Notes: a model not told the origin generated them from the letters alone. Shown: positions 1 to 64,000, counted from the first letter of the stretch. The stretch is 64,000 nt of DNA from Methanolacinia paynteri (GCF_000784355.1 NZ_KN360930.1:1-64000), one strand, 5' to 3'. Numbers and translations: made by a program.

Positions 1-437
1 TCTATGGCATGACCGGCGGACAGGGGAGCCCGTGCACGCCGGTCGGGGCGATATCCACGACGACTCCATATGGTGCGGCCGAGCCCGTCTTCGATCTCGC
101 AAGGCTTGCGGAGGCTGCGGGTGCGAACTATTCGGCGAGATGGACATCGTACCACGTCAAGGAGCTCACGAAGGCGATAAAAACGGGGATGGAGACTCCC
201 GGCTTGTCGTTCATCGAGGCGATGACCCAGTGCCCTACGTCGTTCGGGCGGAGGAACAAGCTGCGGACGACGACCTCGATGCTCGAGTACCTGAGGGACA
301 ATGCCGTTCTTCTCGGAAAGGCGAAGAGGATGGAGGCCGAAGGGAAGATGCTTTCGGGCAGCCAGTTTACGGTCGGCGAGTTCGTGAAACGCTACAGGCC
401 CGCACTTGGAGTCAGGGGTGATCGTAATGAGGAATGA
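1..437 (+). CDS. korB: 2-oxoacid:ferredoxin oxidoreductase beta subunit, 3' part (KorB-like)
   Basis: This is the C-terminal part of a thiamine-pyrophosphate-binding beta subunit; the reading frame is open from the first full codon at position 3, so the start lies before the window. The motif MTGGQGSPCTPVG followed by TTTPYG is typical of the region just after the TPP-binding core of 2-oxoacid:ferredoxin oxidoreductases. The enzyme makes or carboxylates acyl-CoA with reduced ferredoxin in the cytoplasm. The next gene is the gamma subunit and then both succinyl-CoA synthetase subunits follow. This context favours 2-oxoglutarate (Kor) over pyruvate as substrate and fits the partial reductive TCA pathway of methanogens. 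The stop overlaps the start of the gamma gene by 11 bases. The substrate is inferred from context only. Confidence 0.85.
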   Translation, partial: YGMTGGQGSPCTPVGAISTTTPYGAAEPVFDLARLAEAAGANYSARWTSYHVKELTKAIKTGMETPGLSFIEAMTQCPTSFGRRNKLRTTTSMLEYLRDNAVLLGKAKRMEAEGKMLSGSQFTVGEFVKRYRPALGVRGDRNEE

Positions 438-963
438 AGTTCTCTTCTCCGGGTTCGGCGGTCAGGGGATTATCCTCTCCGCCGTGATCCTCGGCCGGGC
501 GGCCGCGATATACGACAACAAGTTTGCTGTCCAGACCCAGGTCTACGGGCCGGAAGCCCGCGGAGGCGCCTCGATGAGCGCCGTAATCATCGAGGAAGAG
601 GAGGTCTTATACCCGAAGGTGCGGAGTCCCGACATCTACGTTATAATGTCGCAGCAGGGCTTCGAGAAGTACGGTGTCAGGGCCGGTTCGGACGCGAAGA
701 TGCTGCTCGATTCCGATCTCGTCTTTTCGAGGCCGGAGTGTCCTTATGCGGAGATCCCTGCGACAGGAACCGCCAAGAAGCAGCTGGGGAAGGTAATCGT
801 CGCGAATATTATCATGCTCGGTGCGCTGGTTACGGCGACGGAGGTCGTCAGCAGGGCGGCTATAGAGATGGCGGTGATGGACAGCGTCCCGAAGGGCACC
901 GAGAAACTGAATATGGATGCCCTTAATGCCGGTTTCGAACTCGGAGAGAACTGCGATTTTTAA
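427..963 (+). CDS. korC: 2-oxoacid:ferredoxin oxidoreductase gamma subunit (KorC-like)
   Basis: A protein of 178 residues with the gamma-subunit hallmarks GFGGQGI near the N-terminus and QTQVYGPEARGG around residues 40-50. It is the smallest subunit of the four-part 2-oxoacid:ferredoxin oxidoreductase. I place the start at ATG 427: the sequence GGGGTGATC just upstream is a near-perfect Shine-Dalgarno (SD) site, although in-frame TTG 406 and GTG 418 also exist. The gene overlaps korB by 11 bases and is followed 12 bases later by sucC, so korB-korC-sucC-sucD reads as one operon. It supplies or uses succinyl-CoA together with SucCD. Confidence 0.88.
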   Translation: MRNEVLFSGFGGQGIILSAVILGRAAAIYDNKFAVQTQVYGPEARGGASMSAVIIEEEEVLYPKVRSPDIYVIMSQQGFEKYGVRAGSDAKMLLDSDLVFSRPECPYAEIPATGTAKKQLGKVIVANIIMLGALVTATEVVSRAAIEMAVMDSVPKGTEKLNMDALNAGFELGENCDF

Positions 964-975
964 CGAGGTTTAGTA

Positions 976-2085
976 ATGAAGCTTTTGGAATATGAGGCCA
1001 AGGATATTTTTAAAAAATATGGAATTCCCGTAGCAAAGGGGTTTGTTGTAAAAAAAACCGATTGTGACGGGACAGGTGCCGTAATAAATACAGGGATCGA
1101 AAGATGCGAACTCGGAGAAGAGGTTGTCATCAAGGCCCAGGTGGAAGTCGGCGGAAGGGGCAAGGCCGGCGGGGTCGTGATCTGTCCTTCGGGTGATGCA
1201 CCGGAAAAGTCCGCCGCGATGTTTGCAAAGGAGATCAAAGGCGTTCCCGTCGAGACAATTCTCGTCGAGGAGAAACTCCCGATAACGGGCGAATATTACG
1301 TGAGCATCACGCTCGACCGGTCCAAAAAGGCGCCGGTGATCCTCTTCTCGGCCGAGGGGGGGGTGGAGATCGAGGAGACGGCGAAGAACAACCCCGGTGC
1401 TCTGCACAGGGTCAGGGTCTCGCCCATGCTCGACGATATCCCGGACTTCATGATGAGGGAGCTTTTGAGAGGAGCCCCTAAGGAGCTTGCTCCTGTAATA
1501 AAGTCGCTTTACCGTGTCTTCTGCAAAAGCGATGCGATCTTGGCCGAAATAAATCCGCTTGTCACAACAGAAAGGGGAGTCTATGCGGCCGACGCGAAGA
1601 TCATCGTCGACGATAACGCCCTCGGCCGGCAGGGAATTTCCGTGAACCGCGACCTGACGGAACGCGAAAGGCTGGCGGAGGATCTTGGCTTTTCATACGT
1701 CGAGCTTGACGGAAACATCGGTGTTATCGGAAATGGTGCGGGTCTGACGATGTCCACCCTCGATATGATAGAATACTTCGGCGGAAAGGCTGCAAACTTC
1801 CTCGATGTCGGCGGTGGTGCGGACCGGAAGAGGGTGTGCAGCGCAGTGAAGCTGGTTTCGGGAATGGACGGAGTGAAGGTCATAGTCGTCAACCTCCTCG
1901 GCGGAATTACGAGATGCGACGAGGTCGCCGCCGGAATTGTGGAGGCGGGAGTACCGCAGCAGGTCGTCGTCCGTCTTGCCGGGACGAACGAGGCCGAGGG
2001 CAAAAAGATCCTCTCGGAGAAGGGATACAGGATGCTCGGGTCGATGGAAGAGGTTGTTAAGTTCGCGGTAGAGGAGGCCGACTGA
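976..2085 (+). CDS. sucC: succinyl-CoA synthetase beta subunit (ADP-forming type)
   Basis: The 369-residue protein has the ATP-grasp layout of SucC. A nucleotide-binding region carries KAQVEVGGRGKAGGV at about residues 52-67, and the C-terminal CoA-ligase domain carries GNIGVIGNGAGL at about 246. It joins succinate, CoA and ATP reversibly in the cytoplasm as a complex with SucD, whose gene begins one base after this stop. Together with the Kor subunits upstream it forms a module that interconverts succinate, succinyl-CoA and 2-oxoglutarate, as expected for biosynthetic glutamate supply in methanogens. Length is close to the bacterial enzyme (about 388 residues). Confidence 0.93.
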   Translation: MKLLEYEAKDIFKKYGIPVAKGFVVKKTDCDGTGAVINTGIERCELGEEVVIKAQVEVGGRGKAGGVVICPSGDAPEKSAAMFAKEIKGVPVETILVEEKLPITGEYYVSITLDRSKKAPVILFSAEGGVEIEETAKNNPGALHRVRVSPMLDDIPDFMMRELLRGAPKELAPVIKSLYRVFCKSDAILAEINPLVTTERGVYAADAKIIVDDNALGRQGISVNRDLTERERLAEDLGFSYVELDGNIGVIGNGAGLTMSTLDMIEYFGGKAANFLDVGGGADRKRVCSAVKLVSGMDGVKVIVVNLLGGITRCDEVAAGIVEAGVPQQVVVRLAGTNEAEGKKILSEKGYRMLGSMEEVVKFAVEEAD

Positions 2086-2086
2086 G

Positions 2087-2953
2087 ATGATATACGGGGA
2101 TAAAAATACGGGCGTAATCGTTCAGGGTGCGACCGGGAGGCAGGGAGCTTTCCATATCGACCTCATGAATGAATACGCTGAATCGGTCGGCGGAAAAGGA
2201 GTCGTTGCCGGGGTCACGCCGGGCAAAGGCGGGCAGGAGGTCCACGGGGTTCCGGTCTATAACTCTGTAAGGGAAGCCCTCCTCGAACACGACGCATCGG
2301 TGAGCGTCCTCTTCGTTCCCGGTTTTGCTGCAGGGGATTCAATCATGGAGGCGGCATACAACGGCCTCGATCTTGTCGTTGCGATAACCGAGCACATACC
2401 TGTTCATGACACTATAAAGGCGATCTCATACGCAGAAATCGAAGGGTGCAGCGTCATCGGCCCCAACTGTCCCGGGACGATGTCTCCCGGCGAGCTTAAA
2501 CTCGGGATCATGCCGGCACAGCTCGCAATGAGGGGGAACGTCGGCGTCATATCAAGGAGCGGAACCCTGACATACGAGGTAGTTAACGAACTCAGCCGTG
2601 CAGGAATCGGGCAGAGTACGATCGTCGGGATCGGTGGCGACCCGGTAATCGGCGAGACTTTCGTGGACGTTATCGAGAGGTTCGATAAGGACCCGGAGAC
2701 TAAGGCAGTAGTCCTTATCGGCGAAGTCGGCGGAAATCTCGAAGAGGAGGGAGCGTCGTATTCGAACCTTCCTCTCGTGACATATATCGCGGGCATCTCC
2801 GCTCCGCCGGAGAAAAGGATGGGCCATGCCGGCGCGATCGTAGCCGGAGGCGAGGGCGATGCAAGGTCGAAGATCAGCCGCCTCGAATCTATGGGCATAA
2901 CCGTGGCAAAAAAGCCTTCCGACATCCCGGTTCTCATCAGGGAACTTTTATAA
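2087..2953 (+). CDS. sucD: succinyl-CoA synthetase alpha subunit
   Basis: The 288-residue protein opens with a CoA-binding Rossmann domain (GVIVQGATGRQGAFH, residues 9-23) and carries the ligase motif IGPNCPGTMSPGE around residue 124. The GHAGAIVAGGEGDA stretch near residues 246-259 contains the phosphohistidine used in catalysis by this family. It is the partner of SucC and is translationally linked to it, with the ATG two bases after the sucC stop codon. The downstream gap of about 40 bases is AT-rich and probably holds the promoter of the next gene. Confidence 0.93.
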   Translation: MIYGDKNTGVIVQGATGRQGAFHIDLMNEYAESVGGKGVVAGVTPGKGGQEVHGVPVYNSVREALLEHDASVSVLFVPGFAAGDSIMEAAYNGLDLVVAITEHIPVHDTIKAISYAEIEGCSVIGPNCPGTMSPGELKLGIMPAQLAMRGNVGVISRSGTLTYEVVNELSRAGIGQSTIVGIGGDPVIGETFVDVIERFDKDPETKAVVLIGEVGGNLEEEGASYSNLPLVTYIAGISAPPEKRMGHAGAIVAGGEGDARSKISRLESMGITVAKKPSDIPVLIRELL

Positions 2954-2995
2954 TTATAAAAAATTTTATTAGGTATCAGCCGGGATGATAGATTA

Positions 2996-3793
2996 GTGAA
3001 TAATGAACTTCTTATGATGCAGATCGCGGCTGATCTTGCCGCAAAGACAGGTGCGAAGGCGATCGTCTCCTTCCTCTCTCCACTGGAGTTTGAATCTGCT
3101 ATCCCGGTAATCTGGGTCGAGGATCTCCAGCTCGATGTCTTAAAGGACCTGACCATGCACGATATCCTCGAGGTATCCGAGAAGCATCTCAATGATGCCG
3201 CTGTCCAGATCTACCTCGCAAAAGAGTTCGAGGAAGGGATCGTCGTTGGTGTTTTCCCCCACGCACTGATAACGTTCGATATCAAGGACGGCAGTTCGTT
3301 CATCAACGTCAGGAGTTTCGAGGATATCATCCCGAGGGACGTGATGTCGGCCGTACTGAAGGTGGCCCTCGAGATCTCCAGACAGGGAAGGGAGGGGCGT
3401 AAAATCGGAACCGCGTTTATCATCGGCGATGAGAACAAGATCTACACCCACTCGTACCAGGCCATAATCAATCCTTACAAGGGGCAGAAATCCGAGGACT
3501 GCAACATCAAGAACGAGCACAACTGGGAGAGCATAAAGGAGTTCTCCCAGCTCGACGGCGTATTTATCGTAAATACCGAAGGGCAGATCGTCTCCGCGGG
3601 AAGATACCTTAATATCAATACGGGGACGGTCAAACTCCCGGGCGGAATGGGTGGAAGACATCTTGCAGCGGCAGCGATAACGATGGACCTTCCCGTGGTC
3701 GGGGTGACTGTTTCGGAGTCGGGCGGGATCGTGAGGGTCTTCCGCGACGGCTCCTGCGTCCTGACGATCAGGTCGGATATCAGTATCCGGTGA
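2996..3793 (+). CDS. dacZ: diadenylate cyclase, DacZ type
   Basis: The 265-residue protein combines an N-terminal alpha/beta domain (about residues 1-130) with a C-terminal DisA_N-type diadenylate cyclase domain. The catalytic signatures are DGVFIV at 187-192 (bacterial DisA: DGA) and GGRHLAAAAI at 219-228 (bacterial: RHR). This is the archaeal DacZ arrangement. It makes cyclic di-AMP from two ATP in the cytoplasm, a second messenger linked in archaea to osmotic balance. I use GTG 2996, preceded by GGGATGATAG; a later ATG at 3014 is possible but would shorten the first helix. The gene is monocistronic by position, with a T-rich terminator after 3890. Confidence 0.85.
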   Translation: MNNELLMMQIAADLAAKTGAKAIVSFLSPLEFESAIPVIWVEDLQLDVLKDLTMHDILEVSEKHLNDAAVQIYLAKEFEEGIVVGVFPHALITFDIKDGSSFINVRSFEDIIPRDVMSAVLKVALEISRQGREGRKIGTAFIIGDENKIYTHSYQAIINPYKGQKSEDCNIKNEHNWESIKEFSQLDGVFIVNTEGQIVSAGRYLNINTGTVKLPGGMGGRHLAAAAITMDLPVVGVTVSESGGIVRVFRDGSCVLTIRSDISIR

Positions 3794-3889
3794 AGATACC
3801 GAAGAGACCTGAAACCAGCGACAGGTAAATATCTGCCGGGTAAAATAAGCGGGTGTGAAGACCGGCGACTGATTCTCCCGTAATATCTC

Positions 3890-3912
3890 CTTTTTTTCAA
3901 TTTTTATTTTTT
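3890..3912 (+). terminator. T-rich transcription terminator after dacZ
   Basis: Two runs of T (seven, then five plus six interrupted by single A) follow dacZ by about 100 bases. Archaeal RNA polymerase stops at such U-tracts. The site overlaps the 3' end of the convergent small membrane gene by a few bases. Confidence 0.5.
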
Positions 3913-4161
3913 GCTCTCATCTGCCGAAAAGGCGTGACTGATGATATTAGTGATGGTCGGGTCTGCCAGGTGCTCCTTTCTCCTGTACTTTACCAGGACC
4001 ATGAAATGCAGTGCAGCGGGAGCCAGTGCAATCCAGAATGTGAGCGACAAAGGCACTGGGAGCGGGAGCGCCATTATTGCACCGCCAATAACGAGAAATG
4101 AAACGATATATACTACAAATGCCCGCATCAACTCCTCTTTGATTATAAAATCGATCTTCAT
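3904..4161 (-). CDS. small two-helix membrane protein, unknown function
   Basis: An 85-residue protein with two predicted membrane segments, roughly residues 14-32 and 37-56, joined by a proline-rich turn (LPLPVPL), and a short charged C-terminal tail. I do not recognise the family. It is convergent with dacZ and reads in the same direction as the next gene, the secreted protein at 4226-5341, 64 bases upstream. The two could be co-transcribed. The hydrophobic pattern with charged flanks supports a real coding region; no function can be assigned. Confidence 0.6.
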   Translation of the reverse strand: MKIDFIIKEELMRAFVVYIVSFLVIGGAIMALPLPVPLSLTFWIALAPAALHFMVLVKYRRKEHLADPTITNIISHAFSADESKK

Positions 4162-4225
4162 GAATCCCTTCCTGCATCCCGGAACTAATAATAAAAATAA
4201 ATTGTCGGTTCTAATATATAACGGA

Positions 4226-5341
4226 TCAGCGGGTCTTCACGGCCCTTCTCCTCGCGGGCATCAATATCAAAAGACAGACCGCAAAAGCGATCCCGGCGAT
4301 TCCCGCGATAAAACCGAATCCGGGCGACTCTTTCTCCTCCGGCGTCATGACGATATCGAATTCAACTTTTGCGTCATCAAAGCCCTCCAGGCTTTTGTAC
4401 TGCCGGAAGCCCTCTTTTTCGGCAGTGATGTTGAGCTTCGGGCCGTAGACATATTCTATCCTGTAACTGCCGTTGGCATCGGTCATGGCGGTCGAACCGA
4501 TAAATACGCCTTTGGAGATTAAAGCCGAAGAATTCGCACTGACCAGGCAGCCCTCCACCGGTTCGCCGTCAGGGTCCGTGACCAGCCCGTGCAGCGTATA
4601 AATTGGTGCGGGCGGCGGCCCCGTGATTATTGTGAACATAGTGGTTTCTGATGCCGTGTTTCCTTTTTCGTCGGTGACTGTTACGGAAATCGAATTTTCC
4701 CCGCCGCCCTCCACGTGGACGGAGTCTTCGATATGGGAGGAGGGATCGGATTCGACTGTCTCCCATCCGCTGTCGAGGGTTACGTTTGCAATCGCGTACT
4801 TCGAGGAGATATCGGCGATGACCCTGACCTCGTGCGGAACGACGTCGCTGTGGAACCTGCTTCCGTTTTCCGGCCAGGTGATGGCGATCGATATGGGCCG
4901 GTCGTCTGTAAGAACAAAATGAAATACCTGGTTGCAGAACGGCCCGATGATAAGAGAATATTTCCCGGCAACCGCTCCGGACTGCAATCCGGTGTCGGTC
5001 TCGAATTTTGTCGTATCTATCTCCGCCGACCACGAATTAATTCCCTCTTCTCCTGCGACGACCGTTGTTGAGCCGGTGTATGACGGCGGTCGAAGTCCGG
5101 GGCTTCCCGGCCCGAGATCCGAGACCTGTATCATATAACCGATCTCCTGGCCGGCCGGGAGGTTGGTCGTCCCGGAAATTGTAAAATTCGCACCGAAAGG
5201 CTGTGCTCCTACGGGATTCACATTATACCAGTATGATCCTTCACTGCACCCTGCCGGTTCGTCCGGGGTGTAGGCATTTCCCGAAACTACAAGAGCCGTG
5301 ATAATTATGATGATTATTAACGGCTTTTCCCGGAGTTTCAT
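4226..5341 (-). CDS. secreted, membrane-anchored protein with carboxypeptidase-regulatory-like domain
   Basis: A 371-residue protein with an N-terminal signal (a run of isoleucines, residues 8-15, ending near NAYT) and a C-terminal membrane anchor (GFIAGIAGIAFAVCLLIL) followed by RRR. The middle looks like beta-sandwich domains: residues 30-130 unknown, 135-230 Ig-like, and 245-330 a carboxypeptidase-regulatory or CNA-B-like fold (YTLHGLVTDPDGEPVEGCLVSA, then DANGSYRIEYV; quoted only as landmarks). It is therefore exposed on the cell surface. Such proteins are common in Methanomicrobiales and their roles are unknown. It starts the leftward transcript divergent from the FecR-like gene at 5855. 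Confidence 0.75.
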   Translation of the reverse strand: MKLREKPLIIIIIITALVVSGNAYTPDEPAGCSEGSYWYNVNPVGAQPFGANFTISGTTNLPAGQEIGYMIQVSDLGPGSPGLRPPSYTGSTTVVAGEEGINSWSAEIDTTKFETDTGLQSGAVAGKYSLIIGPFCNQVFHFVLTDDRPISIAITWPENGSRFHSDVVPHEVRVIADISSKYAIANVTLDSGWETVESDPSSHIEDSVHVEGGGENSISVTVTDEKGNTASETTMFTIITGPPPAPIYTLHGLVTDPDGEPVEGCLVSANSSALISKGVFIGSTAMTDANGSYRIEYVYGPKLNITAEKEGFRQYKSLEGFDDAKVEFDIVMTPEEKESPGFGFIAGIAGIAFAVCLLILMPARRRAVKTR

Positions 5342-5854
5342 CTTCTGCGATCTCCGGTTGAGAGTGTATTCATATTTTGGCCTTCAATTGAGAATGTACG
5401 ATCAACTACTTAATACCGGTTTTCACCACTCTCCCGGATTCTCCCCGCCGCTGTTCTCAAACTGTGTGCAAACATTTATCGTCGGTGGTGCCGACAGAGA
5501 ATATGTCGGTTGTATAGTCGGCAGATGAAATGACCGGGTCGTAGGTTTTGTGTGAAACTTCGGGCCTGTGGTTCCGGTCGTTTACCGTTTGATTGGATTT
5601 TTTTAAAAGGGTCCGGCCGGAGGAGAACTTCACCTGTCTTCTCCGTCCGGGAAAATGCGATTGTCTTTTAACAGCGGTGCCGAAATATAAATTTCAGCTA
5701 TGCGAAACCCCCCGGCCCTTTTGAAATTGTATATTGTTAACGGGTATTTTCCGGTTTTGATCGATAATCCGGCCGGGCATAAAGGCCGGTTCCGGAAAGA
5801 TAATTTTGCCGGATATAAAACAAACTATCCGTAATACTGAAAGATCATATTGAT
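5342..5854. other. divergent intergenic region with two GC-rich hairpins
   Basis: This 513-base gap between divergent genes holds no convincing gene. It contains an imperfect hairpin at 5613-5626/5637-5650 (12 of 14 pairs, 10-base loop) and a perfect 6-bp hairpin CCGGCC/GGCCGG at 5769-5774/5784-5789. The first is preceded by a T/A run (5599-5608). They may be transcript leader structures or remnants of repeats; their sequence does not match the repeat family at 10303, 37921 and 38193. Confidence 0.4.
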
Positions 5855-6652
5855 ATGCGTAAAGAGAGCTTTAATTTTATGAGGTTTTCCTGTGGTCCCA
5901 TACTTTTGCTGATCGTTCTTTTCATAGCCGTGGTTGTATCGGCGCCGGTATCCGCACAGACATACCAGAACATTGAGATGACCGTAGATACCGGTGGTTC
6001 GTCTCTCGGGGAGATCGTATCGGTTACGACTGTGCCCGAGATTGGATCGTATTCGGTTACGATCACCCGCGGAACAGAGGTCTTTCCCGTCTCCGCAGGG
6101 GATTCGATCGAAGACGGGGATATCCTGGTATTGCAGAGGGGTGCATATGCCGATGTCTCGCTCTCCGACAGGCCCTCATCGCAGATGTTCGGGGGCGGGA
6201 CCGACGGCCTTGCTGTTTTGTTCAAAAAATCCGGCTCTTCGTCGGATAGCGTGGACGAACAGGTGAAGACCGTGTACCTTCCTGCGGACACCGGCCACGA
6301 GGCGGGCAGGGTCGATTCAGTCGGCGGAAGCTGTTACATCCAGAGGGGCGACCGTATCCTTCCCGCGACCGTAGGCGAGATAATACTTGTCGGCGACCGG
6401 ATATCGTGCGACGAGGGCTCGCAGGTTACGATCGAATTCTCCAGTCTCGGTTCCGCCAGGACGTTTTCATCCGGTCCGGTATGGGCGATAGAGAGGGAAA
6501 ACAGTGAGACGGAGCCGGCCGGTGCGATAATGTCGCTATTTGATGAGATCGGGAAGAAGGCATCGGAGATCTGGGAAACGGTCACAGGATTCCTTAGCGG
6601 CGGGAAGTTCGATACCGCGGAACCGGATGAAGGGGTAGGAGTGAGAGGCTGA
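5855..6652 (+). CDS. exported FecR-domain-like protein
   Basis: A 265-residue protein with an N-terminal signal or anchor (FSCGPILLLIVLFIAVVVS, ending APVSAQT). Two related beta-rich repeats follow: AGDSIEDGDILVLQRGAYADV near residue 81 and RGDRILPATVGEIILVGDRI near residue 164. The pattern of a 'high threshold' sentence (GDxIxxGDxIxxxxGxxxxI) is that of FecR/LysM-adjacent domains found in surface and sensor proteins. The C-terminus (residues 220-265) is amphipathic and low in complexity. ATG 5855 and ATG 5879 are both possible; the second has GAGAG nine bases upstream. Function is unknown; the protein is probably outside the membrane. Confidence 0.65.
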   Translation: MRKESFNFMRFSCGPILLLIVLFIAVVVSAPVSAQTYQNIEMTVDTGGSSLGEIVSVTTVPEIGSYSVTITRGTEVFPVSAGDSIEDGDILVLQRGAYADVSLSDRPSSQMFGGGTDGLAVLFKKSGSSSDSVDEQVKTVYLPADTGHEAGRVDSVGGSCYIQRGDRILPATVGEIILVGDRISCDEGSQVTIEFSSLGSARTFSSGPVWAIERENSETEPAGAIMSLFDEIGKKASEIWETVTGFLSGGKFDTAEPDEGVGVRG

Positions 6653-6759
6653 CTTCTGTGAATTTTTTACTCTAAAAAAAATATTTTGATTACAGGATCG
6701 TGTATCACCATTGTGCCTAATCACGTTGCTTATGTAATTATTTTCCGGATTATTATTGA

Positions 6760-6815
6760 CAGTAATATTCAATAAGCAAATTATATTGTATTACTGAATT
6801 AAAGTAATATAGAAT
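6760..6815 (+). promoter_or_regulatory. repeated operator-like sites upstream of AdoMet synthetase
   Basis: The AT-rich leader of the synthetase carries a 14-base direct repeat, CAGTAATATTCAAT at 6760-6773 and AAGTAATATAGAAT at 6802-6815, exactly 42 bases apart (four helical turns). The second copy overlaps an inverted repeat TATTACT-N7-AGTAATA at 6789-6795/6803-6809. Two copies on the same helical face suggest a regulator site, though AT-richness makes chance similarity possible. Confidence 0.35.
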
Positions 6816-6834
6816 TGTCTTTTGGGAGAAAGCT

Positions 6835-8037
6835 ATGCAGAGAAATATCTCAGTTGAGAAACTAACTCAGACACCAATTGAAAAGCAGCAGATAGAGATC
6901 GCCGAGAGAAAGTGCATCGGCCACCCCGACAGTCTTGCAGACGGAATCGCGGAGGCGGTATCGAGAGCCCTTTCGAAAACATATCTTGAAGAGTGCGATG
7001 CGGTCCTTCACCACAACACGGACCAGGGCGAAGTTGTCGCAGGCGAGTCGATACCGAAATTCGGCGGCGGAAAGGTTACAAGGCCCATATACATCCTACT
7101 TACCGGCCGTGCGACGAAGGACTTCCAGGGAAAGACTATTCCTACCGACGCCATTGCAGTCGAGGCAGCCCGCAGCTATCTCAGCGAGACGCTCCAGTTC
7201 CTCAATATGGAAAGAGACGTAATCGTCGACTGCAGGATGGGAGTCGGTTCGTCCGATCTCCGCGACGTCTTCAAGGCATGCGGCGACAACCCCGTCCCCC
7301 ACGCAAACGATACGTCGTTCGGTATCGGCCATGCACCCTTCAGCGATCTTGAAAACATCATCCTGACGGTTAGCGAACACATCGACAACAATGTCAGGCC
7401 CAAAAAGCCGGTAATCGGAACGGATGTCAAGATTATGGGACTCAGGCAGAACAACGAGATCAACCTGACACTCTGTGTCCCGATGATCGATCAGTTCTGC
7501 AGTTCAATGGACGACTATGTCGACGCGGTCGGCTTCATAGGCGAAGAAGTAAAGAAGGTCGCATCCGGATGCACGGACAGGAAAGTCAATGTCTGGATAA
7601 ACACCGGCGACCGTGTAGACAAGGGAAGCATCTTCCTCACCGTGACCGGAACCTCGGCGGAGATGGGCGACGACGGATCTGTCGGCCGCGGCAACCGCTG
7701 CAATGGTCTGATCACCCCGCAGAGACCGATGAGCATGGAGGCAACGAGCGGAAAGAACCCGATAAACCACATAGGAAAGATCTACAACCTCCTCTCGACG
7801 GAGATCGCAACACAGTGCGTGAACGAGATCGACGGAATCGACGATCTCTACGTCCGCCTTCTCTCGCAGATTGGAAAACCCATCGACCAGCCGTTCGTTG
7901 CAAGTGCGCAGTATATAGCTGAAGAAGAGTGCAACGCCTCCGTCGGGCAGGATATCAATTCGATAATCGACGAGAGACTGGCCGATATAAGGTCAATCAC
8001 CGAGAGGGTAATCCGCGGTGAATTAAAGACTTTCTAA
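6835..8037 (+). CDS. mat: archaeal-type S-adenosylmethionine synthetase
   Basis: The 400-residue protein belongs to the archaeal methionine adenosyltransferase family, which is distant from bacterial MetK. Landmarks are [17 protein letters not shown] near residue 27, [15 protein letters not shown] near 158, and [19 protein letters not shown] near 281. It makes AdoMet from methionine and ATP in the cytoplasm for methylation and radical-SAM chemistry. The start at ATG 6835 has GGGAG upstream. It stands alone after a long AT-rich leader with repeated sites; hisG follows after 19 bases and could be partly read through. Confidence 0.93.
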
Positions 8038-8056
8038 TACAACTATTTTTATAAGA

Positions 8057-8941
8057 ATGAATTCCGATGCAAAACCAGGGGATGTAATACGTCTCGCCAT
8101 CCCCAATAAAGGCAGAATTGCCGATCCGATTATCGAAACCGTCGAGAAGAGCGGGCTCAAAATCAAAAACAGCGTCCAGAGAAAGCTGATCTCAAAGACC
8201 TCCGACCCGGAGATCGAGGTGCTGTTCGCACGCCCTATCGATATTCCGGAGTTCGTGGCGGACGGGGCGGCGGATCTCGGGATCACGGGAAAGGACATGA
8301 TCATGGAGAGGGGATCCGATGTTGAAGAGCTCCTCGATCTCCAGAGCGGAAACGCGAACCTTGTACTGGCGGTCCCGGCGGATTCGGGTATAACCGATCC
8401 GAAGCAGCTCGACGGCCTCCGTGTCGCGACCGAATTTTCGGGGATCTCGGCGAAGTACTTCAAAGATCTCGGCATAGATGTCACACTCGTTCCCGTCGGG
8501 GGCGCCTGCGAGGCCGCACCATATCTCGGGATCGCCGACGCGATAATCGATCTCACCAGTTCGGGTGTCACTCTCGCCACGAACAACCTGAAGGTTGTTG
8601 CCGAGATTCTCAAATCGACGACGGTTCTAATCGCCAACAGGAATGCAAAGGCAAGGTACCCCGAGAAGATCGCTGAGCTATGCCTCGCACTTGAGAGTGT
8701 AATCCGGGCACGGGGCCAGTGCTACCTCATGATGAATGTCATGCGTCAGTCGCTCGAAGAGGTGAAGAAGGAGCTTCCCGGACTTTCGGGCCCGACGGTG
8801 ATGGACGTTTCGTCGGATGACAACCTTGTCGCTGTTCATGCGGTCGTAAAGGAGGATCATCTCTATTCGCTCGTCGGAAAGCTGAAGAAGGCGGGCGCAA
8901 GGGATATCCTCGTGGTCCCGATCGAGCGGATGATCCGTTGA
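8057..8941 (+). CDS. hisG: ATP phosphoribosyltransferase (HisG, long form)
   Basis: The 294-residue protein starts with RLAIPNKGRIADP and carries DLGITGKDMI (residues 76-85) and the PRPP-binding region DLTSSGVTLATNNLKVV (about residues 172-188). The length shows the long form with a C-terminal regulatory domain (residues 218-294), which binds histidine for feedback inhibition in known members. It catalyses the first step of histidine synthesis. No SD site is visible before ATG 8057. hisA and hisB follow immediately, forming a three-gene operon. Confidence 0.92.
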   Translation: MNSDAKPGDVIRLAIPNKGRIADPIIETVEKSGLKIKNSVQRKLISKTSDPEIEVLFARPIDIPEFVADGAADLGITGKDMIMERGSDVEELLDLQSGNANLVLAVPADSGITDPKQLDGLRVATEFSGISAKYFKDLGIDVTLVPVGGACEAAPYLGIADAIIDLTSSGVTLATNNLKVVAEILKSTTVLIANRNAKARYPEKIAELCLALESVIRARGQCYLMMNVMRQSLEEVKKELPGLSGPTVMDVSSDDNLVAVHAVVKEDHLYSLVGKLKKAGARDILVVPIERMIR

Positions 8942-8955
8942 TCCTGGAGGCAGAG

Positions 8956-9666
8956 ATGAAGGTCTTTCCTGCTGTGGATATACTCGGCGGCAGGTGCGTG
9001 CAGCTCGTCCAAGGGAAGAGGGAGTGCCGGACAGAGTACGGGGCACCGCTCGACTGTGCGATCCGCTGGATAGACGAGGGTGCGTACTGCCTCCACATAA
9101 TCAATCTTGACGGGGCGTTCGGGAGTGCCGGAAGCAACGCGGAGCTGATCCGGGAGCTTGTGCGTGAGACCGGTGTATACGTTCAGCTCGGAGGAGGCAT
9201 CAGGAGCGTCGAGGACGCCTCCGGGTGGCTTGAAACCGGTGTAGATAGGGTGATCCTCGGTACACTCGCGACAGAGCATCCTGAGGCCGTTACTGAGGTC
9301 TCCGATCTCTTCGGGAAGGAGAGGGTCGTTGCAGGCGTCGATGCACGCGGTGGTCAGGTCGTCGTGAAGGGCTGGGAAAATCCGGCCGGAGATTATATCA
9401 AGTGGGCGAAGAGGTTCGAGGAAGCGGGAGCGGGAGCCCTTCTCTTCACCAACGTCGATGTCGAGGGACTCCAGAAGGGAATCGATCCTGCTCCTGTCGA
9501 AAGACTCGTGAAGGCTACCTCCCTTCCCGTTGTAGTCGCCGGCGGCATCTCCTCGCCGGAAGACGTAGTAAAGATAAAGAAGATTGGAGCAGATGGAATA
9601 GTACTGGGTTCTGCACTTTACAGCGGCAGGATCAGCCTCGGGGCGGCCCTGGAGGTTTCCAAATGA
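8956..9666 (+). CDS. hisA: phosphoribosylformimino-5-aminoimidazole carboxamide ribotide isomerase (HisA)
   Basis: A 236-residue (beta-alpha)8 barrel with FPAVDILGGRCVQL at the start, the first catalytic Asp in AVD, and the phosphate-binding repeats GGGIRS and VVAGGIS, as expected for HisA. It carries out the Amadori rearrangement in the fourth step of histidine synthesis. I place the start at ATG 8956, six bases after a TGGAGG SD site; the in-frame TTG at 8938 would overlap hisG. The stop overlaps the hisB start by four bases (ATGA). Confidence 0.92.
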   Translation: MKVFPAVDILGGRCVQLVQGKRECRTEYGAPLDCAIRWIDEGAYCLHIINLDGAFGSAGSNAELIRELVRETGVYVQLGGGIRSVEDASGWLETGVDRVILGTLATEHPEAVTEVSDLFGKERVVAGVDARGGQVVVKGWENPAGDYIKWAKRFEEAGAGALLFTNVDVEGLQKGIDPAPVERLVKATSLPVVVAGGISSPEDVVKIKKIGADGIVLGSALYSGRISLGAALEVSK

Positions 9667-10241
9667 GATGCTTTGAAAGATCGAGGAAGACGAAAGAGAC
9701 GGATATTTTTGTATGGATTGATCTTGACGGAAAAGGGATAGTTAAGGCGGAGACCGGAATCCCGTTCCTCGATCACATGTTCGACGCGTTCGGAAGGCAC
9801 GGGATGTTCGATCTGACGATAAGGGCGAAGGGAGACCTCGATGTCGACTGCCACCACACCATCGAGGATATCGGGATCGTCTTAGGCCAGGCAATCGCCG
9901 GTGCGATCGGCGACGGGAAAGGGATCACGAGGTTCTCTCACACGGCTGTTCCGATGGACGAATCGATCGCGTACGTGACCCTCGACTGCGGCGGACGGGC
10001 GTACCTTGTGATGAACGGCTCGCTCGGCGAGTATCCGGTGTCTGGAATTCCGGGAGACCTGCTGGAGCATTTCTTCTACAGTCTCTGCTCGAATGCGGAT
10101 CTCACCGCCCACATAACATTCGAGGGCAAAAATGCGCATCACAAGTGCGAGGCAGTCTTCAAGGCCTTCGGTGTCGCCCTTAAAGCGGCTACGAGAGTGG
10201 ACCCGGAGAAAGGAATACCGAGTACAAAAGGACAACTCTGA
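9663..10241 (+). CDS. hisB: imidazoleglycerol-phosphate dehydratase (HisB)
   Basis: A 192-residue protein with the two metal-binding histidine motifs of the family, DCHHTIEDIGI (about residues 62-72) and AHHKCEAVFKAF (about residues 159-170). It dehydrates imidazoleglycerol phosphate. It is the monofunctional form, without the phosphatase domain of enteric HisB. ATG 9663 overlaps the hisA stop (ATGA), so the two are translationally coupled. Poly-T tracts follow directly. Confidence 0.94.
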   Translation: MRCFERSRKTKETDIFVWIDLDGKGIVKAETGIPFLDHMFDAFGRHGMFDLTIRAKGDLDVDCHHTIEDIGIVLGQAIAGAIGDGKGITRFSHTAVPMDESIAYVTLDCGGRAYLVMNGSLGEYPVSGIPGDLLEHFFYSLCSNADLTAHITFEGKNAHHKCEAVFKAFGVALKAATRVDPEKGIPSTKGQL

Positions 10242-10242
10242 T

Positions 10243-10264
10243 CTTTTTTTTATTAATCTTTTTT
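10243..10264 (+). terminator. T-rich terminator after hisB
   Basis: Runs of eight and six T, separated by a short ATTAATC spacer, begin two bases after the hisB stop. This is a typical archaeal U-tract terminator for the hisGAB operon. Confidence 0.6.
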
Positions 10265-10302
10265 AACAGCCGTTGATTTGTCGTACATCATCAGCATATT
10301 TT

Positions 10303-10410
10303 GGCAACCCCTCGCCGCGAGCCGCTTTGCCGGCCCGCGGATCGGCCCCGACCTCGGGGCCTCCCTGTGGCGATAAACCGTTCAGGGGACAGGCGAGTGC
10401 CCCCTGAACG
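10303..10410 (+). repeat. structured GC-rich intergenic element, copy A
   Basis: A three-hairpin element in the convergent gap between hisB and the histone gene. It starts GGCAACCCC (10303-10311). Hairpin 1 pairs 10315-10323 with 10332-10340 (8 of 9 pairs, 8-base loop). Hairpin 2 is GGCCCCGA-CC-TCGGGGCC at 10344-10361. Hairpin 3 pairs CGTTCAGGGG (10379-10388) with CCCCTGAACG (10401-10410) and has GGCGAG in its loop. The same plan recurs at 37921-38031 and, on the minus strand, at 38193-38085, with about 40 identical bases across hairpins 1-2 in the latter. Confidence 0.8.
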
Positions 10411-10540
10411 GAAATATGTGACAAGGTTATGAAAAAATACTGAGCAAATTTCTCCGTAAGAATTCTATGTCTTACTCAAGGGTCGATAGACGTGAAAAGT
10501 CCGGATATGAAAACAAAATACTAAAATAGCTGATTAATTC

Positions 10541-10553
10541 AAAAGAAAAAAGA
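10541..10553 (-). terminator. T-rich terminator after the histone gene
   Basis: On the minus strand a run TTTTTTCTTTT follows the histone stop codon directly. It serves the short monocistronic histone message. Confidence 0.5.
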
Positions 10554-10554
10554 T

Positions 10555-10761
10555 TCAGGCGTTGACTGCCATGTCAACATCTTCTTTCTTGATCGTCTTG
10601 CGGCCTGCATGCTGGGCGTACTTTGATGCCTCTTTTGTGAGGTTTGCAATGTATGCCTCTGCTGCGTCAACGATTGCCTGTGCGGCATCGCTGCCTACTC
10701 TCTCTGCTCCATTCTTCTTTGCAATTCTTACAACTGCTGCAATTGGTAGATCATTCGCCAT
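10555..10761 (-). CDS. archaeal histone (HMf family)
   Basis: A 68-residue histone-fold protein: LPIAAVVRIAKKNGAERVG at the N-terminus, then the long central helix, then GRKTIKKEDVDMAVNA at the end. This is the minimal three-helix fold of HMfA/HMfB-type histones without tails. It wraps and compacts DNA as dimers and higher oligomers. A GAGGTGG site lies nine bases before the ATG and a TATA-like stretch (TATTTATG, minus strand, about 10798-10806) lies about 40 bases upstream. It is convergent with hisB, with repeat copy A between them. Confidence 0.95.
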   Translation of the reverse strand: MANDLPIAAVVRIAKKNGAERVGSDAAQAIVDAAEAYIANLTKEASKYAQHAGRKTIKKEDVDMAVNA

Positions 10762-10940
10762 TTCAATTCCACCTCATTTGAAAAGTATATCGGGGAACAT
10801 AAATACTTTTTGGGAATTTAGAGGGTTTTGAGGAATATAAACAAATAATTACTGCATTTTTTGATTTTTATGCAAAAATAAAAGAAAAATTATTAAAAGT
10901 CTTAAAAACCTCATAATCGTACTGAATCTCAAAAAGAATC

Positions 10941-11693
10941 CTAAAATATCTTCTGTTTGTAATCGGCCAATGCTGAAGCCAGAAAAACGGCATTTGAATA
11001 ATCAGAGGAGGCGCGCGAAGTATCCACAAATATCCTGTCGAGATTTGCCACCGGAGCACCGTGTGCCCGCCCTCCTCCGAGGAGTGCGAGAGTCCTAAAG
11101 ACAAGGTTGCCGGATATGCCGTCCGGGGCGATTATTATCCCGTGATCCCTGACTGCGTCCTCGATCAGGATCTCCATGTGATCGGAACTTGTTTCTGCCG
11201 CAACGGCCTCGGCATCCTCGATGGTTTTGTCGACGACAGGGTGCCTTCCGATGTCCCCCAGACGCCCTCCGGAGAGTATTGCGGTCTTTTCATTCATCCC
11301 GAGTGCGGACGCGATCTCCCTTGCGTAGCCTACGAACTCTACTTTCTCTTCCCTTGTCCAGCCTTCGTCGACTCCGACCGGTGCGAGGAGGAACTTTGTC
11401 CCCGACTGCGTCTCGAGGAGTGCGATCCGTTTCAGGGATTTAACATTTCCATATCCTTTCAGGAGCTTCATTACGGCGTTGGCCGGAAGCGTCCCTCTCA
11501 CGGCGGCATCGATCCGTCCCTCGTACAACGCTTTGATGAGCTCCTCTTCGGCATTATCGCTGACTACTATATCGTACGGCGTGCCCGGAATATTTGTCTT
11601 CGAAAAAATGGTGATCCTGTTGCTCTTGGATGCGGAAGTGAGAGATCCTGTCACTCTCTCTGCATTTTTGTCTATACCGATGCCGATATGCAT
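10941..11693 (-). CDS. methanogenesis marker protein 4
   Basis: A 250-residue protein that I recognise as the methanogenesis marker 4 family (related in fold to phosphotransacetylase-like proteins). Landmarks are [15 protein letters not shown] at about residue 57, [13 protein letters not shown] at about 142, and [20 protein letters not shown] at about 188. The biochemical role is not known; the family occurs nearly always with methyl-coenzyme M reductase. ATG 11693 sits behind GGAGG. It follows the marker 2 gene by 17 bases in the same direction, so the two form an operon. Confidence 0.85.
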
Positions 11694-11710
11694 CACTGAT
11701 TCCTCCTTAA

Positions 11711-12712
11711 TCAGATGAAGAGGTGCATGATCCCTTCTTCACCGAGATCGAACACCTCGCTTTCCATATCGCCGTATTTTATGGTGAGGAGGTTTGTGCT
11801 ATTTATCTCGCCGATATCTGCGGCCGTGATGCCTACTTCAGAGAATAGCCTGATAATCTCTGCTACATTCTTTTCCTCAGCCGTGAGGATGAAGCCCATT
11901 CCGGGGTACATCCGCACCCAGTGGTAGAAATCGATGCCTGCCTTTGCGAGGTCCGGTCTCGGGATCTTTGAAAGGCTTATGGACGCTCCTTTTTTGCTTG
12001 TCTCAAGGAGCATCCCGAGAGTGCCTATTACACCGGGGTTGCTGATGTCCTTTCCTGCGGTAACGAGACGGCGTTCGCCCAGGGTCTTCATCATCCTGAT
12101 CTGGCTGCGAAGAGTTTCGGTGTCGCGGAGTGTTGCAGTGTCCCAGTTCAGGGCGCAGGAAGGATGGACCCGGCCGTCGAGATCGAATGCCGCGATTATC
12201 CTGTCTCCCTCCTTTGCCGTATGGGAGAAGATCGCCTCGTCGGGTTTTACTGTTCCAAGTATCGCAACGTCAACGGCAGAAAACTGTGAGTCGGGGTGGA
12301 GGTGTCCTCCGACTACCGGGACGCCGAACTTTCTGGAGGCGTCGGCCATTCCCCGGAGAACGTCATGGCAGATTTTTTCGTCCTGGACTGAGAGGATGTC
12401 GACCATCGCAAGAGGTGTCCCTCCCATCGCCGCAATGTCGTGCACGTTAACAAGAACCGAGCAGAACCCGGCCCAATAAGGATCGGCTTCCATCAGCATA
12501 CTCCAGATCCCGTCCGCAGCAAGAAGAAGGCCTTCTTCGTTATTTTTTATTAAGGCGGCATCTTCCCCGAAGGACACGATAACATTGTCTGATTCTATTC
12601 GCAGAGACTGGATAATCTCTCCGATCGCACGTTTCCTCGTGACTCCTGCATATTCGCGCACTACTTGTGCTATCTGCTCAGTGGAACATTTTTTCTCCAC
12701 TCTTAACACCAA
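11711..12712 (-). CDS. methanogenesis marker protein 2 (AIR-synthase-like)
   Basis: The 333-residue protein has the two-domain AIR synthase/selenophosphate synthetase fold: FGEDAALI near residue 48, an ATP-binding VNVHDIAAMGGTPLAMVDIL near residue 88 (quoted as landmark), and GHLHPDSQ near 138. It matches methanogenesis marker 2, whose reaction is unknown. The first codon is uncertain: TTG 12712 opens the frame but GTG 12709 or GTG 12700 could be used. It leads the operon with marker 4 and is divergent from rfcL. Confidence 0.85.
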   Translation of the reverse strand: MVLRVEKKCSTEQIAQVVREYAGVTRKRAIGEIIQSLRIESDNVIVSFGEDAALIKNNEEGLLLAADGIWSMLMEADPYWAGFCSVLVNVHDIAAMGGTPLAMVDILSVQDEKICHDVLRGMADASRKFGVPVVGGHLHPDSQFSAVDVAILGTVKPDEAIFSHTAKEGDRIIAAFDLDGRVHPSCALNWDTATLRDTETLRSQIRMMKTLGERRLVTAGKDISNPGVIGTLGMLLETSKKGASISLSKIPRPDLAKAGIDFYHWVRMYPGMGFILTAEEKNVAEIIRLFSEVGITAADIGEINSTNLLTIKYGDMESEVFDLGEEGIMHLFI

Positions 12713-12842
12713 CTTATCTAATTATTCGGTCTTTCTATACTATTACATTGTTGTTATTGAACGGTTTATCCGTTGGTAACTGCTGGATAACCATTCAGTT
12801 CTTTTATGAAAATCGCGTTGCGATTTACATCGAACAGTCCGT

Positions 12843-12875
12843 GAAACATATGTTTCATAAACGTTTTCATGAAAC
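12843..12875. promoter_or_regulatory. palindromic cluster upstream of rfcL
   Basis: A perfect 14-base palindrome GAAACATATGTTTC lies at 12843-12856, and the half-site recurs inverted as GTTTCAT (12852-12858) and ATGAAAC (12869-12875). It sits about 25-55 bases before the rfcL start, in the divergent gap with the marker 2 gene. It could bind a dimeric regulator; evidence is sequence symmetry only. Confidence 0.35.
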
Positions 12876-12898
12876 CATGCTAATATTATGTGAGTTGC

Positions 12899-14317
12899 AT
12901 GCTGGACTGGGTTGAGAAGTACAGGCCGAAGAGTCTCGGGGATATAGTCGGCAACAATGCCGCAGTCAGGCAGCTGGCCGAATGGGCGGCAAACTGGAAG
13001 ATCGGGGACGAACCTGTCTTAATATATGGAAAACCCGGTATAGGCAAGACCTCTGCGGTTTATGCACTTGCGGCCGATATGAACTGGGAGGTCGTCGAAC
13101 TGAACGCGAGCGACGACCGGACTAAATCCGTCATCGATAAGATCGCCGGCACGACTGCTACCACGATGAGCCTCACCGGGGCGTCGAGAAAACTTATCGT
13201 ATTTGACGAGGCCGACAACCTGCACGGGAACGCCGACAGGGGCGGGGCCAGGGCGATTCTCGATACGATAAAAAATTCCTGCCAGCCGATCGCCCTTATT
13301 GCAAACGATATATACGGTGTTGCAAAGGAGCTCAAATCCGTCTGCATCCAGGTGCAGTTCAGGTCGCTCCAGGCGAGATCGATCGTTCCCCGGCTGAAAT
13401 ATATCTGCTCGTCCGAGGGGATAAAATGCGAAGAGAGTGCTCTGCTTGATATCGCCGATGAGTCATCCGGCGACCTGAGATCGGCGATAAATATGCTTCA
13501 TGCGGCTTCGGCTGGTGCGGACGTGAGCGAGAATGAGGTTGCAACCTCCTCAAAGGACGAGAGATCCACGATATTCGATCTTGTCGGCGCCGCATTTAAA
13601 GGAAAGGACGATAAGAGGCTCATGTCCATCTCGTACGAGATTCCCGACACCCCGGAGACAACCGAGCAGTGGATCGAGGACAACCTTCCGTCGATTAAAG
13701 ATCCAGCCGATATGGCGCTTGCGTACAGGTATATTTCGAAAGCCGATGAATTCCTCGGGGATACCTACAGGAGACAGTATTACACCCTTTGGAGATACGC
13801 CGGAGCCATGATGCTTATCGGAACCGCGGTATCGGCCGGGGGTGCAGGAGTCTCCGGCAGGATAATGCCTCCGTCAAGATGGGGGAGGCTGTTCAGGGCG
13901 AAGAAGCAAAAGGGCCTCAGGGATTCTCTCTTCAGGAATCTGTCGGAGACCTACCATATGCCCGAGGACACCCTGCGGGACGATATGCTGATACCGCTCT
14001 CCATCATCGCAGACGAATCGCCCCATGAATTCGCAAGGCAGAATAATCTCGATAAGGACGAGCTCGACTTCTTCCTGCATGACAAGGCGAGATCGGATGC
14101 AGTAATAAAGGATATTCAAAAAGCGGAAAAAGAAAAAGCAAAGGCGGAGAAGAAGAAAAAAATCTCTGCCAAAAAAACTGTTCCCGAAGATCCACCTGCT
14201 CTTCCGGAAGAGAAGATCAACAATGATCCGGCCGTTGAACCGGTGGCGAATGCGGCGGAAGCACCCCCGGAGAAGAAGGAAGATTCATCTCAGTCGACAC
14301 TCTTCGACGGTTTCTGA
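12899..14317 (+). CDS. rfcL: replication factor C large subunit
   Basis: A 472-residue AAA+ clamp-loader subunit. It opens with LDWVEKYRPKSLGDIVGN, has Walker A GKPGIGKTSA (about residues 44-53) and Walker B VFDEADN (about residues 101-107), then the RFC collar. Its tail (about residues 405-472) is rich in Lys, Glu and Pro and ends in QSTLFDGF, a clear PCNA-interacting (PIP) box. With the small subunits it loads the sliding clamp PCNA onto DNA. ATG 12899 is preferred over GTG 12890 because the conserved sequence begins there. It ends three bases before the convergent UPF0146 gene. Confidence 0.93.
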   Translation: MLDWVEKYRPKSLGDIVGNNAAVRQLAEWAANWKIGDEPVLIYGKPGIGKTSAVYALAADMNWEVVELNASDDRTKSVIDKIAGTTATTMSLTGASRKLIVFDEADNLHGNADRGGARAILDTIKNSCQPIALIANDIYGVAKELKSVCIQVQFRSLQARSIVPRLKYICSSEGIKCEESALLDIADESSGDLRSAINMLHAASAGADVSENEVATSSKDERSTIFDLVGAAFKGKDDKRLMSISYEIPDTPETTEQWIEDNLPSIKDPADMALAYRYISKADEFLGDTYRRQYYTLWRYAGAMMLIGTAVSAGGAGVSGRIMPPSRWGRLFRAKKQKGLRDSLFRNLSETYHMPEDTLRDDMLIPLSIIADESPHEFARQNNLDKDELDFFLHDKARSDAVIKDIQKAEKEKAKAEKKKKISAKKTVPEDPPALPEEKINNDPAVEPVANAAEAPPEKKEDSSQSTLFDGF

Positions 14318-14320
14318 CTT

Positions 14321-14731
14321 TCAATTTTTATAATTTTCTCTTCTGTAATATCTGTGCAGGATAACGCCGCAGTCTATTATCTCGCCGCCGTTTTCATATA
14401 TCTCATTTCCCAGGTGGTATACGATCAGGTCGGCCCCGGCTGCCTTTGCGGTCTTAATGAGATCCGGGACCATCTCTACACCGGGCCGGACGGAATAGAT
14501 GAGTCCCCTGCCCGAATATATGGAGAGATCAGGCGACGTGATATCGTCCCGGGTGAAAATGACAGGGCATTCGGGACATTCCCTGATATCGGTTGCGCAT
14601 AGATCGACCCCCCTTTCGGCCAGGATTTCGGCTGTTGTGGTATTCCTGCCGATGCCCACTTCGACTGCGGATTTGTAATGTCCGGCCAGGTATTCCGCGA
14701 TTCGTTCTTCAATACTCTTATAATCGACCAT
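14321..14731 (-). CDS. UPF0146 family protein
   Basis: A 136-residue protein of the archaeal UPF0146 family. Its N-terminal half resembles the SAM-binding Rossmann motif: AVEVGIGRNTTTAEILAERG, then LCATDI. Function is unknown; methyltransferase-like nucleotide binding is plausible but untested. I start it at ATG 14731, because the longer open frame to 14824 runs into the divergent amzA gene. It ends three bases from the rfcL stop, so the two convergent messages must share or overlap their 3' ends. Confidence 0.75.
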   Translation of the reverse strand: MVDYKSIEERIAEYLAGHYKSAVEVGIGRNTTTAEILAERGVDLCATDIRECPECPVIFTRDDITSPDLSIYSGRGLIYSVRPGVEMVPDLIKTAKAAGADLIVYHLGNEIYENGGEIIDCGVILHRYYRRENYKN

Positions 14732-14749
14732 TGTCAAAATATAATCTGA

Positions 14750-15292
14750 ATGGGGATTCTTATTTTTTGGGATGAAGATGTCCCTGAAGGCCTCCAGCAG
14801 CCGTTCGTCCGGATGGTCTCTCATACTCTCGATATGCCCGCGTCAGCCCAGCCCAACGGCATGATGCTCAGGGGTTTTGATCGTTCAAGGAATCAGAACG
14901 ATGCAAGCAGGATACTCGGGGATATGCAGGATATATACACCCGGCGGGCGGGATGCGAAGAGGCTGTTTTGCTTGTTACGGGAAAAGACCTCTATATCAG
15001 GGGGCGGGACTTTGTCTTCGGTCTTGCACGGCCGGGAGTTAAGGTTTCCGTCGTCTCGACGGCGAGACTCGACAACCGCTGGTACGGGAGGCAGCCGAGC
15101 GATGAAGACCTCATGGACAGGCTGGTTAAGGAGGGGTGCCACGAGCTGTGCCACTGTATGGGACTCGATCACTGCGAAAACCCCGAGTGCATAATGTACT
15201 ACCCGCAGACTCTCGATGAACTTGACCGGAAAAAGAAGACGCTGTGCCCTGAATGCAGGCAGTACCTGAATCTCTACAGGTTTTCCGATTAA
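14750..15292 (+). CDS. amzA: archaemetzincin (metalloprotease)
   Basis: The 180-residue protein carries the archaemetzincin signature HELCHCMGLDH followed by C-x4-C and a Met, with a downstream CPEC, near residues 130-170. Three His bind the catalytic zinc, the Glu is the general base, and the four Cys bind a second, structural zinc. The family cleaves peptides, with substrates unknown in archaea. The start lies only 18 bases from that of the divergent UPF0146 gene, so the two promoters overlap the opposite genes or the messages are almost leaderless. Confidence 0.92.
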   Translation: MGILIFWDEDVPEGLQQPFVRMVSHTLDMPASAQPNGMMLRGFDRSRNQNDASRILGDMQDIYTRRAGCEEAVLLVTGKDLYIRGRDFVFGLARPGVKVSVVSTARLDNRWYGRQPSDEDLMDRLVKEGCHELCHCMGLDHCENPECIMYYPQTLDELDRKKKTLCPECRQYLNLYRFSD

Positions 15293-15341
15293 AGCATATA
15301 AAGAAACGGTATTATTGTAAAAGATTAAATACTGATTAATA

Positions 15342-16439
15342 ATGGATCCGCGGACCCTCGATATTGCTGCATTCATCGCTGCCCTTTGTATTGTTGCGGC
15401 TATTGCATTTATGGTCAATTCCACTGCCGGAGAGGATGAAAAGGTCGGTGTCAACGTTTCCGTTCCGGATGCAACTGCTGATTCATCTTTAGCGGACAAT
15501 GCTTCCGGCGGCCTGACCCTGCAGTACGGGCTTCCGTCATATCTCACGAAGGCCGAGAGGAACTGGCTGATCTCAAGGCAGGTCTCGCAGGGTATGGACT
15601 ATTATCTTCCGACGACAAGGGATTATGCGGTCCGGTACATTCCATCCGATCATGCAGGCACTTTTACTATTGAGCAGGCGTGTGATATCCGGGATGGTTC
15701 GGTTGCCGACTGGACATATTCGGGAGAAGACGGAGGGCTCCTGGATATATCATCCGCAAGCCGGAGCATCAACACCGGCCTTACCGGAGATGAAGCCGAT
15801 TTTGCAGTTTTTCTTGCATCGATGTTCAAGGGGGCAGGCGGAGAAGCCAGGGTAAAGAGCGGTGTAGATCCTGAATCCGGCGAATATGCAGTTACCGAAC
15901 TATATCTCGGCAACAGCGAAGATTACAATACGAAGATAATCAGCCCGGAAAAATACGAGGCATTCAAATCTAATTATTCGGCAATATTCGAAAAGGACCC
16001 AAGCGGCCTGACGATATTCAAATACAGGTATGGGACACTGTGCAGCGGCGATACCTGCTACAGTTACATGGATCCGTTTATGGAGATCATGAACGAACCT
16101 GAGAAGTACGGGGAGATATGCTACAACTATCCGAAGCTTATCAATTACCTGCTCCTGTTTCCTGATACGAATGCGATAGATTTCCAGGCGCTTTATATAC
16201 AGGTTAGATACGGGGGTTATGATGACAAATATAAGGAGACCAGGGATATAAGGAACCTGAATTACGATTATTACGTCGAGGAGAACGGCGAGGTTACATA
16301 CTGGCTTCCTATGGAGCTTTCCGGGAAATATCCCGGTGATACCGGATACAGCGACGCCGGTTCGGCGATGGTATATTATTCCGACGGTTCGTATAAATCG
16401 GTAAGAGTTAATGAAAAGGTTGCACCGGTAATCGGGTAA
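15342..16439 (+). CDS. membrane-anchored transglutaminase-like protein lacking the catalytic triad
   Basis: A 365-residue protein with an N-terminal anchor (residues 7-25) and a large outer domain. Its middle aligns by eye with the next gene product around GDEADFAVFLAS (next gene: GDCDDYSVLMAG) and its end around YWLPMELSG (next gene: YWLNFDWSV). In this comparison the Cys, His and Asp of a transglutaminase-like triad are replaced by Glu, Tyr and Glu. It is thus a probable pseudoenzyme beside an intact paralogue. Function is unknown; a binding or structural role at the cell surface is my inference. It leads a three-gene run to 17909. Confidence 0.7.
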   Translation: MDPRTLDIAAFIAALCIVAAIAFMVNSTAGEDEKVGVNVSVPDATADSSLADNASGGLTLQYGLPSYLTKAERNWLISRQVSQGMDYYLPTTRDYAVRYIPSDHAGTFTIEQACDIRDGSVADWTYSGEDGGLLDISSASRSINTGLTGDEADFAVFLASMFKGAGGEARVKSGVDPESGEYAVTELYLGNSEDYNTKIISPEKYEAFKSNYSAIFEKDPSGLTIFKYRYGTLCSGDTCYSYMDPFMEIMNEPEKYGEICYNYPKLINYLLLFPDTNAIDFQALYIQVRYGGYDDKYKETRDIRNLNYDYYVEENGEVTYWLPMELSGKYPGDTGYSDAGSAMVYYSDGSYKSVRVNEKVAPVIG

Positions 16440-16477
16440 TTGCAGGTGAAGACGAACCGGCAGAAACGGGGTGAAAT

Positions 16478-17326
16478 ATGAAGGGGAAGGGGTTGAAAAA
16501 GAGTAGCTGGAATGTCTGCGGTCTTGTTCTGGCCGTTTTGGGAATCTGCTGCATTGTCGCGGCGACCCAGGCGGGCATCCTGGTATATTCCTCCCAGGAG
16601 ACGCAGGACGTTGTCGAGTCACCCGTGGTGCCGTACGACCAGAAGAAGGCTGTTCTCTATGCCGATGCGCTCCAGACGAACAATTCCGCCGTTCTCGGTT
16701 ACGCCTTGCTGAGAACGACAGCCGTTGATCCTGACGGAGATACCCTGCAGTACGCCTGCGATATATGGGACGATCTCAACAGCAACTGGAAGGTCGTCAG
16801 CGATCCTCCCGGCCCTGAGTATATCTCGTCCTCGCTTGAATCGATAAAGGCCGATCTCAGGGGAGACTGCGACGACTACTCGGTTCTGATGGCCGGGCTT
16901 GCCGGTTCCGTGGGTGCGGAGATGAGGATCGTGAATGTCGCGGGGACGGGGGGAAATCCCGGACATGCGTTTCCTGAATATTACCTTGGAACTGACGAAG
17001 ATGAAGTGATCGGGCAATGCAGGTGCATCTCCGCCCGTTATGGCTGCGAAAGGGTCTATTATAGTATCGACGGGCAGAACGGGGAGACTGCATACTGGCT
17101 GAACTTTGACTGGTCGGTAGGCCGGAATCCCGATCTGGGATACTATGTCTATGGGGATTCATCAAACTATCATGAACTGGTGCATCCCGGTGAGAGTTAT
17201 TACGGTGTAGGCCAGCCGGCTGTATTCTATTACCCCGACGGAACTTATTCATCCGATACTCCCGGTCATGGCTACTACGAAGAGGATGTATTCGGAAAGG
17301 AGGCGCTGTATGAGATCCAGCTTTAG
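16478..17326 (+). CDS. membrane-anchored transglutaminase-like protein
   Basis: A 282-residue protein with one N-terminal membrane segment (about residues 10-32) and a transglutaminase-like domain. The likely catalytic residues are Cys in GDCDDYS (about 129), His in PGHAFPEYY (about 164) and Asp in NFDWSV (about 210). Members of this superfamily act as proteases, amidases or cross-linking enzymes, mostly outside the cell. GGGGTGA precedes ATG 16478. It overlaps the following lipoprotein gene by 17 bases. A relative with Ser in place of the Cys lies at 62163-63575. Confidence 0.75.
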   Translation: MKGKGLKKSSWNVCGLVLAVLGICCIVAATQAGILVYSSQETQDVVESPVVPYDQKKAVLYADALQTNNSAVLGYALLRTTAVDPDGDTLQYACDIWDDLNSNWKVVSDPPGPEYISSSLESIKADLRGDCDDYSVLMAGLAGSVGAEMRIVNVAGTGGNPGHAFPEYYLGTDEDEVIGQCRCISARYGCERVYYSIDGQNGETAYWLNFDWSVGRNPDLGYYVYGDSSNYHELVHPGESYYGVGQPAVFYYPDGTYSSDTPGHGYYEEDVFGKEALYEIQL

Positions 17327-17909
17327 TAATTTCCTCCCGATTATCGCCGTCATCATCCTGGTTGCGGTATCGATCACTTCCGGCTGCTCCTCGCAGGATG
17401 AAGCCAATAATGCAACTTTGGGAGAGATCAATTCGATCGAAAAGCTTGCCGACAACAGGCTGATCGCGATCGATTTCACGACTCAGGACGAGATATTCTA
17501 CTCCCAGCTTGAAGCCTCCGGGGCCCAGTACAAGGAGGCGCTCGATATGCTGTACGGGCTCGGCCCTACCTTCTACTTGGAAGGGTACGGATATGAAGCA
17601 AGAATAAAATCCCTCCAGTTCAAGATCGATTTCCTAGATGTATGTTCTGAACTGGCTGCAGCCGACGAGGATGCCAAAGCGATATTCCAGACGAGCACTC
17701 CTGAATTCAGGACCGGCCTTGTTGAAGTCCTGAACGATTATCAAAATATACGGCAGAGAATCCTCTTCCTACAGGTTATGGGCGGCGATATCGACAAGAA
17801 CCTGATCAATTCGGACTATACGCAGGCTATCAGTGTAATCCGGGGAGAACTCGATGTAATGCTTGAATCGGTGGATTCAAGGATCTCTGTTTTGGCGGAA
17901 TATCGTTAG
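17310..17909 (+). CDS. lipoprotein, unknown function
   Basis: A 199-residue protein with a signal sequence ending in the lipobox-like SITSGCSS (Cys at about residue 26), so it is probably attached to the outer face of the membrane. The rest is predicted mainly helical and has no motif I recognise. ATG 17310 has AAAGGAGG upstream and lies inside the end of the transglutaminase-like gene, which implies coupled translation. A T-rich tract (17912-17919) follows the stop. Confidence 0.7.
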   Translation: MRSSFSNFLPIIAVIILVAVSITSGCSSQDEANNATLGEINSIEKLADNRLIAIDFTTQDEIFYSQLEASGAQYKEALDMLYGLGPTFYLEGYGYEARIKSLQFKIDFLDVCSELAAADEDAKAIFQTSTPEFRTGLVEVLNDYQNIRQRILFLQVMGGDIDKNLINSDYTQAISVIRGELDVMLESVDSRISVLAEYR

Positions 17910-17930
17910 ACGTTTTTTTGGAGAATAAAT

Positions 17931-17947
17931 GCAACCTTCGAGGTTGC
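17931..17947 (+). other. perfect hairpin before the Usp-like gene
   Basis: GCAACCT-TCG-AGGTTGC forms a 7-bp stem with a 3-base loop. It lies after a T-run and 60 bases before ATG 18007, but it would be inside the coding region if ATG 17929 were used. Its presence favours the later start and a structured leader or processing site. Confidence 0.45.
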
Positions 17948-18006
17948 AAAAGCTTAAGGAGTGGTCAATACAAATCAGAGTATTCACTCATATTCAGGAG
18001 ACTGAT

Positions 18007-18552
18007 ATGGAATATTTCAAATCACTGATCAACAGAAAATTCAAGGATGTTGTCGGAACCCGGTACAAAGATGTTTTAAAAGATTACCGCGAGTTCCTCC
18101 TGACCGAAGACGAGATAGTCATCTGCAATTTCAGGAAGGTCCTGATGCCGCTCGATATATTTGTCAAAGAGGCATCGGAGGATCTTTATGATCTCCTGAC
18201 AGCTTTTGACGACATCGAAATAAACCTGGTATATATCACCGACTCCGATGTCGTCTCGATAATAAGCGATGTCCTGGGGGAGGATACGGCCGAAGTCTAC
18301 CAGAACAAAAAGGAGGAGTACGGCACGAAACTCCTCGAAAAGATATCGGGAGAGCTTGAAGGGCGGGGAATGGCTGTGAACCGCCGCCAGTATTCCGGCC
18401 ATAAATGGGACGATGTCGAGATAATGTCCGAGAATTACGACCTTGTCGCGATCTCCAAGTGCTATGGCGGAGGCAGGGGCGATGAAAACGAGATAAGCCC
18501 TGTTGCACAGCGTCTTGTCCAGCAGATGAGTGTGTCCACTATTTTATACTGA
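18007..18552 (+). CDS. Usp-like protein upstream of an ion permease
   Basis: A 181-residue protein from ATG 18007 (GGAG six bases upstream); an in-frame ATG at 17929 would add 26 residues across a hairpin. The C-terminal half (about residues 90-170) resembles universal-stress-protein folds: a strand-helix region ending in ENYDLVAISKCYGGG, like the LVVMG(A/S) strand of Usp. The N-terminal half is not recognised. It precedes the permease by 24 bases and a canonical Usp gene follows the permease, so the three genes look like one transport unit with two cytoplasmic Usp-type partners. Confidence 0.6.
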   Translation: MEYFKSLINRKFKDVVGTRYKDVLKDYREFLLTEDEIVICNFRKVLMPLDIFVKEASEDLYDLLTAFDDIEINLVYITDSDVVSIISDVLGEDTAEVYQNKKEEYGTKLLEKISGELEGRGMAVNRRQYSGHKWDDVEIMSENYDLVAISKCYGGGRGDENEISPVAQRLVQQMSVSTILY

Positions 18553-18576
18553 GGTTTTTGGAGGTGAAGCATTCAT

Positions 18577-19905
18577 ATGGCATTAATTGAGGCATTAATC
18601 GCGGTAGTTGTATTCCTGATCACATATGTCCTGATAGTCGATGAAAGGATAAACAGGGCCGTTGCGGCGATGGCGGGTGCCGCGGTTCTGGTATTCCTTG
18701 GGATTGTCCCGTGGGAGAATCTGCTCGAATATGTTGATTTCGGGACTATATTTCTTCTGATGGGAATGATGATCATCGTGAATGTCGCGAGCAACAGCGG
18801 GTTGTTCGAATATCTTGCGATTATCACGGCGAAGGCGGCTAAGGGCAGCCCGATAATGGTGCTGGTGTTATTCTCGTGTGTAACCGCAGTGACGAGCGCC
18901 TTCCTTGATAATGTTACCACGGTTCTGCTGATGACACCCATGCTGCTCTACATCGCGAAGGTCATGGACTTAAATCCCATCCCGTTCCTTCTTGCCGAGG
19001 TTTTGTCCTCTAACGTGGGCGGAATGGCGACTCTTATCGGTGATCCGCCGAACATCATGATTGCATCCGCTGCGGGCCTGACATTCAACGAGTTCCTGAT
19101 GACGATGGGGCCGATCGCGATCGTGGATCTTCTCGTGATACTGGTGATATTCTACGTCATCTATGGCCGGAAGATGAAGGTCGATGATACAGGGAAGGCG
19201 GCGATAAAGAAGACTATTGATGCGCTTGACGAACGTGCGGCGATCCAGGACACTGTTCTGTTCAAGAAATCGATCATCGCCCTTGCAATTGTAATCATGC
19301 TCTTCTTCATGCACAACAATATCGGTGAGATCCTGCACACGTTCCTTCCGTTCGTGGACCCGTCGATGACTCTCGAACCTGCCGAGGTGGCTCTTATCGG
19401 AGCGGCACTGATATTGTTCTGGTCGAGAAAGTCCCCGGAAGTAATATTCGAGAAGGTCGAATGGACCGCCCTGTTCTTCTTCGGCGGCCTGTTCATCCTT
19501 GTCGGCGGACTTGTGGAGACCGGGGTGATCAACGATCTCGCATTGATGATGACGTCCAGCCTGACAAGTACCGGCGAGGCGATGTTCGTGATCGCATGGT
19601 TCTCGGCGATTGCCTCAGCAATTGTGGATAACATTCCGCTTACTGCGGCCCTTATTCCGCTTATCCAGGATATCGGCATAAATGCGCCGAATATCGATAT
19701 CTATCCGCTGTGGTGGGCGCTCTCGCTCGGTGCCTGTCTGGGAGGAAACGGAACGGCGATTGCGGCGTCTGCGAACGTGGTCGTGCTGGGTATAGCTGAG
19801 AGAGAAGGGATAAAGATCACGTTCTTCGATTTCCTGAAGATCGGAATGTTGGTCCTCGTCGTCACGGTCGCGATTGGCCTGGGTATGCTGTATATAATGT
19901 TCTAA
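18577..19905 (+). CDS. ArsB/NhaD-superfamily ion transporter
   Basis: The 442-residue polytopic protein has two related halves: TSAFLDNVTTVLLMTPM with NVGGMATLIGDPPNIM in the first, and SAIVDNIPLTAALIPLI with LGACLGGNGTAIAASANV in the second. This is the ion-transporter superfamily containing arsenite pump ArsB, NhaD and citrate or P-protein permeases. The substrate cannot be read from sequence; the absence of arsA or arsR nearby argues against arsenite. GGAGGTGA precedes ATG 18577. The flanking Usp proteins suggest regulation by nucleotide binding. Confidence 0.85.
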   Translation: MALIEALIAVVVFLITYVLIVDERINRAVAAMAGAAVLVFLGIVPWENLLEYVDFGTIFLLMGMMIIVNVASNSGLFEYLAIITAKAAKGSPIMVLVLFSCVTAVTSAFLDNVTTVLLMTPMLLYIAKVMDLNPIPFLLAEVLSSNVGGMATLIGDPPNIMIASAAGLTFNEFLMTMGPIAIVDLLVILVIFYVIYGRKMKVDDTGKAAIKKTIDALDERAAIQDTVLFKKSIIALAIVIMLFFMHNNIGEILHTFLPFVDPSMTLEPAEVALIGAALILFWSRKSPEVIFEKVEWTALFFFGGLFILVGGLVETGVINDLALMMTSSLTSTGEAMFVIAWFSAIASAIVDNIPLTAALIPLIQDIGINAPNIDIYPLWWALSLGACLGGNGTAIAASANVVVLGIAEREGIKITFFDFLKIGMLVLVVTVAIGLGMLYIMF

Positions 19906-19924
19906 ATTAAAGGAAGGTGTAAGG

Positions 19925-20374
19925 ATGAAAATATTAGTACTTCTGGACGGCTCGAAGTGGAGTTACAAGGCGGCAATCAACGCCATTGAGATGGCGAAGA
20001 AGAAGGATGCGGAGATTACGATCTTCTCGGTTATCGACAGGGAGGAGACACGTTCCGCTGCCTTCTATTTCTGCCAGCAGAGCAACAGGTGCGATCTCGT
20101 CAACGAGCATGAAGACAAGATATACAGGGATTTAAAGAAGAGCATCGGCGAAGACTTAAACGAACTGACCCTGAATATGAACAGGATGAACCTGAAGGGG
20201 AGATCGAAGATTGTCGAGGGGAAGCGTGAGGATGAGATCCTGAAGGAGTTTTCCTCCGGGGGTTACAATCTCGTCGTCATGGGAGCCTTTGGTAAGAGAT
20301 CCAATATCAGGGTTGGGACACTGTTCAAGGATATCTCGACATCGATCAATGTCCCTATTCTAATCTTAAGATAA
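19925..20374 (+). CDS. universal stress protein (UspA family)
   Basis: A 149-residue protein with the Usp start MKILVLLDGSKWSYKAA and end NLVVMGAFGKRSNIRVGTLF. The final G-x2-G-x9-G(S/T) ATP-binding pattern is only partly kept (GAFGKR...GTLFKDIST). It lies 19 bases behind the permease and probably belongs to the same transcript. A run of eight T after the stop (20376-20383) can terminate it. Confidence 0.85.
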   Translation: MKILVLLDGSKWSYKAAINAIEMAKKKDAEITIFSVIDREETRSAAFYFCQQSNRCDLVNEHEDKIYRDLKKSIGEDLNELTLNMNRMNLKGRSKIVEGKREDEILKEFSSGGYNLVVMGAFGKRSNIRVGTLFKDISTSINVPILILR

Positions 20375-20375
20375 T

Positions 20376-20525
20376 TTTTTTTGGTAATATCTGTAATCGC
20401 TTTCAGTAATAATCCATATCATCTTAATTCTAAGGCTTTAATTTTTAAATTCCCTTTAATCCTTAAAATTCAATTTTTTAGAATTAATATTATTGGGATT
20501 AAATACTTTTTTAATTATTATTTAT
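20376..20525. other. AT-rich convergent gap with T-run terminator
   Basis: The T8 tract at 20376-20383 probably ends the permease-Usp transcript. The rest of this strongly AT-rich stretch carries no gene that I can support and marks the left edge of the low-GC block reaching to about 22576. Confidence 0.4.
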
Positions 20526-21167
20526 TTAACTATTTAACAAGCACAAAATGTCAAAATTCATAAAAAAGCAAACTATTAGAAAAAGTGTAATGCTAAAGAG
20601 AATAAACCAAATTCTGATAAAAAATCTACTTAAATGAAGCATAGTATTCTTTCCTGATACATATATTAGTGGTTTTCCTTTAATTATCGGCCAATCATAA
20701 TCATTATCGAATGAGGGATGTTTACGGAATATATTTAAATGCTTTCCATGTGTTGAAAAGAGGTATTTTTCACAATTACGCAATTTATTTTCCCAGTATG
20801 CAGTCCAAAATATCCCAGACATGTTTATTTTATAAAAATAACGAGAGATAAAAAATCCAACTAATGAAAAAATTAGTAATATAATCAAATTTTTGGGATT
20901 CAATTCAAGATTTCTTAATAAAGAGAAATTAAGGCCAATTAATGCGCTATTCAGGAGCATAAATATTGTAGTCCTAGACATTAGCAATTTATGTTCTGAA
21001 TTACGTAATTGCATAAAATATTCATATGCCCTAATAGAATCTTGCTTTGAGTATTCAATGGTAGCATCTCGTTTAGAATCTGTTTCAGATTGAGCTAATA
21101 GATTACTGTTTAAATTATCGTTAGATAGAGCTTCCTTCTCTTCTAGGTCTTCTTGATTAGTAATCAT
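20526..21167 (-). CDS. integral membrane protein, unknown function, in AT-rich block
   Basis: A 213-residue protein. Residues 1-55 are polar and rich in Asn, Glu and Ser. Two closely spaced membrane segments follow (about 67-86 and 91-110), then a soluble loop with many aromatic and charged residues, then a third segment (about 185-207). I do not recognise the family with confidence. Base and codon use are much more AT-rich than in surrounding genes, as in the inositol-phosphate synthase gene next to it, which suggests joint acquisition. Confidence 0.6.
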   Translation of the reverse strand: MITNQEDLEEKEALSNDNLNSNLLAQSETDSKRDATIEYSKQDSIRAYEYFMQLRNSEHKLLMSRTTIFMLLNSALIGLNFSLLRNLELNPKNLIILLIFSLVGFFISRYFYKINMSGIFWTAYWENKLRNCEKYLFSTHGKHLNIFRKHPSFDNDYDWPIIKGKPLIYVSGKNTMLHLSRFFIRIWFILFSITLFLIVCFFMNFDILCLLNS

Positions 21168-21359
21168 TATATAAACTTATCATAAGTTTAAACAATTATT
21201 AAATTAACTGATCTATATTAGTGAATTTTATTCAAATGTTCATATCGGCATAAAGGATATTCTGTCATTTATATTTCATTTTCGTGGTAAAACCTTTAAT
21301 CAAAGTTTTTTTGTAAAATCTCTATTGTAATTCCCTACCGTCTGTTTTTTTAAGTCAAA

Positions 21360-22424
21360 TCAATTTTTTATAAACGCTTCAAATTTTTGATATGCTTCAT
21401 TGTCATCTATTTGAATTTCAGGGTGTTTGAAGAAGAATGATGAAATATCATTTATTGAACCAGATAAATTTTTATCTCTTGCTAGTTTCAAACTTCTGAT
21501 TACATCGATCATCACGCCTGCTGAATTTGGTGAATCTTCAACTTCAAGATCTAAATTAATCTTAACAGGCAAATTTCCAAAATTCCGGCAATTTACTTCT
21601 ATATTACATTTTTTAACATCCTTTAATTCAGGAGAATATTCAGGATCAAGTACTACAATATTACTGTTATAAGGAATTATGCTTTCAATTGCTTCAGTTT
21701 TTGAGATTCGTTTATACTGTAGACGGTTTTTTTCGGAAAGATTAACAAAATCAGAGTTCCCACCAATATTTTTTTGTGAACTGTTCTCAATATAAATCCC
21801 TCTTTTCAATAATAATTCAACGAGAGTTCGATGAAGTATAGTGGCTCCGATCTGTGATTTAATGTCGTCTCCAACAACCGGAAGATTTCTTTCTTCAAAT
21901 TTTTTACTCCACTCTTTTTTTGAGGCAATAAAAACTGGAATAGCATTAATGAAGGAACAATTTGCAATTAATGCCTGTTCTGCATAGAATTCAGAGGCTC
22001 TTACACTCCCTGTTGGTAACAAATTTATTAATATTTCAGCACCAGTTTTTTTTAATTCGTCTGCTACATTCACTTCTATAGATTCAGAATTTACTTTTAC
22101 AATTTTACTAAGTTTATAACCTAGTCCATCTAATACAGGTCCTTGTTTTACTGTTACATCCAAAAAAGGAACCTCTGAAAATTTAATTGCATTATTAGGT
22201 TCTGTAAATATCGCTTCGGAAACATCCTTCCCTACTTTTTTTTCATTTATGTCAAATGCTGCCACGCATTCTATATCGGATATTTTGTAATTCTCAATTT
22301 CATTATGAAGAATCCCGGGGATTAAACCACTGTCTCGATCCACAGTTTTGTAAAGACATAGTCCCTGTATTAAAGACGAAGCACAATTCCCGATACCGGC
22401 AATTGCTATTTTTATATTACTCAT
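21360..22424 (-). CDS. ino1: inositol-1-phosphate synthase (short archaeal/actinobacterial type)
   Basis: A 354-residue protein with the NAD-binding start IKIAIAGIGNCASSLIQG, a VVGDDIKSQIGATILHRTL active-site region near residue 190, and DSPNSAGVMIDVIR near residue 300, all typical of myo-inositol-1-phosphate synthase. It isomerises glucose 6-phosphate to inositol 1-phosphate, the head-group precursor of archaetidylinositol and of the solute di-inositol phosphate. I start at ATG 22424, since the six residues before it are not conserved. Codon use is strikingly AT-rich. No lipid or solute partner gene is adjacent. Confidence 0.85.
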   Translation of the reverse strand: MSNIKIAIAGIGNCASSLIQGLCLYKTVDRDSGLIPGILHNEIENYKISDIECVAAFDINEKKVGKDVSEAIFTEPNNAIKFSEVPFLDVTVKQGPVLDGLGYKLSKIVKVNSESIEVNVADELKKTGAEILINLLPTGSVRASEFYAEQALIANCSFINAIPVFIASKKEWSKKFEERNLPVVGDDIKSQIGATILHRTLVELLLKRGIYIENSSQKNIGGNSDFVNLSEKNRLQYKRISKTEAIESIIPYNSNIVVLDPEYSPELKDVKKCNIEVNCRNFGNLPVKINLDLEVEDSPNSAGVMIDVIRSLKLARDKNLSGSINDISSFFFKHPEIQIDDNEAYQKFEAFIKN

Positions 22425-22576
22425 TTTAGATCCTGTCTTCAAGTATATTTTTAGTGCTTAAAATATATTGTGTTATCCCAAAAGCATATAGATCAGTATG
22501 TGATACTGCATAGACTTCTTACAACTAAATTAACTATAAGAACATTTAACTTTGCTATTTTTCAATAGATCTCTAA

Positions 22577-23023
22577 TTATAACTCCCCGATATCCTCGTT
22601 CCACAACTCCGGGTTGTTTTTTATGAATTCTGCCATCATATCGGCACATTCGTCCAGGTCGAGATCTGTCACCTCGACGCCCATCGATATCAGGAAATCT
22701 TTTGCGCCTGCAAAGTTCCTCGACTCTCCCACAATGACTCGTGGTATTCCGAACTGCACTACTGCTCCGGCACAAAGGTAGCACGGCATGAGCGTGGAGT
22801 AGAGGGTCGTGTCCCTGTAGCTCCCAATCCTTCCTGCGTTTCTCAGGCAGTCGATCTCTGCATGAACTATGGGATCATCCTCCTGGATGCGCCTGTTGTG
22901 CCCCCTGCCGATGATTCTGCCGTCCCTCACGAGAACCGCACCTATCGGGATGCCGCCTTCGTCATGCCCCTTTTTCGCCTCGATTATTGCAGCGGTCATA
23001 AACCTGTCTGTTGCAGGGTTCAT
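22577..23023 (-). CDS. cytosine deaminase-like zinc-dependent deaminase
   Basis: A 148-residue protein of the CMP/dCMP deaminase fold. The zinc site is HAEIDC (His, and Glu as proton shuttle) around residue 64 plus PCYLC around residue 91. The overall sequence is closest in feel to fungal-type cytosine deaminases and to guanine or tRNA deaminase relatives; the exact base is not certain. ATG 23041 is also possible. It is divergent from the ECF importer genes by about 160 bases, which suggests that importer and deaminase serve the same pyrimidine-related compound; that link is inference. Confidence 0.75.
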   Translation of the reverse strand: MNPATDRFMTAAIIEAKKGHDEGGIPIGAVLVRDGRIIGRGHNRRIQEDDPIVHAEIDCLRNAGRIGSYRDTTLYSTLMPCYLCAGAVVQFGIPRVIVGESRNFAGAKDFLISMGVEVTDLDLDECADMMAEFIKNNPELWNEDIGEL

Positions 23024-23071
23024 TTCATTACTTTTGGACATTTCATGGATTTGGAATTTTTGGTAATCTCT

Positions 23072-23120
23072 TCGGCAACATATTTATACTACGATGTATG
23101 GATATGTACATTAATGGTAG
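23072..23120 (+). promoter_or_regulatory. putative promoter of the lone ECF S component
   Basis: CATATTTATACTACGATGTA at about 23077-23096 contains a TATA-like TTTATA and resembles the leader of the next ECF gene (CATGTTTATACATCGAAGGA, about 23748-23767). The similarity suggests that both ECF genes are controlled alike. Confidence 0.35.
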
Positions 23121-23186
23121 TAAATGGTTTTATCGTGACTGGTATTATTATACGGAAAAAATCTGAATTCGCGGGGGTATTCTGAG

Positions 23187-23705
23187 ATGAAATCCCGAGA
23201 TATCGCAGTAGTGGGAATTCTCCTTGCCATAGGTGCGATCCTGAGATTTATCGCGAACATGTTCCCCGGAGCAATCGTGGGAAACCCGGTGATCGCACTG
23301 TATTGTCTTGCGATTATTCTGATTCATCCTACCGTAAAAGAGGCTTTCGGGATAGGAATCGTTGCCGCGATCGTGTCGATGATGATCAGCCATTCGATCT
23401 TCCCGCCGGCGAATCTTGTCAGTGAAGCGCTTGGTGCCATCGTATGTATGCTTCTTTACTCGATGCTTGAGAACAAGATTGCAGTCGCACCTGCGATTAC
23501 GACATTCGTTGCGACTCTTGTGAGCGGATTTTCGTTCATTCTCGTCTGCATGCTTGTGATGCTTGCCTCGATAATCTCAATTCCCACAGGAACAGTTATG
23601 GGATTTTTCGTGGCTGTTGCACCAATCGTGATTATCACGGCGGTGTTCAACTGTATCGTTACGCAGGTTCTCTACTTCCCTGCAAAAAGAATTCTCTCCC
23701 GGTAA
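23187..23705 (+). CDS. ECF transporter substrate-binding (S) component
   Basis: A 172-residue protein with about six hydrophobic segments, starting KSRDIAVVGILLAIGAILRF. It is a close paralogue of the first 180 residues of the next gene product: both share GAILR, NPxIALYCLAIILI, ISHSIFPPxNL and VTQVLYFP. S components bind a vitamin or precursor and dock onto shared EcfT-ATPase modules. The ligand is not evident. This free-standing S protein presumably shares the energising module encoded just downstream, giving the importer a second specificity. Confidence 0.75.
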   Translation: MKSRDIAVVGILLAIGAILRFIANMFPGAIVGNPVIALYCLAIILIHPTVKEAFGIGIVAAIVSMMISHSIFPPANLVSEALGAIVCMLLYSMLENKIAVAPAITTFVATLVSGFSFILVCMLVMLASIISIPTGTVMGFFVAVAPIVIITAVFNCIVTQVLYFPAKRILSR

Positions 23706-23817
23706 TTTCACCGGGTACTTTTTTTGGATAAAAATACGCCTCGATGAACATGTTTATACATCGAAGGACAAAATAATTAACAGGTAATTCTGATAATATG
23801 TCCGGAGCAAAAATTGG

Positions 23818-25866
23818 ATGAAATCGAAAGACATTGCGATTGTGGGTATTCTGCTGGCAATTGGTGCGATTCTGAGATATTTTTCAAATATTATTCCCGG
23901 TGCGATCGTCGCGAATCCGATTATTGCACTCTATTGTCTCGCGATAATCCTGATTGCTCCCAGGGCAAGGGATGCACTCGGTATTGGTATCGTTGCGGGA
24001 ATCGTCTCCGCCCTGATCAGCCACTCGATCTTTCCGCCGGGAAATCTCATAAGCGAACCGGTCGGAGCCCTGGTGTGTCTCGGCGTCTATTCGGTAACAA
24101 GGAAGAGACTCCCTTTTTCTCCAGGGATTTCAACGCTTGTGGCCACTCTTGCAAGCGGTTTTACGTTTCTGTTTGTAAGTATCATAGTCATTGTAGCAGG
24201 CATAATTCCGCTGGCAGGACAATATAACACGATAGGTGCATTCGTAGTTACGCTCTCCCCTATAGTCATCGCTACCTCGGTCTTTAACGCGGTGATAACA
24301 CAGGTGCTCTACTTCCCATCATCGAGGATACTGATGAGGGGGATAAAGGGTGAGGCGGAGCCTGCTCCTGTAAAGGCAGAAGTGATCTCGCCGGTTGCCG
24401 GAGAAGAGGAAATATCTCCTGTGGCGGTTGAGTTCAAAGATTATACGTATAACTATCCGGCAGGCAAAAGGCCCGCGCTCTCTAGTATAAATCTCAAAAT
24501 AAACAGGGGGGAGTGCGTGCTTATCAACGGGACAACGGGTGCGGGAAAAACGACACTCTGTCTTGCAGCGGCAGGCATCCTTCATCATGAATACGAGGGC
24601 AGGGAAGAAGGGACCATCTCGATATTCGGAAGAGATGTTTCCTCTTATACCGATATGGGTGACATCGGGAAGCATGTCGGAGTAGTCTTCGACGATGCCG
24701 ATGCGCAGTTGATCTTTACGACTGTCGAGGAGGAGGTTCTCTCGGGACTCGAGAACAGGGGACTTGAGGCGGACGATGTCGTAAAGCGGCTCGAAGATAT
24801 AATGAAACTGACCAATATCGAACACCTCCGCTACAGGTCGCCGCATACCCTCTCGGGCGGTCAGAAGCAGAGAGTGGCACTTGCATCGACACTAGCTTCG
24901 GGAACGGACTGCCTGATCCTTGACGAGGCGACCGCAGAGCTGGATACGGTTGCAACCGAACAAATTATTACTGTTCTTACGAGGCTGAAGAACGAAGGAA
25001 AGACCATTATCGTCGTCGAACAGAAGCCCAAAGCACTCTCGACGATCGCCGACAGGGTGATCTTCATAGATAATGGAAGATTGGTGAACGAAATCTCGCC
25101 TTCGGAGTTCTTCAGCGAGAAAGAGAAGGAAGAAGCGGAGAAGACCGTGACATTCGGGTATAGCCTGAAAGAAAAGATCAGTAATGGCTGCGGCGAACCT
25201 GTCGTGTCGATCCGTGATCTTGTCCATGACTATGGAGGGGGGTTCAGGGCACTTGATGGGATCTCCGTAGACTTCTACCCCGGGGAGTTCATTGCAATAA
25301 TCGGGGAGAACGGTTCGGGAAAGACTACTCTCTCGAAGCATCTTAACGGCCTCCTGAAGCCGACATCGGGGACAGTTATGATCTCGGGGATCGATTCCTC
25401 GGATTCGGGCGTGATCGAACTTTCCCGCCATGTCGGTCTTGTCTTCCAGAATCCCGATACGATGCTCTTCGAGGATACGATCGAGAGGGAGATCGAGTTC
25501 GGCCTGAAGAACATCTCGATGGATTATCCGGAAGGATACATCGACGAGGTCATTGATGAGGTAGGACTTTCTGAGCAGAAAGGGGCGTTCCCGAGATCGA
25601 TGAGCCGCGGAGAGAGGCAGAGACTTGCGATTGCCTGTGTTGTTGCCATGAAACCGAAAGTGATTCTTCTCGACGAACCTACGACAGGCCTCGATCCGGT
25701 AGAGTCGGAGAGGATCATGAATATCCTCGAGGGTCTTTCCGGGGCAGGACATACGATAATCATGGTGAGCCATGATTTGGATATAGTCCGGAACCATGCG
25801 GCGAGGATCATAAAGATGGCAGACGGGAAGATCGTTTCGGATACTTTCAGGGAGGTGAACGAATAA
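23818..25866 (+). CDS. ECF transporter fusion: S component plus two ATPase domains
   Basis: The 682-residue protein is a three-part fusion. Residues 1-180 are an S component. Residues 200-430 are the first ABC ATPase (Walker A NGTTGAGKTTL, signature LSGGQKQR, Walker B CLILDEAT). Residues 455-682 are the second (Walker A GENGSGKTTL, Walker B VILLDEPT), whose signature is the altered SRGERQR. EcfT follows with a TAATG overlap, so one transcript makes a complete ECF importer. Fusion of the specificity subunit to both ATPases is unusual, since S components are normally free to exchange. The substrate is unknown; a divergent deaminase hints at a pyrimidine-like ligand. Confidence 0.85.
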   Translation: MKSKDIAIVGILLAIGAILRYFSNIIPGAIVANPIIALYCLAIILIAPRARDALGIGIVAGIVSALISHSIFPPGNLISEPVGALVCLGVYSVTRKRLPFSPGISTLVATLASGFTFLFVSIIVIVAGIIPLAGQYNTIGAFVVTLSPIVIATSVFNAVITQVLYFPSSRILMRGIKGEAEPAPVKAEVISPVAGEEEISPVAVEFKDYTYNYPAGKRPALSSINLKINRGECVLINGTTGAGKTTLCLAAAGILHHEYEGREEGTISIFGRDVSSYTDMGDIGKHVGVVFDDADAQLIFTTVEEEVLSGLENRGLEADDVVKRLEDIMKLTNIEHLRYRSPHTLSGGQKQRVALASTLASGTDCLILDEATAELDTVATEQIITVLTRLKNEGKTIIVVEQKPKALSTIADRVIFIDNGRLVNEISPSEFFSEKEKEEAEKTVTFGYSLKEKISNGCGEPVVSIRDLVHDYGGGFRALDGISVDFYPGEFIAIIGENGSGKTTLSKHLNGLLKPTSGTVMISGIDSSDSGVIELSRHVGLVFQNPDTMLFEDTIEREIEFGLKNISMDYPEGYIDEVIDEVGLSEQKGAFPRSMSRGERQRLAIACVVAMKPKVILLDEPTTGLDPVESERIMNILEGLSGAGHTIIMVSHDLDIVRNHAARIIKMADGKIVSDTFREVNE

Positions 25867-26666
25867 TGTCAGAGATTTTGCAGTATAAGAGGATGAACGG
25901 AGTATTTCACCGGATGAACGCCTTAACGAAGGTGATTTTTCTGGTGTTCGTTGTAATTGCGGCGATAATATCCACCGACCCGGTGGTTCTTCTCGGGATC
26001 GTTGCAGTGATCTTCCTTCTGTCGATCGCAGGAAAGATGCACATGGAGCTCTTAAGGCAGGTTCCGATGCTGATATTCCTCTCGCTGGGCCTTTTCCTCC
26101 TGACGATTATCACTATGCAGGCGGGAGACACAGTCGGATATCTCATACCGTCTTTCATCCCGGTGATCGGGGGCGTCGTACCGATAACGAGCGGAGCCCT
26201 GACTTTTGCAATGATCCTCTCGCTCCGCTTCTTCGTGATGTTGTTTGCGTTCCAGATCGTGATCATATCTACGCAGCCGAGAGAACTGGTTCACGCCTTA
26301 CAGACGATGAGGCTTCCTGTAGACTATACGCTGATGCTCCTTATTGCGATACGTTTCATCCCCAGCCTCCAGCTGGAGGGAAAAAGGATCCAGGAGGCCC
26401 AGCTTGCAAGGGCGTACAATCCGGGCAAAGGAGTGAAGGGAAAGATCAATTCCATGGCCCCCGTCATGATTCCACTCGTCTCAAACGCATTAGGGAAAGC
26501 GAACGTCCTGGGCCTGACGATCGATCTCAGGGGCCTTCGGACGATGAAGAGGACACACGTGATGGAGAATCCCACAGGGACGGCCGATTATCTCATGCTT
26601 GGAGGGATTGTTGTGTGTGTTGTTTTGTTCGTTGTTTATTATGCCATGAACAACGGGTTGATTTAA
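25866..26666 (+). CDS. ecfT: ECF transporter transmembrane component (EcfT)
   Basis: A 266-residue membrane protein with several N-terminal helices and the coupling region AQLARAYNPG and GLTIDLRGL near residues 175-225, which carry the Ala-Arg-type motifs that touch the two ATPases. It is the transmembrane scaffold of the importer. ATG 25866 overlaps the preceding stop. A T-rich tract (26668-26675) follows the stop. Confidence 0.87.
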   Translation: MSEILQYKRMNGVFHRMNALTKVIFLVFVVIAAIISTDPVVLLGIVAVIFLLSIAGKMHMELLRQVPMLIFLSLGLFLLTIITMQAGDTVGYLIPSFIPVIGGVVPITSGALTFAMILSLRFFVMLFAFQIVIISTQPRELVHALQTMRLPVDYTLMLLIAIRFIPSLQLEGKRIQEAQLARAYNPGKGVKGKINSMAPVMIPLVSNALGKANVLGLTIDLRGLRTMKRTHVMENPTGTADYLMLGGIVVCVVLFVVYYAMNNGLI

Positions 26667-26734
26667 TTTTTTTATTTTCCTGGTGGAAATCATTATTATA
26701 GAGTGAGAGGGAAGTATCCCCATCCCTTTAACCC

Positions 26735-26778
26735 TCCCCCTCGTGGCGATAGGTCGCGTTGGGATAGACAAGCATCCC
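26735..26778 (+). repeat. partial structured element, copy D
   Basis: This convergent gap holds the 3' half of the repeat family. GTGGCGATA (26743-26751) is identical to 10367-10375 in copy A. Sixteen bases later comes a hairpin GGGAT-A-GACAAG-C-ATCCC (26761-26778) whose loop GACAAG equals that of the minus-strand copy at 38085-38118. The first two hairpins are absent or replaced. Confidence 0.55.
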
Positions 26779-26862
26779 TCCGGTTCCATGAATGAATTTG
26801 ATTTCTTTCGAAGTATAGGATAGTTTTGAGTCATAGGGATTTCTATCTCTAATTTTGTTCTT

Positions 26863-26967
26863 CCCGGCCGAGGCTACCCGAAGGGGTAGCGTCCAGGCCG
26901 GGTTATCACAATTGCGCAAGTTGCGGAGCAATCTTGCGTTCGGGCTGCCCCGTAGGGGCTCATGCCC
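26863..26967. repeat. three consecutive GC-rich hairpins in the ecfT/btuD convergent gap
   Basis: Within an AT-rich 380-base gap three stable hairpins follow one another. One pairs 26863-26869/26896-26902 (outer, 7 bp) with an inner 26873-26879/26884-26890 (7 bp). The second is 26915-26924/26928-26938 with one bulged base. The third is 26947-26951/26955-26959, closed further by GGGC/GCCC. No gene is visible in the gap. They could form the 3' end of the B12-type transporter message or a further mobile or structured element. Confidence 0.6.
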
Positions 26968-27048
26968 TTCTAAAATTAAAAAAATCTGGATAAACAGGGA
27001 AGAGGGGGAATTCCGTCCCATATTAAAAATTAAAATAAAAGTCCCGGT

Positions 27049-28284
27049 TCAAAGCAACTCTTCCAAAACTTCATCGGTATTTTCAACACATTTTGCTTTG
27101 GATTGTATGAGATTGTAAAGTTCCGTCGCCCTTCCGTCGGTTAGATCCTTCTTCTTCAGTTTGTTATTGGGGTTTACGAATATGACCTCTTTCCTGTCGA
27201 GGTATTCGGCGGCAATCTCAAGATTCGGCAGGTTTCCTTTGCCGACATTTACAGCCACGATTATAATCGTGTCAGCAAGATCGCAGATTTTCTTCAGGTC
27301 TGCAATCTCCGTATCCGAATATCGTGTAAAAGGCGGTGCTGAGATTGTGTCTATTCCTATCGATTTTGCAGACTCGTAGTCCTGGTCACCCTGGTTGAGG
27401 ATTCCCGCAGAAACTTCCATCCCGGCGGAATGAAGGGACATGATGATCTGCCTCCCCATTCCCTCTCCGCTTATGACATGAACCCTTCTTTTTATTTCGG
27501 ATTTCTTTTCGGGCGGAAGCGAGAAGGCGAACTGTTTCTTTTTGCCGTCGGGCCCTGGATACTGCATTGCGAGAACACCGAATACGTCTTCAAGAGTTTC
27601 CGCGGAGAGAACCTCATCTGAAGACCCTTCTTTCAGCACGTAGCCGTCCTTTGTTATCACGATATCGTCGCAGTATGAGGATGCCTGGTTTATCTCGTGA
27701 ATGATGCATACGACTGATTTTTCTTTTGTCAGCCTGGAGAGAAGCTTCATAAGTTCAAGCTGATGCCTGATATCGAGATGCGATGTAGGCTCGTCGAGCA
27801 TCAGAAATTCCGGCTCCTGCGCAAGCGCCCTTGCAATCATGACACGCTGGAGTTCTCCACCGGAGAGTTCGTTGATCTTTCGATCCTGGAACTGGATTAC
27901 ATTCGCATCCCTGAGTGAGTCAGTCACGATCCTGTGATCTTCGTTTGAATCCGGCTGGAAATTCTTCTGGTAAGGGCTTCTCCCGAGCATGACGTAATCG
28001 TATACAGGAAAAGAGAAAGGCGTATAGATCTTCTGCTCGACCACGGCTCGCATCTTTGCCAGTTCTATAGGTGGCACTTCCCCGATGACTGTATCATTGT
28101 ACCTGATGACTCCCTCCGAAGGTTGAAGGAACCCTGCAATTACCTTCAGGACTGTTGTTTTTCCACATCCGTTCGGCCCGATAATGCCGGTGATCCTGTT
28201 GTCGCGGCATGTGAAGTTCATATCTTTCAGGACCTCTCTCGATTCGGTGTAGCCGAACTTAATTCCTTCAATACTTATCGGCAT
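27049..28284 (-). CDS. btuD: B12/iron-complex ABC transporter ATPase with extra C-terminal domain (BtuD-like)
   Basis: The 411-residue protein begins with a standard FecE/BtuD ATPase (about residues 1-250): Walker A GPNGCGKTT, signature LSGGELQR, Walker B FLMLDEPT, H-loop CIIHE. An extra domain of about 150 residues follows, starting near RRVHVISGEGMGRQI and reading like an alpha/beta Rossmann fold. It powers import by the permease encoded upstream. The extra domain is seen in some archaeal cobalamin importers; its role is unknown. The start overlaps the permease stop, so the genes are coupled. Corrinoid rather than siderophore specificity is inferred from neighbours. Confidence 0.78.
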   Translation of the reverse strand: MPISIEGIKFGYTESREVLKDMNFTCRDNRITGIIGPNGCGKTTVLKVIAGFLQPSEGVIRYNDTVIGEVPPIELAKMRAVVEQKIYTPFSFPVYDYVMLGRSPYQKNFQPDSNEDHRIVTDSLRDANVIQFQDRKINELSGGELQRVMIARALAQEPEFLMLDEPTSHLDIRHQLELMKLLSRLTKEKSVVCIIHEINQASSYCDDIVITKDGYVLKEGSSDEVLSAETLEDVFGVLAMQYPGPDGKKKQFAFSLPPEKKSEIKRRVHVISGEGMGRQIIMSLHSAGMEVSAGILNQGDQDYESAKSIGIDTISAPPFTRYSDTEIADLKKICDLADTIIIVAVNVGKGNLPNLEIAAEYLDRKEVIFVNPNNKLKKKDLTDGRATELYNLIQSKAKCVENTDEVLEELL

Positions 28285-29306
28285 CAGAGCTCACCCCGCT
28301 TTGACCTGAGGAGATAGAGGAAGAACGGTGCACCGCAAAGTGCGGTCAGCACTCCGAGAGGGAGTTCTGCGGGCGATATCATGATTCTTGCAAAATCATC
28401 TGCAATTACAAGGAATATCGCTCCGGTAAATATCGAAACGGGAATTAGTATCCTGTGATCCGGCCCGACAATGAGCCTTACTATGTGCGGTACTATAAGG
28501 CCGACGAATCCGATGACCCCGCTTACCGCGACTGCCGCACTTGTGACAAATGCTGTAAGGACAAGAAGGACCTTCTTCATCTTTTCAACATCGATCCCGA
28601 GGTACTGTGCCGATTCTTCCCCGAACATGATGGCATTCATACTCCTCGCCATTGTTATCATCGCGAGCGAACCGATTATTGCGAATGGTATTATTATCCA
28701 GATATAATTCCATCCCCTCCCTGAAAGTCCGCCCATCATCCAGAACATGATCTGCTGGAGGTTCTGTCCGCCTGTAAACATCATGAATGAATTTATTGCC
28801 GATAAAAAGGCCGATATCGCGATACCTGAGAGGAGGAGTGTGTTTACCGGAACGTGATTTCCAACTTTCCCAACGTAGTATACGAGAAAGATTGTAATTA
28901 TGCCGAATACGAACGAGAGTAGCGGCAGTGTATAGAGACTCAGGGCCCATGCCGCTCCGTACACGAAGACGATCGTCGCCCCGAGCGCAGCACCGTTTGA
29001 AATTCCAAGGATGTACGGGTCGGCCATCGGGTTCCTGAAGAGGCTCTGGAGTGCCGCACCGCTTATTGCAAGACAAAGGCCGACGAGTGCACCAAGTATC
29101 ACCCTTGGCAGGCGAATTTCCCATATAATCGTTGCATCGCCTGACAACCAGAATGGCGCCTGGTGAGTCAGCGGCTCGGTGAGAATCGCGATTACGGTCT
29201 CCGCACTGATATTGGATTCGCCGATGCCGACGGAGATAAGCATTATGATAATCGTGAGCAGGAATAATCCTGCCGAGATCATCACAGTATTTCTGCGTTT
29301 ATACAT
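28284..29306 (-). CDS. btuC: FecCD-family permease (BtuC-like)
   Basis: A 340-residue, roughly ten-helix permease with the family motif ALQSLFRNPMADPYILGISNG near residue 90 (landmark) and GLIVPHIVRLIVGPDHR near residue 270. It forms the channel dimer of the importer made with the neighbouring ATPase and binding protein. Start ATG 29306 has GGAGCAG upstream and overlaps the binding-protein gene; ATG 29282, right on that gene's stop (TGATG), is an alternative that would remove the N-terminal KRR. Confidence 0.85.
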   Translation of the reverse strand: MYKRRNTVMISAGLFLLTIIIMLISVGIGESNISAETVIAILTEPLTHQAPFWLSGDATIIWEIRLPRVILGALVGLCLAISGAALQSLFRNPMADPYILGISNGAALGATIVFVYGAAWALSLYTLPLLSFVFGIITIFLVYYVGKVGNHVPVNTLLLSGIAISAFLSAINSFMMFTGGQNLQQIMFWMMGGLSGRGWNYIWIIIPFAIIGSLAMITMARSMNAIMFGEESAQYLGIDVEKMKKVLLVLTAFVTSAAVAVSGVIGFVGLIVPHIVRLIVGPDHRILIPVSIFTGAIFLVIADDFARIMISPAELPLGVLTALCGAPFFLYLLRSKRGEL

Positions 29307-30187
29307 TGATAGAACTGCTCCAGTCCGTCGATTATTCTGGGTCCGGGTCTTGAAACCGTGTCGTCGTCTACCGTGTAGACCCTGCCGTCCTTTACTGCCG
29401 GAAGATCCTTAAATTCAGGGATCGAAAGGATCTGCTGTGTGAAATTAACCGTGGTGCTTCCGTGGCCTGAAGGAACTATGATGACCTCAGGCGCCCTTTC
29501 GATCACTGCCTCATATGACGCGACAAAATATCCGTCCATGTCGGCAAAGACATTCACTCCACCAGCTTCCTCTATCATCTCACCCTGCAGGGTGTTGTTG
29601 CCAGCGGCATAGAGCGGTTCGACCGCAACCACATACCAGGTCTTTGGTGCGGGCGTCTCCTTGGGGGCATCTTCGATTGCTGTCTGGCGGGATGTCATAT
29701 TGCCTATGAGTGCGTCGGCACTATCTTCAAGTCCCAGAATTTCTCCGAGTGATTCGATATTCGAATATACGTCGTCGATAGTTTCGAGATCATAGATCTC
29801 AACATCGTAGCCGAGACTTTTCAGGCTGTCGACAACTGTTTTGTCCGCAAGTGTCGTTCCGATTATCAGGTCGGGATCCTTCGATACGATCGATTCGATG
29901 CTGAGCGTCTGCGGGCCTCCTACCGAAGGAACGGAGAGTGCTTCAGGGGGATAGTCATCATAATCACTTCTCCCTACAAGCGAAACGCCGGAGTTCGGCG
30001 TGTTTATCGCGTAAAATATCTCTGTCTCGCTCGGTGCGAGGGAGACTACTCTTGTATCTGTTGCCGTCGAAGAATTGCTGCTGTTTATGCTGCCTGTATC
30101 TGTGTTATCCGTACATCCGGAACAAAAGAGAAGAATTCCTGTAAATACAAATAACATCAGAGTCATTCGAAGAAACCATTTGGACAT
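29282..30187 (-). CDS. btuF: corrinoid/iron-complex-binding lipoprotein (BtuF-like)
   Basis: A 301-residue extracytoplasmic solute-binding protein. A signal sequence ends in the lipobox LLFCSGC, a Thr/Ser-rich linker follows, then the BtuF/FecB fold with RVVSLAPSETEIFYAI and the YDDYPPE loop, which is typical of the cobalamin-binding BtuF type. It is held at the outer membrane face by its lipid and delivers ligand to the BtuC-like permease. It is the first gene of a leftward operon (F-C-D) divergent from two pilin genes. A TATA-like GTTTATATG lies about 20 bases upstream. Confidence 0.8.
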   Translation of the reverse strand: MSKWFLRMTLMLFVFTGILLFCSGCTDNTDTGSINSSNSSTATDTRVVSLAPSETEIFYAINTPNSGVSLVGRSDYDDYPPEALSVPSVGGPQTLSIESIVSKDPDLIIGTTLADKTVVDSLKSLGYDVEIYDLETIDDVYSNIESLGEILGLEDSADALIGNMTSRQTAIEDAPKETPAPKTWYVVAVEPLYAAGNNTLQGEMIEEAGGVNVFADMDGYFVASYEAVIERAPEVIIVPSGHGSTTVNFTQQILSIPEFKDLPAVKDGRVYTVDDDTVSRPGPRIIDGLEQFYQCINAEIL

Positions 30188-30279
30188 TACAGAAATATTG
30201 ACATATAAACAAGTTAAATTTTTTTAGATAAACTTCTTTTGAAAAACTTTATACTGTTAAATACCAAATTTAATATTAC

Positions 30280-30307
30280 AGTTAATTTGAGTTAACACAA
30301 ATTAACT
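30280..30307. promoter_or_regulatory. perfect 10-bp inverted repeat between btuF and pilin genes
   Basis: AGTTAATTTG (30280-30289) and CAAATTAACT (30298-30307) form a perfect inverted repeat around AGTTAACA, whose GTTAAC core is itself a palindrome. It lies 26 bases before the pilin ATG and 93 bases before btuF. A further half-site-like AATTTAACTTG occurs on the minus strand at 30209-30219 in the btuF leader. The symmetry suggests a dimeric regulator controlling the divergent pair. Confidence 0.5.
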
Positions 30308-30332
30308 TGTTTTGTTGATTAGAGACGGAGAG

Positions 30333-30977
30333 ATGAAAAAAATGATTAAATCTAGCGAAGACGCTGTTTCGCCGGTTGTAGGTGTAATGCTGATGCTGGT
30401 CGTTACAATTATTCTTGCGGCTGTTGTTTCTGCATTTGCAGGAGGAATGGGAGGCGACATGGAGAAGGCACCACAGGCCGTTCTCGATGTGGAGATTAAG
30501 TATGCCGATATGGGCATGAATGTAGGTATAGATTCCAGCAATTTCGGTTACATTACGTCGTTTGAGCAGGTCAGCGGTGAACCCATCCCGACGAAAGATC
30601 TGGAAATCATCACCTACTACACGAACATAAGCGGCGATACGTACAAGCACGAACAGAGTCCTTCCAGTGACACATATGATATTTACACTGGTTCACCTCT
30701 GTACGAGGGATATGGTATCACGAGAGTGCCTTATCTTAATGATCTTTCGGTAGGTTGGGCCTCAAATGAGAAGGTGTGGTTCGGAAATTTTGTTTTGACG
30801 ACCGGTGATATTATGACCGCAGGTACTACTCAAGCAACCGCAGAACTGCTCGGAATCGGTGATGGTTCTGGTGGAATCGCAGATCCGGACTTTGGTGTCG
30901 GCAGTATTGTGGATGTGAAGATAAAACACGTTCCAAGTGGCAATTTTATCTATAACAAGGAGGTCATCGTCCAATGA
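30333..30977 (+). CDS. archaeal type IV pilin-like protein (btuF-divergent pair, first)
   Basis: A 214-residue protein with the archaeal pilin N-terminal domain: a short basic leader, then DAVSPVVGVMLMLVVT and a hydrophobic helix to about residue 40. This is followed by a soluble beta-rich domain. Such pilins are processed by a class III signal peptidase and packed through the helix into fibres. ATG 30333 and ATG 30342 are both possible behind GGAG. The C-terminal domain resembles those at 57164-57835 and 55767-56489 in pattern (dated by TYYTN and DILTTG-like turns). It overlaps the next pilin by four bases. Confidence 0.85.
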   Translation: MKKMIKSSEDAVSPVVGVMLMLVVTIILAAVVSAFAGGMGGDMEKAPQAVLDVEIKYADMGMNVGIDSSNFGYITSFEQVSGEPIPTKDLEIITYYTNISGDTYKHEQSPSSDTYDIYTGSPLYEGYGITRVPYLNDLSVGWASNEKVWFGNFVLTTGDIMTAGTTQATAELLGIGDGSGGIADPDFGVGSIVDVKIKHVPSGNFIYNKEVIVQ

Positions 30978-31600
30978 TCCGAAAGAATGACAGAGCGGTG
31001 TCCCCGGTAGTTGGCGTAATGCTGATGCTTGTTGTGACAATTATTCTTGCGGCTGTTGTGTCTGCGTTCGCAGGAGGAATGGCCGGAGATCAGGAGATAG
31101 CACCACAGGCGACCATTAAAGCGGAATCTGCCGTGAACGACCCAATCAAAGATACGGATACAGCAAATTATAATCCCAATTATCCGGATGATTTCAGTGC
31201 GGCAAATGGTATTCTGTTTGAGAATATGGGCGGTGATACGTTCATGCTGAATGAGATCAAAGTACAGCTTCTAAATCAGGGTGTCACCATGACAGTCACC
31301 CCGGGTAACCGCGTGGATTATAGCGATCCATATGTATGCCTGCCTGAAGATGTGACAGATGGCGGGTATTTCGCAAAAATCGGAAGCAGCGTAGATGATA
31401 TGGTCATCGAACCTGGTGACAAATTCATGCTATATGCCGATGCCTGCTACATAACTGATGAGGATGATATCACTCAGAAATATATTTCATGGGAGCTTTC
31501 AAGCAGGGGATATGGTCCTCTCGGAGAGATGTTCGAGTGGAAGGTCATCGACACGAATTCCGATTCAGTGATAGCAACCGGTAAACTGGTTCTTCAGTAA
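30974..31600 (+). CDS. archaeal type IV pilin-like protein (btuF-divergent pair, second)
   Basis: A 208-residue pilin with the same N-terminal block (RAVSPVVGVMLMLVVT) after only seven leader residues. The outer domain has acidic, Asp-rich turns and the segment GDKFMLYADACY, similar to GDTFMLVADDSY in the pilin at 56505-57167. The start overlaps the preceding pilin stop (ATGA), so the two subunits are made together. A T-rich terminator follows at 31613-31630. Confidence 0.85.
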   Translation: MIRKNDRAVSPVVGVMLMLVVTIILAAVVSAFAGGMAGDQEIAPQATIKAESAVNDPIKDTDTANYNPNYPDDFSAANGILFENMGGDTFMLNEIKVQLLNQGVTMTVTPGNRVDYSDPYVCLPEDVTDGGYFAKIGSSVDDMVIEPGDKFMLYADACYITDEDDITQKYISWELSSRGYGPLGEMFEWKVIDTNSDSVIATGKLVLQ

Positions 31601-32146
31601 GCAGAAAAATTACTTTTTTTTATTTTTTTACTTTCTTGTCCGCCTGATGGCATCCGGTTAGCATACGGATATGAACAATTCCACCGATAATCAGATCATT
31701 GTACTTTCTATCAGAAGAGGGTCTATCATTCAGATCTCCCTGTTGAGCCGTAGTAATGTCCGTATTTCATTTTTGTCTCTGCCACTCCGACAGGTTTGTA
31801 TCCTGCGTGATGTGCATTCGGTACAGAAGACTGGGGTCGGGATCACATTCCTGTTCTGCATATGCATGACACGATTCAATGGGTCTTCGCGGCTGATTAT
31901 CATTCTCTGTCATCATAACCGATCAAAGACGACATGTAATATTCTGATTCTCAAACATGTTACGCGTAAAGGTGATTGAATGCAAAAGGTCGATATCTAC
32001 AAAAGATGTATGGATGCTTCAGTCATCCCGCATCCGAAAGGAAAGGTTGAGCTGATAAATCACTTCATGATGTCTGTGAATGGATCTCTCTTCTCCGATG
32101 CAGGTGACCACTGCTAAAGGATCTTGTGAAGCGGCAGATCACATTA
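31601..32146. other. convergent gap without a convincing gene
   Basis: After a T-rich terminator (31613-31630) this 546-base region has only two very short open frames with start codons: a 45-codon frame on the plus strand (31980-32117) and a 49-codon frame on the minus strand (31916-31767). Neither has a good SD site or a recognisable motif. The region may be a decayed gene. It lacks the structured repeat that occupies other long convergent gaps in this window. Confidence 0.4.
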
Positions 32147-33910
32147 TCAGTACATTTTTACTCTCCCATCGGTCATAACATCCAGAGGCCCAGGACGTCC
32201 CCGGATATAATCTATAAGTGCGTCTATATCAGCCGGGCCGACGTTGACAGTAACGTTCCAGTCCCATGGTGGTGCGAACTCTCCTCCTCCTCCCATTGCA
32301 CTTCCGTAGGCCATGTAGTAGTTCATGGCTGCTGTGTATGTTGCGTTTTCATCCAGTGGAATGCCGTTTACGAGAACTTCGGTTACTTTGCTTCCTGCAG
32401 GAAGGGAGGGATCATATGTGTACGTAATTCCGGAGACTGAAAGGTTCTCTTCGGGAACCGGTTCCTCCCACTGTCGTTCGAGTATGGTTTTAATCTGCTC
32501 TCCGGTTACTTCACGGGATGCGACATGCGGCCTGCTGTACCATCCGCCATATGTTTCGGCCATCGAGGCATCGGGGGGAAGGACTTTTTCAAGATCTCCC
32601 CAGGTGACGTTGCCGCCGGGGATATCCGCCTTTACCGCCCCTGAAGGAGACCCCGATGTGACCAGTGCAATATCTGTATTCATCGCAGCTTTCTGTGAAT
32701 CGGCAACGAGATCCCCGAGCGCTGATTCTCCGTCTGCATCAGGTATTAGTGAAATATTGGCTGCGGAGGTTGTGATTATCTCAGAACGCAGCTCTGAAAC
32801 GGCCTCCCCAACTTCAGCAAGAAGTTCTTCTGCGGCAGGATCAGGAGAGGTCCCCGGTGCCTCGTCGGCATAAACCGGAACTATCACGGCCGATTTATTT
32901 GTAATCTCACCGCTCTCCTTGTCGATAAGCAGGTCAACATCTGCATATGCCTTTCCGTAGGAATATGCCTCAGCGACAAGGATGTCCTTCCCCCCTGCAT
33001 TAGGGAGATAAGTATTTATGAAACCGTGGGAGTGAGCGGCGAGGACAACGTCGATATCCTCGTATAGTTCGGCAACTACTGAGGTAATCGGACCGGTGAC
33101 GTTTCCTCCTTCCTGTGTGGGCCCCTCGTACGACTCCTGTTTTCCTCCGTCGTGAATCAGAACGACAATTGCATGGATTCCCTGCGCCTGAAGTTCGGGA
33201 ACATAACTGTTTATCGCTTCACTCTCATTGATGAACGTAATATTCTCTATGTTCTGTGGAAGTTCGAGTATTGTTGTTTCAAGGGTCACGGCACCGATGA
33301 AGGCAACCTGTACACCGTTTATCTCGCGGATCGTATATGGCGAAAATACCGGTGTTTCGTTTTCTTTCCAGACAACGTTCGCACATACATAATCAGCCAT
33401 TGTTCCGGGATAGGGGTCCGCGTTATGCGGAATTGATGCAGTTCCGTTGCCCCCGTGGACAATGCGCATAAGTTCGTTCGTTCCGTCGTTGAACTCGTGG
33501 TTCCCCGGGATCGAAATTATGTTGCATCCAGTGCACTTCCCGGAGTCAAGAGGATCGCACTGATCGTTCGCCAGCGAGTTGAAAAACTCGATGGTGGGTT
33601 CATCCTGAAGGAGGGCGGATTCAGCGGGCGATGCTCCAATTGTGTCGCCCGTAAGAGCTATAAGATTATAATCGGCTTCTGATGAATTGATGGCTGATTT
33701 CAGGTATGAGGCAAGAATCGGGGCACTTCCCACGGGCCTGTCGTTCAGTTGCTGTTCAGCGAATAGATGACCGTGGAAGTCGTTGATCGCAAGAATCTTT
33801 ATGCTGACAGTATTTTTTGAATCTGATCCTATGAGGTATGTGGATATGAGAATTATTGAAATTAGAATGAATAAAGCAATAATAATGCATAAAACAGCAC
33901 CTTTCTTCAT
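32147..33910 (-). CDS. anchored 5'-nucleotidase/UshA-family metallophosphoesterase
   Basis: The 587-residue protein has an N-terminal anchor (about residues 5-27) and the metallophosphatase motifs of the UshA family: NDFHGHL (about residue 43), TGDTIGAS (90), GNHEFNDG (136) and AHSHGF (294). A 5'-nucleotidase C-terminal domain (about 380-560) follows, with GGGEFAPP near the end. It hydrolyses nucleotides or phosphodiesters outside the cell. It lies between the pilin pair and cobN. Because cobamides carry a nucleotide loop, a role in preparing corrinoids for uptake is conceivable but is only inference. Confidence 0.85.
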   Translation of the reverse strand: MKKGAVLCIIIALFILISIILISTYLIGSDSKNTVSIKILAINDFHGHLFAEQQLNDRPVGSAPILASYLKSAINSSEADYNLIALTGDTIGASPAESALLQDEPTIEFFNSLANDQCDPLDSGKCTGCNIISIPGNHEFNDGTNELMRIVHGGNGTASIPHNADPYPGTMADYVCANVVWKENETPVFSPYTIREINGVQVAFIGAVTLETTILELPQNIENITFINESEAINSYVPELQAQGIHAIVVLIHDGGKQESYEGPTQEGGNVTGPITSVVAELYEDIDVVLAAHSHGFINTYLPNAGGKDILVAEAYSYGKAYADVDLLIDKESGEITNKSAVIVPVYADEAPGTSPDPAAEELLAEVGEAVSELRSEIITTSAANISLIPDADGESALGDLVADSQKAAMNTDIALVTSGSPSGAVKADIPGGNVTWGDLEKVLPPDASMAETYGGWYSRPHVASREVTGEQIKTILERQWEEPVPEENLSVSGITYTYDPSLPAGSKVTEVLVNGIPLDENATYTAAMNYYMAYGSAMGGGGEFAPPWDWNVTVNVGPADIDALIDYIRGRPGPLDVMTDGRVKMY

Positions 33911-34049
33911 GTACTAAAATTGAATTTTATTATTTTTGAATATGTTCATTTTATTTTTGTTAAATAAAAAAAAATTTATTTGCCGCTGCTGACTTCTACT
34001 ATGATCTTTATTTCTATCTCATTTGTTTTTCCGAAACTGAGGATTTAAG

Positions 34050-37000
34050 ATGAAAATAGTATATATTAGCGCAGGAACTGGTGAAAATCCCTGGCTTGAA
34101 GGAGCAGCGGCTTCCTGTCCTGATCAGGGGACGGGGTTGGAGATTGTCCAGTCCACTTCTGAAGCGATCGATTCGGAGGAGAAGAAATTTGTTGAAATCC
34201 TGGAAGACGTCCGGACCGGCGATCTTCTTCTGGTCAGCAATCATGGCAGTGTAACATATTTTAAAAAGTTCGACAGGCTGATCGAAAAGGCACGGGAGAA
34301 CAATATCAATACGTTCGTCTGCAGTTCAGTAGACGAAGAGATGAAGGAGAACAGACAGCTCTTCAGGCAGTCTGATGAGGATTACGATTTCATCCATGCA
34401 TGTCTCGAACTCGGAGGAAAGGAGAATACACAGAGCCTGATTCTCTGGGCCTGCAAAGAGATCGGCGGTGCGAATGTAGATGTGCCTCCGCTGGTCTATC
34501 CCCCGACTGAGGGATTTTTCCATCCGTCAATGCCGGAGGTTTACGACTATGAGTCCCATATGGAAAGGCTCGATCCCTCAAGGCCCACCATAGGAATCCT
34601 TGTACACCAGTTTGGCTTCATCCGCAAGAATCTCCTGCCAGTAGAGGCCCTGATAAAGGCAGTTGAAGAGAGGGAAATGAATGCATTGCCTTTCTTCCTT
34701 GTCACGAGCCCTAACGAGGTCACTGGTTCAATGGGAATCAGGAAATTTATTGAGACTTACCTGATTAGAGACGGGAGTTCCATCATCGATGTCCTGATTG
34801 TCAACATGTCTTTTTCCCAGCTCTCACTATCAGATCCCAACGACGGCACAAAAACCGATCCCGTTTATAATTTTTTCAGTGACCTGAATGTACCACTTCT
34901 CCAGACGATAACCCTATACAGGTCTTACGAGGCCTGGAAGGACGACGACCAGGGCCTCTCTGCGATGGAGATCTCGTCAGGGGTAATCTGGCCAGAGTTC
35001 GACGGGCAGATAATCGCTATACCTATTGGCACAACTGATGAATATGAGGGCCGGAAAAATGTCGCGATTCCGATTCCGGGGCGTCCTGAAAGAGTTGCCG
35101 AGATGGCAAAGCGCTGGTCCGAACTAAAAAAAGTGCCTATCGAGGACCGGAAAGTGGTCATATTCCTCTACCAGTACACCGAGGAGATGGATGCGCTTGG
35201 TGATGCCGGAGGACTCGACACTCCGCAGAGTGTGATCGAGATCCTGCACAGCCTGAAAGACCAGGGCTACTTCGTTGAAAATATCCCGGAAACGGGCAAT
35301 GACCTCATTTATGAGATGATTGCGGGGCTTACCAACGATACCCGGTGGATCTCAAAGGAGCAGATGAAAGAGCGGGCTGCCGGATTTGTAAGCACAGACC
35401 TTTACAGGGAATGGTTTGAAAAAATCCCAAAGGCAAATCAGGATAAAATATACGAAGACTGGGGAGAAGCGCCCGGCGAAATCTTTGAGGTTGAAGAGGG
35501 GCTCTGCATTCCCGGGGTTGTCAAGGGAAATATCTTCATCGGGATTCAGCCGCCGAGAGGATATTTCGATCAGATTGAAACGATGATCCATTCGACCGAT
35601 CTCGTAATGCCGCATCATTATCTCGCCTACTACCGCTGGATCAAACACGTGTTCGGGGCACATGCGGTCATCCACCTTGGAACACACGGCACTCTTGAGT
35701 GGCTTCCGGGAAAAGGTAATGCAATGTCGGAAGAGTGTTACCCCGACCTGATCCTCGAGGACATGCCGCACCTGTACCCTTATATCATTAACGATCCCGG
35801 CGAGGGTATGGAGGCGAAGAGAAGAGGATGGGGTGTTGCACTCGATTACAACACACCCCCGATGATGCGTGCCCAGGGGTACGGTGAACTCTCCGATCTG
35901 GACATTATTCTGCAGGAATACCTCCGGGCAAAACGCGGCGGCGAGGAGAAGAAAGCGGCCGGCCTGATCGAGGAAGCCCGTGTCATAGTCATAGACAAAA
36001 ACCTGACAAACGATCTCGGCCTTTCAGAGGAACCGGAATCCGGTGAGATTGCACAGAATGCCGAACGATTATATGACTACATCTGCGAACTGCGTGATGT
36101 AATCATCAAGGACGGTCTTCACATCTACGGGCAGCCGCCTGCAGGAAACCGCTTCCTGGAGATGGTCTATGCTTTAACCCGCCTCGAAAACGGGTCCGTT
36201 CCATCGTTGAGGGAGAGCGTGGCAGAGGCGATGTCATTGTCACTTAGGGAGCTTCTTGAAGAACCTTCCGGCTTCAACCAGTTGAAGAGGCAGACAAACG
36301 GTGCTCTCGTCGACGAGATCGATGCCGCGAGCAATCTTCTTATTGAAATGATGGCCGAATGCGGGTATGACCGTGAAGAAGTACTGAAGATTATCAGGGC
36401 TGGATATGGCAACGGGAATCCTAACCTTGAAGCATGTGGTGCGTTCATCTGCGATGAGATCTTCAAAAATCTCAACAGGACGACCGATGAGATTGCCAAC
36501 ATGCTCAGAGGCCTTGATGCAGGGTATGTTGAACCCGGCCCCTCAGGTGATCCAACCCGCGGAAACGCCCATCTCCTCCCTACAGGCAGGAACTGCTATT
36601 CTATAGATCCTGCATCCGTCCCCACCCATGCTGCATGGATAACCGGAAAGGAGCTTGCCGACCAGATGGTTGGGCGCTATATTGAAGAGAAGGGAGAATA
36701 CCCCCAAAATGTGGGCATCGTTGTCTGGGCAACGGATACTATGAGGACAGGAGGAGACGATATCGCCTATATCCTGTGGCTTATGGGTCTCAGGCCAATC
36801 TGGTCGAATCGCGGGGGTGCTGTTACAGGTCTTGAAGTAATTCCCGCCAGTGAACTTGGAAGGCCGCGTATCGATATGTCTCTGCGTATCAGTGGAATGT
36901 TCAGGGATTCGTTCCCGAATCTTGTCCATATGATTGATGAAGGTGTGGAGATGATCGCTTCGCTCGATGAATCGGATGATGTCAACTATCTTGCGGCTCA

Positions 37001-37796
37001 TCTGAGAGAAGATCTCCTGGAGAAGATCAAGGAAGGTTTCCCAGAGGAAGAGGCCCGTGAAATGGCACTTATCCGTATATTCGGAGATCCTCCGGGCCAG
37101 CATGGTGTAGGTGTCTGCGAAGTCCTGCATGCATCCGCATGGGAGACCCGAAAGGACCTTGCCGATGTCTATACCAACTGGGGGGCTCATGCGTACGGAA
37201 GAAAGTTCAGGGGTGAAAAATTCCCGGAGCTGTTCAAAAAGAAGATTGGCAGCCTTGATGCGACTGTCAAGAACCGCGTCTCAAGAGAGTGGGATATTCT
37301 CGAAACCGATGACGACTATGCATGCCTCGGCGGAATGAATGCATGTGTCAAGGCTTACGGTGACAAAGATCCTGTTTCGGTAATAGGCGATGCATCTGAT
37401 CCGAAGAATATCAAGACGAAGCTGCTCGATGAAGAGATCAGGTTCATCTTCAGGAGCAGGGTGCTGAATCCGCGGTGGATAGAGGGGTTGAAGCCGCACG
37501 GTTTCCGCGGTGTTCAGGATATCGTGACAACACTCGAGTACACCTTCGGCTGGGATGCCACCTCCGATGCAGTCGATGACTGGGAGTACCAGGCTGCAGC
37601 AGAGCATTTCTTATTCAATGAGGAGAACAGGAAATGGATAGAAGATAATAACCCGTATGCTCTCCACGCCATATCGGGCAGGCTCCTGGAGGCAAAGGAC
37701 AGGGGATTCTGGGATGCAAAGGAAGAGATGATTAAGAAACTTGAGAAGATCTATCTCGAGTCCGAAGAGTATCTTGAAAGAACCGGTGATGATTAG
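34050..37796 (+). CDS. cobN: CobN/BchH-type large chelatase subunit
   Basis: The 1248-residue protein is the large, porphyrin-binding subunit of an ATP-dependent class I chelatase. Landmarks are HLGTHGTLEWLPGKGNAMS at about residue 548 and NDPGEGMEAKRRG at about 580, both typical of CobN. In aerobic bacteria CobN with CobS and CobT inserts cobalt into hydrogenobyrinic acid diamide; BchH with BchI and BchD inserts magnesium. Here matching ChlI- and ChlD-type subunits are encoded at 48663-51640. An anaerobe does not need late cobalt insertion for de novo synthesis, so the metal and ring remain open. GAGGA precedes ATG 34050. Confidence 0.88.
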   Translation: MKIVYISAGTGENPWLEGAAASCPDQGTGLEIVQSTSEAIDSEEKKFVEILEDVRTGDLLLVSNHGSVTYFKKFDRLIEKARENNINTFVCSSVDEEMKENRQLFRQSDEDYDFIHACLELGGKENTQSLILWACKEIGGANVDVPPLVYPPTEGFFHPSMPEVYDYESHMERLDPSRPTIGILVHQFGFIRKNLLPVEALIKAVEEREMNALPFFLVTSPNEVTGSMGIRKFIETYLIRDGSSIIDVLIVNMSFSQLSLSDPNDGTKTDPVYNFFSDLNVPLLQTITLYRSYEAWKDDDQGLSAMEISSGVIWPEFDGQIIAIPIGTTDEYEGRKNVAIPIPGRPERVAEMAKRWSELKKVPIEDRKVVIFLYQYTEEMDALGDAGGLDTPQSVIEILHSLKDQGYFVENIPETGNDLIYEMIAGLTNDTRWISKEQMKERAAGFVSTDLYREWFEKIPKANQDKIYEDWGEAPGEIFEVEEGLCIPGVVKGNIFIGIQPPRGYFDQIETMIHSTDLVMPHHYLAYYRWIKHVFGAHAVIHLGTHGTLEWLPGKGNAMSEECYPDLILEDMPHLYPYIINDPGEGMEAKRRGWGVALDYNTPPMMRAQGYGELSDLDIILQEYLRAKRGGEEKKAAGLIEEARVIVIDKNLTNDLGLSEEPESGEIAQNAERLYDYICELRDVIIKDGLHIYGQPPAGNRFLEMVYALTRLENGSVPSLRESVAEAMSLSLRELLEEPSGFNQLKRQTNGALVDEIDAASNLLIEMMAECGYDREEVLKIIRAGYGNGNPNLEACGAFICDEIFKNLNRTTDEIANMLRGLDAGYVEPGPSGDPTRGNAHLLPTGRNCYSIDPASVPTHAAWITGKELADQMVGRYIEEKGEYPQNVGIVVWATDTMRTGGDDIAYILWLMGLRPIWSNRGGAVTGLEVIPASELGRPRIDMSLRISGMFRDSFPNLVHMIDEGVEMIASLDESDDVNYLAAHLREDLLEKIKEGFPEEEAREMALIRIFGDPPGQHGVGVCEVLHASAWETRKDLADVYTNWGAHAYGRKFRGEKFPELFKKKIGSLDATVKNRVSREWDILETDDDYACLGGMNACVKAYGDKDPVSVIGDASDPKNIKTKLLDEEIRFIFRSRVLNPRWIEGLKPHGFRGVQDIVTTLEYTFGWDATSDAVDDWEYQAAAEHFLFNEENRKWIEDNNPYALHAISGRLLEAKDRGFWDAKEEMIKKLEKIYLESEEYLERTGDD

Positions 37797-37920
37797 AGGT
37801 CTGGAAGCAATTCCCTCTTCTTTTTTTAGCGAAAGAAATGGCAATGACTCTTTGCTGTTTCATGTGGGTAAATAATTCCGGGATAGCATACATGGCGCTG
37901 CTGTATTGCTGATCTTACTT

Positions 37921-38031
37921 GGGCAACCCCGGCACCGGCGACCAGGCCGCCGGACGGCCCCTGCCTAGGGGCCTTGCCCTAAGATAGTCCTCCCACGGCA
38001 CGCTTAGGGGACCGGCAAGGGTCCCCTAAGC
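37921..38031 (+). repeat. structured GC-rich intergenic element, copy C
   Basis: The element begins GGGCAACCCC (37921-37930). Hairpin 1 is CCGGCG/CGCCGG (37935-37940/37948-37953). Hairpin 2 is GGCCCCT-GCCT-AGGGGCC (37956-37973). Hairpin 3 pairs 38002-38013 with 38020-38031 (12 perfect base pairs) around the loop GGCAAG. The order and the hairpin 2 length equal those of copy A, while stems 1 and 3 differ by paired changes. It lies head-to-head with copy B in the convergent gap between cobN and cbiK. Confidence 0.75.
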
Positions 38032-38084
38032 TGTTGAATTTGGTTTTCTTGGTATAGTACACGCCATGAATCTACCGCGTCTCT

Positions 38085-38193
38085 CCGCTCAGGGGATACT
38101 TGTCTATCCCCTGAGCGGCTTCTCACAATGGAGAGGCCCCGAGGTCGGGGCCGATCCGCGAGCCTGCTTTGCGGCTCGCGGCGAGGGGTTGTC
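38085..38193 (-). repeat. structured GC-rich intergenic element, copy B
   Basis: On the minus strand the element starts GACAACCCC (38193-38185). Hairpin 1 is 38156-38164/38173-38181 (9 perfect pairs, 8-base loop). Hairpin 2 is GGCCCCGA-CC-TCGGGGCC (38152-38135), identical to that of copy A. Hairpin 3 pairs 38085-38098 with 38105-38118 (14 perfect pairs) around GACAAG. It is the copy closest to A in sequence. The 53 bases between B and C contain no gene. Confidence 0.8.
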
Positions 38194-38276
38194 AAAAGTA
38201 GTGAAACTTGCTTTTTATACCTGCACAGATTAGTGAAAGGCCAAAAGAAATTTTTTGAATTTATTATTAGAGTTGG

Positions 38277-39125
38277 TTATTTTTTGAGGAATGCGTGAGA
38301 ATCCACACGTGATATCATTCTCTTTACGACGATGTCCGTGATCTGGTCATACTCGCCGAGGCCTTTTGAATCGACTTCCACCGAATATCCTGCTCCTTCC
38401 AGGAGTTTCTGCCATGAATCGCTGTTTGCTCCGCCTGCGATCTCTATCCATGCATGAATTCCCGGAACGATGGTGAGAGGGACCAGTCTGACCTTCTTTG
38501 TGCCTATGTGGCCAAGCCTGGATTTGACTTTCTCGATTCCCGGATAACCGTCAACAGCCCCGATTGTCAGCCTGCCTGTCTTACTGACATCGTCAAGGAC
38601 CATCTGGAGCTGGCAGAGGGCCGGGTCCGTGCCGCCTTCGGACTGGGGTGATACAAGCACGACTGCTTCATCCTCGGCAAGGTTTCCGTAGATCGACTGA
38701 ATAGCTTCCGCGACTTCGAAATAATCCTCGTCAAACATCAGAAGCGGTGTGCTGATAAGTATACCGTCGAATCCGAGAACGCCGTGGGCGCCGGCCATCT
38801 CGTTCAGCGATTTGACGAGCGGATAGAGTTCGTGGTATCTTGTTCCGGGCGTAAGGAATAGCGGCTGCACCACTATCCTTGAATGGCCTTTCTCGATGAG
38901 CGATGCAAGAGCGGCGAGAGGGCCGGGGACATCTTCACCCTGCTCTTTCAATACGAGCCTGACGGGTTCGGAGCTGAAGGCATATGTTACCTCCGCCTTC
39001 GGGTATACTTCCTGTACCTTCTTCATACAGCTCGCGACAACCTGGCGGCCTTCCGCCTGGGTTGTTCCGACTGCCACGATTAAAACAGCACCGTGGCTCT
39101 CAGGTTTTTTACCATGTCCGTGCAT
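38277..39125 (-). CDS. cbiK: sirohydrochlorin cobaltochelatase, CbiK-like
   Basis: A 282-residue protein of the two-lobed CbiK/ferrochelatase type: AVLIVAVGTTQAEGRQ at the start, VQPLFLTPGTRYHEL in the first lobe, PLTIVPGIHAWIEIAG in the second. CbiK inserts cobalt (or, in relatives, nickel or iron) into sirohydrochlorin without ATP. The second metal-binding His is present in GIHAW. From memory of CbiK sequences the first is in (L)HxxPG, and here that position reads Phe, with a nearby His in YHEL. I start it at ATG 39125 behind GGAG. Adjacent cobN and nitrogenase-like genes place it in a tetrapyrrole context. Its activity should not be assumed. Confidence 0.75.
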   Translation of the reverse strand: MHGHGKKPESHGAVLIVAVGTTQAEGRQVVASCMKKVQEVYPKAEVTYAFSSEPVRLVLKEQGEDVPGPLAALASLIEKGHSRIVVQPLFLTPGTRYHELYPLVKSLNEMAGAHGVLGFDGILISTPLLMFDEDYFEVAEAIQSIYGNLAEDEAVVLVSPQSEGGTDPALCQLQMVLDDVSKTGRLTIGAVDGYPGIEKVKSRLGHIGTKKVRLVPLTIVPGIHAWIEIAGGANSDSWQKLLEGAGYSVEVDSKGLGEYDQITDIVVKRMISRVDSHAFLKK

Positions 39126-39171
39126 GACTATAATCTCCAAACGAATTTTTTTACAATGATCAAATTTAAAA

Positions 39172-39246
39172 TATCTTTATTTAAAGATACCGATCTTAAT
39201 TTTTTGTTGGAAAAGATCTATAATTTCGGGTTAAATTAATTTTAAC
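39172..39246. promoter_or_regulatory. AT-rich inverted repeats upstream of cbiK
   Basis: Two inverted repeats lie in the 217-base gap before cbiK: TATCTTT-N4-AAAGATA (39172-39189) and GTTAAA-N5-TTTAAC (39230-39246). The second resembles half-sites of the btuF/pilin repeat (GTTAATTT). They may be operators, and they suggest that cbiK has its own promoter separate from the nitrogenase-like operon upstream. In such AT-rich DNA short repeats also arise by chance. Confidence 0.3.
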
Positions 39247-39342
39247 ATTGTGTATGTTCGATTATATTTGAAAAAACATCAATAGTTAATATTATATATA
39301 GTAATATATCTAGAAAATTTTCTTTATAAAAGTTTCTTAAAA

Positions 39343-40623
39343 TTATGAAAATTTTCTCAGGGCATTGAATATTCTTTCGAGAATATAGAGTACTCCCTCT
39401 CCGCCCAGAAATGCCTTCTGTGTGAACTCAATCTCTCCTGATATCCTGTTGAATATCTCAACAGGACACCTGCATCTCCCGGTAAGCTCCAGGTGTTCTC
39501 CTGATATCCCGTCTGAGAAACAGAAGTCCTGCATAACTGTTTCGCGATCGGCTGAGAGGGCCCCGGGAAGTCCAGTTGATTCAAGGAATTCAATTAATTT
39601 TCTGACGGTTCTGGTATCTTCTCCTGCCATAAATTCTACTGAAACGGGGAGCATCCCCAAGTATTCATAGAGCCATTTTACAAGAGGAAGGGCAAAAGAA
39701 GAATCCGCCTTTATCCCGAATGTTGCCCCTTTGGGATAATCCGATTCGTTAAAGTACCTGGATATCTGGTGGTAGGCATCTGTACGTTTTCTCCGGATAT
39801 CTTCAAGTGCGGGGGTCGGATCGCGTCCAGTAGCCCCGGCCACCTCTCTGATCCAGCTTTCTGTTGCATCGAATCCCACCGGTGCCCCGGCGGAAGGACG
39901 GACTGTAGTTATCCCTAATTCAGACTCGTACCATTCGGCTGTTTGTCCTGCATATTCGGGATATATTACGATATTGTATGATGCTGTGGCCGATTCCCTG
40001 ATCGTTGCTGTGTCCGATCCTGCACCTGGTGCAGATACAATCGAGAGTCCCATAAGTTCACATAGTCTGGTAAGTTCGGCGATGTTTCCCTTCCAATATT
40101 TCTGGTAGATCGAAAAACCCAGCAGGTTTACCCTGTCTTTGGATTTTGGTAGCCGGTTGAGCCTAAGCCATTTCAGTACGGCAACTATTGTCTTGTCAAA
40201 ACCAGCCGACAGGGGTCCTGAATAGCCTGCATCTTCGAACGCCATGCATTTGTCCTCAAGTCCCGCCTCTTTCAGGAAACGATTCAGATCGTCACCTATA
40301 AGCGATGCCCCAGGTGAGTTGACGACCGCAATGAATGCATCTCCTTTTTCAGCAATCAGGGGCAGGATCTCACGCAGCTTATCTGTTGAACCGTGGATAT
40401 AGTCATCGCTGTCGAGATATGTACAGGGAATCCGTGACTGGCCGAAATAGAAGAGCTCTTCGAATGAACGGCGATTTAGTGAATTATCCCTCGGAAAATG
40501 GCGGTCCGAGAAGTAGGCAGGATTGCCGCGACATCCGTTCGGGCCGTTCATAACCGCTCTTGCATCTGTTATTCCTTCGATTGCGAGCAGTGTTCCGAAG
40601 AAGGCATCCTCCTCAAATTTCAC
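39343..40623 (-). CDS. nitrogenase component 1-like protein, NifK-like partner
   Basis: A 426-residue protein of the nitrogenase MoFe/BchNB superfamily. The N-terminal region has MNGPNGCRGN (Cys 31) and RIPCTYLDSDDYIHG (Cys 67), matching cluster-ligand positions of component 1 subunits. The third position reads SPGASLIGDDL, with Ser where NifD/NifK have Cys before the GLIGDD-like turn. It should form a heterotetramer with the fused partner encoded just upstream. I choose GTG 40623, five bases behind GGAGGTG and overlapping the upstream stop (GTGA). No FeMo-cofactor His/Cys set or nifEN/nifB genes are present, so this is not nitrogen fixation. The substrate is unknown, possibly a tetrapyrrole. 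Confidence 0.8.
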   Translation of the reverse strand: MKFEEDAFFGTLLAIEGITDARAVMNGPNGCRGNPAYFSDRHFPRDNSLNRRSFEELFYFGQSRIPCTYLDSDDYIHGSTDKLREILPLIAEKGDAFIAVVNSPGASLIGDDLNRFLKEAGLEDKCMAFEDAGYSGPLSAGFDKTIVAVLKWLRLNRLPKSKDRVNLLGFSIYQKYWKGNIAELTRLCELMGLSIVSAPGAGSDTATIRESATASYNIVIYPEYAGQTAEWYESELGITTVRPSAGAPVGFDATESWIREVAGATGRDPTPALEDIRRKRTDAYHQISRYFNESDYPKGATFGIKADSSFALPLVKWLYEYLGMLPVSVEFMAGEDTRTVRKLIEFLESTGLPGALSADRETVMQDFCFSDGISGEHLELTGRCRCPVEIFNRISGEIEFTQKAFLGGEGVLYILERIFNALRKFS

Positions 40624-42815
40624 AGGACCACCTCCCCGTCCGATCTCCAGCCTTCTATAACCGGCACTTTCATCAGCCTGCTCCATTTTTCGGCCTGATC
40701 AACTGCTGCCTGGAAGCCGAAACCCGGGCAATAGGGGATCTGCACTCCTCTTGCCTTGTCGGCCGGCCTGAGTCGGGGATATGTGTGAAGAACAAGGTCC
40801 GGTTTTAATTCGTTGATATCCTCTGTGCGTTTTTCAAGCGGGTAATTCTTTTCAATCTCGATCTCCCCCTCATAACGGGATGTGAACGATTCGGAAATAG
40901 GAGAATACGTGAGGCCAATCTTCAGGATCTTCATATCGAGATCATGAGCAAGATCACAGATCCAGTCGACGGATTTGGGATAGGATGTTATCAGCACTTT
41001 CTTTCCTTCAAAATGAGGCTTTAACCGTTCAATCTTCTGCTGGTACTTTTCTTTTTCCTCTGCAATGATCTCCTTCGCAGTATTTTCTTCATTAAAGAGT
41101 TCTGCAATGTTTAACAACCATTCTTCAGATTCCCTGAATCCTGTAGGCAGGGATTTATCGAAGAACGGTACGTCGGAGGCCGAAGAAAGGAGCGTTTTAA
41201 TAGATAGAGAAGTATCTTCCGCGTCGGCAGGGAGATTGAGAGCCGCCCTGTTGAAGTTTTCCAGGGAGCTGAATGGAACTTTACTCAGGAAGCGGGAGTT
41301 TAAGGATATTCCAAGTCTTTTCAGGAGTTCTTCGATGATATCCATCGAGGCTTCATCATTTGTTGCAAGCCATTTCTCCGCAATCACATTGACGGATCTT
41401 TCCTTAGCCTGTTGTCCTCTCTCTCCGGAGCGGATTATTCCCGCAATTGTCCTGTATGCCTCCATGATGCCCTGTGCAAAGTCACCTTTCAGGTTTCCGT
41501 CGACCTCGACAGGTATCAGGTTTACACTTGGGTAATCTTCAAGTATCCCCGATACGACACCGCCGACGTTGTCCCCGATTATTCCGGGAGGGCAGGCAGT
41601 GACGATGAATATATTTTTGTACCCTTTGCCGATCGAGGATTCTATCGTCTGCTTCAGTTTTTCCTCCCCGCCAAAGATGAAGTCCTCATCAGTCATATCC
41701 GTGGAGAAGAACCGCTTCATAAATCCTGCGTCATATGGAAGGTTGTAGATCTGTGCAGAATGCAGTTCCCTGTCAAACAGCTTTTCACAGATCATCAGGA
41801 GGCAGCTCCTCGGGCAGTGCATAACTATTGCAGCATCCGTAATCTGGGCTGCAACAGATACCGCACCTGCAAACGCACAGCCTATGAGGGGGCGCCTGTT
41901 CTTTACGGACGGCGATTTTACCTTAACCTGTTCCATGCGTTTTTTCAGAACCGAGACGTCGAATTTCTTTACATCAGCCAAATCTTCCCGCTGAAGGACG
42001 ATGCTCTCAAGCTCTTTTTCCTCAAGCGGCAGGGCAGGATATAGTCTTTCTTCTCTGTCATCCAGGATCTTCTTAATGTGGTCGGCAATATTTCGGATAA
42101 TTTCTGATTCGGCTGAAGACGGATATTTCTCAATTATTGTGTGCCCTTCTTTCTCGGCACTGGCAAATATTTCGCTACGAGGAATCTGTGTTATAACCGG
42201 TAGCCTTACTGCCTCTGCAAACCTTCTTACCCGGTCGTCTTCTTCCTCCAGTCCGCGGGTATTGTAGATTATACCGGCAACTTTGCTGGTTTTCTCTGTG
42301 AAATTTTTTATTCCTTTAAGGATGTTATTCGCGGCATAGAGCGAGAGATATTCGCCTGAGGTTACGATGAAGACCACATCGGCATACTCGTCACGCACCG
42401 GTACTGCGAATCCCCCGCATACGACATCCCCCAGCACATCATAGATGCTGACATCAAAATATTCCTGGTCCAGGCCAAGCTCTTCGAGAAGCTCAAAGGT
42501 GGTAATTACGCCCCTTCCAGCACAGCCTACACCAGGTTCGGGCCCTCCTGCCTCGACACATGCGACTCCGCCGTGCCCTGTGAATACGATATCCTCAAGG
42601 TGCCTGTCTTCTGGAAGGGCGCATTTGATGTAATCGAGAACAGTTGTAGGGATATTGCCTCCGAGCAGAAGTCTTGTGGAATCATGCTTGGGATCGCACC
42701 CAATCTGAAGAACTTTCAGACCCTTCCCTGCAAGAGCGGCTGATACATTGGCGGAGATCGTCGACTTTCCTATCCCGCCTTTTCCATAGACGGCAATTCT
42801 AATCCCTATCACCAC
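40620..42815 (-). CDS. fused nitrogenase-like reductase: NifH/BchL-type Fe protein plus component 1 subunit
   Basis: The 731-residue protein is a fusion. Residues 1-255 are a complete Fe protein: Walker A GKGGIGKST (11-19), iron-sulfur ligands Cys 98 (GVGCAGRG) and Cys 133 (DVVCGGF), as in NifH. Residues 300-731 are a component 1 subunit with GCAFAGA (Cys 313), HCPRSC (334/338) and TACPPGIIGDN (Cys 408), the three cluster-ligand positions. Normally the ATP-driven Fe protein docks and leaves; covalent fusion is unusual. The start GTG 42815 lies inside the end of the ABC ATPase gene, so importer and reductase are translationally coupled. By analogy with CfbCD and BchLNB the substrate may be an imported tetrapyrrole. 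Confidence 0.85.
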   Translation of the reverse strand: MVIGIRIAVYGKGGIGKSTISANVSAALAGKGLKVLQIGCDPKHDSTRLLLGGNIPTTVLDYIKCALPEDRHLEDIVFTGHGGVACVEAGGPEPGVGCAGRGVITTFELLEELGLDQEYFDVSIYDVLGDVVCGGFAVPVRDEYADVVFIVTSGEYLSLYAANNILKGIKNFTEKTSKVAGIIYNTRGLEEEDDRVRRFAEAVRLPVITQIPRSEIFASAEKEGHTIIEKYPSSAESEIIRNIADHIKKILDDREERLYPALPLEEKELESIVLQREDLADVKKFDVSVLKKRMEQVKVKSPSVKNRRPLIGCAFAGAVSVAAQITDAAIVMHCPRSCLLMICEKLFDRELHSAQIYNLPYDAGFMKRFFSTDMTDEDFIFGGEEKLKQTIESSIGKGYKNIFIVTACPPGIIGDNVGGVVSGILEDYPSVNLIPVEVDGNLKGDFAQGIMEAYRTIAGIIRSGERGQQAKERSVNVIAEKWLATNDEASMDIIEELLKRLGISLNSRFLSKVPFSSLENFNRAALNLPADAEDTSLSIKTLLSSASDVPFFDKSLPTGFRESEEWLLNIAELFNEENTAKEIIAEEKEKYQQKIERLKPHFEGKKVLITSYPKSVDWICDLAHDLDMKILKIGLTYSPISESFTSRYEGEIEIEKNYPLEKRTEDINELKPDLVLHTYPRLRPADKARGVQIPYCPGFGFQAAVDQAEKWSRLMKVPVIEGWRSDGEVVL

Positions 42816-43851
42816 CGTTGTCCGAAGACGGGATGCATTCGATCATCTCTGAAATGCTGGTGCATTCCTTCTCTGAATCTTCCGTATGGATATTCCATAT
42901 GGTTTTTCCTCCGTCGTTATTTATCGCGATACGGATGTCTTCTTCTGTCTCCGTTTCTCCTGCGGCTGTGGCAGATGTGTAGCCGATCCTTTCAAGAGCA
43001 TACAGGGTCCAGATCTTTTCAATCGATTCGGGAGCCGAGAGTGAGAATGTCCCTTTCTTCTCAACAGGAATTGTGAATTCCCCTCTCACTGCGTCGAAGC
43101 TCACCCCGTCGATCTCGAAGGCCGATCCGAAGATGCCTGAGAGTACTAGGTCCTCCGGGACACCGGAGATCATATTTCCCCTTCTGTCTATGATCCAGAG
43201 CTGGTCGGCGCAGCGAATTGCAAGATTCAGGTCGTGCGTGGAGAGGAGGATCGATTTTCCTGTTTTCCTGGCTACAGTCCTGAGAATGCGCATCGTTTCG
43301 ATCTTATGCGGAAGGTCCAGGTATGCGGTCGGCTCGTCAAGGACCATCATCTCCGGTTCCTGTGCAAGTGCCCTTGCGATCATCACCTTCTGCCGTTCGC
43401 CATCGCTCATCTCGTGCATAAAACGCCTTGCCAGCTCTCCCGCACCAACGGATTCAAGTGCCGATATTACGATATCCCTGTCTGAATCCGTGAGTCTGCC
43501 TGCCCAGTTGGTATAGGGAAATCTCCCGAGCGCCACGATGTCAAAAGCAGTCAGGTATCCTGCCTCGACCGGAGTCGTCAGCACCACGCTCAGGGTTTTC
43601 GCCTTTTCCTCGGACGTGTGTTCTTCTATCTTTTTGTCGCAAAGCAGGACTTCACCGCAGAGTGGCGGCTGTATCCCTGTAATGGTACGGATTAGGGTGG
43701 ATTTTCCCGACCCGTTGGGACCGATCAGGCATACAAGTTCACCCCTCCTTAGGTTGAGGTTGAGATCTTTGGAGACTTCTTTGATGATCGTCTTCTGGTT
43801 CCTGTAGCCAATTGTCAGGTTGCTGCAGGTCAGGATCGGATCTCCGATCAT
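42799..43851 (-). CDS. FecE-type ABC ATPase coupled to the nitrogenase-like operon
   Basis: A 350-residue ATPase: Walker A GPNGSGKST, signature MSDGERQK, Walker B MMVLDEPT, H-loop LLSTHD. The second residue of the signature is changed from the usual LSGGE. About 100 residues follow the ATPase core, including a weak repeat-like FTIPVEKKGTF region. ATG 43851 overlaps the permease stop (ATGA). The frame stays open to 44295 but that part lies within the permease gene and is not credible protein. The 3' end overlaps the fused reductase gene by 17 bases. Confidence 0.85.
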   Translation of the reverse strand: MIGDPILTCSNLTIGYRNQKTIIKEVSKDLNLNLRRGELVCLIGPNGSGKSTLIRTITGIQPPLCGEVLLCDKKIEEHTSEEKAKTLSVVLTTPVEAGYLTAFDIVALGRFPYTNWAGRLTDSDRDIVISALESVGAGELARRFMHEMSDGERQKVMIARALAQEPEMMVLDEPTAYLDLPHKIETMRILRTVARKTGKSILLSTHDLNLAIRCADQLWIIDRRGNMISGVPEDLVLSGIFGSAFEIDGVSFDAVRGEFTIPVEKKGTFSLSAPESIEKIWTLYALERIGYTSATAAGETETEEDIRIAINNDGGKTIWNIHTEDSEKECTSISEMIECIPSSDNGGDRD

Positions 43852-44921
43852 GTCGTCACACCCCTTCCGAATTTCGTTCCGCGGACGATCACCCAGATCA
43901 CGACCGGTGCGCCGAATAGGGCAGTGATTGCATTGATTGGCAGCACAATGTCCGTTCCGGGTAGATGGGATATGATATCGGTGCAGAGTGCGATGATTCC
44001 GCCGACGATTATACACCCGGGGACGAGAATACGGTGGTCGGCGCTCACGAACATGGCCCTGCACAGGTGTGGAACAGCAATTCCAAGGAAACCGATAGGG
44101 CCGCAGAAGGCCGTAACCACTCCTGCCATAAGCGCTGTGTTGGTTATGATGAGTATTCTGGTCGTTTTGTAGTTCATTCCAAGGCTCTCGGCGTACTGTT
44201 CTCCCAGCAGGAGGGCATTGAGCGATTTGACCGTGCAGATCGAAAGGATGAATCCTACAAGGAGGAGGGCCACCATGATCGGGACCTGCCCCCATGTAAC
44301 TCCCGAGAAACTGCCGAAGGTCCAGGCGGTATAAGAGTGCATGCTGGATTCATCTGAAAACTGTAGGAGGATGGTGACTATTGCACTGCTTATATAGGAG
44401 ACCATTATTCCGAGAATAAGGATCGTGATGTTGCTCTTGATCTTTGACGAGATGATCAATATCAGGGCCAGTACTGCAAAGGATCCGATTATCGCAGCAA
44501 CCGATATGCTCAGGTCGCCGATGAACCCGATGGTGGCGAATATCGCACCTACACCGCAGGCGCCTGCAGAGAGCATAACCAGTGCAACACCGAGACTCGC
44601 TCCCGAGCTTATACCGAGGATATACGGATCGGCAAGCGGATTTCTGAAGAATGTCTGCATGAGGAGACCGGCAAGAGCAAGTGCCCCGCCTGCAAATACG
44701 GCGGTTATTGCCTTGGGAAGCCTCCAGTCCCAGAAGATATTCTCCCACGTTGTTTTTACATCGCCTCCGGTCAGCATTTTTACAAAAGCTTCCAGGGGAA
44801 TGTTCACCGATCCTGCCAGAAGGTCAAGGATAAACAGAGCAATAAGGACTATGAGGATCACCGGTAGGACTAAGGTAAGTCTCTTCAGACTGTCCCCGCT
44901 ATCACTGCCGGAGAAATTCAT
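43848..44921 (-). CDS. FecCD-family permease coupled to the nitrogenase-like operon
   Basis: A 357-residue permease with the family signature MQTFFRNPLADPYILGISSG (about residues 88-107) and GIAVPHLCRAMFVSADHR near 285. It is a paralogue of the permease at 28284-29306. It works with the binding protein upstream and the ATPase downstream, and both junctions overlap by four bases. The ligand class is metal chelates: corrinoids, hemes, siderophores. Genes that follow in the operon point to a tetrapyrrole. Confidence 0.87.
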   Translation of the reverse strand: MNFSGSDSGDSLKRLTLVLPVILIVLIALFILDLLAGSVNIPLEAFVKMLTGGDVKTTWENIFWDWRLPKAITAVFAGGALALAGLLMQTFFRNPLADPYILGISSGASLGVALVMLSAGACGVGAIFATIGFIGDLSISVAAIIGSFAVLALILIISSKIKSNITILILGIMVSYISSAIVTILLQFSDESSMHSYTAWTFGSFSGVTWGQVPIMVALLLVGFILSICTVKSLNALLLGEQYAESLGMNYKTTRILIITNTALMAGVVTAFCGPIGFLGIAVPHLCRAMFVSADHRILVPGCIIVGGIIALCTDIISHLPGTDIVLPINAITALFGAPVVIWVIVRGTKFGRGVTT

Positions 44922-46177
44922 GCACTTTCCTCCGTCTGGGTGGCACCTATATTTTTGTAATAATATAATTCATGATCCGGCAGGAGCTCGGGGTGGAATA
45001 TCTTTACGAGATCCGCAAGTATGACGTCAGGTTTGATTATTCCCGACTGCCAGTAGTCATCGCCGCCGTATTCATTTTCCCTTGCATTATAGTTGTAGAC
45101 ATTTCCTGTCTGGTAGGCCATGAATTTAGAATACCTGGAATCGTATGAAAGAAGATCAGCGGCGTCGTTTCCATACCCTGTATTCATCCAGAAATCGGCA
45201 TCCTGTGCCTTTTCATAAACAGATTCAAAATCGAGTGCAATGGAGCCGCTTTCGTTATTATCCGCATAGAGATAGTCGGCACCTGCATCGGCGAAGAGTT
45301 TTGCAACATAGCTGTCTCCACCCGCTGCATACCAGGTTCCCTGGAAATCTATTCCTGAAAATACAATGGGTTTTGTCCCGGCACTTTCGGCCAGGTCCCT
45401 GATTGTGGTATAGTTTTCCTCAATTCTGTCAAAGACCTCGTTGGCTGTTTTTTCTTTATTGTAAAACAGGGCGAAGAACTTGATCCATTCGGCACGCCCG
45501 AGGGGATCGTTTTCCATCCAGTCCGAGACTACTGCAGGAGTTAAGCCTGCTTCCTCCAGTTTGTCGCGGTTATCGTATTCATCCGTGTTGCTGGCAGAAC
45601 AGAAGACGACATCCGGATCAAGCTCTATCATCTGCTCGACCTTGAGCTGACTCTCCATCGACATCGCTCCGCTTCCGATCTCAAGCAGTTTGCCTTCGTC
45701 AGCGAGCTGTTGGTACTCGTCATCGTAAACAAGATCGATCCCGTTATGTCCTTTGATCGAGGAGGTCTCGTTCAGTTCTTTCAGGTGTGGAAGCTGTGTT
45801 GTTGAAAGAGTGATTATGGAATCTATTGGTATAGTGATAACTTCTGCATCCTGGTACCCTGATGGTATCTCCTCTCCCTCCTGGACGAGAAGGTATGTCA
45901 GGTCCTTCGAAGTTCTTCCCCACGGGTCGTTTACCTGGACTACTTTATATGTCCCGTGATATTCCACAGTATATCCTGTTGCATATTCGGGATATGCCTT
46001 GTCAGTAAAGAGATCTTCTGTATATGCGGATTGTTCCTGAACGGTTCCCGCGGACTGGCCATTGTCAGCACTGTTTAGAGAGAGGGAGATCCCCGTTATA
46101 GCAACCGCGATAATTATTGCCGCAACAAGTACAGCGTATATTATTTTTTTGTGTTTTTCATCTGCCAATTCATTCAC
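44918..46177 (-). CDS. membrane-anchored metal-complex-binding protein (FecB/BtuF-like, long form)
   Basis: A 419-residue extracytoplasmic solute-binding protein with an N-terminal uncleaved anchor (about residues 11-33) in place of a lipobox. It belongs to the class III binding proteins (QLKVEQMIELDPDVVFCS is the usual inter-lobe strand) but is longer than BtuF by about 100 residues at the N-terminus. The frame opens at GTG 46177; TTG 46168, five bases behind AAAGGTGA, is a better-placed start. It is the first gene of the coupled run binding protein-permease-ATPase-fused reductase-NifK-like and may also be co-transcribed with cbiZ, 78 bases upstream. Confidence 0.82.
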   Translation of the reverse strand: MNELADEKHKKIIYAVLVAAIIIAVAITGISLSLNSADNGQSAGTVQEQSAYTEDLFTDKAYPEYATGYTVEYHGTYKVVQVNDPWGRTSKDLTYLLVQEGEEIPSGYQDAEVITIPIDSIITLSTTQLPHLKELNETSSIKGHNGIDLVYDDEYQQLADEGKLLEIGSGAMSMESQLKVEQMIELDPDVVFCSASNTDEYDNRDKLEEAGLTPAVVSDWMENDPLGRAEWIKFFALFYNKEKTANEVFDRIEENYTTIRDLAESAGTKPIVFSGIDFQGTWYAAGGDSYVAKLFADAGADYLYADNNESGSIALDFESVYEKAQDADFWMNTGYGNDAADLLSYDSRYSKFMAYQTGNVYNYNARENEYGGDDYWQSGIIKPDVILADLVKIFHPELLPDHELYYYKNIGATQTEESA

Positions 46178-46255
46178 CTTTAGTGTTATTGGAAAAATCC
46201 TCTTTGTCGATCGCGGGATTAAGAATAGAAAATCCGGAGAACATTATCCAAATCC

Positions 46256-47392
46256 TCAAAAACCGCTTTTCACGCACCAGGAGCTTAGCCTGATCCAGTT
46301 GTCGATAATCGGGTCACGCTCGTTCATCACGTAGCTGAAGTCCGGGGAATTCCTGACGCCTGCCATCTCGGGAAGGGCCTTCATTATGGAAAATGCTGTT
46401 TTTTTGCCTGCATTTTCCGGGATAAGGCCCCAGTTGATCTCATCGACGATATGCAGAATTGAGGCGGTCATTGCAACAACGGAAGGGTTCTTTGAAAAGT
46501 CACGAAGGTTTTTAATGAACAACTCTTTTTTGTTCTCGCCTTCAAGCGAGGATGCGGTCTGCCAGTATTTTTTCTCGTCAATACCAAAGCGTTCCAGCCT
46601 GATCAGCATATCACGCTGGTTGTCAGGGTTAAGGCCGGTCTGCCTGTCAAGCGCCTCGGTTGTTGCATCTATTACGCATTTTGCGACAAGTTCCCCGAGT
46701 TTTGAGTGTTTTCCTGCCCATGTTATGACATTCGGGCTGTGCATGTTGGATATTACGCTGATCTGGTCTGTTCCCGATCCTGTGGCAATTCCTGTCGAAT
46801 ACCTGCTCGGGGCCATAAGCTGCTGGATTGCAACCGTTTTTGCTTCGGTTGCAGTCATTATCATCCTGCTTAATGCATGGGCTGGAAGCCTGGAACTTAT
46901 AATGATAATCGTGTTGATGGTCCCGCCTACGTATACCGAATTTCCGTCCTCTTCATGCCAGGATGCGGGATCTCCCGCTCTTCCGCCGTTTACTTCTATC
47001 CCGGCGGTGACTATTGCTGTTACTTCGAGATCACGAAAACACCGGCTGCTTATCGCGGCATTTTTCATCTTTGCCGCCGTCATCATCGCTGCAATTCGAC
47101 CTGGATTCAATCCCAGCCTTTTGGCATGTATTTCAGTATATGCCTCGACACTTCCTCCTTCCATGTCATGGCCGCAGTGCCCCCTTGTCTGATCCGGCTC
47201 ATGGTTGAAGACAGCCTCGAGATTTTCCTGGTAACCTCCGTTTACATATGAAGTGGTGATGCAATTCCTGTTTTCAGGTAGTTTTACAACTATGGTATTG
47301 TTATTCCGATAGATCTTCTCGCCGCTGCCGGTTTCATAGATCATCTTCAGTTCGGTAACTGGTTCTCCGGGTTTATTCTCATATTCTGCCAA
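46256..47392 (-). CDS. cbiZ: adenosylcobinamide amidohydrolase (CbiZ-like)
   Basis: A 378-residue protein with the CbiZ core: AIVTAGIEVNGGRAGDPASW near residue 128, GGTINTIIIIS near 154, TATEAKTVAIQQLMAPSRYS near 177 and GIATGSGTDQ near 199. CbiZ cuts the aminopropanol side chain from (adenosyl)cobinamide to give cobyric acid, allowing salvaged corrinoids to be rebuilt. The protein has about 150 extra C-terminal residues beyond the core. The start is TTG 47392, nine bases behind GAGGAG; an ATG at 47344 is an alternative. Upstream lies a 290-base gap; downstream is the second importer. Confidence 0.83.
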   Translation of the reverse strand: MAEYENKPGEPVTELKMIYETGSGEKIYRNNNTIVVKLPENRNCITTSYVNGGYQENLEAVFNHEPDQTRGHCGHDMEGGSVEAYTEIHAKRLGLNPGRIAAMMTAAKMKNAAISSRCFRDLEVTAIVTAGIEVNGGRAGDPASWHEEDGNSVYVGGTINTIIIISSRLPAHALSRMIMTATEAKTVAIQQLMAPSRYSTGIATGSGTDQISVISNMHSPNVITWAGKHSKLGELVAKCVIDATTEALDRQTGLNPDNQRDMLIRLERFGIDEKKYWQTASSLEGENKKELFIKNLRDFSKNPSVVAMTASILHIVDEINWGLIPENAGKKTAFSIMKALPEMAGVRNSPDFSYVMNERDPIIDNWIRLSSWCVKSGF

Positions 47393-47682
47393 GACAAATT
47401 TCTCCTCAAATTTTTACCAAAACATTGCTCTAATGGCCTGCTTTGTTCTCTCCGTATTTTGTTGATTTCAATTAAATCCATGAAGAGGTAACAAGATACA
47501 GACAGCTTTAACCAGGTGAAATTGTGCTGATGTAAAGCCGGACTTGTTGAAGGCCTGTAGTAGAACAATCAGGGATTTTTCTGCACTTAGTACAATTTGT
47601 TTTAGTTAAATAAAATTATTTTTAATTGATTTTCAGCCCTGTTAGAAAGATTAAAAACATTTCTCTTATCCGTGAAAACTGA

Positions 47683-48666
47683 TTAAAAATGGAGAGCTCT
47701 TCTTTGCCGGGAAATTCTGTTCTCGATCTCTTCTGCCGACATTCCCGGAAGTTCATGTGTCACAAAATCCGGTGAAACGAAATCAACAATCTCCCTGCAC
47801 CTCTCTGACGAAAAGGGCCGGTGCTGGTCTACATTCTTCAGGAGTTCGTATATGCACGAATATTTCTCTTCAAGTGTCATCCTGGGATAATTCTCAGGTT
47901 CCTCCATCTCGTTCTGATAATTGCCGGAGGTGCTAAGGTGGAAATGAATGCCGGCTATTTTTTCGAGAATATTCTCATCAAGCTTTCCTAATAATTCCAG
48001 CACTATATCGATTGCTTCTTCTTCGTCATTACAGGAACACGTGGCGTTCATGAGATGACCCGTGTCCAGGAGAAGTTTCCAGTTTTTAAACTCAAGTTTA
48101 TCGACAAATTTCGCCGCAGCGTCCGAATCGAGAAATGTCAGACCCGGATACCACAGGTTTTCGATATAGATGTCAAATGGAGGCTCTCCGCCCGGGAATC
48201 GTGATGCAACTTCATTCAAAAATTCGGCAGTTCCTTCAAGAATTTCTTTGTCTGAATAAGGCTGAATTTTTTTGAAAGCAGTGCCGATCTCCGTATAAGC
48301 TGCATGAAACACACCATATGCAGGTTTTAAAACCGATGCATATGATATGGCCTCGCAGAAGTTTGATACAACTTCATTGCGACTTTTCCCGCCGTAAAAA
48401 TATTTCAGTGATTCATCAGGGATTTCTTCAGGAACCCTGAAATTTTCATCTTCCCACAACCTGTACCATCCCATGAAAGAAGGGAGATGGACTGAAGATA
48501 CCAGATCAGCAGGGATCTCTGCCGGTACTTCTTCGAAATTAACCAGAAGTTCTATTCCGTCAAGCTGGTGTCTTTGCACAAAGCTTCTGACATTGTCCCA
48601 GCTTTTATCGAATTTGTTCAGATCGTATTCGTAAATTGAAAAACTCATTTGTTCTCTGTATTTCAT
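47683..48666 (-). CDS. xylose-isomerase-like TIM barrel, possible CbiR-type corrinoid enzyme
   Basis: A 327-residue protein of the AP endonuclease 2/xylose isomerase-like barrel superfamily. Landmarks are DGIELLV (about 36), IYIENLW (about 166), LLLDTGHLMN (about 195) and IAGIHFHLSTSG (about 237), which supply Glu, Asp and His ligands for metal. The cobamide-remodelling enzyme CbiR belongs to this superfamily and does the same reaction as CbiZ. The position here, coupled to the chelatase D subunit (ATGA) and next to cbiZ, makes a CbiR-like role plausible. Family membership is clear, the specific function is inference. GGAGATG precedes ATG 48666. Confidence 0.65.
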   Translation of the reverse strand: MKYREQMSFSIYEYDLNKFDKSWDNVRSFVQRHQLDGIELLVNFEEVPAEIPADLVSSVHLPSFMGWYRLWEDENFRVPEEIPDESLKYFYGGKSRNEVVSNFCEAISYASVLKPAYGVFHAAYTEIGTAFKKIQPYSDKEILEGTAEFLNEVASRFPGGEPPFDIYIENLWYPGLTFLDSDAAAKFVDKLEFKNWKLLLDTGHLMNATCSCNDEEEAIDIVLELLGKLDENILEKIAGIHFHLSTSGNYQNEMEEPENYPRMTLEEKYSCIYELLKNVDQHRPFSSERCREIVDFVSPDFVTHELPGMSAEEIENRISRQRRALHF

Positions 48667-50603
48667 GTAGGCATCTCCTTTAGTACAATATTACCGACAG
48701 ATCCTGCCAGTTTACTGCTGTCGAGTTCATCGAGACGGAGGTAGATGGCGTCGAGTTCAAATGCGAGGTCCACGGCGAGGCCCATTCTCGGGAAGCCTTC
48801 CTCAGTGTCAACAACAACATATTTTATTTTCTGTCCGGTGACTTTTTCAGCTGCTTCCTTCAGCTCCTCGTATGAATTTTTACCGGATTCGGAGGTGTTC
48901 GCCCTGCCGTCCGTCAGGATAACTACCGTTTTGGAGTCCATAGATTTTGAGTATCGTCCCTGTGTCAGGAGTTTTGCCGCTTCTATAAGTCCTTTTGAGA
49001 GAGGTGTCCTTCCACCTGTCGGTATCTCTTTCAGCAGTTTGTACGCGAGATCGGTGCTCCTGGTCGGGGGAAGAAGAAGGGTTGCCTCGTTTTTCCTGAA
49101 TATCATAAGGCCGACCATGTCTCTCTTCTGGTACGCGTCGTTTAAAAGAGAAAGAATGGCTCCTTTCACTGCCACCATTCTCTTCCTTACACCCATCGAT
49201 CCGCTGGCGTCGACAAGGAAGAGTATGACATCTCCGGTCTTTTTTTCCCGGATCTTCTCCCTCAGATCGACTTTGTCTACCTTAATTGCGAGCCCTTTTT
49301 TATCTCTCTTAACCTGAAATGGAGCAGCTGCTCTCAGTGAAGCATCGATTGCGATGTCGTTTTTATTTCTGTCCTGCTGTCTGTAGGAGAAATAATGGCC
49401 GCTCTTATCCTTGCTGATATTTCGTCTCCTGCGGCCATTGCTTGCTTTCTTCGATTTGGATCTGCCCTTCTCGTCAAGAAATTCGATGACGCTGAAGACT
49501 GAACCGATATCGAATACCTGTTCCGGTGGCGGCAGATTATTTATGTTTTCGTTATTTCTGTCGGAATCTTCCGATTGATCCCGATTCTGTTTGTCGTTCT
49601 CATCACTTTGATCCATCTCCTGGTTCGGTCCTGAATTTTTTTGCCTGTTATCCTGCCTGCCTTCATTTTCCTTACCCTCCTCTTTCTCTTCGTCTTCATT
49701 ATCATCCTCATTGTTTTGGGTATCGGGGTTCTGGGGAGGATTCCCGTCGGGAGGGCTTCTTCTCCTGTGCTCTAGGGTCATTAAAGCGGCCAGTTTGATA
49801 TCTTCGAAAACGACATCATCCCTGCCGTCGATTGCAGCCAGTGTTTTTGCCGTTTTTGCAAGCGCGATATCTCCTCTCTGCCCGGAAACGTTCAGTTCGA
49901 TGCATAATTCCGAGATCATATCGAGCAGCGATTCGGGAATCATTACATAGGGAAGTCTTTCCTTTGCCTTTCTGATATTTTCCCTGGTCTCATTGATTTC
50001 GTCGGAATATTCTTTTAAAAACTGAACAGAGTCTTTCTCGAAGGCAAGACAGTTTCTGATTATTTTGGATCTCTCACTTTCATCTTCTATCTTTTCGGTT
50101 TCAATACAGATATCAAACCGATCAAGAATCTGGGGAGAAAGTTCTCCCTCGTCAGGGTCCATTGTGGCGGTAAGAATATACCTCATACTGATTTTTTCTG
50201 AAAATCCATCCCTTTCCAGTATTATACTGCCCGTATCCGCGGTGTTTAGTATCCCGTGAACTATCTTTTCATCAAGCAGGTTGATGTCGTCTGCAACAAC
50301 AATCTGGCAGTCGCTTTCGGCCAGGATTCCTTTTACAATTCCTATATTTCCTTCAGTTATTGCCTTTTCAATATCAATTGAGCCGAACAGCCTGTCTTCT
50401 GTAGTGTTCTGCGGGACAATCCTGATCCGCTTATCATCTGTTATTGTAGATGCTGATCTTGCAAGAACAGTCTTTGCAGATCCACAACTGCCAGTAATAA
50501 GCAGCCCTTTAATATCTTCATTTACAAGGGTGCAAAGTATCGCCTTCTTCGCGGTCTCATTCCCTACTATGGCAGGGAACGGATAGTTAACAAATTCGCT
50601 CAC
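48663..50603 (-). CDS. ChlD/BchD-type chelatase subunit (AAA+ plus VWA)
   Basis: The 646-residue protein has an N-terminal AAA+ domain (residues 10-280, P-loop GSCGSAKT), an acidic Asn/Asp/Glu-rich linker (about 285-370) and a C-terminal von Willebrand A domain with a complete metal-ion site, DASGSMG, TGGRTP and TDGRAN. This is the D-subunit layout of magnesium and cobalt chelatases, which bridges the I-subunit ring and the large CobN/BchH subunit. GTG 50603 overlaps the I-subunit stop (GTGA), and its own stop overlaps the TIM-barrel start. The large subunit is probably the CobN-like protein at 34050-37796, encoded apart. Confidence 0.88.
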
Positions 50604-51640
50604 TTTGCATAACTCTCCGAGATAACGGAATCAATCTTGTCAAATTCCAGTTTTGCCTCTTCGAACGGAAGTTTCCTCATACGGTGCGGCAGTGCCAGTC
50701 GTGCGGCTTTTATGAGATCTTCTCTCATTATTTCATCTCTTTCATCAAGGGCTGCAAAGGCGACGGAAGTCTTTACGAAGGTAATATCGGACCTGTGCCC
50801 GTCGACTCCAAGGAAGAGCGAGATCTTCACCGATGTTTCAAGTAGAAGATCGTCGGGCTCCATCTCTTTCAGGATCGATTTCGCATTCCCTATGCGATCC
50901 CGGATCTCCTGCTGCATCGGTTCATACAATTCGCAGAATGCGTGAGGATCTTTCTCAAATTCAAGCCTTTTTCTGATGATCCCGGTCCTTGTTTTGATCT
51001 CTCTTTCTCCTTCCACGTTGACCGAGAGACCGAAACGGTCAAGAAGCTGCGGGCGCAGGTCTCCTTCTTCGGGGTTCATTGTCCCTACGAGCATAAAGCG
51101 GGCCGGGTGCGAGTATGAAATTCCTTCACGTTCTACGAAGTTTGTACCCATCGCTGCGGCATCGAGCAGGAGATCCACGATATGATCGTCGAGAAGATTG
51201 ACCTCATCGACATAGAGAATATTCCCGTTGGCTGAAGCAAGAACACCGGGCTCGAATTTCTTTTTCCCTTTTGTAATGGCATGTTCGATGTCGAGCGTTC
51301 CCGCGACACGATCTTCTGTTGCACTTATCGGGAGTTCTACCACACGCATCCTGATATATTCATATTCTGGAGCTTCACCCGATTCGATCAACTCCCTGCA
51401 TGAAGGACAGAGATACCTTGTCTGTCCTGCTTCGCAGTGGAAGATGCAATCTTTAATTACCTTTCTTTCAGGGAGAAGATCTGCTATTGCTCTTACTGCC
51501 GTTGATTTTGCAGTCCCTTTTTCTCCCTTGATCAGGACTCCCCCGATTGAAGGATTGACTACGTTTACGAGGAGTGCATCCTTCATATTATTCTGCCCGA
51601 CAATTGCAGAAAACGGGTAAACAGGGTTATCTTCAGTCAT
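50600..51640 (-). CDS. ChlI/BchI-type AAA+ chelatase subunit
   Basis: A 346-residue AAA+ ATPase: [15 protein letters not shown] at the start, P-loop [10 protein letters not shown] (about 36-45), Walker [13 protein letters not shown] (about 141-152), arginine-finger region [17 protein letters not shown] (about 188-204). Two Cys pairs (CIFHC and CPSC, residues 65-80) suggest a small metal site, found in some archaeal and cobaltochelatase members. It forms the ATP-driven hexamer that remodels the large subunit. ATG 51640 has GAGGGA upstream and lies inside the end of a possible small upstream gene. Confidence 0.88.
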
Positions 51641-51842
51641 AATTTCCCTCAATTAAGGCGATTACGATTGCTGCATTCTTCAGATTCACTGCTGCTACAA
51701 ATCCGTTTGAATTAAAAGAATTGAGCCTTAGACCTCCGGCTGTTTTAAATATCAGCAGAGGATCTTTGCAAAAATTAATATTTTTGAAAATATTCCCGGT
51801 CAATTTAAACACCTGCTTTTCAACTGTAATAAAAGCTGACAA
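51633..51842 (-). CDS. possible small protein coupled to the chelatase operon
   Basis: A 69-codon frame whose end overlaps the ChlI-type gene by eight bases. Its C-terminal half ([33 protein letters not shown], given as the last 33 residues in two parts: [33 protein letters not shown]) has balanced composition and strand-like alternation. No SD site precedes ATG 51842 and I recognise no family. It could be a real leader gene of the chelatase operon or a chance frame. Confidence 0.4.
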
Positions 51843-52191
51843 AATTTTGGATAAATATATTTTGTGTTTGAGAAAATTTATTTTTGTTGATCGGGAAATG
51901 TTTTTTTCTTAATATGTTCAAGCGGCTCAGGCGTAAATATTTTAAGCATTTTACTATTTGTCTATTAGGATCTTTAGAATTATAAAACAAATAAAAAAGA
52001 TATATTTAAAATTAATTTGATATATTGTTCAGATATTCTGTCAGGTGATCACTATAATAGTTATCTCGTCAATAATCTGTTTTTTTGGTTATCGGGGTTA
52101 TTTTGGGGAGCTGATTTTTGAATACAATTTGAATATGGCAAAGAGGGCAGGTCAGTAAGAGTTCTTTTTGTCTTCCGAGAGGTGCAATTAT
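51843..52191. promoter_or_regulatory. divergent promoter region, chelatase operon and pilus ATPase
   Basis: This AT-rich gap of about 350 bases separates the leftward chelatase operon from the rightward secretion ATPase gene. Several TATA-like stretches (for example around 51998-52003 and 52020-52025) occur, but none can be assigned firmly. I see no gene and no GC-rich structured repeat. Confidence 0.35.
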
Positions 52192-53964
52192 ATGAAAATT
52201 CCACGGCTATCGCTTCCGGTAAATCCGGGAAAAGAAAAAACCACTGCCCGGAACGCCGGCGAAAACGTAGATGATGTAAATCGTCATGAAACCGGTAATA
52301 CAGGTCTTTTTAAGTTCAGACCCTCAAGAAAAGAGGCCGGAGAAGGAGAACCAGCCTTCTCCTTTAAAACAAAAATGAAAGTAAAAATTAAAACCGGTCC
52401 TGATGGGAGGTCCGATCATGGTAAAGAGATAGTTGAATCCGTCGATCACGAAAAAAGCGTTGTCGATGAAAAAATCGATAAAATCCTGAAGGATTATCTG
52501 GATACTGAATACTTACTCCCGGAATTGACAGAGGAAGAGGTTGACTGGGTTGTTGAGCGATACTGGCTGAAGCCGCCCTTTTCATATGTAAAGATTGTGA
52601 AGAACTGGGAGTTCGATCTGACTTACACGATTATCGAGCCGAAGATAACGAAAGAGGAGCTGATTGTTCTTGAAGAGACTTATGAGTACCTTAGAACTGC
52701 TCTGGTATTTGATTCTCCTAAACCGAAAGGAGATCTGACAGTTGATCCTGAATTTGTCAGGAAAGCTATAAAATCGTTTAATCCATCGATAAGCGATGAA
52801 AGGACTGATATCCTGATCTATTACCTGCAGAGGAATTTTACCGGTTACGGCAAGCTCGATCCGATGATGAATGATGAAAACATCGAGGATATTACCTGCA
52901 ACGGTGCAAACATCCCATTGTATATCTTCCATCGCAAGTATTCCAATCTCAGGACGAATCTCGTTTTCGACAATATTGAGCTGAATAAATATGTTCTCAA
53001 ACTTGCCCAGAAAGCGGACAAACAACTCTCCCTGACAACGCCGATAATCGATGCCGCTCTCCCGACAGGTGCGAGGGCACAGATAACGTACAGTGATATA
53101 GTATCGTCGAAAGGAAGTTCCTTTACAATCCGAAAATTTAAGACAGATCCCATGACTCCTGCGGATCTTATCTCGATTGGGACATATGATGCAGAGTTAA
53201 TGGCTTTCATCTGGCTTGCAGTTGAGAACAACAAGAGCATAATTATTGTAGGAGGCACTGCATCGGGGAAGACGTCGACGATGAATGCCACATCCTTCTT
53301 CATTCCGCCGATTGCAAAGATTGTCTCTATAGAGGATACGAGAGAGATCCAGCTTCCGCACGAAAACTGGCTTGCCATGAGAACAAGAGATACGGGTATC
53401 TCTGCCACGGAATCCGATGTCGATATGTTCATGCTTCTCAAGGCAGCCCTGAGGCAGCGTCCGGAGTATATAATCGTGGGAGAAGTAAGGGGTTCAGAAG
53501 CACAGACATTGTTTCAGGCTATGAATACCGGCCATACTACTTATTCGACCCTTCATGCCGGCGGCGTAAGTGAAGCCATCAACAGGCTTACACATGAGCC
53601 GATAAATGTTCCGCGTGTCATGTTCGGTGCACTCGATCTTATGATTATCCAGGGACTTCAGTTTGATGAAGGGCATGGCTTCCGGCGCTGTCTTTCGATC
53701 AATGAGATGATCGTGAATGACGGGGATATCAGGTGGAATGAGATCTATAAGTGGGATCATATAAATGATAAATTTATTAAAAATCAAAAAAGATCCAGGA
53801 TTTTGGATGATATTGCGTATACTCACGGGTGGAATGACGAGACACTTGAGTACAATCTACAGATAAGAAAAAGCATGCTCGAGCGTTTTGTCGAGAAGAA
53901 AATAAGTGACAACCTCCAGATAAGTCATTTCATAAACGAGCTAAGAAAGACCTGCAACAAATAA
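52192..53964 (+). CDS. type II/IV secretion (pilus assembly) ATPase
   Basis: A 590-residue ATPase of the GspE/TadA/ArlI group. After a polar, Lys-rich, probably disordered N-terminus (about 80 residues) and an N-terminal domain, it has Walker A GGTASGKTST (about 354-363), the Asp box SIEDTREIQLP, Walker B EYIIVGEVRG and the His box TGHTTYSTLHAG. It powers assembly of a type IV pilus at the cytoplasmic face, with the TadC-like membrane protein at 63598. ATG 52192 lies eight bases behind GAGGTG. The pilins and the platform gene lie downstream. Confidence 0.9.
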   Translation: MKIPRLSLPVNPGKEKTTARNAGENVDDVNRHETGNTGLFKFRPSRKEAGEGEPAFSFKTKMKVKIKTGPDGRSDHGKEIVESVDHEKSVVDEKIDKILKDYLDTEYLLPELTEEEVDWVVERYWLKPPFSYVKIVKNWEFDLTYTIIEPKITKEELIVLEETYEYLRTALVFDSPKPKGDLTVDPEFVRKAIKSFNPSISDERTDILIYYLQRNFTGYGKLDPMMNDENIEDITCNGANIPLYIFHRKYSNLRTNLVFDNIELNKYVLKLAQKADKQLSLTTPIIDAALPTGARAQITYSDIVSSKGSSFTIRKFKTDPMTPADLISIGTYDAELMAFIWLAVENNKSIIIVGGTASGKTSTMNATSFFIPPIAKIVSIEDTREIQLPHENWLAMRTRDTGISATESDVDMFMLLKAALRQRPEYIIVGEVRGSEAQTLFQAMNTGHTTYSTLHAGGVSEAINRLTHEPINVPRVMFGALDLMIIQGLQFDEGHGFRRCLSINEMIVNDGDIRWNEIYKWDHINDKFIKNQKRSRILDDIAYTHGWNDETLEYNLQIRKSMLERFVEKKISDNLQISHFINELRKTCNK

Positions 53965-54147
53965 TAAGAATATTTTATTGTTGGCTCTTGTTCTGTTCAA
54001 TTTTTTATTGTGAACTGGATTTTTTTACTAATTTTTAGTCAAAAGCCGGAGCTGGCTCCTTAATATTTATGCTATTGATACAGTTTACCGGGATCTTATT
54101 GTCCTGTTCAAAACAGGGATATAGCAGGTAGTTCATCCGGTAGAAAA
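53965..54147 (+). terminator. T-rich termination region after the pilus ATPase
   Basis: Several T-runs (54000-54006, 54023-54029, 54034-54038) follow the ATPase stop in this short convergent gap. They can end its transcript; no structured repeat is present. Confidence 0.4.
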
Positions 54148-54702
54148 TTAGCTTGAATTTAATGGTGTAAGCGAGCTGATTATTCCATAGCTCCCATCAT
54201 AAAGTACAACCGGGTATGTCCATGCTACATAGATTGTGCCTTCGGTTTCAATAAAATCGAATTCGGTTTCCTTTTTAATTTTTCCTTCAAGTGCAAGGTT
54301 GTAATCCGATGTATCTGCAATTTTATTCAGAACTTCAAAGCCTGATTCAGTTATTTTTTTACTGATCAGTTTTTCTTTTTCTATTGAAAACAGTTCACAT
54401 AGTTTGGTGTTTAATTCCTTGATCTTTCCATCGGTTGATATGAGAATATATGGGAACGGGACTTTTTCAAGCCAGATTTTTGTTATCGGGATTCTGTTCG
54501 ACAGATTGTATACCTGTGCCGGCCCCACTATGTGCATTTCGACCTGTCCTAAAGTGCAGAGAATTGTTAAGTATTTTCCCACAGTATTCCTGCTTATACC
54601 AGTTTTGCGCACAATATCTGCGATAGTCATACCATATCTGCTCTTTTGCAGAGTTCCCATTAAGACCGATGTAATTTCTTCAGAAGACCTCTTCACAACC
54701 AT
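54148..54702 (-). CDS. HTH-PAS transcriptional regulator
   Basis: A 184-residue protein with an N-terminal winged-helix region (about 8-65: IADIVRKTGISRNTVGKYLTIL) and a PAS-like sensor domain (about 75-175: PYILISTDGKIKELNTKL, then the WTYPVVLYDG strand). This two-part layout is frequent in Methanomicrobiales and lacks kinase or receiver domains. It lies between the pilus ATPase and the pilin operon, and reads in the same direction as the pilins, so control of pilus genes is a reasonable inference. The signal sensed is unknown. Confidence 0.75.
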   Translation of the reverse strand: MVVKRSSEEITSVLMGTLQKSRYGMTIADIVRKTGISRNTVGKYLTILCTLGQVEMHIVGPAQVYNLSNRIPITKIWLEKVPFPYILISTDGKIKELNTKLCELFSIEKEKLISKKITESGFEVLNKIADTSDYNLALEGKIKKETEFDFIETEGTIYVAWTYPVVLYDGSYGIISSLTPLNSS

Positions 54703-55047
54703 GATCTTTTCCTCTTAATTATCTGAATTGATTTTTTCTAAAACCCCCCTTTTGATTTCTACAAAGATGCACTATCCTTGAATTACCGGATTTTCTCATT
54801 AACACAAGATAAATTGATGTAACTTAATAAAAATTACTTGAGTGGGATAATACTTTGTCACTGGATGCTTAAATAATCGTTGGTTTAAAATTTCTAGCGT
54901 ACACCATATCCAAATATTTTTTTAAAAATTCACACATGTTTATCAAATTAAAACACCCGGCTGTCTTTGCCTAATTTAAAGAGTCAGACTTCTGATTGAA
55001 CACTAAAAGTGGATTTAATCTTAAAAAAAGAATTAATTCAGGGAAGA
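54703..55047. other. AT-rich gap with pilin-operon terminator and regulator promoter
   Basis: The pilin operon ends at 55048 and on the minus strand a TTCTTTTTTT tract (55022-55031) follows, a good archaeal terminator. The remaining AT-rich 300 bases hold no gene and must contain the regulator promoter. A short A/T run at 54745-54755 lies near the regulator start. Confidence 0.45.
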
Positions 55048-55773
55048 TCAGATGATATCTGATGCTTTCAGGTAACCATCCCAGTATACTGTTCCGTCGA
55101 TGCCTGAAAGAATTCCCTGTCCATCGCCGTTTGCATATACCGCTCCGCTCTGGAATGCAGTACTTGCTCCGGATCCGGTGTTCCTGTGCATTCCGAAGCC
55201 GAGTGTCGGAGGACCTGTTGCTGTCTGGGGTTTGAAATACTCGAAGAAAAGGATGAACCTGTCGCCGGTTGTCAGTATGGTATCTCCGGGGCACATGCCC
55301 TCGCCCGTATAATCGAGACTCGTGAATTTCATCATACGGCTTGTATAGAATTCAGCTGGCTCATATGCAAGCGTGCCTGTTCCGGGATTGTTATAATAGA
55401 ATCTCAACCCGCCGCTGGCTCCTTCCCCGCCAACATAATATTTGCTCCACGGGACATCGTTGTATGTCATGTACGCCTCGCCGCCACCACCGAAGTCACT
55501 GCCGTATATGTAAAATTTAAGCTTCTCGAGGTCAAGCGAGCCCCCCGTAACTTCAAAGATCAGGCCGACGAATCCGTCATCAAGTACCATATCAGAACCG
55601 CCGGGACTGATGCCCACGTACCTAACCGAAGCGGGAGTCGCCGTGGGAGCATCTCCGATCATACCGGTTCCAAACCCCGAAACTACTGCGGCAATGATAA
55701 TCGTCACAACTAGCATCAGCATAACTCCTACGACAGGGGATACTGCCTCTTTTTTTGTATTTGTGTTTACCAT
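55048..55773 (-). CDS. archaeal type IV pilin-like protein, operon position 6
   Basis: A 241-residue pilin: leader VNTNTKKE, then AVSPVVGVMLMLVVT and a hydrophobic helix to about residue 35. A soluble domain follows, rich in Gly and Tyr with many aromatic turns (for example GGGGEAYMTYNDVPW). It is the last gene of six and its start overlaps the preceding gene by seven bases. It ends SGIDGTVYWDGYLKASDII, unlike the other five, which end in short KDV or GxVxL-type strands. Confidence 0.85.
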   Translation of the reverse strand: MVNTNTKKEAVSPVVGVMLMLVVTIIIAAVVSGFGTGMIGDAPTATPASVRYVGISPGGSDMVLDDGFVGLIFEVTGGSLDLEKLKFYIYGSDFGGGGEAYMTYNDVPWSKYYVGGEGASGGLRFYYNNPGTGTLAYEPAEFYTSRMMKFTSLDYTGEGMCPGDTILTTGDRFILFFEYFKPQTATGPPTLGFGMHRNTGSGASTAFQSGAVYANGDGQGILSGIDGTVYWDGYLKASDII

Positions 55774-56489
55774 TTGACCGTCACATCCTTGTCGAATATT
55801 GCTGTGCCACTGGGTTTATGGACAACCGATATGTGCACGATAGATCCTTCTCCAAAACCGTATTGGCTGTCTTCCGTATCGAATCCCAGAAATTTCTCAG
55901 GATACATGAAGAAGTAAACGCAGTTCGGCTCGAAGTTGCAGACACCGAAGTACTGTGTATTCTGGTAACCATGTGTACCATCCCCACCGGCTGTATTTGG
56001 AAAGAGTGAATAGCCATAACCGTTTACTTGTGGAGTAAAAGGGTAGCCTTCAACGGTGTCATCTACGTCTACTGAAGTGTCCGACGATGTGGACCCTTCC
56101 ATAAATGGGGATATGGAACCGTCAAGAGTATGCTTGATTACTCTGCCCCCGTTATCAAGGGTCGTTCCGCGATAAGTATCGGGAACCGTATATGTGGTTA
56201 TAACCTGAAGATCTTCAGTGGGGACGGTGTCTCCGGCAAGGACACGTAGTTCGATCGGATAACCGTCGGATTTTGAACCTGTGTCTCCCGCTTTTATTGT
56301 AAACTCATACGACACAGTAGGAGATTTCTCCGTAGTATCGACAATGCCGGAGGAAAAACCGCTCACTACCGCTGCAATTATTATCGTTACAACGAGCATC
56401 AGCATCACTCCCACGACAGGAGACACGGCCTCTTCCTCCCAGAGAAAGGAAGGATTGTTTTTCGCCCTTTTTTTTATCTTTGCCATCAT
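55767..56489 (-). CDS. archaeal type IV pilin-like protein, operon position 5
   Basis: A 240-residue pilin with a longer basic leader (about 20 residues, MAKIKKRAKN...) before AVSPVVGVMLMLVVT. The outer domain includes DTVPTEDLQVITTYT and ends GTAIFDKDVTVKW, closely like the end of the first operon gene (GKTIYDKDVVATW). These similarities show that positions 1 and 5 belong to one subtype. ATGATG gives two possible starts. The gap to the previous pilin is 15 bases, the largest in the operon. Confidence 0.87.
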   Translation of the reverse strand: MMAKIKKRAKNNPSFLWEEEAVSPVVGVMLMLVVTIIIAAVVSGFSSGIVDTTEKSPTVSYEFTIKAGDTGSKSDGYPIELRVLAGDTVPTEDLQVITTYTVPDTYRGTTLDNGGRVIKHTLDGSISPFMEGSTSSDTSVDVDDTVEGYPFTPQVNGYGYSLFPNTAGGDGTHGYQNTQYFGVCNFEPNCVYFFMYPEKFLGFDTEDSQYGFGEGSIVHISVVHKPSGTAIFDKDVTVKW

Positions 56490-56504
56490 ACAATGCCATC
56501 TCCG

Positions 56505-57167
56505 TTACTGAAGAATAATCGTTCCAGACTGGATCTGCTTGCTGCTGATGGTATCGTAGATTATATACTCGATAGGAACGTTGTACTGGGCTTTGAACGT
56601 ACCCGACGATCCTTCAGGTGTCCAGGTAAGAAATCTTCCTTTTTCTATGGAATCGTCCGTAGCGAGAGTGCTGTCGTAACTGTCATCCGCAACAAGCATG
56701 AACGTGTCGCCGACTCCGACAATATCCGACATTCCGGGAGAGACGGCAAAGTAGGTGGAATTTCCGGCCTTGTTTTTATAAAGCTCAAGACTGTTTCCCT
56801 CCTCTACAGCCGCATCAGAAGAATTCAGTACAGTGCCGGAGGTGAATTTCATCGAACTATCGCCTTTATTGAGTTCAATCATGATGTTGTCGAGCGATAT
56901 CGGTTCTCCGCCGCTTAGACGGAAAGTGAACCGGTTGTTGTTACGGGGACTGTCCGAAACATTATTCGTCTTGTCAGCATCTGTAATCTGGACGTCGTAT
57001 CCTACAGCTATCTGTGATTGTGGTGCGGTCTTTTCAGAATCTACAAGTGATCCCGAGAGCGAAGATACGATCGACGCAATTATGATTGTAACTACAAGCA
57101 TCAGCATGACCCCCACGACAGGGGATACGGCCATGTCGTTTCCTTTTCCGTTTATCTTCCGAATCAT
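56505..57167 (-). CDS. archaeal type IV pilin-like protein, operon position 4
   Basis: A 220-residue pilin: leader IRKINGKGND, then MAVSPVVGVMLMLVVT. The outer domain has SGGEPISLDNIMIELNKG, GDTFMLVADDSY and a terminal SGTIILQ strand. It shares the last features with the pilin at 30974-31600 (GDKFMLYADACY, ATGKLVLQ), so the two loci hold members of the same subtype. The start overlaps the preceding stop by four bases (ATGA). Confidence 0.87.
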   Translation of the reverse strand: MIRKINGKGNDMAVSPVVGVMLMLVVTIIIASIVSSLSGSLVDSEKTAPQSQIAVGYDVQITDADKTNNVSDSPRNNNRFTFRLSGGEPISLDNIMIELNKGDSSMKFTSGTVLNSSDAAVEEGNSLELYKNKAGNSTYFAVSPGMSDIVGVGDTFMLVADDSYDSTLATDDSIEKGRFLTWTPEGSSGTFKAQYNVPIEYIIYDTISSKQIQSGTIILQ

Positions 57168-57835
57168 ACTACAGTCACCATACCTTTATATATGCTCGTC
57201 TGACTGGGCGTGTAAATTATATTGACTTCTACTGATGAACCCCTGCAAAAGCCGTATTCCAAAAATTCGTTATCATCGATATCCGATGTCGTAGTGATTC
57301 CGAAGATTGCAACCGCCGTGCCGAAATCATCGCCTGTGCTTAACACATCGCCTGCACTGAACGTGTATTCGCCGAAGTTTGTGCCGGAATCACCCGGACT
57401 TCCCACAGCCAGGTTGTTTAAGTACGGAATCTTTACATCCTGGTCGCTGTAGCTTAATTTTGATGCCGAAATTGCAGGGGTTCCCTGTGTTATCGAACCG
57501 CTGAGCATCTCTTTTCCGTTGGTGCATGTCGAAGGCGAAGTATAGTACGACATGATCTGAATGTCATTTGATGGAATACTGTCACCACCCAGGTGTTTGA
57601 TCAGCATGACATACTGGTCCTTTGTGTCGCCGCCGTTCGAGATTATACTTACGTCAAGCGAAGCACTGGGCGCAGATGTAGTTGAATCAGCCGCACTTCC
57701 TGCGAATACCGCCACAAATGAGGCAATAATAATTGTAACCACAAGCATTAGCATCACCCCGATTACCGGCGATACTGCAAAATCATTATATGAAATATCT
57801 TTTTGATTGTTGTTTTTTTCAATTCTTTTTTTCAT
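57164..57835 (-). CDS. archaeal type IV pilin-like protein, operon position 3
   Basis: A 223-residue pilin with a 19-residue polar leader and FAVSPVIGVMLMLVVT. The outer domain carries DSIPSNDIQIMSYYTS, KIPYLNNLAVGSPG and a final TSIYKGMVTVV. It resembles the pilin at 30333-30977 (PTKDLEIITYYT, RVPYLNDLSVG), again pairing the two loci. Overlaps on both sides are four bases, so translation is coupled. Confidence 0.87.
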   Translation of the reverse strand: MKKRIEKNNNQKDISYNDFAVSPVIGVMLMLVVTIIIASFVAVFAGSAADSTTSAPSASLDVSIISNGGDTKDQYVMLIKHLGGDSIPSNDIQIMSYYTSPSTCTNGKEMLSGSITQGTPAISASKLSYSDQDVKIPYLNNLAVGSPGDSGTNFGEYTFSAGDVLSTGDDFGTAVAIFGITTTSDIDDNEFLEYGFCRGSSVEVNIIYTPSQTSIYKGMVTVV

Positions 57836-58578
57836 ATTACACTTCCCACAAGATTTCCTGTCGATATAATCGAGCCTGATGCATCATCCACTATCGAGTA
57901 AGTGGTCTTCGAGCTGACCTCGAACCATCCGCTGGAGTATGGATTTGCCGCGTTGCCACGTTCTGCAACGTAATAAACGCTTCCGAATTTATCCCCGTCT
58001 TCGACGGAGTACTTGTCAGCGAGAACGATGAATTTCTGTCCTGGTTCAATTATGAGATTTGATGCGGATCTGACAATTACTGAAGTTTCACCTATCTCAC
58101 CTACGCCGGCCGATCGTGCCGGAAGCTTTGCAAAGCGGTAATTCTTGTATTCCTTCTTCTCTGAATGTTCTAAGACGGCTGTTGTAGCCGTAGGACCATC
58201 ATCAATGATCGACTCTGACGGAAGATCCCTGTATGAAACCGCTGCTTCATGCCCTTTAGACGTGCCAATAACAACTCCAGATGAATCAGTTACATTCGAT
58301 ATGCCTGATTCTCTGAGATTCAGGCTGATCTCATCCAGCCTGATTGTGTCTCCTCCGAGATTCTCGAAAACAAGCCCGATCTTGCCTGATTCTCCCATAT
58401 CTCCGGCCATAACTCCTGCGTATCCTATCTGAACCGCCGGAGCGGATTTCGTGTCCGAGAGCATGCCCATCCCGAAACCCGAAACGACTGCTGCAATGAT
58501 GATCGTAACGACAAGCATGAGCATTACACCTACAACAGGAGATACCGCGTTTTCATTTGTTCGAATCGTTTTCACCAT
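57832..58578 (-). CDS. archaeal type IV pilin-like protein, operon position 2
   Basis: A 248-residue pilin: leader VKTIRTNEN, then AVSPVVGVMLMLVVT. The outer domain contains GLVFENLGGDTIRLDEISLNL and LIIEPGQKFIVLADKY, the same subtype as position 4 and as 30974-31600. The start overlaps the first pilin stop by seven bases. Confidence 0.87.
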   Translation of the reverse strand: MVKTIRTNENAVSPVVGVMLMLVVTIIIAAVVSGFGMGMLSDTKSAPAVQIGYAGVMAGDMGESGKIGLVFENLGGDTIRLDEISLNLRESGISNVTDSSGVVIGTSKGHEAAVSYRDLPSESIIDDGPTATTAVLEHSEKKEYKNYRFAKLPARSAGVGEIGETSVIVRSASNLIIEPGQKFIVLADKYSVEDGDKFGSVYYVAERGNAANPYSSGWFEVSSKTTYSIVDDASGSIISTGNLVGSVI

Positions 58579-59237
58579 GTAGCCACCACGTCTTTATCAT
58601 AGATCGTCTTCCCGCTGGGGACGTGTATAATAGTTACATGAACTATCTCATCGCCTGCGAAACCATACTCCGAGATATAGTCATCTCCATCAGTATCGAA
58701 TCCGAGGAAATAGGATCTGTCGAACTGGATGCTGCTTCCCGCACTCAAAACTGCAGTACCAAAAGTTCTGTCTGCCGTTTTCGTGCTGACGACATCACCA
58801 TTGTTTGTTGTCTGCGGAGTAAACGGATAATCCGGGATGATTGTTGTGTTTGTAATGAGATCGTTCGCGTCTATTGGATCAAGGGAACCGTCAATCGTAT
58901 GTTTGATGATCTTCCCCGCATTAGCAACGCTTGTTTTCATCACTACATCGGGACAGGTGAATGAACTGATGATCTTCAGATCTTTTGTTTTCAGACTTTC
59001 CCCCCCGAGATTCTCAATTACAGCATACTTCGAAGTACCTGTGGAGGATGCCGAAATCGAAACGTCAAGTGATGTCGAGGGGGCTGTCTGTGTCGAACTG
59101 ACAATACCTCCCGCAAAACCACTGACAACTGCAGCAATTATGATCGTTACGACCAGCATCAGCATCACACCGACCACCGGAGAAACAGCTTCTTCATTGC
59201 ATGCAGGCAATTCTGCTTTCCTGCTTATTTTTTTCAT
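58572..59237 (-). CDS. archaeal type IV pilin-like protein, operon position 1
   Basis: A 221-residue pilin and first gene of the operon. I place the start at ATG 59237, nine bases behind GGTGGAG; the frame opens at GTG 59252. The leader KKISRKAELPACNEE precedes AVSPVVGVMLMLVVT. The outer domain includes ESLKTKDLKIISSFT, SIQFDRSYFLGFD and the end KTIYDKDVVATW, the subtype of position 5. Confidence 0.87.
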   Translation of the reverse strand: MKKISRKAELPACNEEAVSPVVGVMLMLVVTIIIAAVVSGFAGGIVSSTQTAPSTSLDVSISASSTGTSKYAVIENLGGESLKTKDLKIISSFTCPDVVMKTSVANAGKIIKHTIDGSLDPIDANDLITNTTIIPDYPFTPQTTNNGDVVSTKTADRTFGTAVLSAGSSIQFDRSYFLGFDTDGDDYISEYGFAGDEIVHVTIIHVPSGKTIYDKDVVATW

Positions 59238-59612
59238 AAACTCAAACTCCACCCATGAGACAACTCAAATTAAATTGAGTTAAATTCTTAAAAAATTGGG
59301 TGAATAGGTTTTGTAATTCTCAAATATTAATCCGTCGCAAATCGCTTATTTTAAAGCTTGTTTTTAAAATTATGCTCATTGCATTGTTTAATATGTTCTG
59401 ATCACTATATGTGCGCAAATGATCTGCACAATACGTTTGCACAGCAAAAGGAGCTCATATCGGGCTTTTTTATACTATCGAGTTAAAATTAAGAGTGATT
59501 TTTGAGAGATGACTAATCAGGTAGATCTTCTTTCAAAATATATCAAAATAAGTTTAGTTAATTCAAAACTCGTTGCACCAAATGAACTAAAAAAAGCTTT
59601 AGAGAGAAAGAT
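59238..59612. promoter_or_regulatory. divergent regulatory region with inverted repeat, pilin operon and surface protein
   Basis: This 375-base AT-rich gap feeds the leftward pilin operon and the rightward surface-protein genes. An inverted repeat AACTCAA-N6-TTGAGTT lies at 59262-59281, 25 bases before the first pilin start. Its right arm with flanks (AATTGAGTTAA) resembles the centre of the repeat before the other pilin pair (TTTGAGTTAA at 30286-30295). No gene is visible; a short frame from 59508 is not supported. Confidence 0.45.
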
Positions 59613-62159
59613 ATGGACATACAAAAAAAATCCGGCATTATTTTTATAATCCTGCTGCTCTGTTTAATCAATATAGGCACGGCTTCGGCACGATATGCAA
59701 CAGGTTCAGGAGATAATGCAGGAATCAATGTGGGGGATGTCGTTTTTATTGGCGAGAAAAATCTGGATTTTTCTTTATTTACAAATTCTTCAGGAGCTTT
59801 GCCAGTTCAGTTTGTTCATAGCGACGGAACCCGTTTCGGTGTCATAGTGCTCTCCGGCGGTACAGGCTCCCTGACGGGCAACGACATCACGCCCGGAGTA
59901 TATATTCCTTATTATACCGACGGAAGTTCGGGTTCGGCTAAATGTACAGTTGCGGAGCTGAATCTCGGTGAAATTGGGATATATACATACAATACAGATT
60001 TCGAACCCCAATATCTTCCCCAACAGCCGGGAGGCATAGCAAAGACTACCGACATAGCGTTTGCTATAAAATCTGCAAATATTGACGGTGCGAATCTTTC
60101 AGGAAACTGGTATAAATATTCACTGTCGCGAGACAGCCTTACCACATCCACCATTAAAAATATTCATCAGAATTCCGTTGCACTTAATGACCTCTTAATA
60201 GATCCGAGAGATAGACCGGACGAAACACTTGCAGATGCTCCGGTTTTTGATTTGATAGCTCAAAGTATTGTATCGTCTCAGACGGGCGATGTCCCATTAA
60301 CTGCGGTTTTCTCTACCAATAACCTGAACGGACTTGAAAAATCCGTATCCTATTCGTTTACGGCCTCTTCTTTCTCTCCTTCATTATCATTTGATTCGGA
60401 AGTCAGCCAAAATGCGTATTTTGATCTTGCTATAACCGGCGTCCCTTTTACAAGTTACAATATTACGATATCGGGAAGTTTATACGGTTCAGATGCTCCT
60501 CGTTTCGAGAGCGGAGAATGGGACGACCTGATCTCAGACCAGGAGATCTCAGCTCATACCGAATGGACCGGCACTAAAACATTTCAGGTGTTTGTTCCCG
60601 AGTCTGCTCCGACCAACTCGTACGAAATAACAATGACGGACAACGAAGGAAACACAAAAAAACAATCTTTTATAGTAACTTCCGGTGCAATGAGCCTGGT
60701 ATTTAACGAACCCACCGAAGCGATAGAATCAGGTTTGTTCGCGATTGGCGATTCAATTCTACTTAAAGGCTACGTGACCGGTGCAACAAAACCCGTAGAT
60801 ATCTATCTATATATCACAGGCCCGAATCTCCCTGAGAACGGAGCGAAACTTGAAGATTTCGGGGCAGAGGTCGTTGATGAAGAAGAAAGCACATTCACCT
60901 GCACTAAATACAGCCTGATCCTGGGCGAATGGGCCTATGAATGGAACACGAAGGACCTCGAACCGGGAACATACACGATTTATGCCAGCCTTAAGCCATA
61001 CGGGTATCTTTCAAGCAGTTATCCGGGCGGCCCGGGAACCGACATCAAAGGAAATGTGCCTCCGTCTTATGATTTCCCACTGAGCGAACCGACCCTCAAT
61101 ATCAAATTCGATGACAACAACAACGGCTACTTTGCCAAAGGGGACATATTTTACGGCTGGTGGCTTTCCAGGGGAAGCGCCTCCGAACTTCGCTGGTATA
61201 TATTCGGTTCAAACTTCAGGTATGCAGACAACATGTCGAAAATGTCTCCAGGCATTACATCCACCGGCGAGCCATATGACGATGATGAAAGACCCCTGTG
61301 GAATGAATACGGGTTTACATACAACCGCAGTTTTACTTACAATTTATACCCGGGAATCTACTATATGGTCTGCCAGCACCCTGGGCCGAACAAAGCCTTC
61401 GAGGTAAGTGCTGACTCATACGGCTCGGACCTCAGAAGAATTACGACGACGTTCGGGGATAGCGTCGATCTAAGTTCTCTCCAGAGCAGGAACGCTGCCG
61501 ATGCACTTGTGGACTTACTGGAGAACCCTTTTTCCGATGATATCTATGTGATGACGCAATTCATAATCGAAGATCCGTGGATCAGGATAGATTCGGCGGG
61601 TGAGATTGTTGTCGGAGACGAACTCAGCATATCGGGAATGACCAATCTTGCTCCTTCCGGTACTACCCCCGACAAAACCCAGACGAAAGACACCCTTCAT
61701 CTTTCCATAAACCGGCTGGATCTCGATGTCGGTTCCGAATCGAATACAGCTATGAAAATTCCGGTCGATGATGCAACCCCTTCGGATTCTTCCGATTTCT
61801 ATCGAAGTTTCAGATATGAAGGTATCGATACCTCCTCTTGGGATGAAGGGATGTACCAGGTGACGGTGAACTGCAAAGATATCGATGTCAAAAAAAGCTT
61901 CGCTTTTGAACTTGTCGGTGAGAAAACATCTTCCGATTCTGAAAACCTTTCTCCCGGCAGTGATCCGTCGTTCCTGAAATCCGACCCTTCCACTCCTTCA
62001 CCGACCAGGGTGCCTTCTTCAGCGATAACGTCACAACAAACTGCCGTCGCCACTCCTTCAGGCTCTCAAAAACAGTCATCAGGACCGGATTTCGCTTTGA
62101 TTACGGTTTCAGGCATGTTGTGTTTCCTCGTAGTTGTTGCACTTATCAGGAGAAAATGA
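59613..62159 (+). CDS. large DUF3821-like surface protein
   Basis: The 848-residue protein has a signal sequence (IIFIILLLCLINIGTAS) and the N-terminal pattern NVGDVVFIGEKNLDFSLF, which I recognise as the DUF3821 type found in Methanomicrobiales surface proteins. Long beta-rich repeats follow (about residues 150-780), then a Ser/Thr/Pro-rich stalk (about 785-825) and a C-terminal membrane anchor ending LIRRK. The layout is that of a cell-envelope or S-layer-associated protein. It starts the run to the TadC-like gene, suggesting a surface partner of the pilus. No catalytic motif is evident. Confidence 0.75.
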   Translation: MDIQKKSGIIFIILLLCLINIGTASARYATGSGDNAGINVGDVVFIGEKNLDFSLFTNSSGALPVQFVHSDGTRFGVIVLSGGTGSLTGNDITPGVYIPYYTDGSSGSAKCTVAELNLGEIGIYTYNTDFEPQYLPQQPGGIAKTTDIAFAIKSANIDGANLSGNWYKYSLSRDSLTTSTIKNIHQNSVALNDLLIDPRDRPDETLADAPVFDLIAQSIVSSQTGDVPLTAVFSTNNLNGLEKSVSYSFTASSFSPSLSFDSEVSQNAYFDLAITGVPFTSYNITISGSLYGSDAPRFESGEWDDLISDQEISAHTEWTGTKTFQVFVPESAPTNSYEITMTDNEGNTKKQSFIVTSGAMSLVFNEPTEAIESGLFAIGDSILLKGYVTGATKPVDIYLYITGPNLPENGAKLEDFGAEVVDEEESTFTCTKYSLILGEWAYEWNTKDLEPGTYTIYASLKPYGYLSSSYPGGPGTDIKGNVPPSYDFPLSEPTLNIKFDDNNNGYFAKGDIFYGWWLSRGSASELRWYIFGSNFRYADNMSKMSPGITSTGEPYDDDERPLWNEYGFTYNRSFTYNLYPGIYYMVCQHPGPNKAFEVSADSYGSDLRRITTTFGDSVDLSSLQSRNAADALVDLLENPFSDDIYVMTQFIIEDPWIRIDSAGEIVVGDELSISGMTNLAPSGTTPDKTQTKDTLHLSINRLDLDVGSESNTAMKIPVDDATPSDSSDFYRSFRYEGIDTSSWDEGMYQVTVNCKDIDVKKSFAFELVGEKTSSDSENLSPGSDPSFLKSDPSTPSPTRVPSSAITSQQTAVATPSGSQKQSSGPDFALITVSGMLCFLVVVALIRRK

Positions 62160-62162
62160 AAG

Positions 62163-63575
62163 ATGGCACTCGAAATCGATCGAAATCTCTTCAAATGGGT
62201 TGTCATAGCAATAATCCTGATGTGTGTTGTCAGTGGTGCGGGGATATTGTACAAATTCACCGGTGGTTTTGCTTTCCTCAATTTTGAGAATAATGGAGAG
62301 CAGGAATATTATCCTTCGTCAGGGTATACTGAAAAATGCGACGGTTTCTGGGGTTATAAAGAATTCAACTGGACGTATTCCGATGAGGAATTTTCTATTG
62401 CTGTAAACATCCCTGAAGAGGATTACCTGAATTACGCATACGGGATCGACGGAACGATCTATCCAGATAATATTACGGAATACATCATTTCATCCGGGGA
62501 CGGCGGTGTTGTTTCGGATGCGGCTGAACAGCTTTCGGAAATAATCAAGTCGAAAGGCTACAACGATGAAGAAGACGTATCAGGCCTCGTGTTTTCTTTC
62601 GTAAGTTCGATACCTTATGAAACCGATTACGAATCCGGGCACGATTCCGAATATCCGAGAGCCCCGGCAGTAACCCTGAACGACGGGACCGGCGATTCGG
62701 GAGATCATTCAATCCTTGCCGCAGCACTTCTACGGGAATTGGGATACGGTGTGGCACTCGTATATTATCCGCCGGAATCCTTCGATGAACAGACAGTGAT
62801 TCCCGAAGCTGTTGCTCTCGGCCTGATTTCAAACGACAGCAGACAAAGACCGGTATATCAGGTTGCAAATGAGAACGGTACAGAAATTTTTACGGTGTCT
62901 CCTTTCTGGACTGTCGATACAACGGAAAAAGGTTACCCTTCATCGGCTTTTTATTCGATTTCACCGGAGATCTACCCGGACGAATCATTGTGGGTCGGCC
63001 TGTCATACAATCCGGGTGCCAAATTAAGGGCGGATTTCGGAAAAGACATGGATTGTCAGTCCGGGCTGCTTTATTCTGACATTATCAGGAGCCGTCCTAT
63101 AACATATCCCGACTGGCTTGAGCAGACATCTAACTACTACCAGACGGTCTGGTATCCCTCAGGAGTTTCCTGGGAACTGGAAGACAAATGGCGTCTTTAC
63201 GATAAATTGCTTGATATAACCGGACAATCGCGGGTGCTCTATACTCCCTGGGGTTTTGCCGAAGCCAATACTTCGACTCCCTGGAGGATAACCTTTCGGA
63301 TTACAGAAATGGACCCGTTGAGGTCCGATAAGGAGATGACGCCTTATAGCGATGTCCTTCTTGTTCTTTATAAAACAGATCAGGATACGGGGAAATTGAT
63401 CTTGGTAGATAAAACCGGGTGGCAGACGCTCTATGACTCGGATCTGTACAGGATCGCCGGCCCGTACCCGCCGGGAGAATATGTATTGGGGATATTTGTA
63501 AAAAATGCAGGAGTCGATATATCGATCGAATACAGCGGCAAAGTGACGACGACGAATTACCAGGGACCGATCTGA
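62163..63575 (+). CDS. anchored transglutaminase-like protein with Cys replaced
   Basis: A 470-residue protein with one N-terminal membrane segment (about residues 10-32). The region GTGDSGDHSILAAALLRELG (about 175-194) aligns with the transglutaminase-like active-site helix of the protein at 16478-17326 (GDCDDYSVLMAGL), but Ser or Gly stands where the nucleophilic Cys would be. The C-terminal 120 residues look like a beta-sandwich. It starts three bases after the surface-protein stop and ends 22 bases before the TadC-like gene, so it is probably a structural pilus- or envelope-associated factor. Function is inferred from position only. Confidence 0.7.
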   Translation: MALEIDRNLFKWVVIAIILMCVVSGAGILYKFTGGFAFLNFENNGEQEYYPSSGYTEKCDGFWGYKEFNWTYSDEEFSIAVNIPEEDYLNYAYGIDGTIYPDNITEYIISSGDGGVVSDAAEQLSEIIKSKGYNDEEDVSGLVFSFVSSIPYETDYESGHDSEYPRAPAVTLNDGTGDSGDHSILAAALLRELGYGVALVYYPPESFDEQTVIPEAVALGLISNDSRQRPVYQVANENGTEIFTVSPFWTVDTTEKGYPSSAFYSISPEIYPDESLWVGLSYNPGAKLRADFGKDMDCQSGLLYSDIIRSRPITYPDWLEQTSNYYQTVWYPSGVSWELEDKWRLYDKLLDITGQSRVLYTPWGFAEANTSTPWRITFRITEMDPLRSDKEMTPYSDVLLVLYKTDQDTGKLILVDKTGWQTLYDSDLYRIAGPYPPGEYVLGIFVKNAGVDISIEYSGKVTTTNYQGPI

Positions 63576-63597
63576 GCGGACCGGGGGTTTATGATCT

Positions 63598-64000
63598 ATG
63601 GCCACGATACGACTTAATCGAAGCAAAAACGGATCTGAAGCCGAAGGGAAACAGGATTTTTTGGATTCTTTCCTGAACAACAAACAGATGGAGCTTTTGC
63701 TCAGGTCGGCACATATCCAGACGCAGGTCAGCCAGTATATGATGGCCTCAGTCCTTTTCAGCATCCTGCCTTTTTTTGCAATGATGATGATAGGCGTGCT
63801 CTTCTACGTTTTCGATATAAGCATCGGGCTGATACCCGGAGTTCCCGACATTGCAGTTCTTATGGGCGGTGCAGTGCTTATCTCGCTTATAGTCTTCCTG
63901 GGAATGTATTTTTATCCGCAGCTCGAGGTATCCGGTCGTAAGAACAGGATTGACATGGACCTGCCTTATGCGATAACTTACATGCAGGCCCTCTCCTCGA
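63598..64000 (+). CDS. type II/IV secretion membrane platform protein (TadC/ArlJ-like), 5' part
   Basis: The first 134 residues of a membrane protein that continues beyond the window. A polar N-terminal segment (about 50 residues) precedes two hydrophobic segments (about 52-75 and 84-104). Then comes NRIDMDLPYAITYMQALSS, the conserved beginning of the cytoplasmic T2SSF domain. It should anchor the secretion ATPase encoded at 52192-53964 and drive pilin assembly. ATG 63598 is used; an overlapping ATG at 63591 is in another frame. Confidence 0.85.
   Translation, partial: MATIRLNRSKNGSEAEGKQDFLDSFLNNKQMELLLRSAHIQTQVSQYMMASVLFSILPFFAMMMIGVLFYVFDISIGLIPGVPDIAVLMGGAVLISLIVFLGMYFYPQLEVSGRKNRIDMDLPYAITYMQALSS

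Follow-up and report, generated by a model that had tools for sequence, protein, structure and literature searches.

Within the nitrogenase superfamily, known functions include those directed at N2, chlorophyll precursors, F430, and organosulfur compounds, and the characterized [4Fe-4S]-only nitrogenase-like enzymes (DPOR, COR, and CfbCD) are reducers of tetrapyrrole rings. The ChlI-ChlD pair (ChlID) is the ATP motor of metal insertion. CobN with ChlI/ChlD-type partners has already been noted in methanogens and other species (PMC3087415; PMC9227772, citing Rodionov). HmuS, itself homologous to CobN, takes iron out of heme in an NADH-dependent reaction; a 2025 study of this enzyme called the role of archaeal CobN homologs unclear (PMC12583661). 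Methanothermobacter marburgensis CobN1 reaches a high level only when Ni is limited, a response that suggests nickel as the metal of at least one archaeal CobN (PMC12350162); two CobN homologs of M. barkeri respond to the Fe/S source (PMC10846266).

We analyzed a stretch of 64 kb (the window) from Methanolacinia paynteri, whose genome assembly is 2.79 Mb and 98% complete. The window carries an island with the following genes, together with a second importer:

50600..51652, minus strand: ChlI-type AAA+ motor subunit, 350 aa, with a Cys insert (C69/C73/C82/C85)
48663..50603, minus strand: ChlD-type AAA+/VWA subunit, 646 aa, MIDAS DASGS intact; 4-nt overlap with the ChlI stop
47683..48666, minus strand: AP-endonuclease-2-type TIM barrel, weakly CbiR-like; 4-nt overlap with the ChlD stop
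46256..47392, minus strand: CbiZ-family adenosylcobinamide amidohydrolase (Pfam)
44918..46177, minus strand: BtuF/FecB-type substrate-binding protein (Peripla_BP_2)
43848..44921, minus strand: FecCD/BtuC-type permease; top NCBIfam model BtuC, score under the BtuC cut-off
42799..43842, minus strand: importer ABC ATPase, FecE/BtuD-like, with a C-terminal extension
40620..42815, minus strand: NifH-NifD fusion (NifHD), 731 aa, with an Fe-protein domain and a nitrogenase component-1 domain
39343..40623, minus strand: NifK/BchB-like subunit; GTG start overlaps the NifHD stop
38277..39140, minus strand: CbiK-like protein
34050..37796, plus strand (opposite to the operon): CobN-type large subunit, 1248 aa
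27049..30187, minus strand: second BtuFCD-type importer, three genes

Neighboring island genes mostly overlap or lie <80 bases apart, with larger gaps of 290 bases before CbiZ and ~200 bases before the CbiK-like gene; the overlaps imply one operon, whose end the CobN gene faces from the opposite strand. The original prediction had placed a complete three-part class I chelatase at 48663-51640. ChlI and ChlD are indeed there, but position 51640 is an in-frame ATG within ChlI, which reaches 51652, and CobN sits outside that interval, at 34050-37796. The second importer falls outside the conserved core and is possibly related to the island. The same prediction was silent on the NifH-NifD fusion, the NifK-like subunit, the importer, CbiZ, and the CbiR-like gene.

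The island set is syntenic across six genera of Methanomicrobiales, an order with the NifHD fusion in 19 of 232 genomes, and parts of it recur in Clostridium, Treponema, and Negativicutes. Gene order in the fetched loci is [CbiZ]-ChlI-ChlD-[TIM]-[CbiK]-importer-NifHD-NifK, and of the 11 main-cluster loci long enough to show it, all but G113 (10 loci) have CobN adjoining in the opposite orientation. Because the most divergent locus (G197, ~40% identity) retains only ChlI, ChlD, the importer, NifHD, NifK, and CobN, we take these genes to be the core, with CbiZ, the TIM barrel, and CbiK as accessory members. Several reductase-bearing genomes are without CobN; the reductase must therefore be able to work alone, and the two modules can occur apart, perhaps with different substrates.

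Both motor genes are intact and translationally coupled, with intact motor and MIDAS motifs. ChlI has a Walker A motif (GEKGTAKS at aa 43) and two Cys pairs, C69/C73 and C82/C85, as had been predicted. C82 and C85 are invariant in nine ChlI homologs, and the C69/C73 pair is kept in each homolog complete in that region, including that of Clostridium tetanomorphum; given this conservation, the pairs are a family trait and not peculiar to Methanolacinia paynteri. The predicted ChlD-type AAA+/VWA subunit with an intact metal-ion site was likewise confirmed, since the conserved Thr and Asp come after DASGS at 465. As expected for ChlD, the subunit has degraded Walker A and B motifs ([12 protein letters not shown]). 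ChlI scored 466 bits against TIGR02442 and 400 bits against TIGR02030 (NCBIfam), both under the family cut-offs, and the Mg chelatase cut-offs were not reached by either subunit (BchI-ChlI, 399.9 versus 466.95; BchD-ChlD, 387.4 versus 499.55). On sequence grounds, chance as the source of the chelatase set is excluded by Pfam/NCBIfam E values together with synteny in ~15 other loci.

The large subunit resembles that of CobN-CobS-CobT in being full length, in carrying the HxGxHG motif (HLGTHG at 542-547, conserved across the island clade), and in having Asp at the second active-site position, a residue shared by the island clade. It scored 930.7 bits against TIGR02257 (curated cut-off, 822.05) and 710 bits against M. 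tuberculosis CobN (7c6o), and its sequence is most similar to those of the structurally solved CobNs, followed by ChlH and HmuS, in that order. The predicted CobN-type subunit is thus real, but it is not the distant relative that had been described. Unlike CobN-CobS-CobT, the island has motors of the ChlI/ChlD type, a host that inserts cobalt early, and a genomic context of import, CbiZ, and a nitrogenase-like reductase. In the tree, island CobN forms its own clade, apart from HmuS and sister to the CobN proteins of C. tetanomorphum and Treponema. HmuS/BtuS of Bacteroidota is likewise a CobN-superfamily protein found in an anaerobe and associated with genes for tetrapyrrole uptake; HmuS, however, has membrane anchors and a His at the second active-site position, which lies within LSLDHxxEFMGG (PMC12583661). 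We found this His in Prevotella and Aureibacter HmuS, and the HmuS loci of both (two HmuS genes) are without ChlI/ChlD. Since the Asp is as in cobaltochelatases and the motor genes are kept next to CobN, the combination of an Asp-type site with ChlID favors a putative ATP-driven insertion over HmuS-type removal. Scavenging stays alive as a reading for at least one other CobN clade because of the nickel-limited induction in Methanothermobacter (PMC12350162).

The NifHD-NifK reductase scored under all curated cut-offs of its superfamily (NCBIfam). The best match of the NifH domain was to CfbC (325.3 bits; NF033200 cut-off, 402), a likeness offset by the K subunit of the island set, which Cfb is without, and by the true CfbA/CfbD elsewhere in the genome; the CfbD model TIGR03282 gave 36.3 versus a cut-off of 268.4. 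None of the DPOR/COR cut-offs (BchL/BchN/BchB/BchX/BchZ) was reached (e.g., BchL, 213 versus 345; BchB, 66 versus 490). Like DPOR (BchLNB) and COR (BchXYZ), the island enzyme combines an Fe protein with a D/K pair bearing three D cysteines and one putative K ligand; unlike them, it has NifH fused to NifD and a corrinoid-linked context without chlorophyll. In NifHD, the cluster cysteines C98 and C133 and the P-loop of the Fe-protein domain are invariant, as are the cluster-type C313, C338, and C408 of the component-1 domain. The NifK-like subunit has one cluster-type Cys, C31, also invariant, and at its N102-S103-P104 site Ser or Ala takes the place of nitrogenase's third Cys. This pattern does not fit a nitrogenase P-cluster, with three Cys each on D and K, since K has just one of the three. 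COR has a single [4Fe-4S] cluster, and the three NifHD and one K cysteines would fit a cluster of that kind. In a fold search with the predicted NifK-like structure (pLDDT, 80.6), the eleven top-ranked matches were to DPOR BchB; a like search with NifHD mostly picked up the Fe-protein half and was of little further use. In the K-subunit tree, the HD-fusion K subunits of methanogens, Clostridia, and Treponema form one clade (SH-aLRT, 99). We recognized no prior description of this reductase in the literature searched, which had subscription journals outside its scope.

An Rfam search of the 64-kb window recovered no RNA element and no riboswitch in the archaeal island, nor was an upstream motif common to the operon and CobN found (A/T-rich words only, with no dyad in more than two sequences). 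The corrinoid link of the window is therefore by homology. Among bacterial relatives of the reductase, same-strand cobalamin riboswitches precede the TIM barrel, NifHD, and NifK in Sporobacter, NifHD in Peptococcaceae (by 166 bp), and a BtuF/C/D-type set, NifHD, and NifK in Treponema; a weak one precedes the HD-fusion operon of 'Ndiopella', also on the same strand. Split HDK sets with an upstream cobalamin riboswitch occur in Phascolarctobacterium, Sporomusa, another Negativicutes genome, and a Bacillota MAG. No cobalamin riboswitch was detected at four other bacterial fusion loci (L056, L060, L063, and L071), in Dialister (L120), or at any of six control loci with other nitrogenase-type genes. 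Neighbors of the reductase in these relatives include a BtuB-like receptor (closest model, the B12 receptor; score under cut-off), BtuFCD, the adenosyltransferase CobA (which also adjoins an archaeal paralog in G207), CobS, and CbiZ. In C. tetanomorphum and Treponema, an importer, CbiZ, CobN, and ChlI/ChlD stand together at a locus apart from NifHDK. The B12-sensing riboswitches before the bacterial relatives suggest that the island salvages B12-like molecules.

Known cobamide remodeling by CbiZ/CbiR, which the island resembles in its CbiZ, the adjoining CbiR-superfamily TIM barrel, and the riboswitch control in bacterial relatives, differs in that the island couples these genes to a reductase and a class I chelatase and has a TIM barrel far under the CbiR cut-off (24.3 bits versus 105 for NF041277). 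CbiZ reached its family cut-off (PF01955, 196.8 bits versus 27; Pfam). Metal-site-type residues of the TIM barrel are conserved in seven homologs; no solved-structure match was found for it or for the island binding protein from which a ligand could be read. In the CbiK-like protein, aligned to Salmonella CbiK (1qgo), the equivalent of Glu89, which we take to be a catalytic residue, is Arg, and His207 is kept as H229. The His145 position is non-His in all eight archaeal island members examined, leaving only His207 of the two catalytic histidines (PMC7689651); in the Sporomusa homolog the residues are retained. Among solved structures, the closest is that of FetB, which binds heme. A second active chelatase therefore seems unlikely from these residues, tetrapyrrole binding being more likely than chelation, and the earlier picture of two chelatase systems side by side is not supported.

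Elsewhere in the genome, contig C32 bears a contiguous anaerobic B12 cluster (CbiA, CbiMNQO, and CbiE/D/C/H/G/L/T, by family search and sequence inspection), and CfbA and CfbD lie together on contig C46, so the island is additional to B12 and F430 synthesis. No CobF was found above cut-off (top TIGR02434 score, 26.7 bits versus 195.8). With CbiD present and CobF under its cut-off, a canonical aerobic-type pathway was not found, in line with the original view of an anaerobe that does not use aerobic cobalt insertion, and the chelatase set is not for aerobic B12 or chlorophyll. Auxotrophy was uninformative as a marker of import-only function, CbiD being present in 9 of 12 reductase genomes. A NifH/D/K set on contig C12 was considered as CfbCD and rejected; by NCBIfam it is another split nitrogenase-like set.

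We regard the island, with roughly even confidence, as a system for corrinoid import, remodeling, and re-metallation with an ATP-driven, nitrogenase-like corrinoid reductase. In this scheme, whose substrate, reduction site, metal, and direction of metal movement we infer, the BtuFCD-type importer would take up foreign corrinoids, and the CbiR-like hydrolase and CbiZ would remove the nucleotide loop and the aminopropanol arm. NifHD and the NifK-like subunit, with a single predicted [4Fe-4S] cluster that 3+1 Cys ligands would hold between D and K, would carry out an ATP-driven, low-potential corrinoid reduction, most likely of cobalt ahead of adenosylation and less likely of the ring. CobN with ChlI/ChlD would insert a metal, most likely cobalt, into corrin rings that lack one, whether on arrival or later, and the re-metallated product would enter the host's own anaerobic B12 pathway. 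A new ring, metal, or reaction direction had been anticipated; the importer, CbiZ, the CbiR-like gene, and NifHD/NifK point to corrinoids and away from an entirely new ring. To our knowledge, metal-free corrinoids are not an established natural substrate of an anaerobe, which counts against this scheme, as do the missing riboswitch in the archaeal island, the separability of the two modules, the low CbiR score of the TIM barrel, and the nickel-linked archaeal CobN (PMC12350162).

An alternative, which we consider unlikely, is that CobN strips Ni, Fe, or Co from imported F430, heme, or corrinoids as HmuS does from heme, with the nitrogenase-like enzyme as reductant. Both CobN loci of the Methanolacinia paynteri genome adjoin BtuFCD-type importers, and the precedents of HmuS (PMC12583661), the Ni-limited CobN1 (PMC12350162), and the Fe/S-responsive M. 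barkeri homologs (PMC10846266) all speak for it. However, HmuS acts without ChlI/ChlD at its loci and needs NADH (PMC12583661), the active-site His of HmuS/BchH is Asp in island CobN, the tree sets the two apart, and cobalamin riboswitches mark the relatives of the reductase.

The functions of DPOR, COR, and CfbCD, the closeness of the predicted K-like model to DPOR BchB, and the separate CfbA/CfbD, which make the island set an extra one, would also suit an undescribed tetrapyrrole cofactor (e.g., a compound akin to F430 or sirohydrochlorin but more reduced or carrying another metal); NifHD-NifK would then reduce the ring, and CobN-ChlID would be the chelatase. We find this improbable, as the core includes importer genes, genes for CbiZ and corrinoid salvage are found repeatedly, and cobalamin riboswitches occur in bacteria without F430 synthesis. 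A de novo B12 route of the canonical aerobic type, with late cobalt insertion, is very improbable: island CobN does exceed the curated cobaltochelatase cut-off, and ChlID is able to replace CobST (PMC9227772, citing Rodionov et al.), but the host has an early-insertion anaerobic cluster with CbiD and a CobF score below cut-off, and no CobW, CobG, or CobST was recognized beside island CobN.

Returning to corrinoid salvage, the new element is the fixed association of CobN-ChlID with a family of nitrogenase-like reductases, which in bacteria is B12-controlled. More tentatively, the NifH-NifD fusion and NifK-like subunit of methanogens, Clostridia, and spirochaetes could be a new nitrogenase-like class that reduces corrinoids with ATP, joined in some methanogens by an anaerobic CobN-ChlID cobaltochelatase that rebuilds salvaged corrins. 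The island ties one archaeal CobN clade to motors, an importer, cobamide-cutting enzymes, and a reductase, and thereby to a testable substrate class, and cultured relatives (Clostridium tetanomorphum, Sporomusa, and Phascolarctobacterium) make tests feasible. If the reductase acts on corrinoids, these would be a new substrate for the nitrogenase superfamily, and anaerobes would spend ATP on reconditioning B12-type cofactors.

Elsewhere in the window's own genome, we recovered an additional split NifH/D/K-like set and a second CobN:
L034:9870-12808, contig C12, additional split NifH/D/K-like set
L033:8635-12333, contig C35, second CobN

The split set scored below the nitrogenase cut-offs, was ruled out as CfbCD, and had no obvious corrinoid genes around it at its locus. 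Within the window, arrays at 55048-59252 and 30312-31600 contain at least seven paralogous genes with a common N-terminal motif, AVSPVVGVMLMLVVTII, which is of the archaeal pilin type; a secretion ATPase (52168-53964) lies near the former array. The second BtuFCD importer has an ATPase (27049-28284; 411 aa) with a long C-terminal extension.

In three bacterial taxa, a radical SAM gene immediately follows CobN:
L141:8982-10025, C. tetanomorphum, SPASM-type by NCBIfam
L099:19101-20138, Phascolarctobacterium, assigned by eye
L120:17557-18606, Dialister, assigned by eye

At another locus (L112:1628-7478), a cobalamin riboswitch precedes apparent methylmalonyl-CoA mutase genes (assigned by eye), an arrangement in which a B12 switch would stand ahead of a B12-dependent enzyme.

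A total of 12 CobN matches, representing ~10 distinct CobN genes, occurred in a 1.9-Mb Methanomethylophilaceae MAG (G240, locus L065). The second CobN of M. paynteri belongs to a different clade, and its active site reads GCCCYF, with three Cys in a row where other CobNs have SDD or DDD. This type of Cys triplet is shared with the Sporomusa and Methanosarcina KYL-1 members; it is possible that the second CobN has a soft-metal site, perhaps for nickel.
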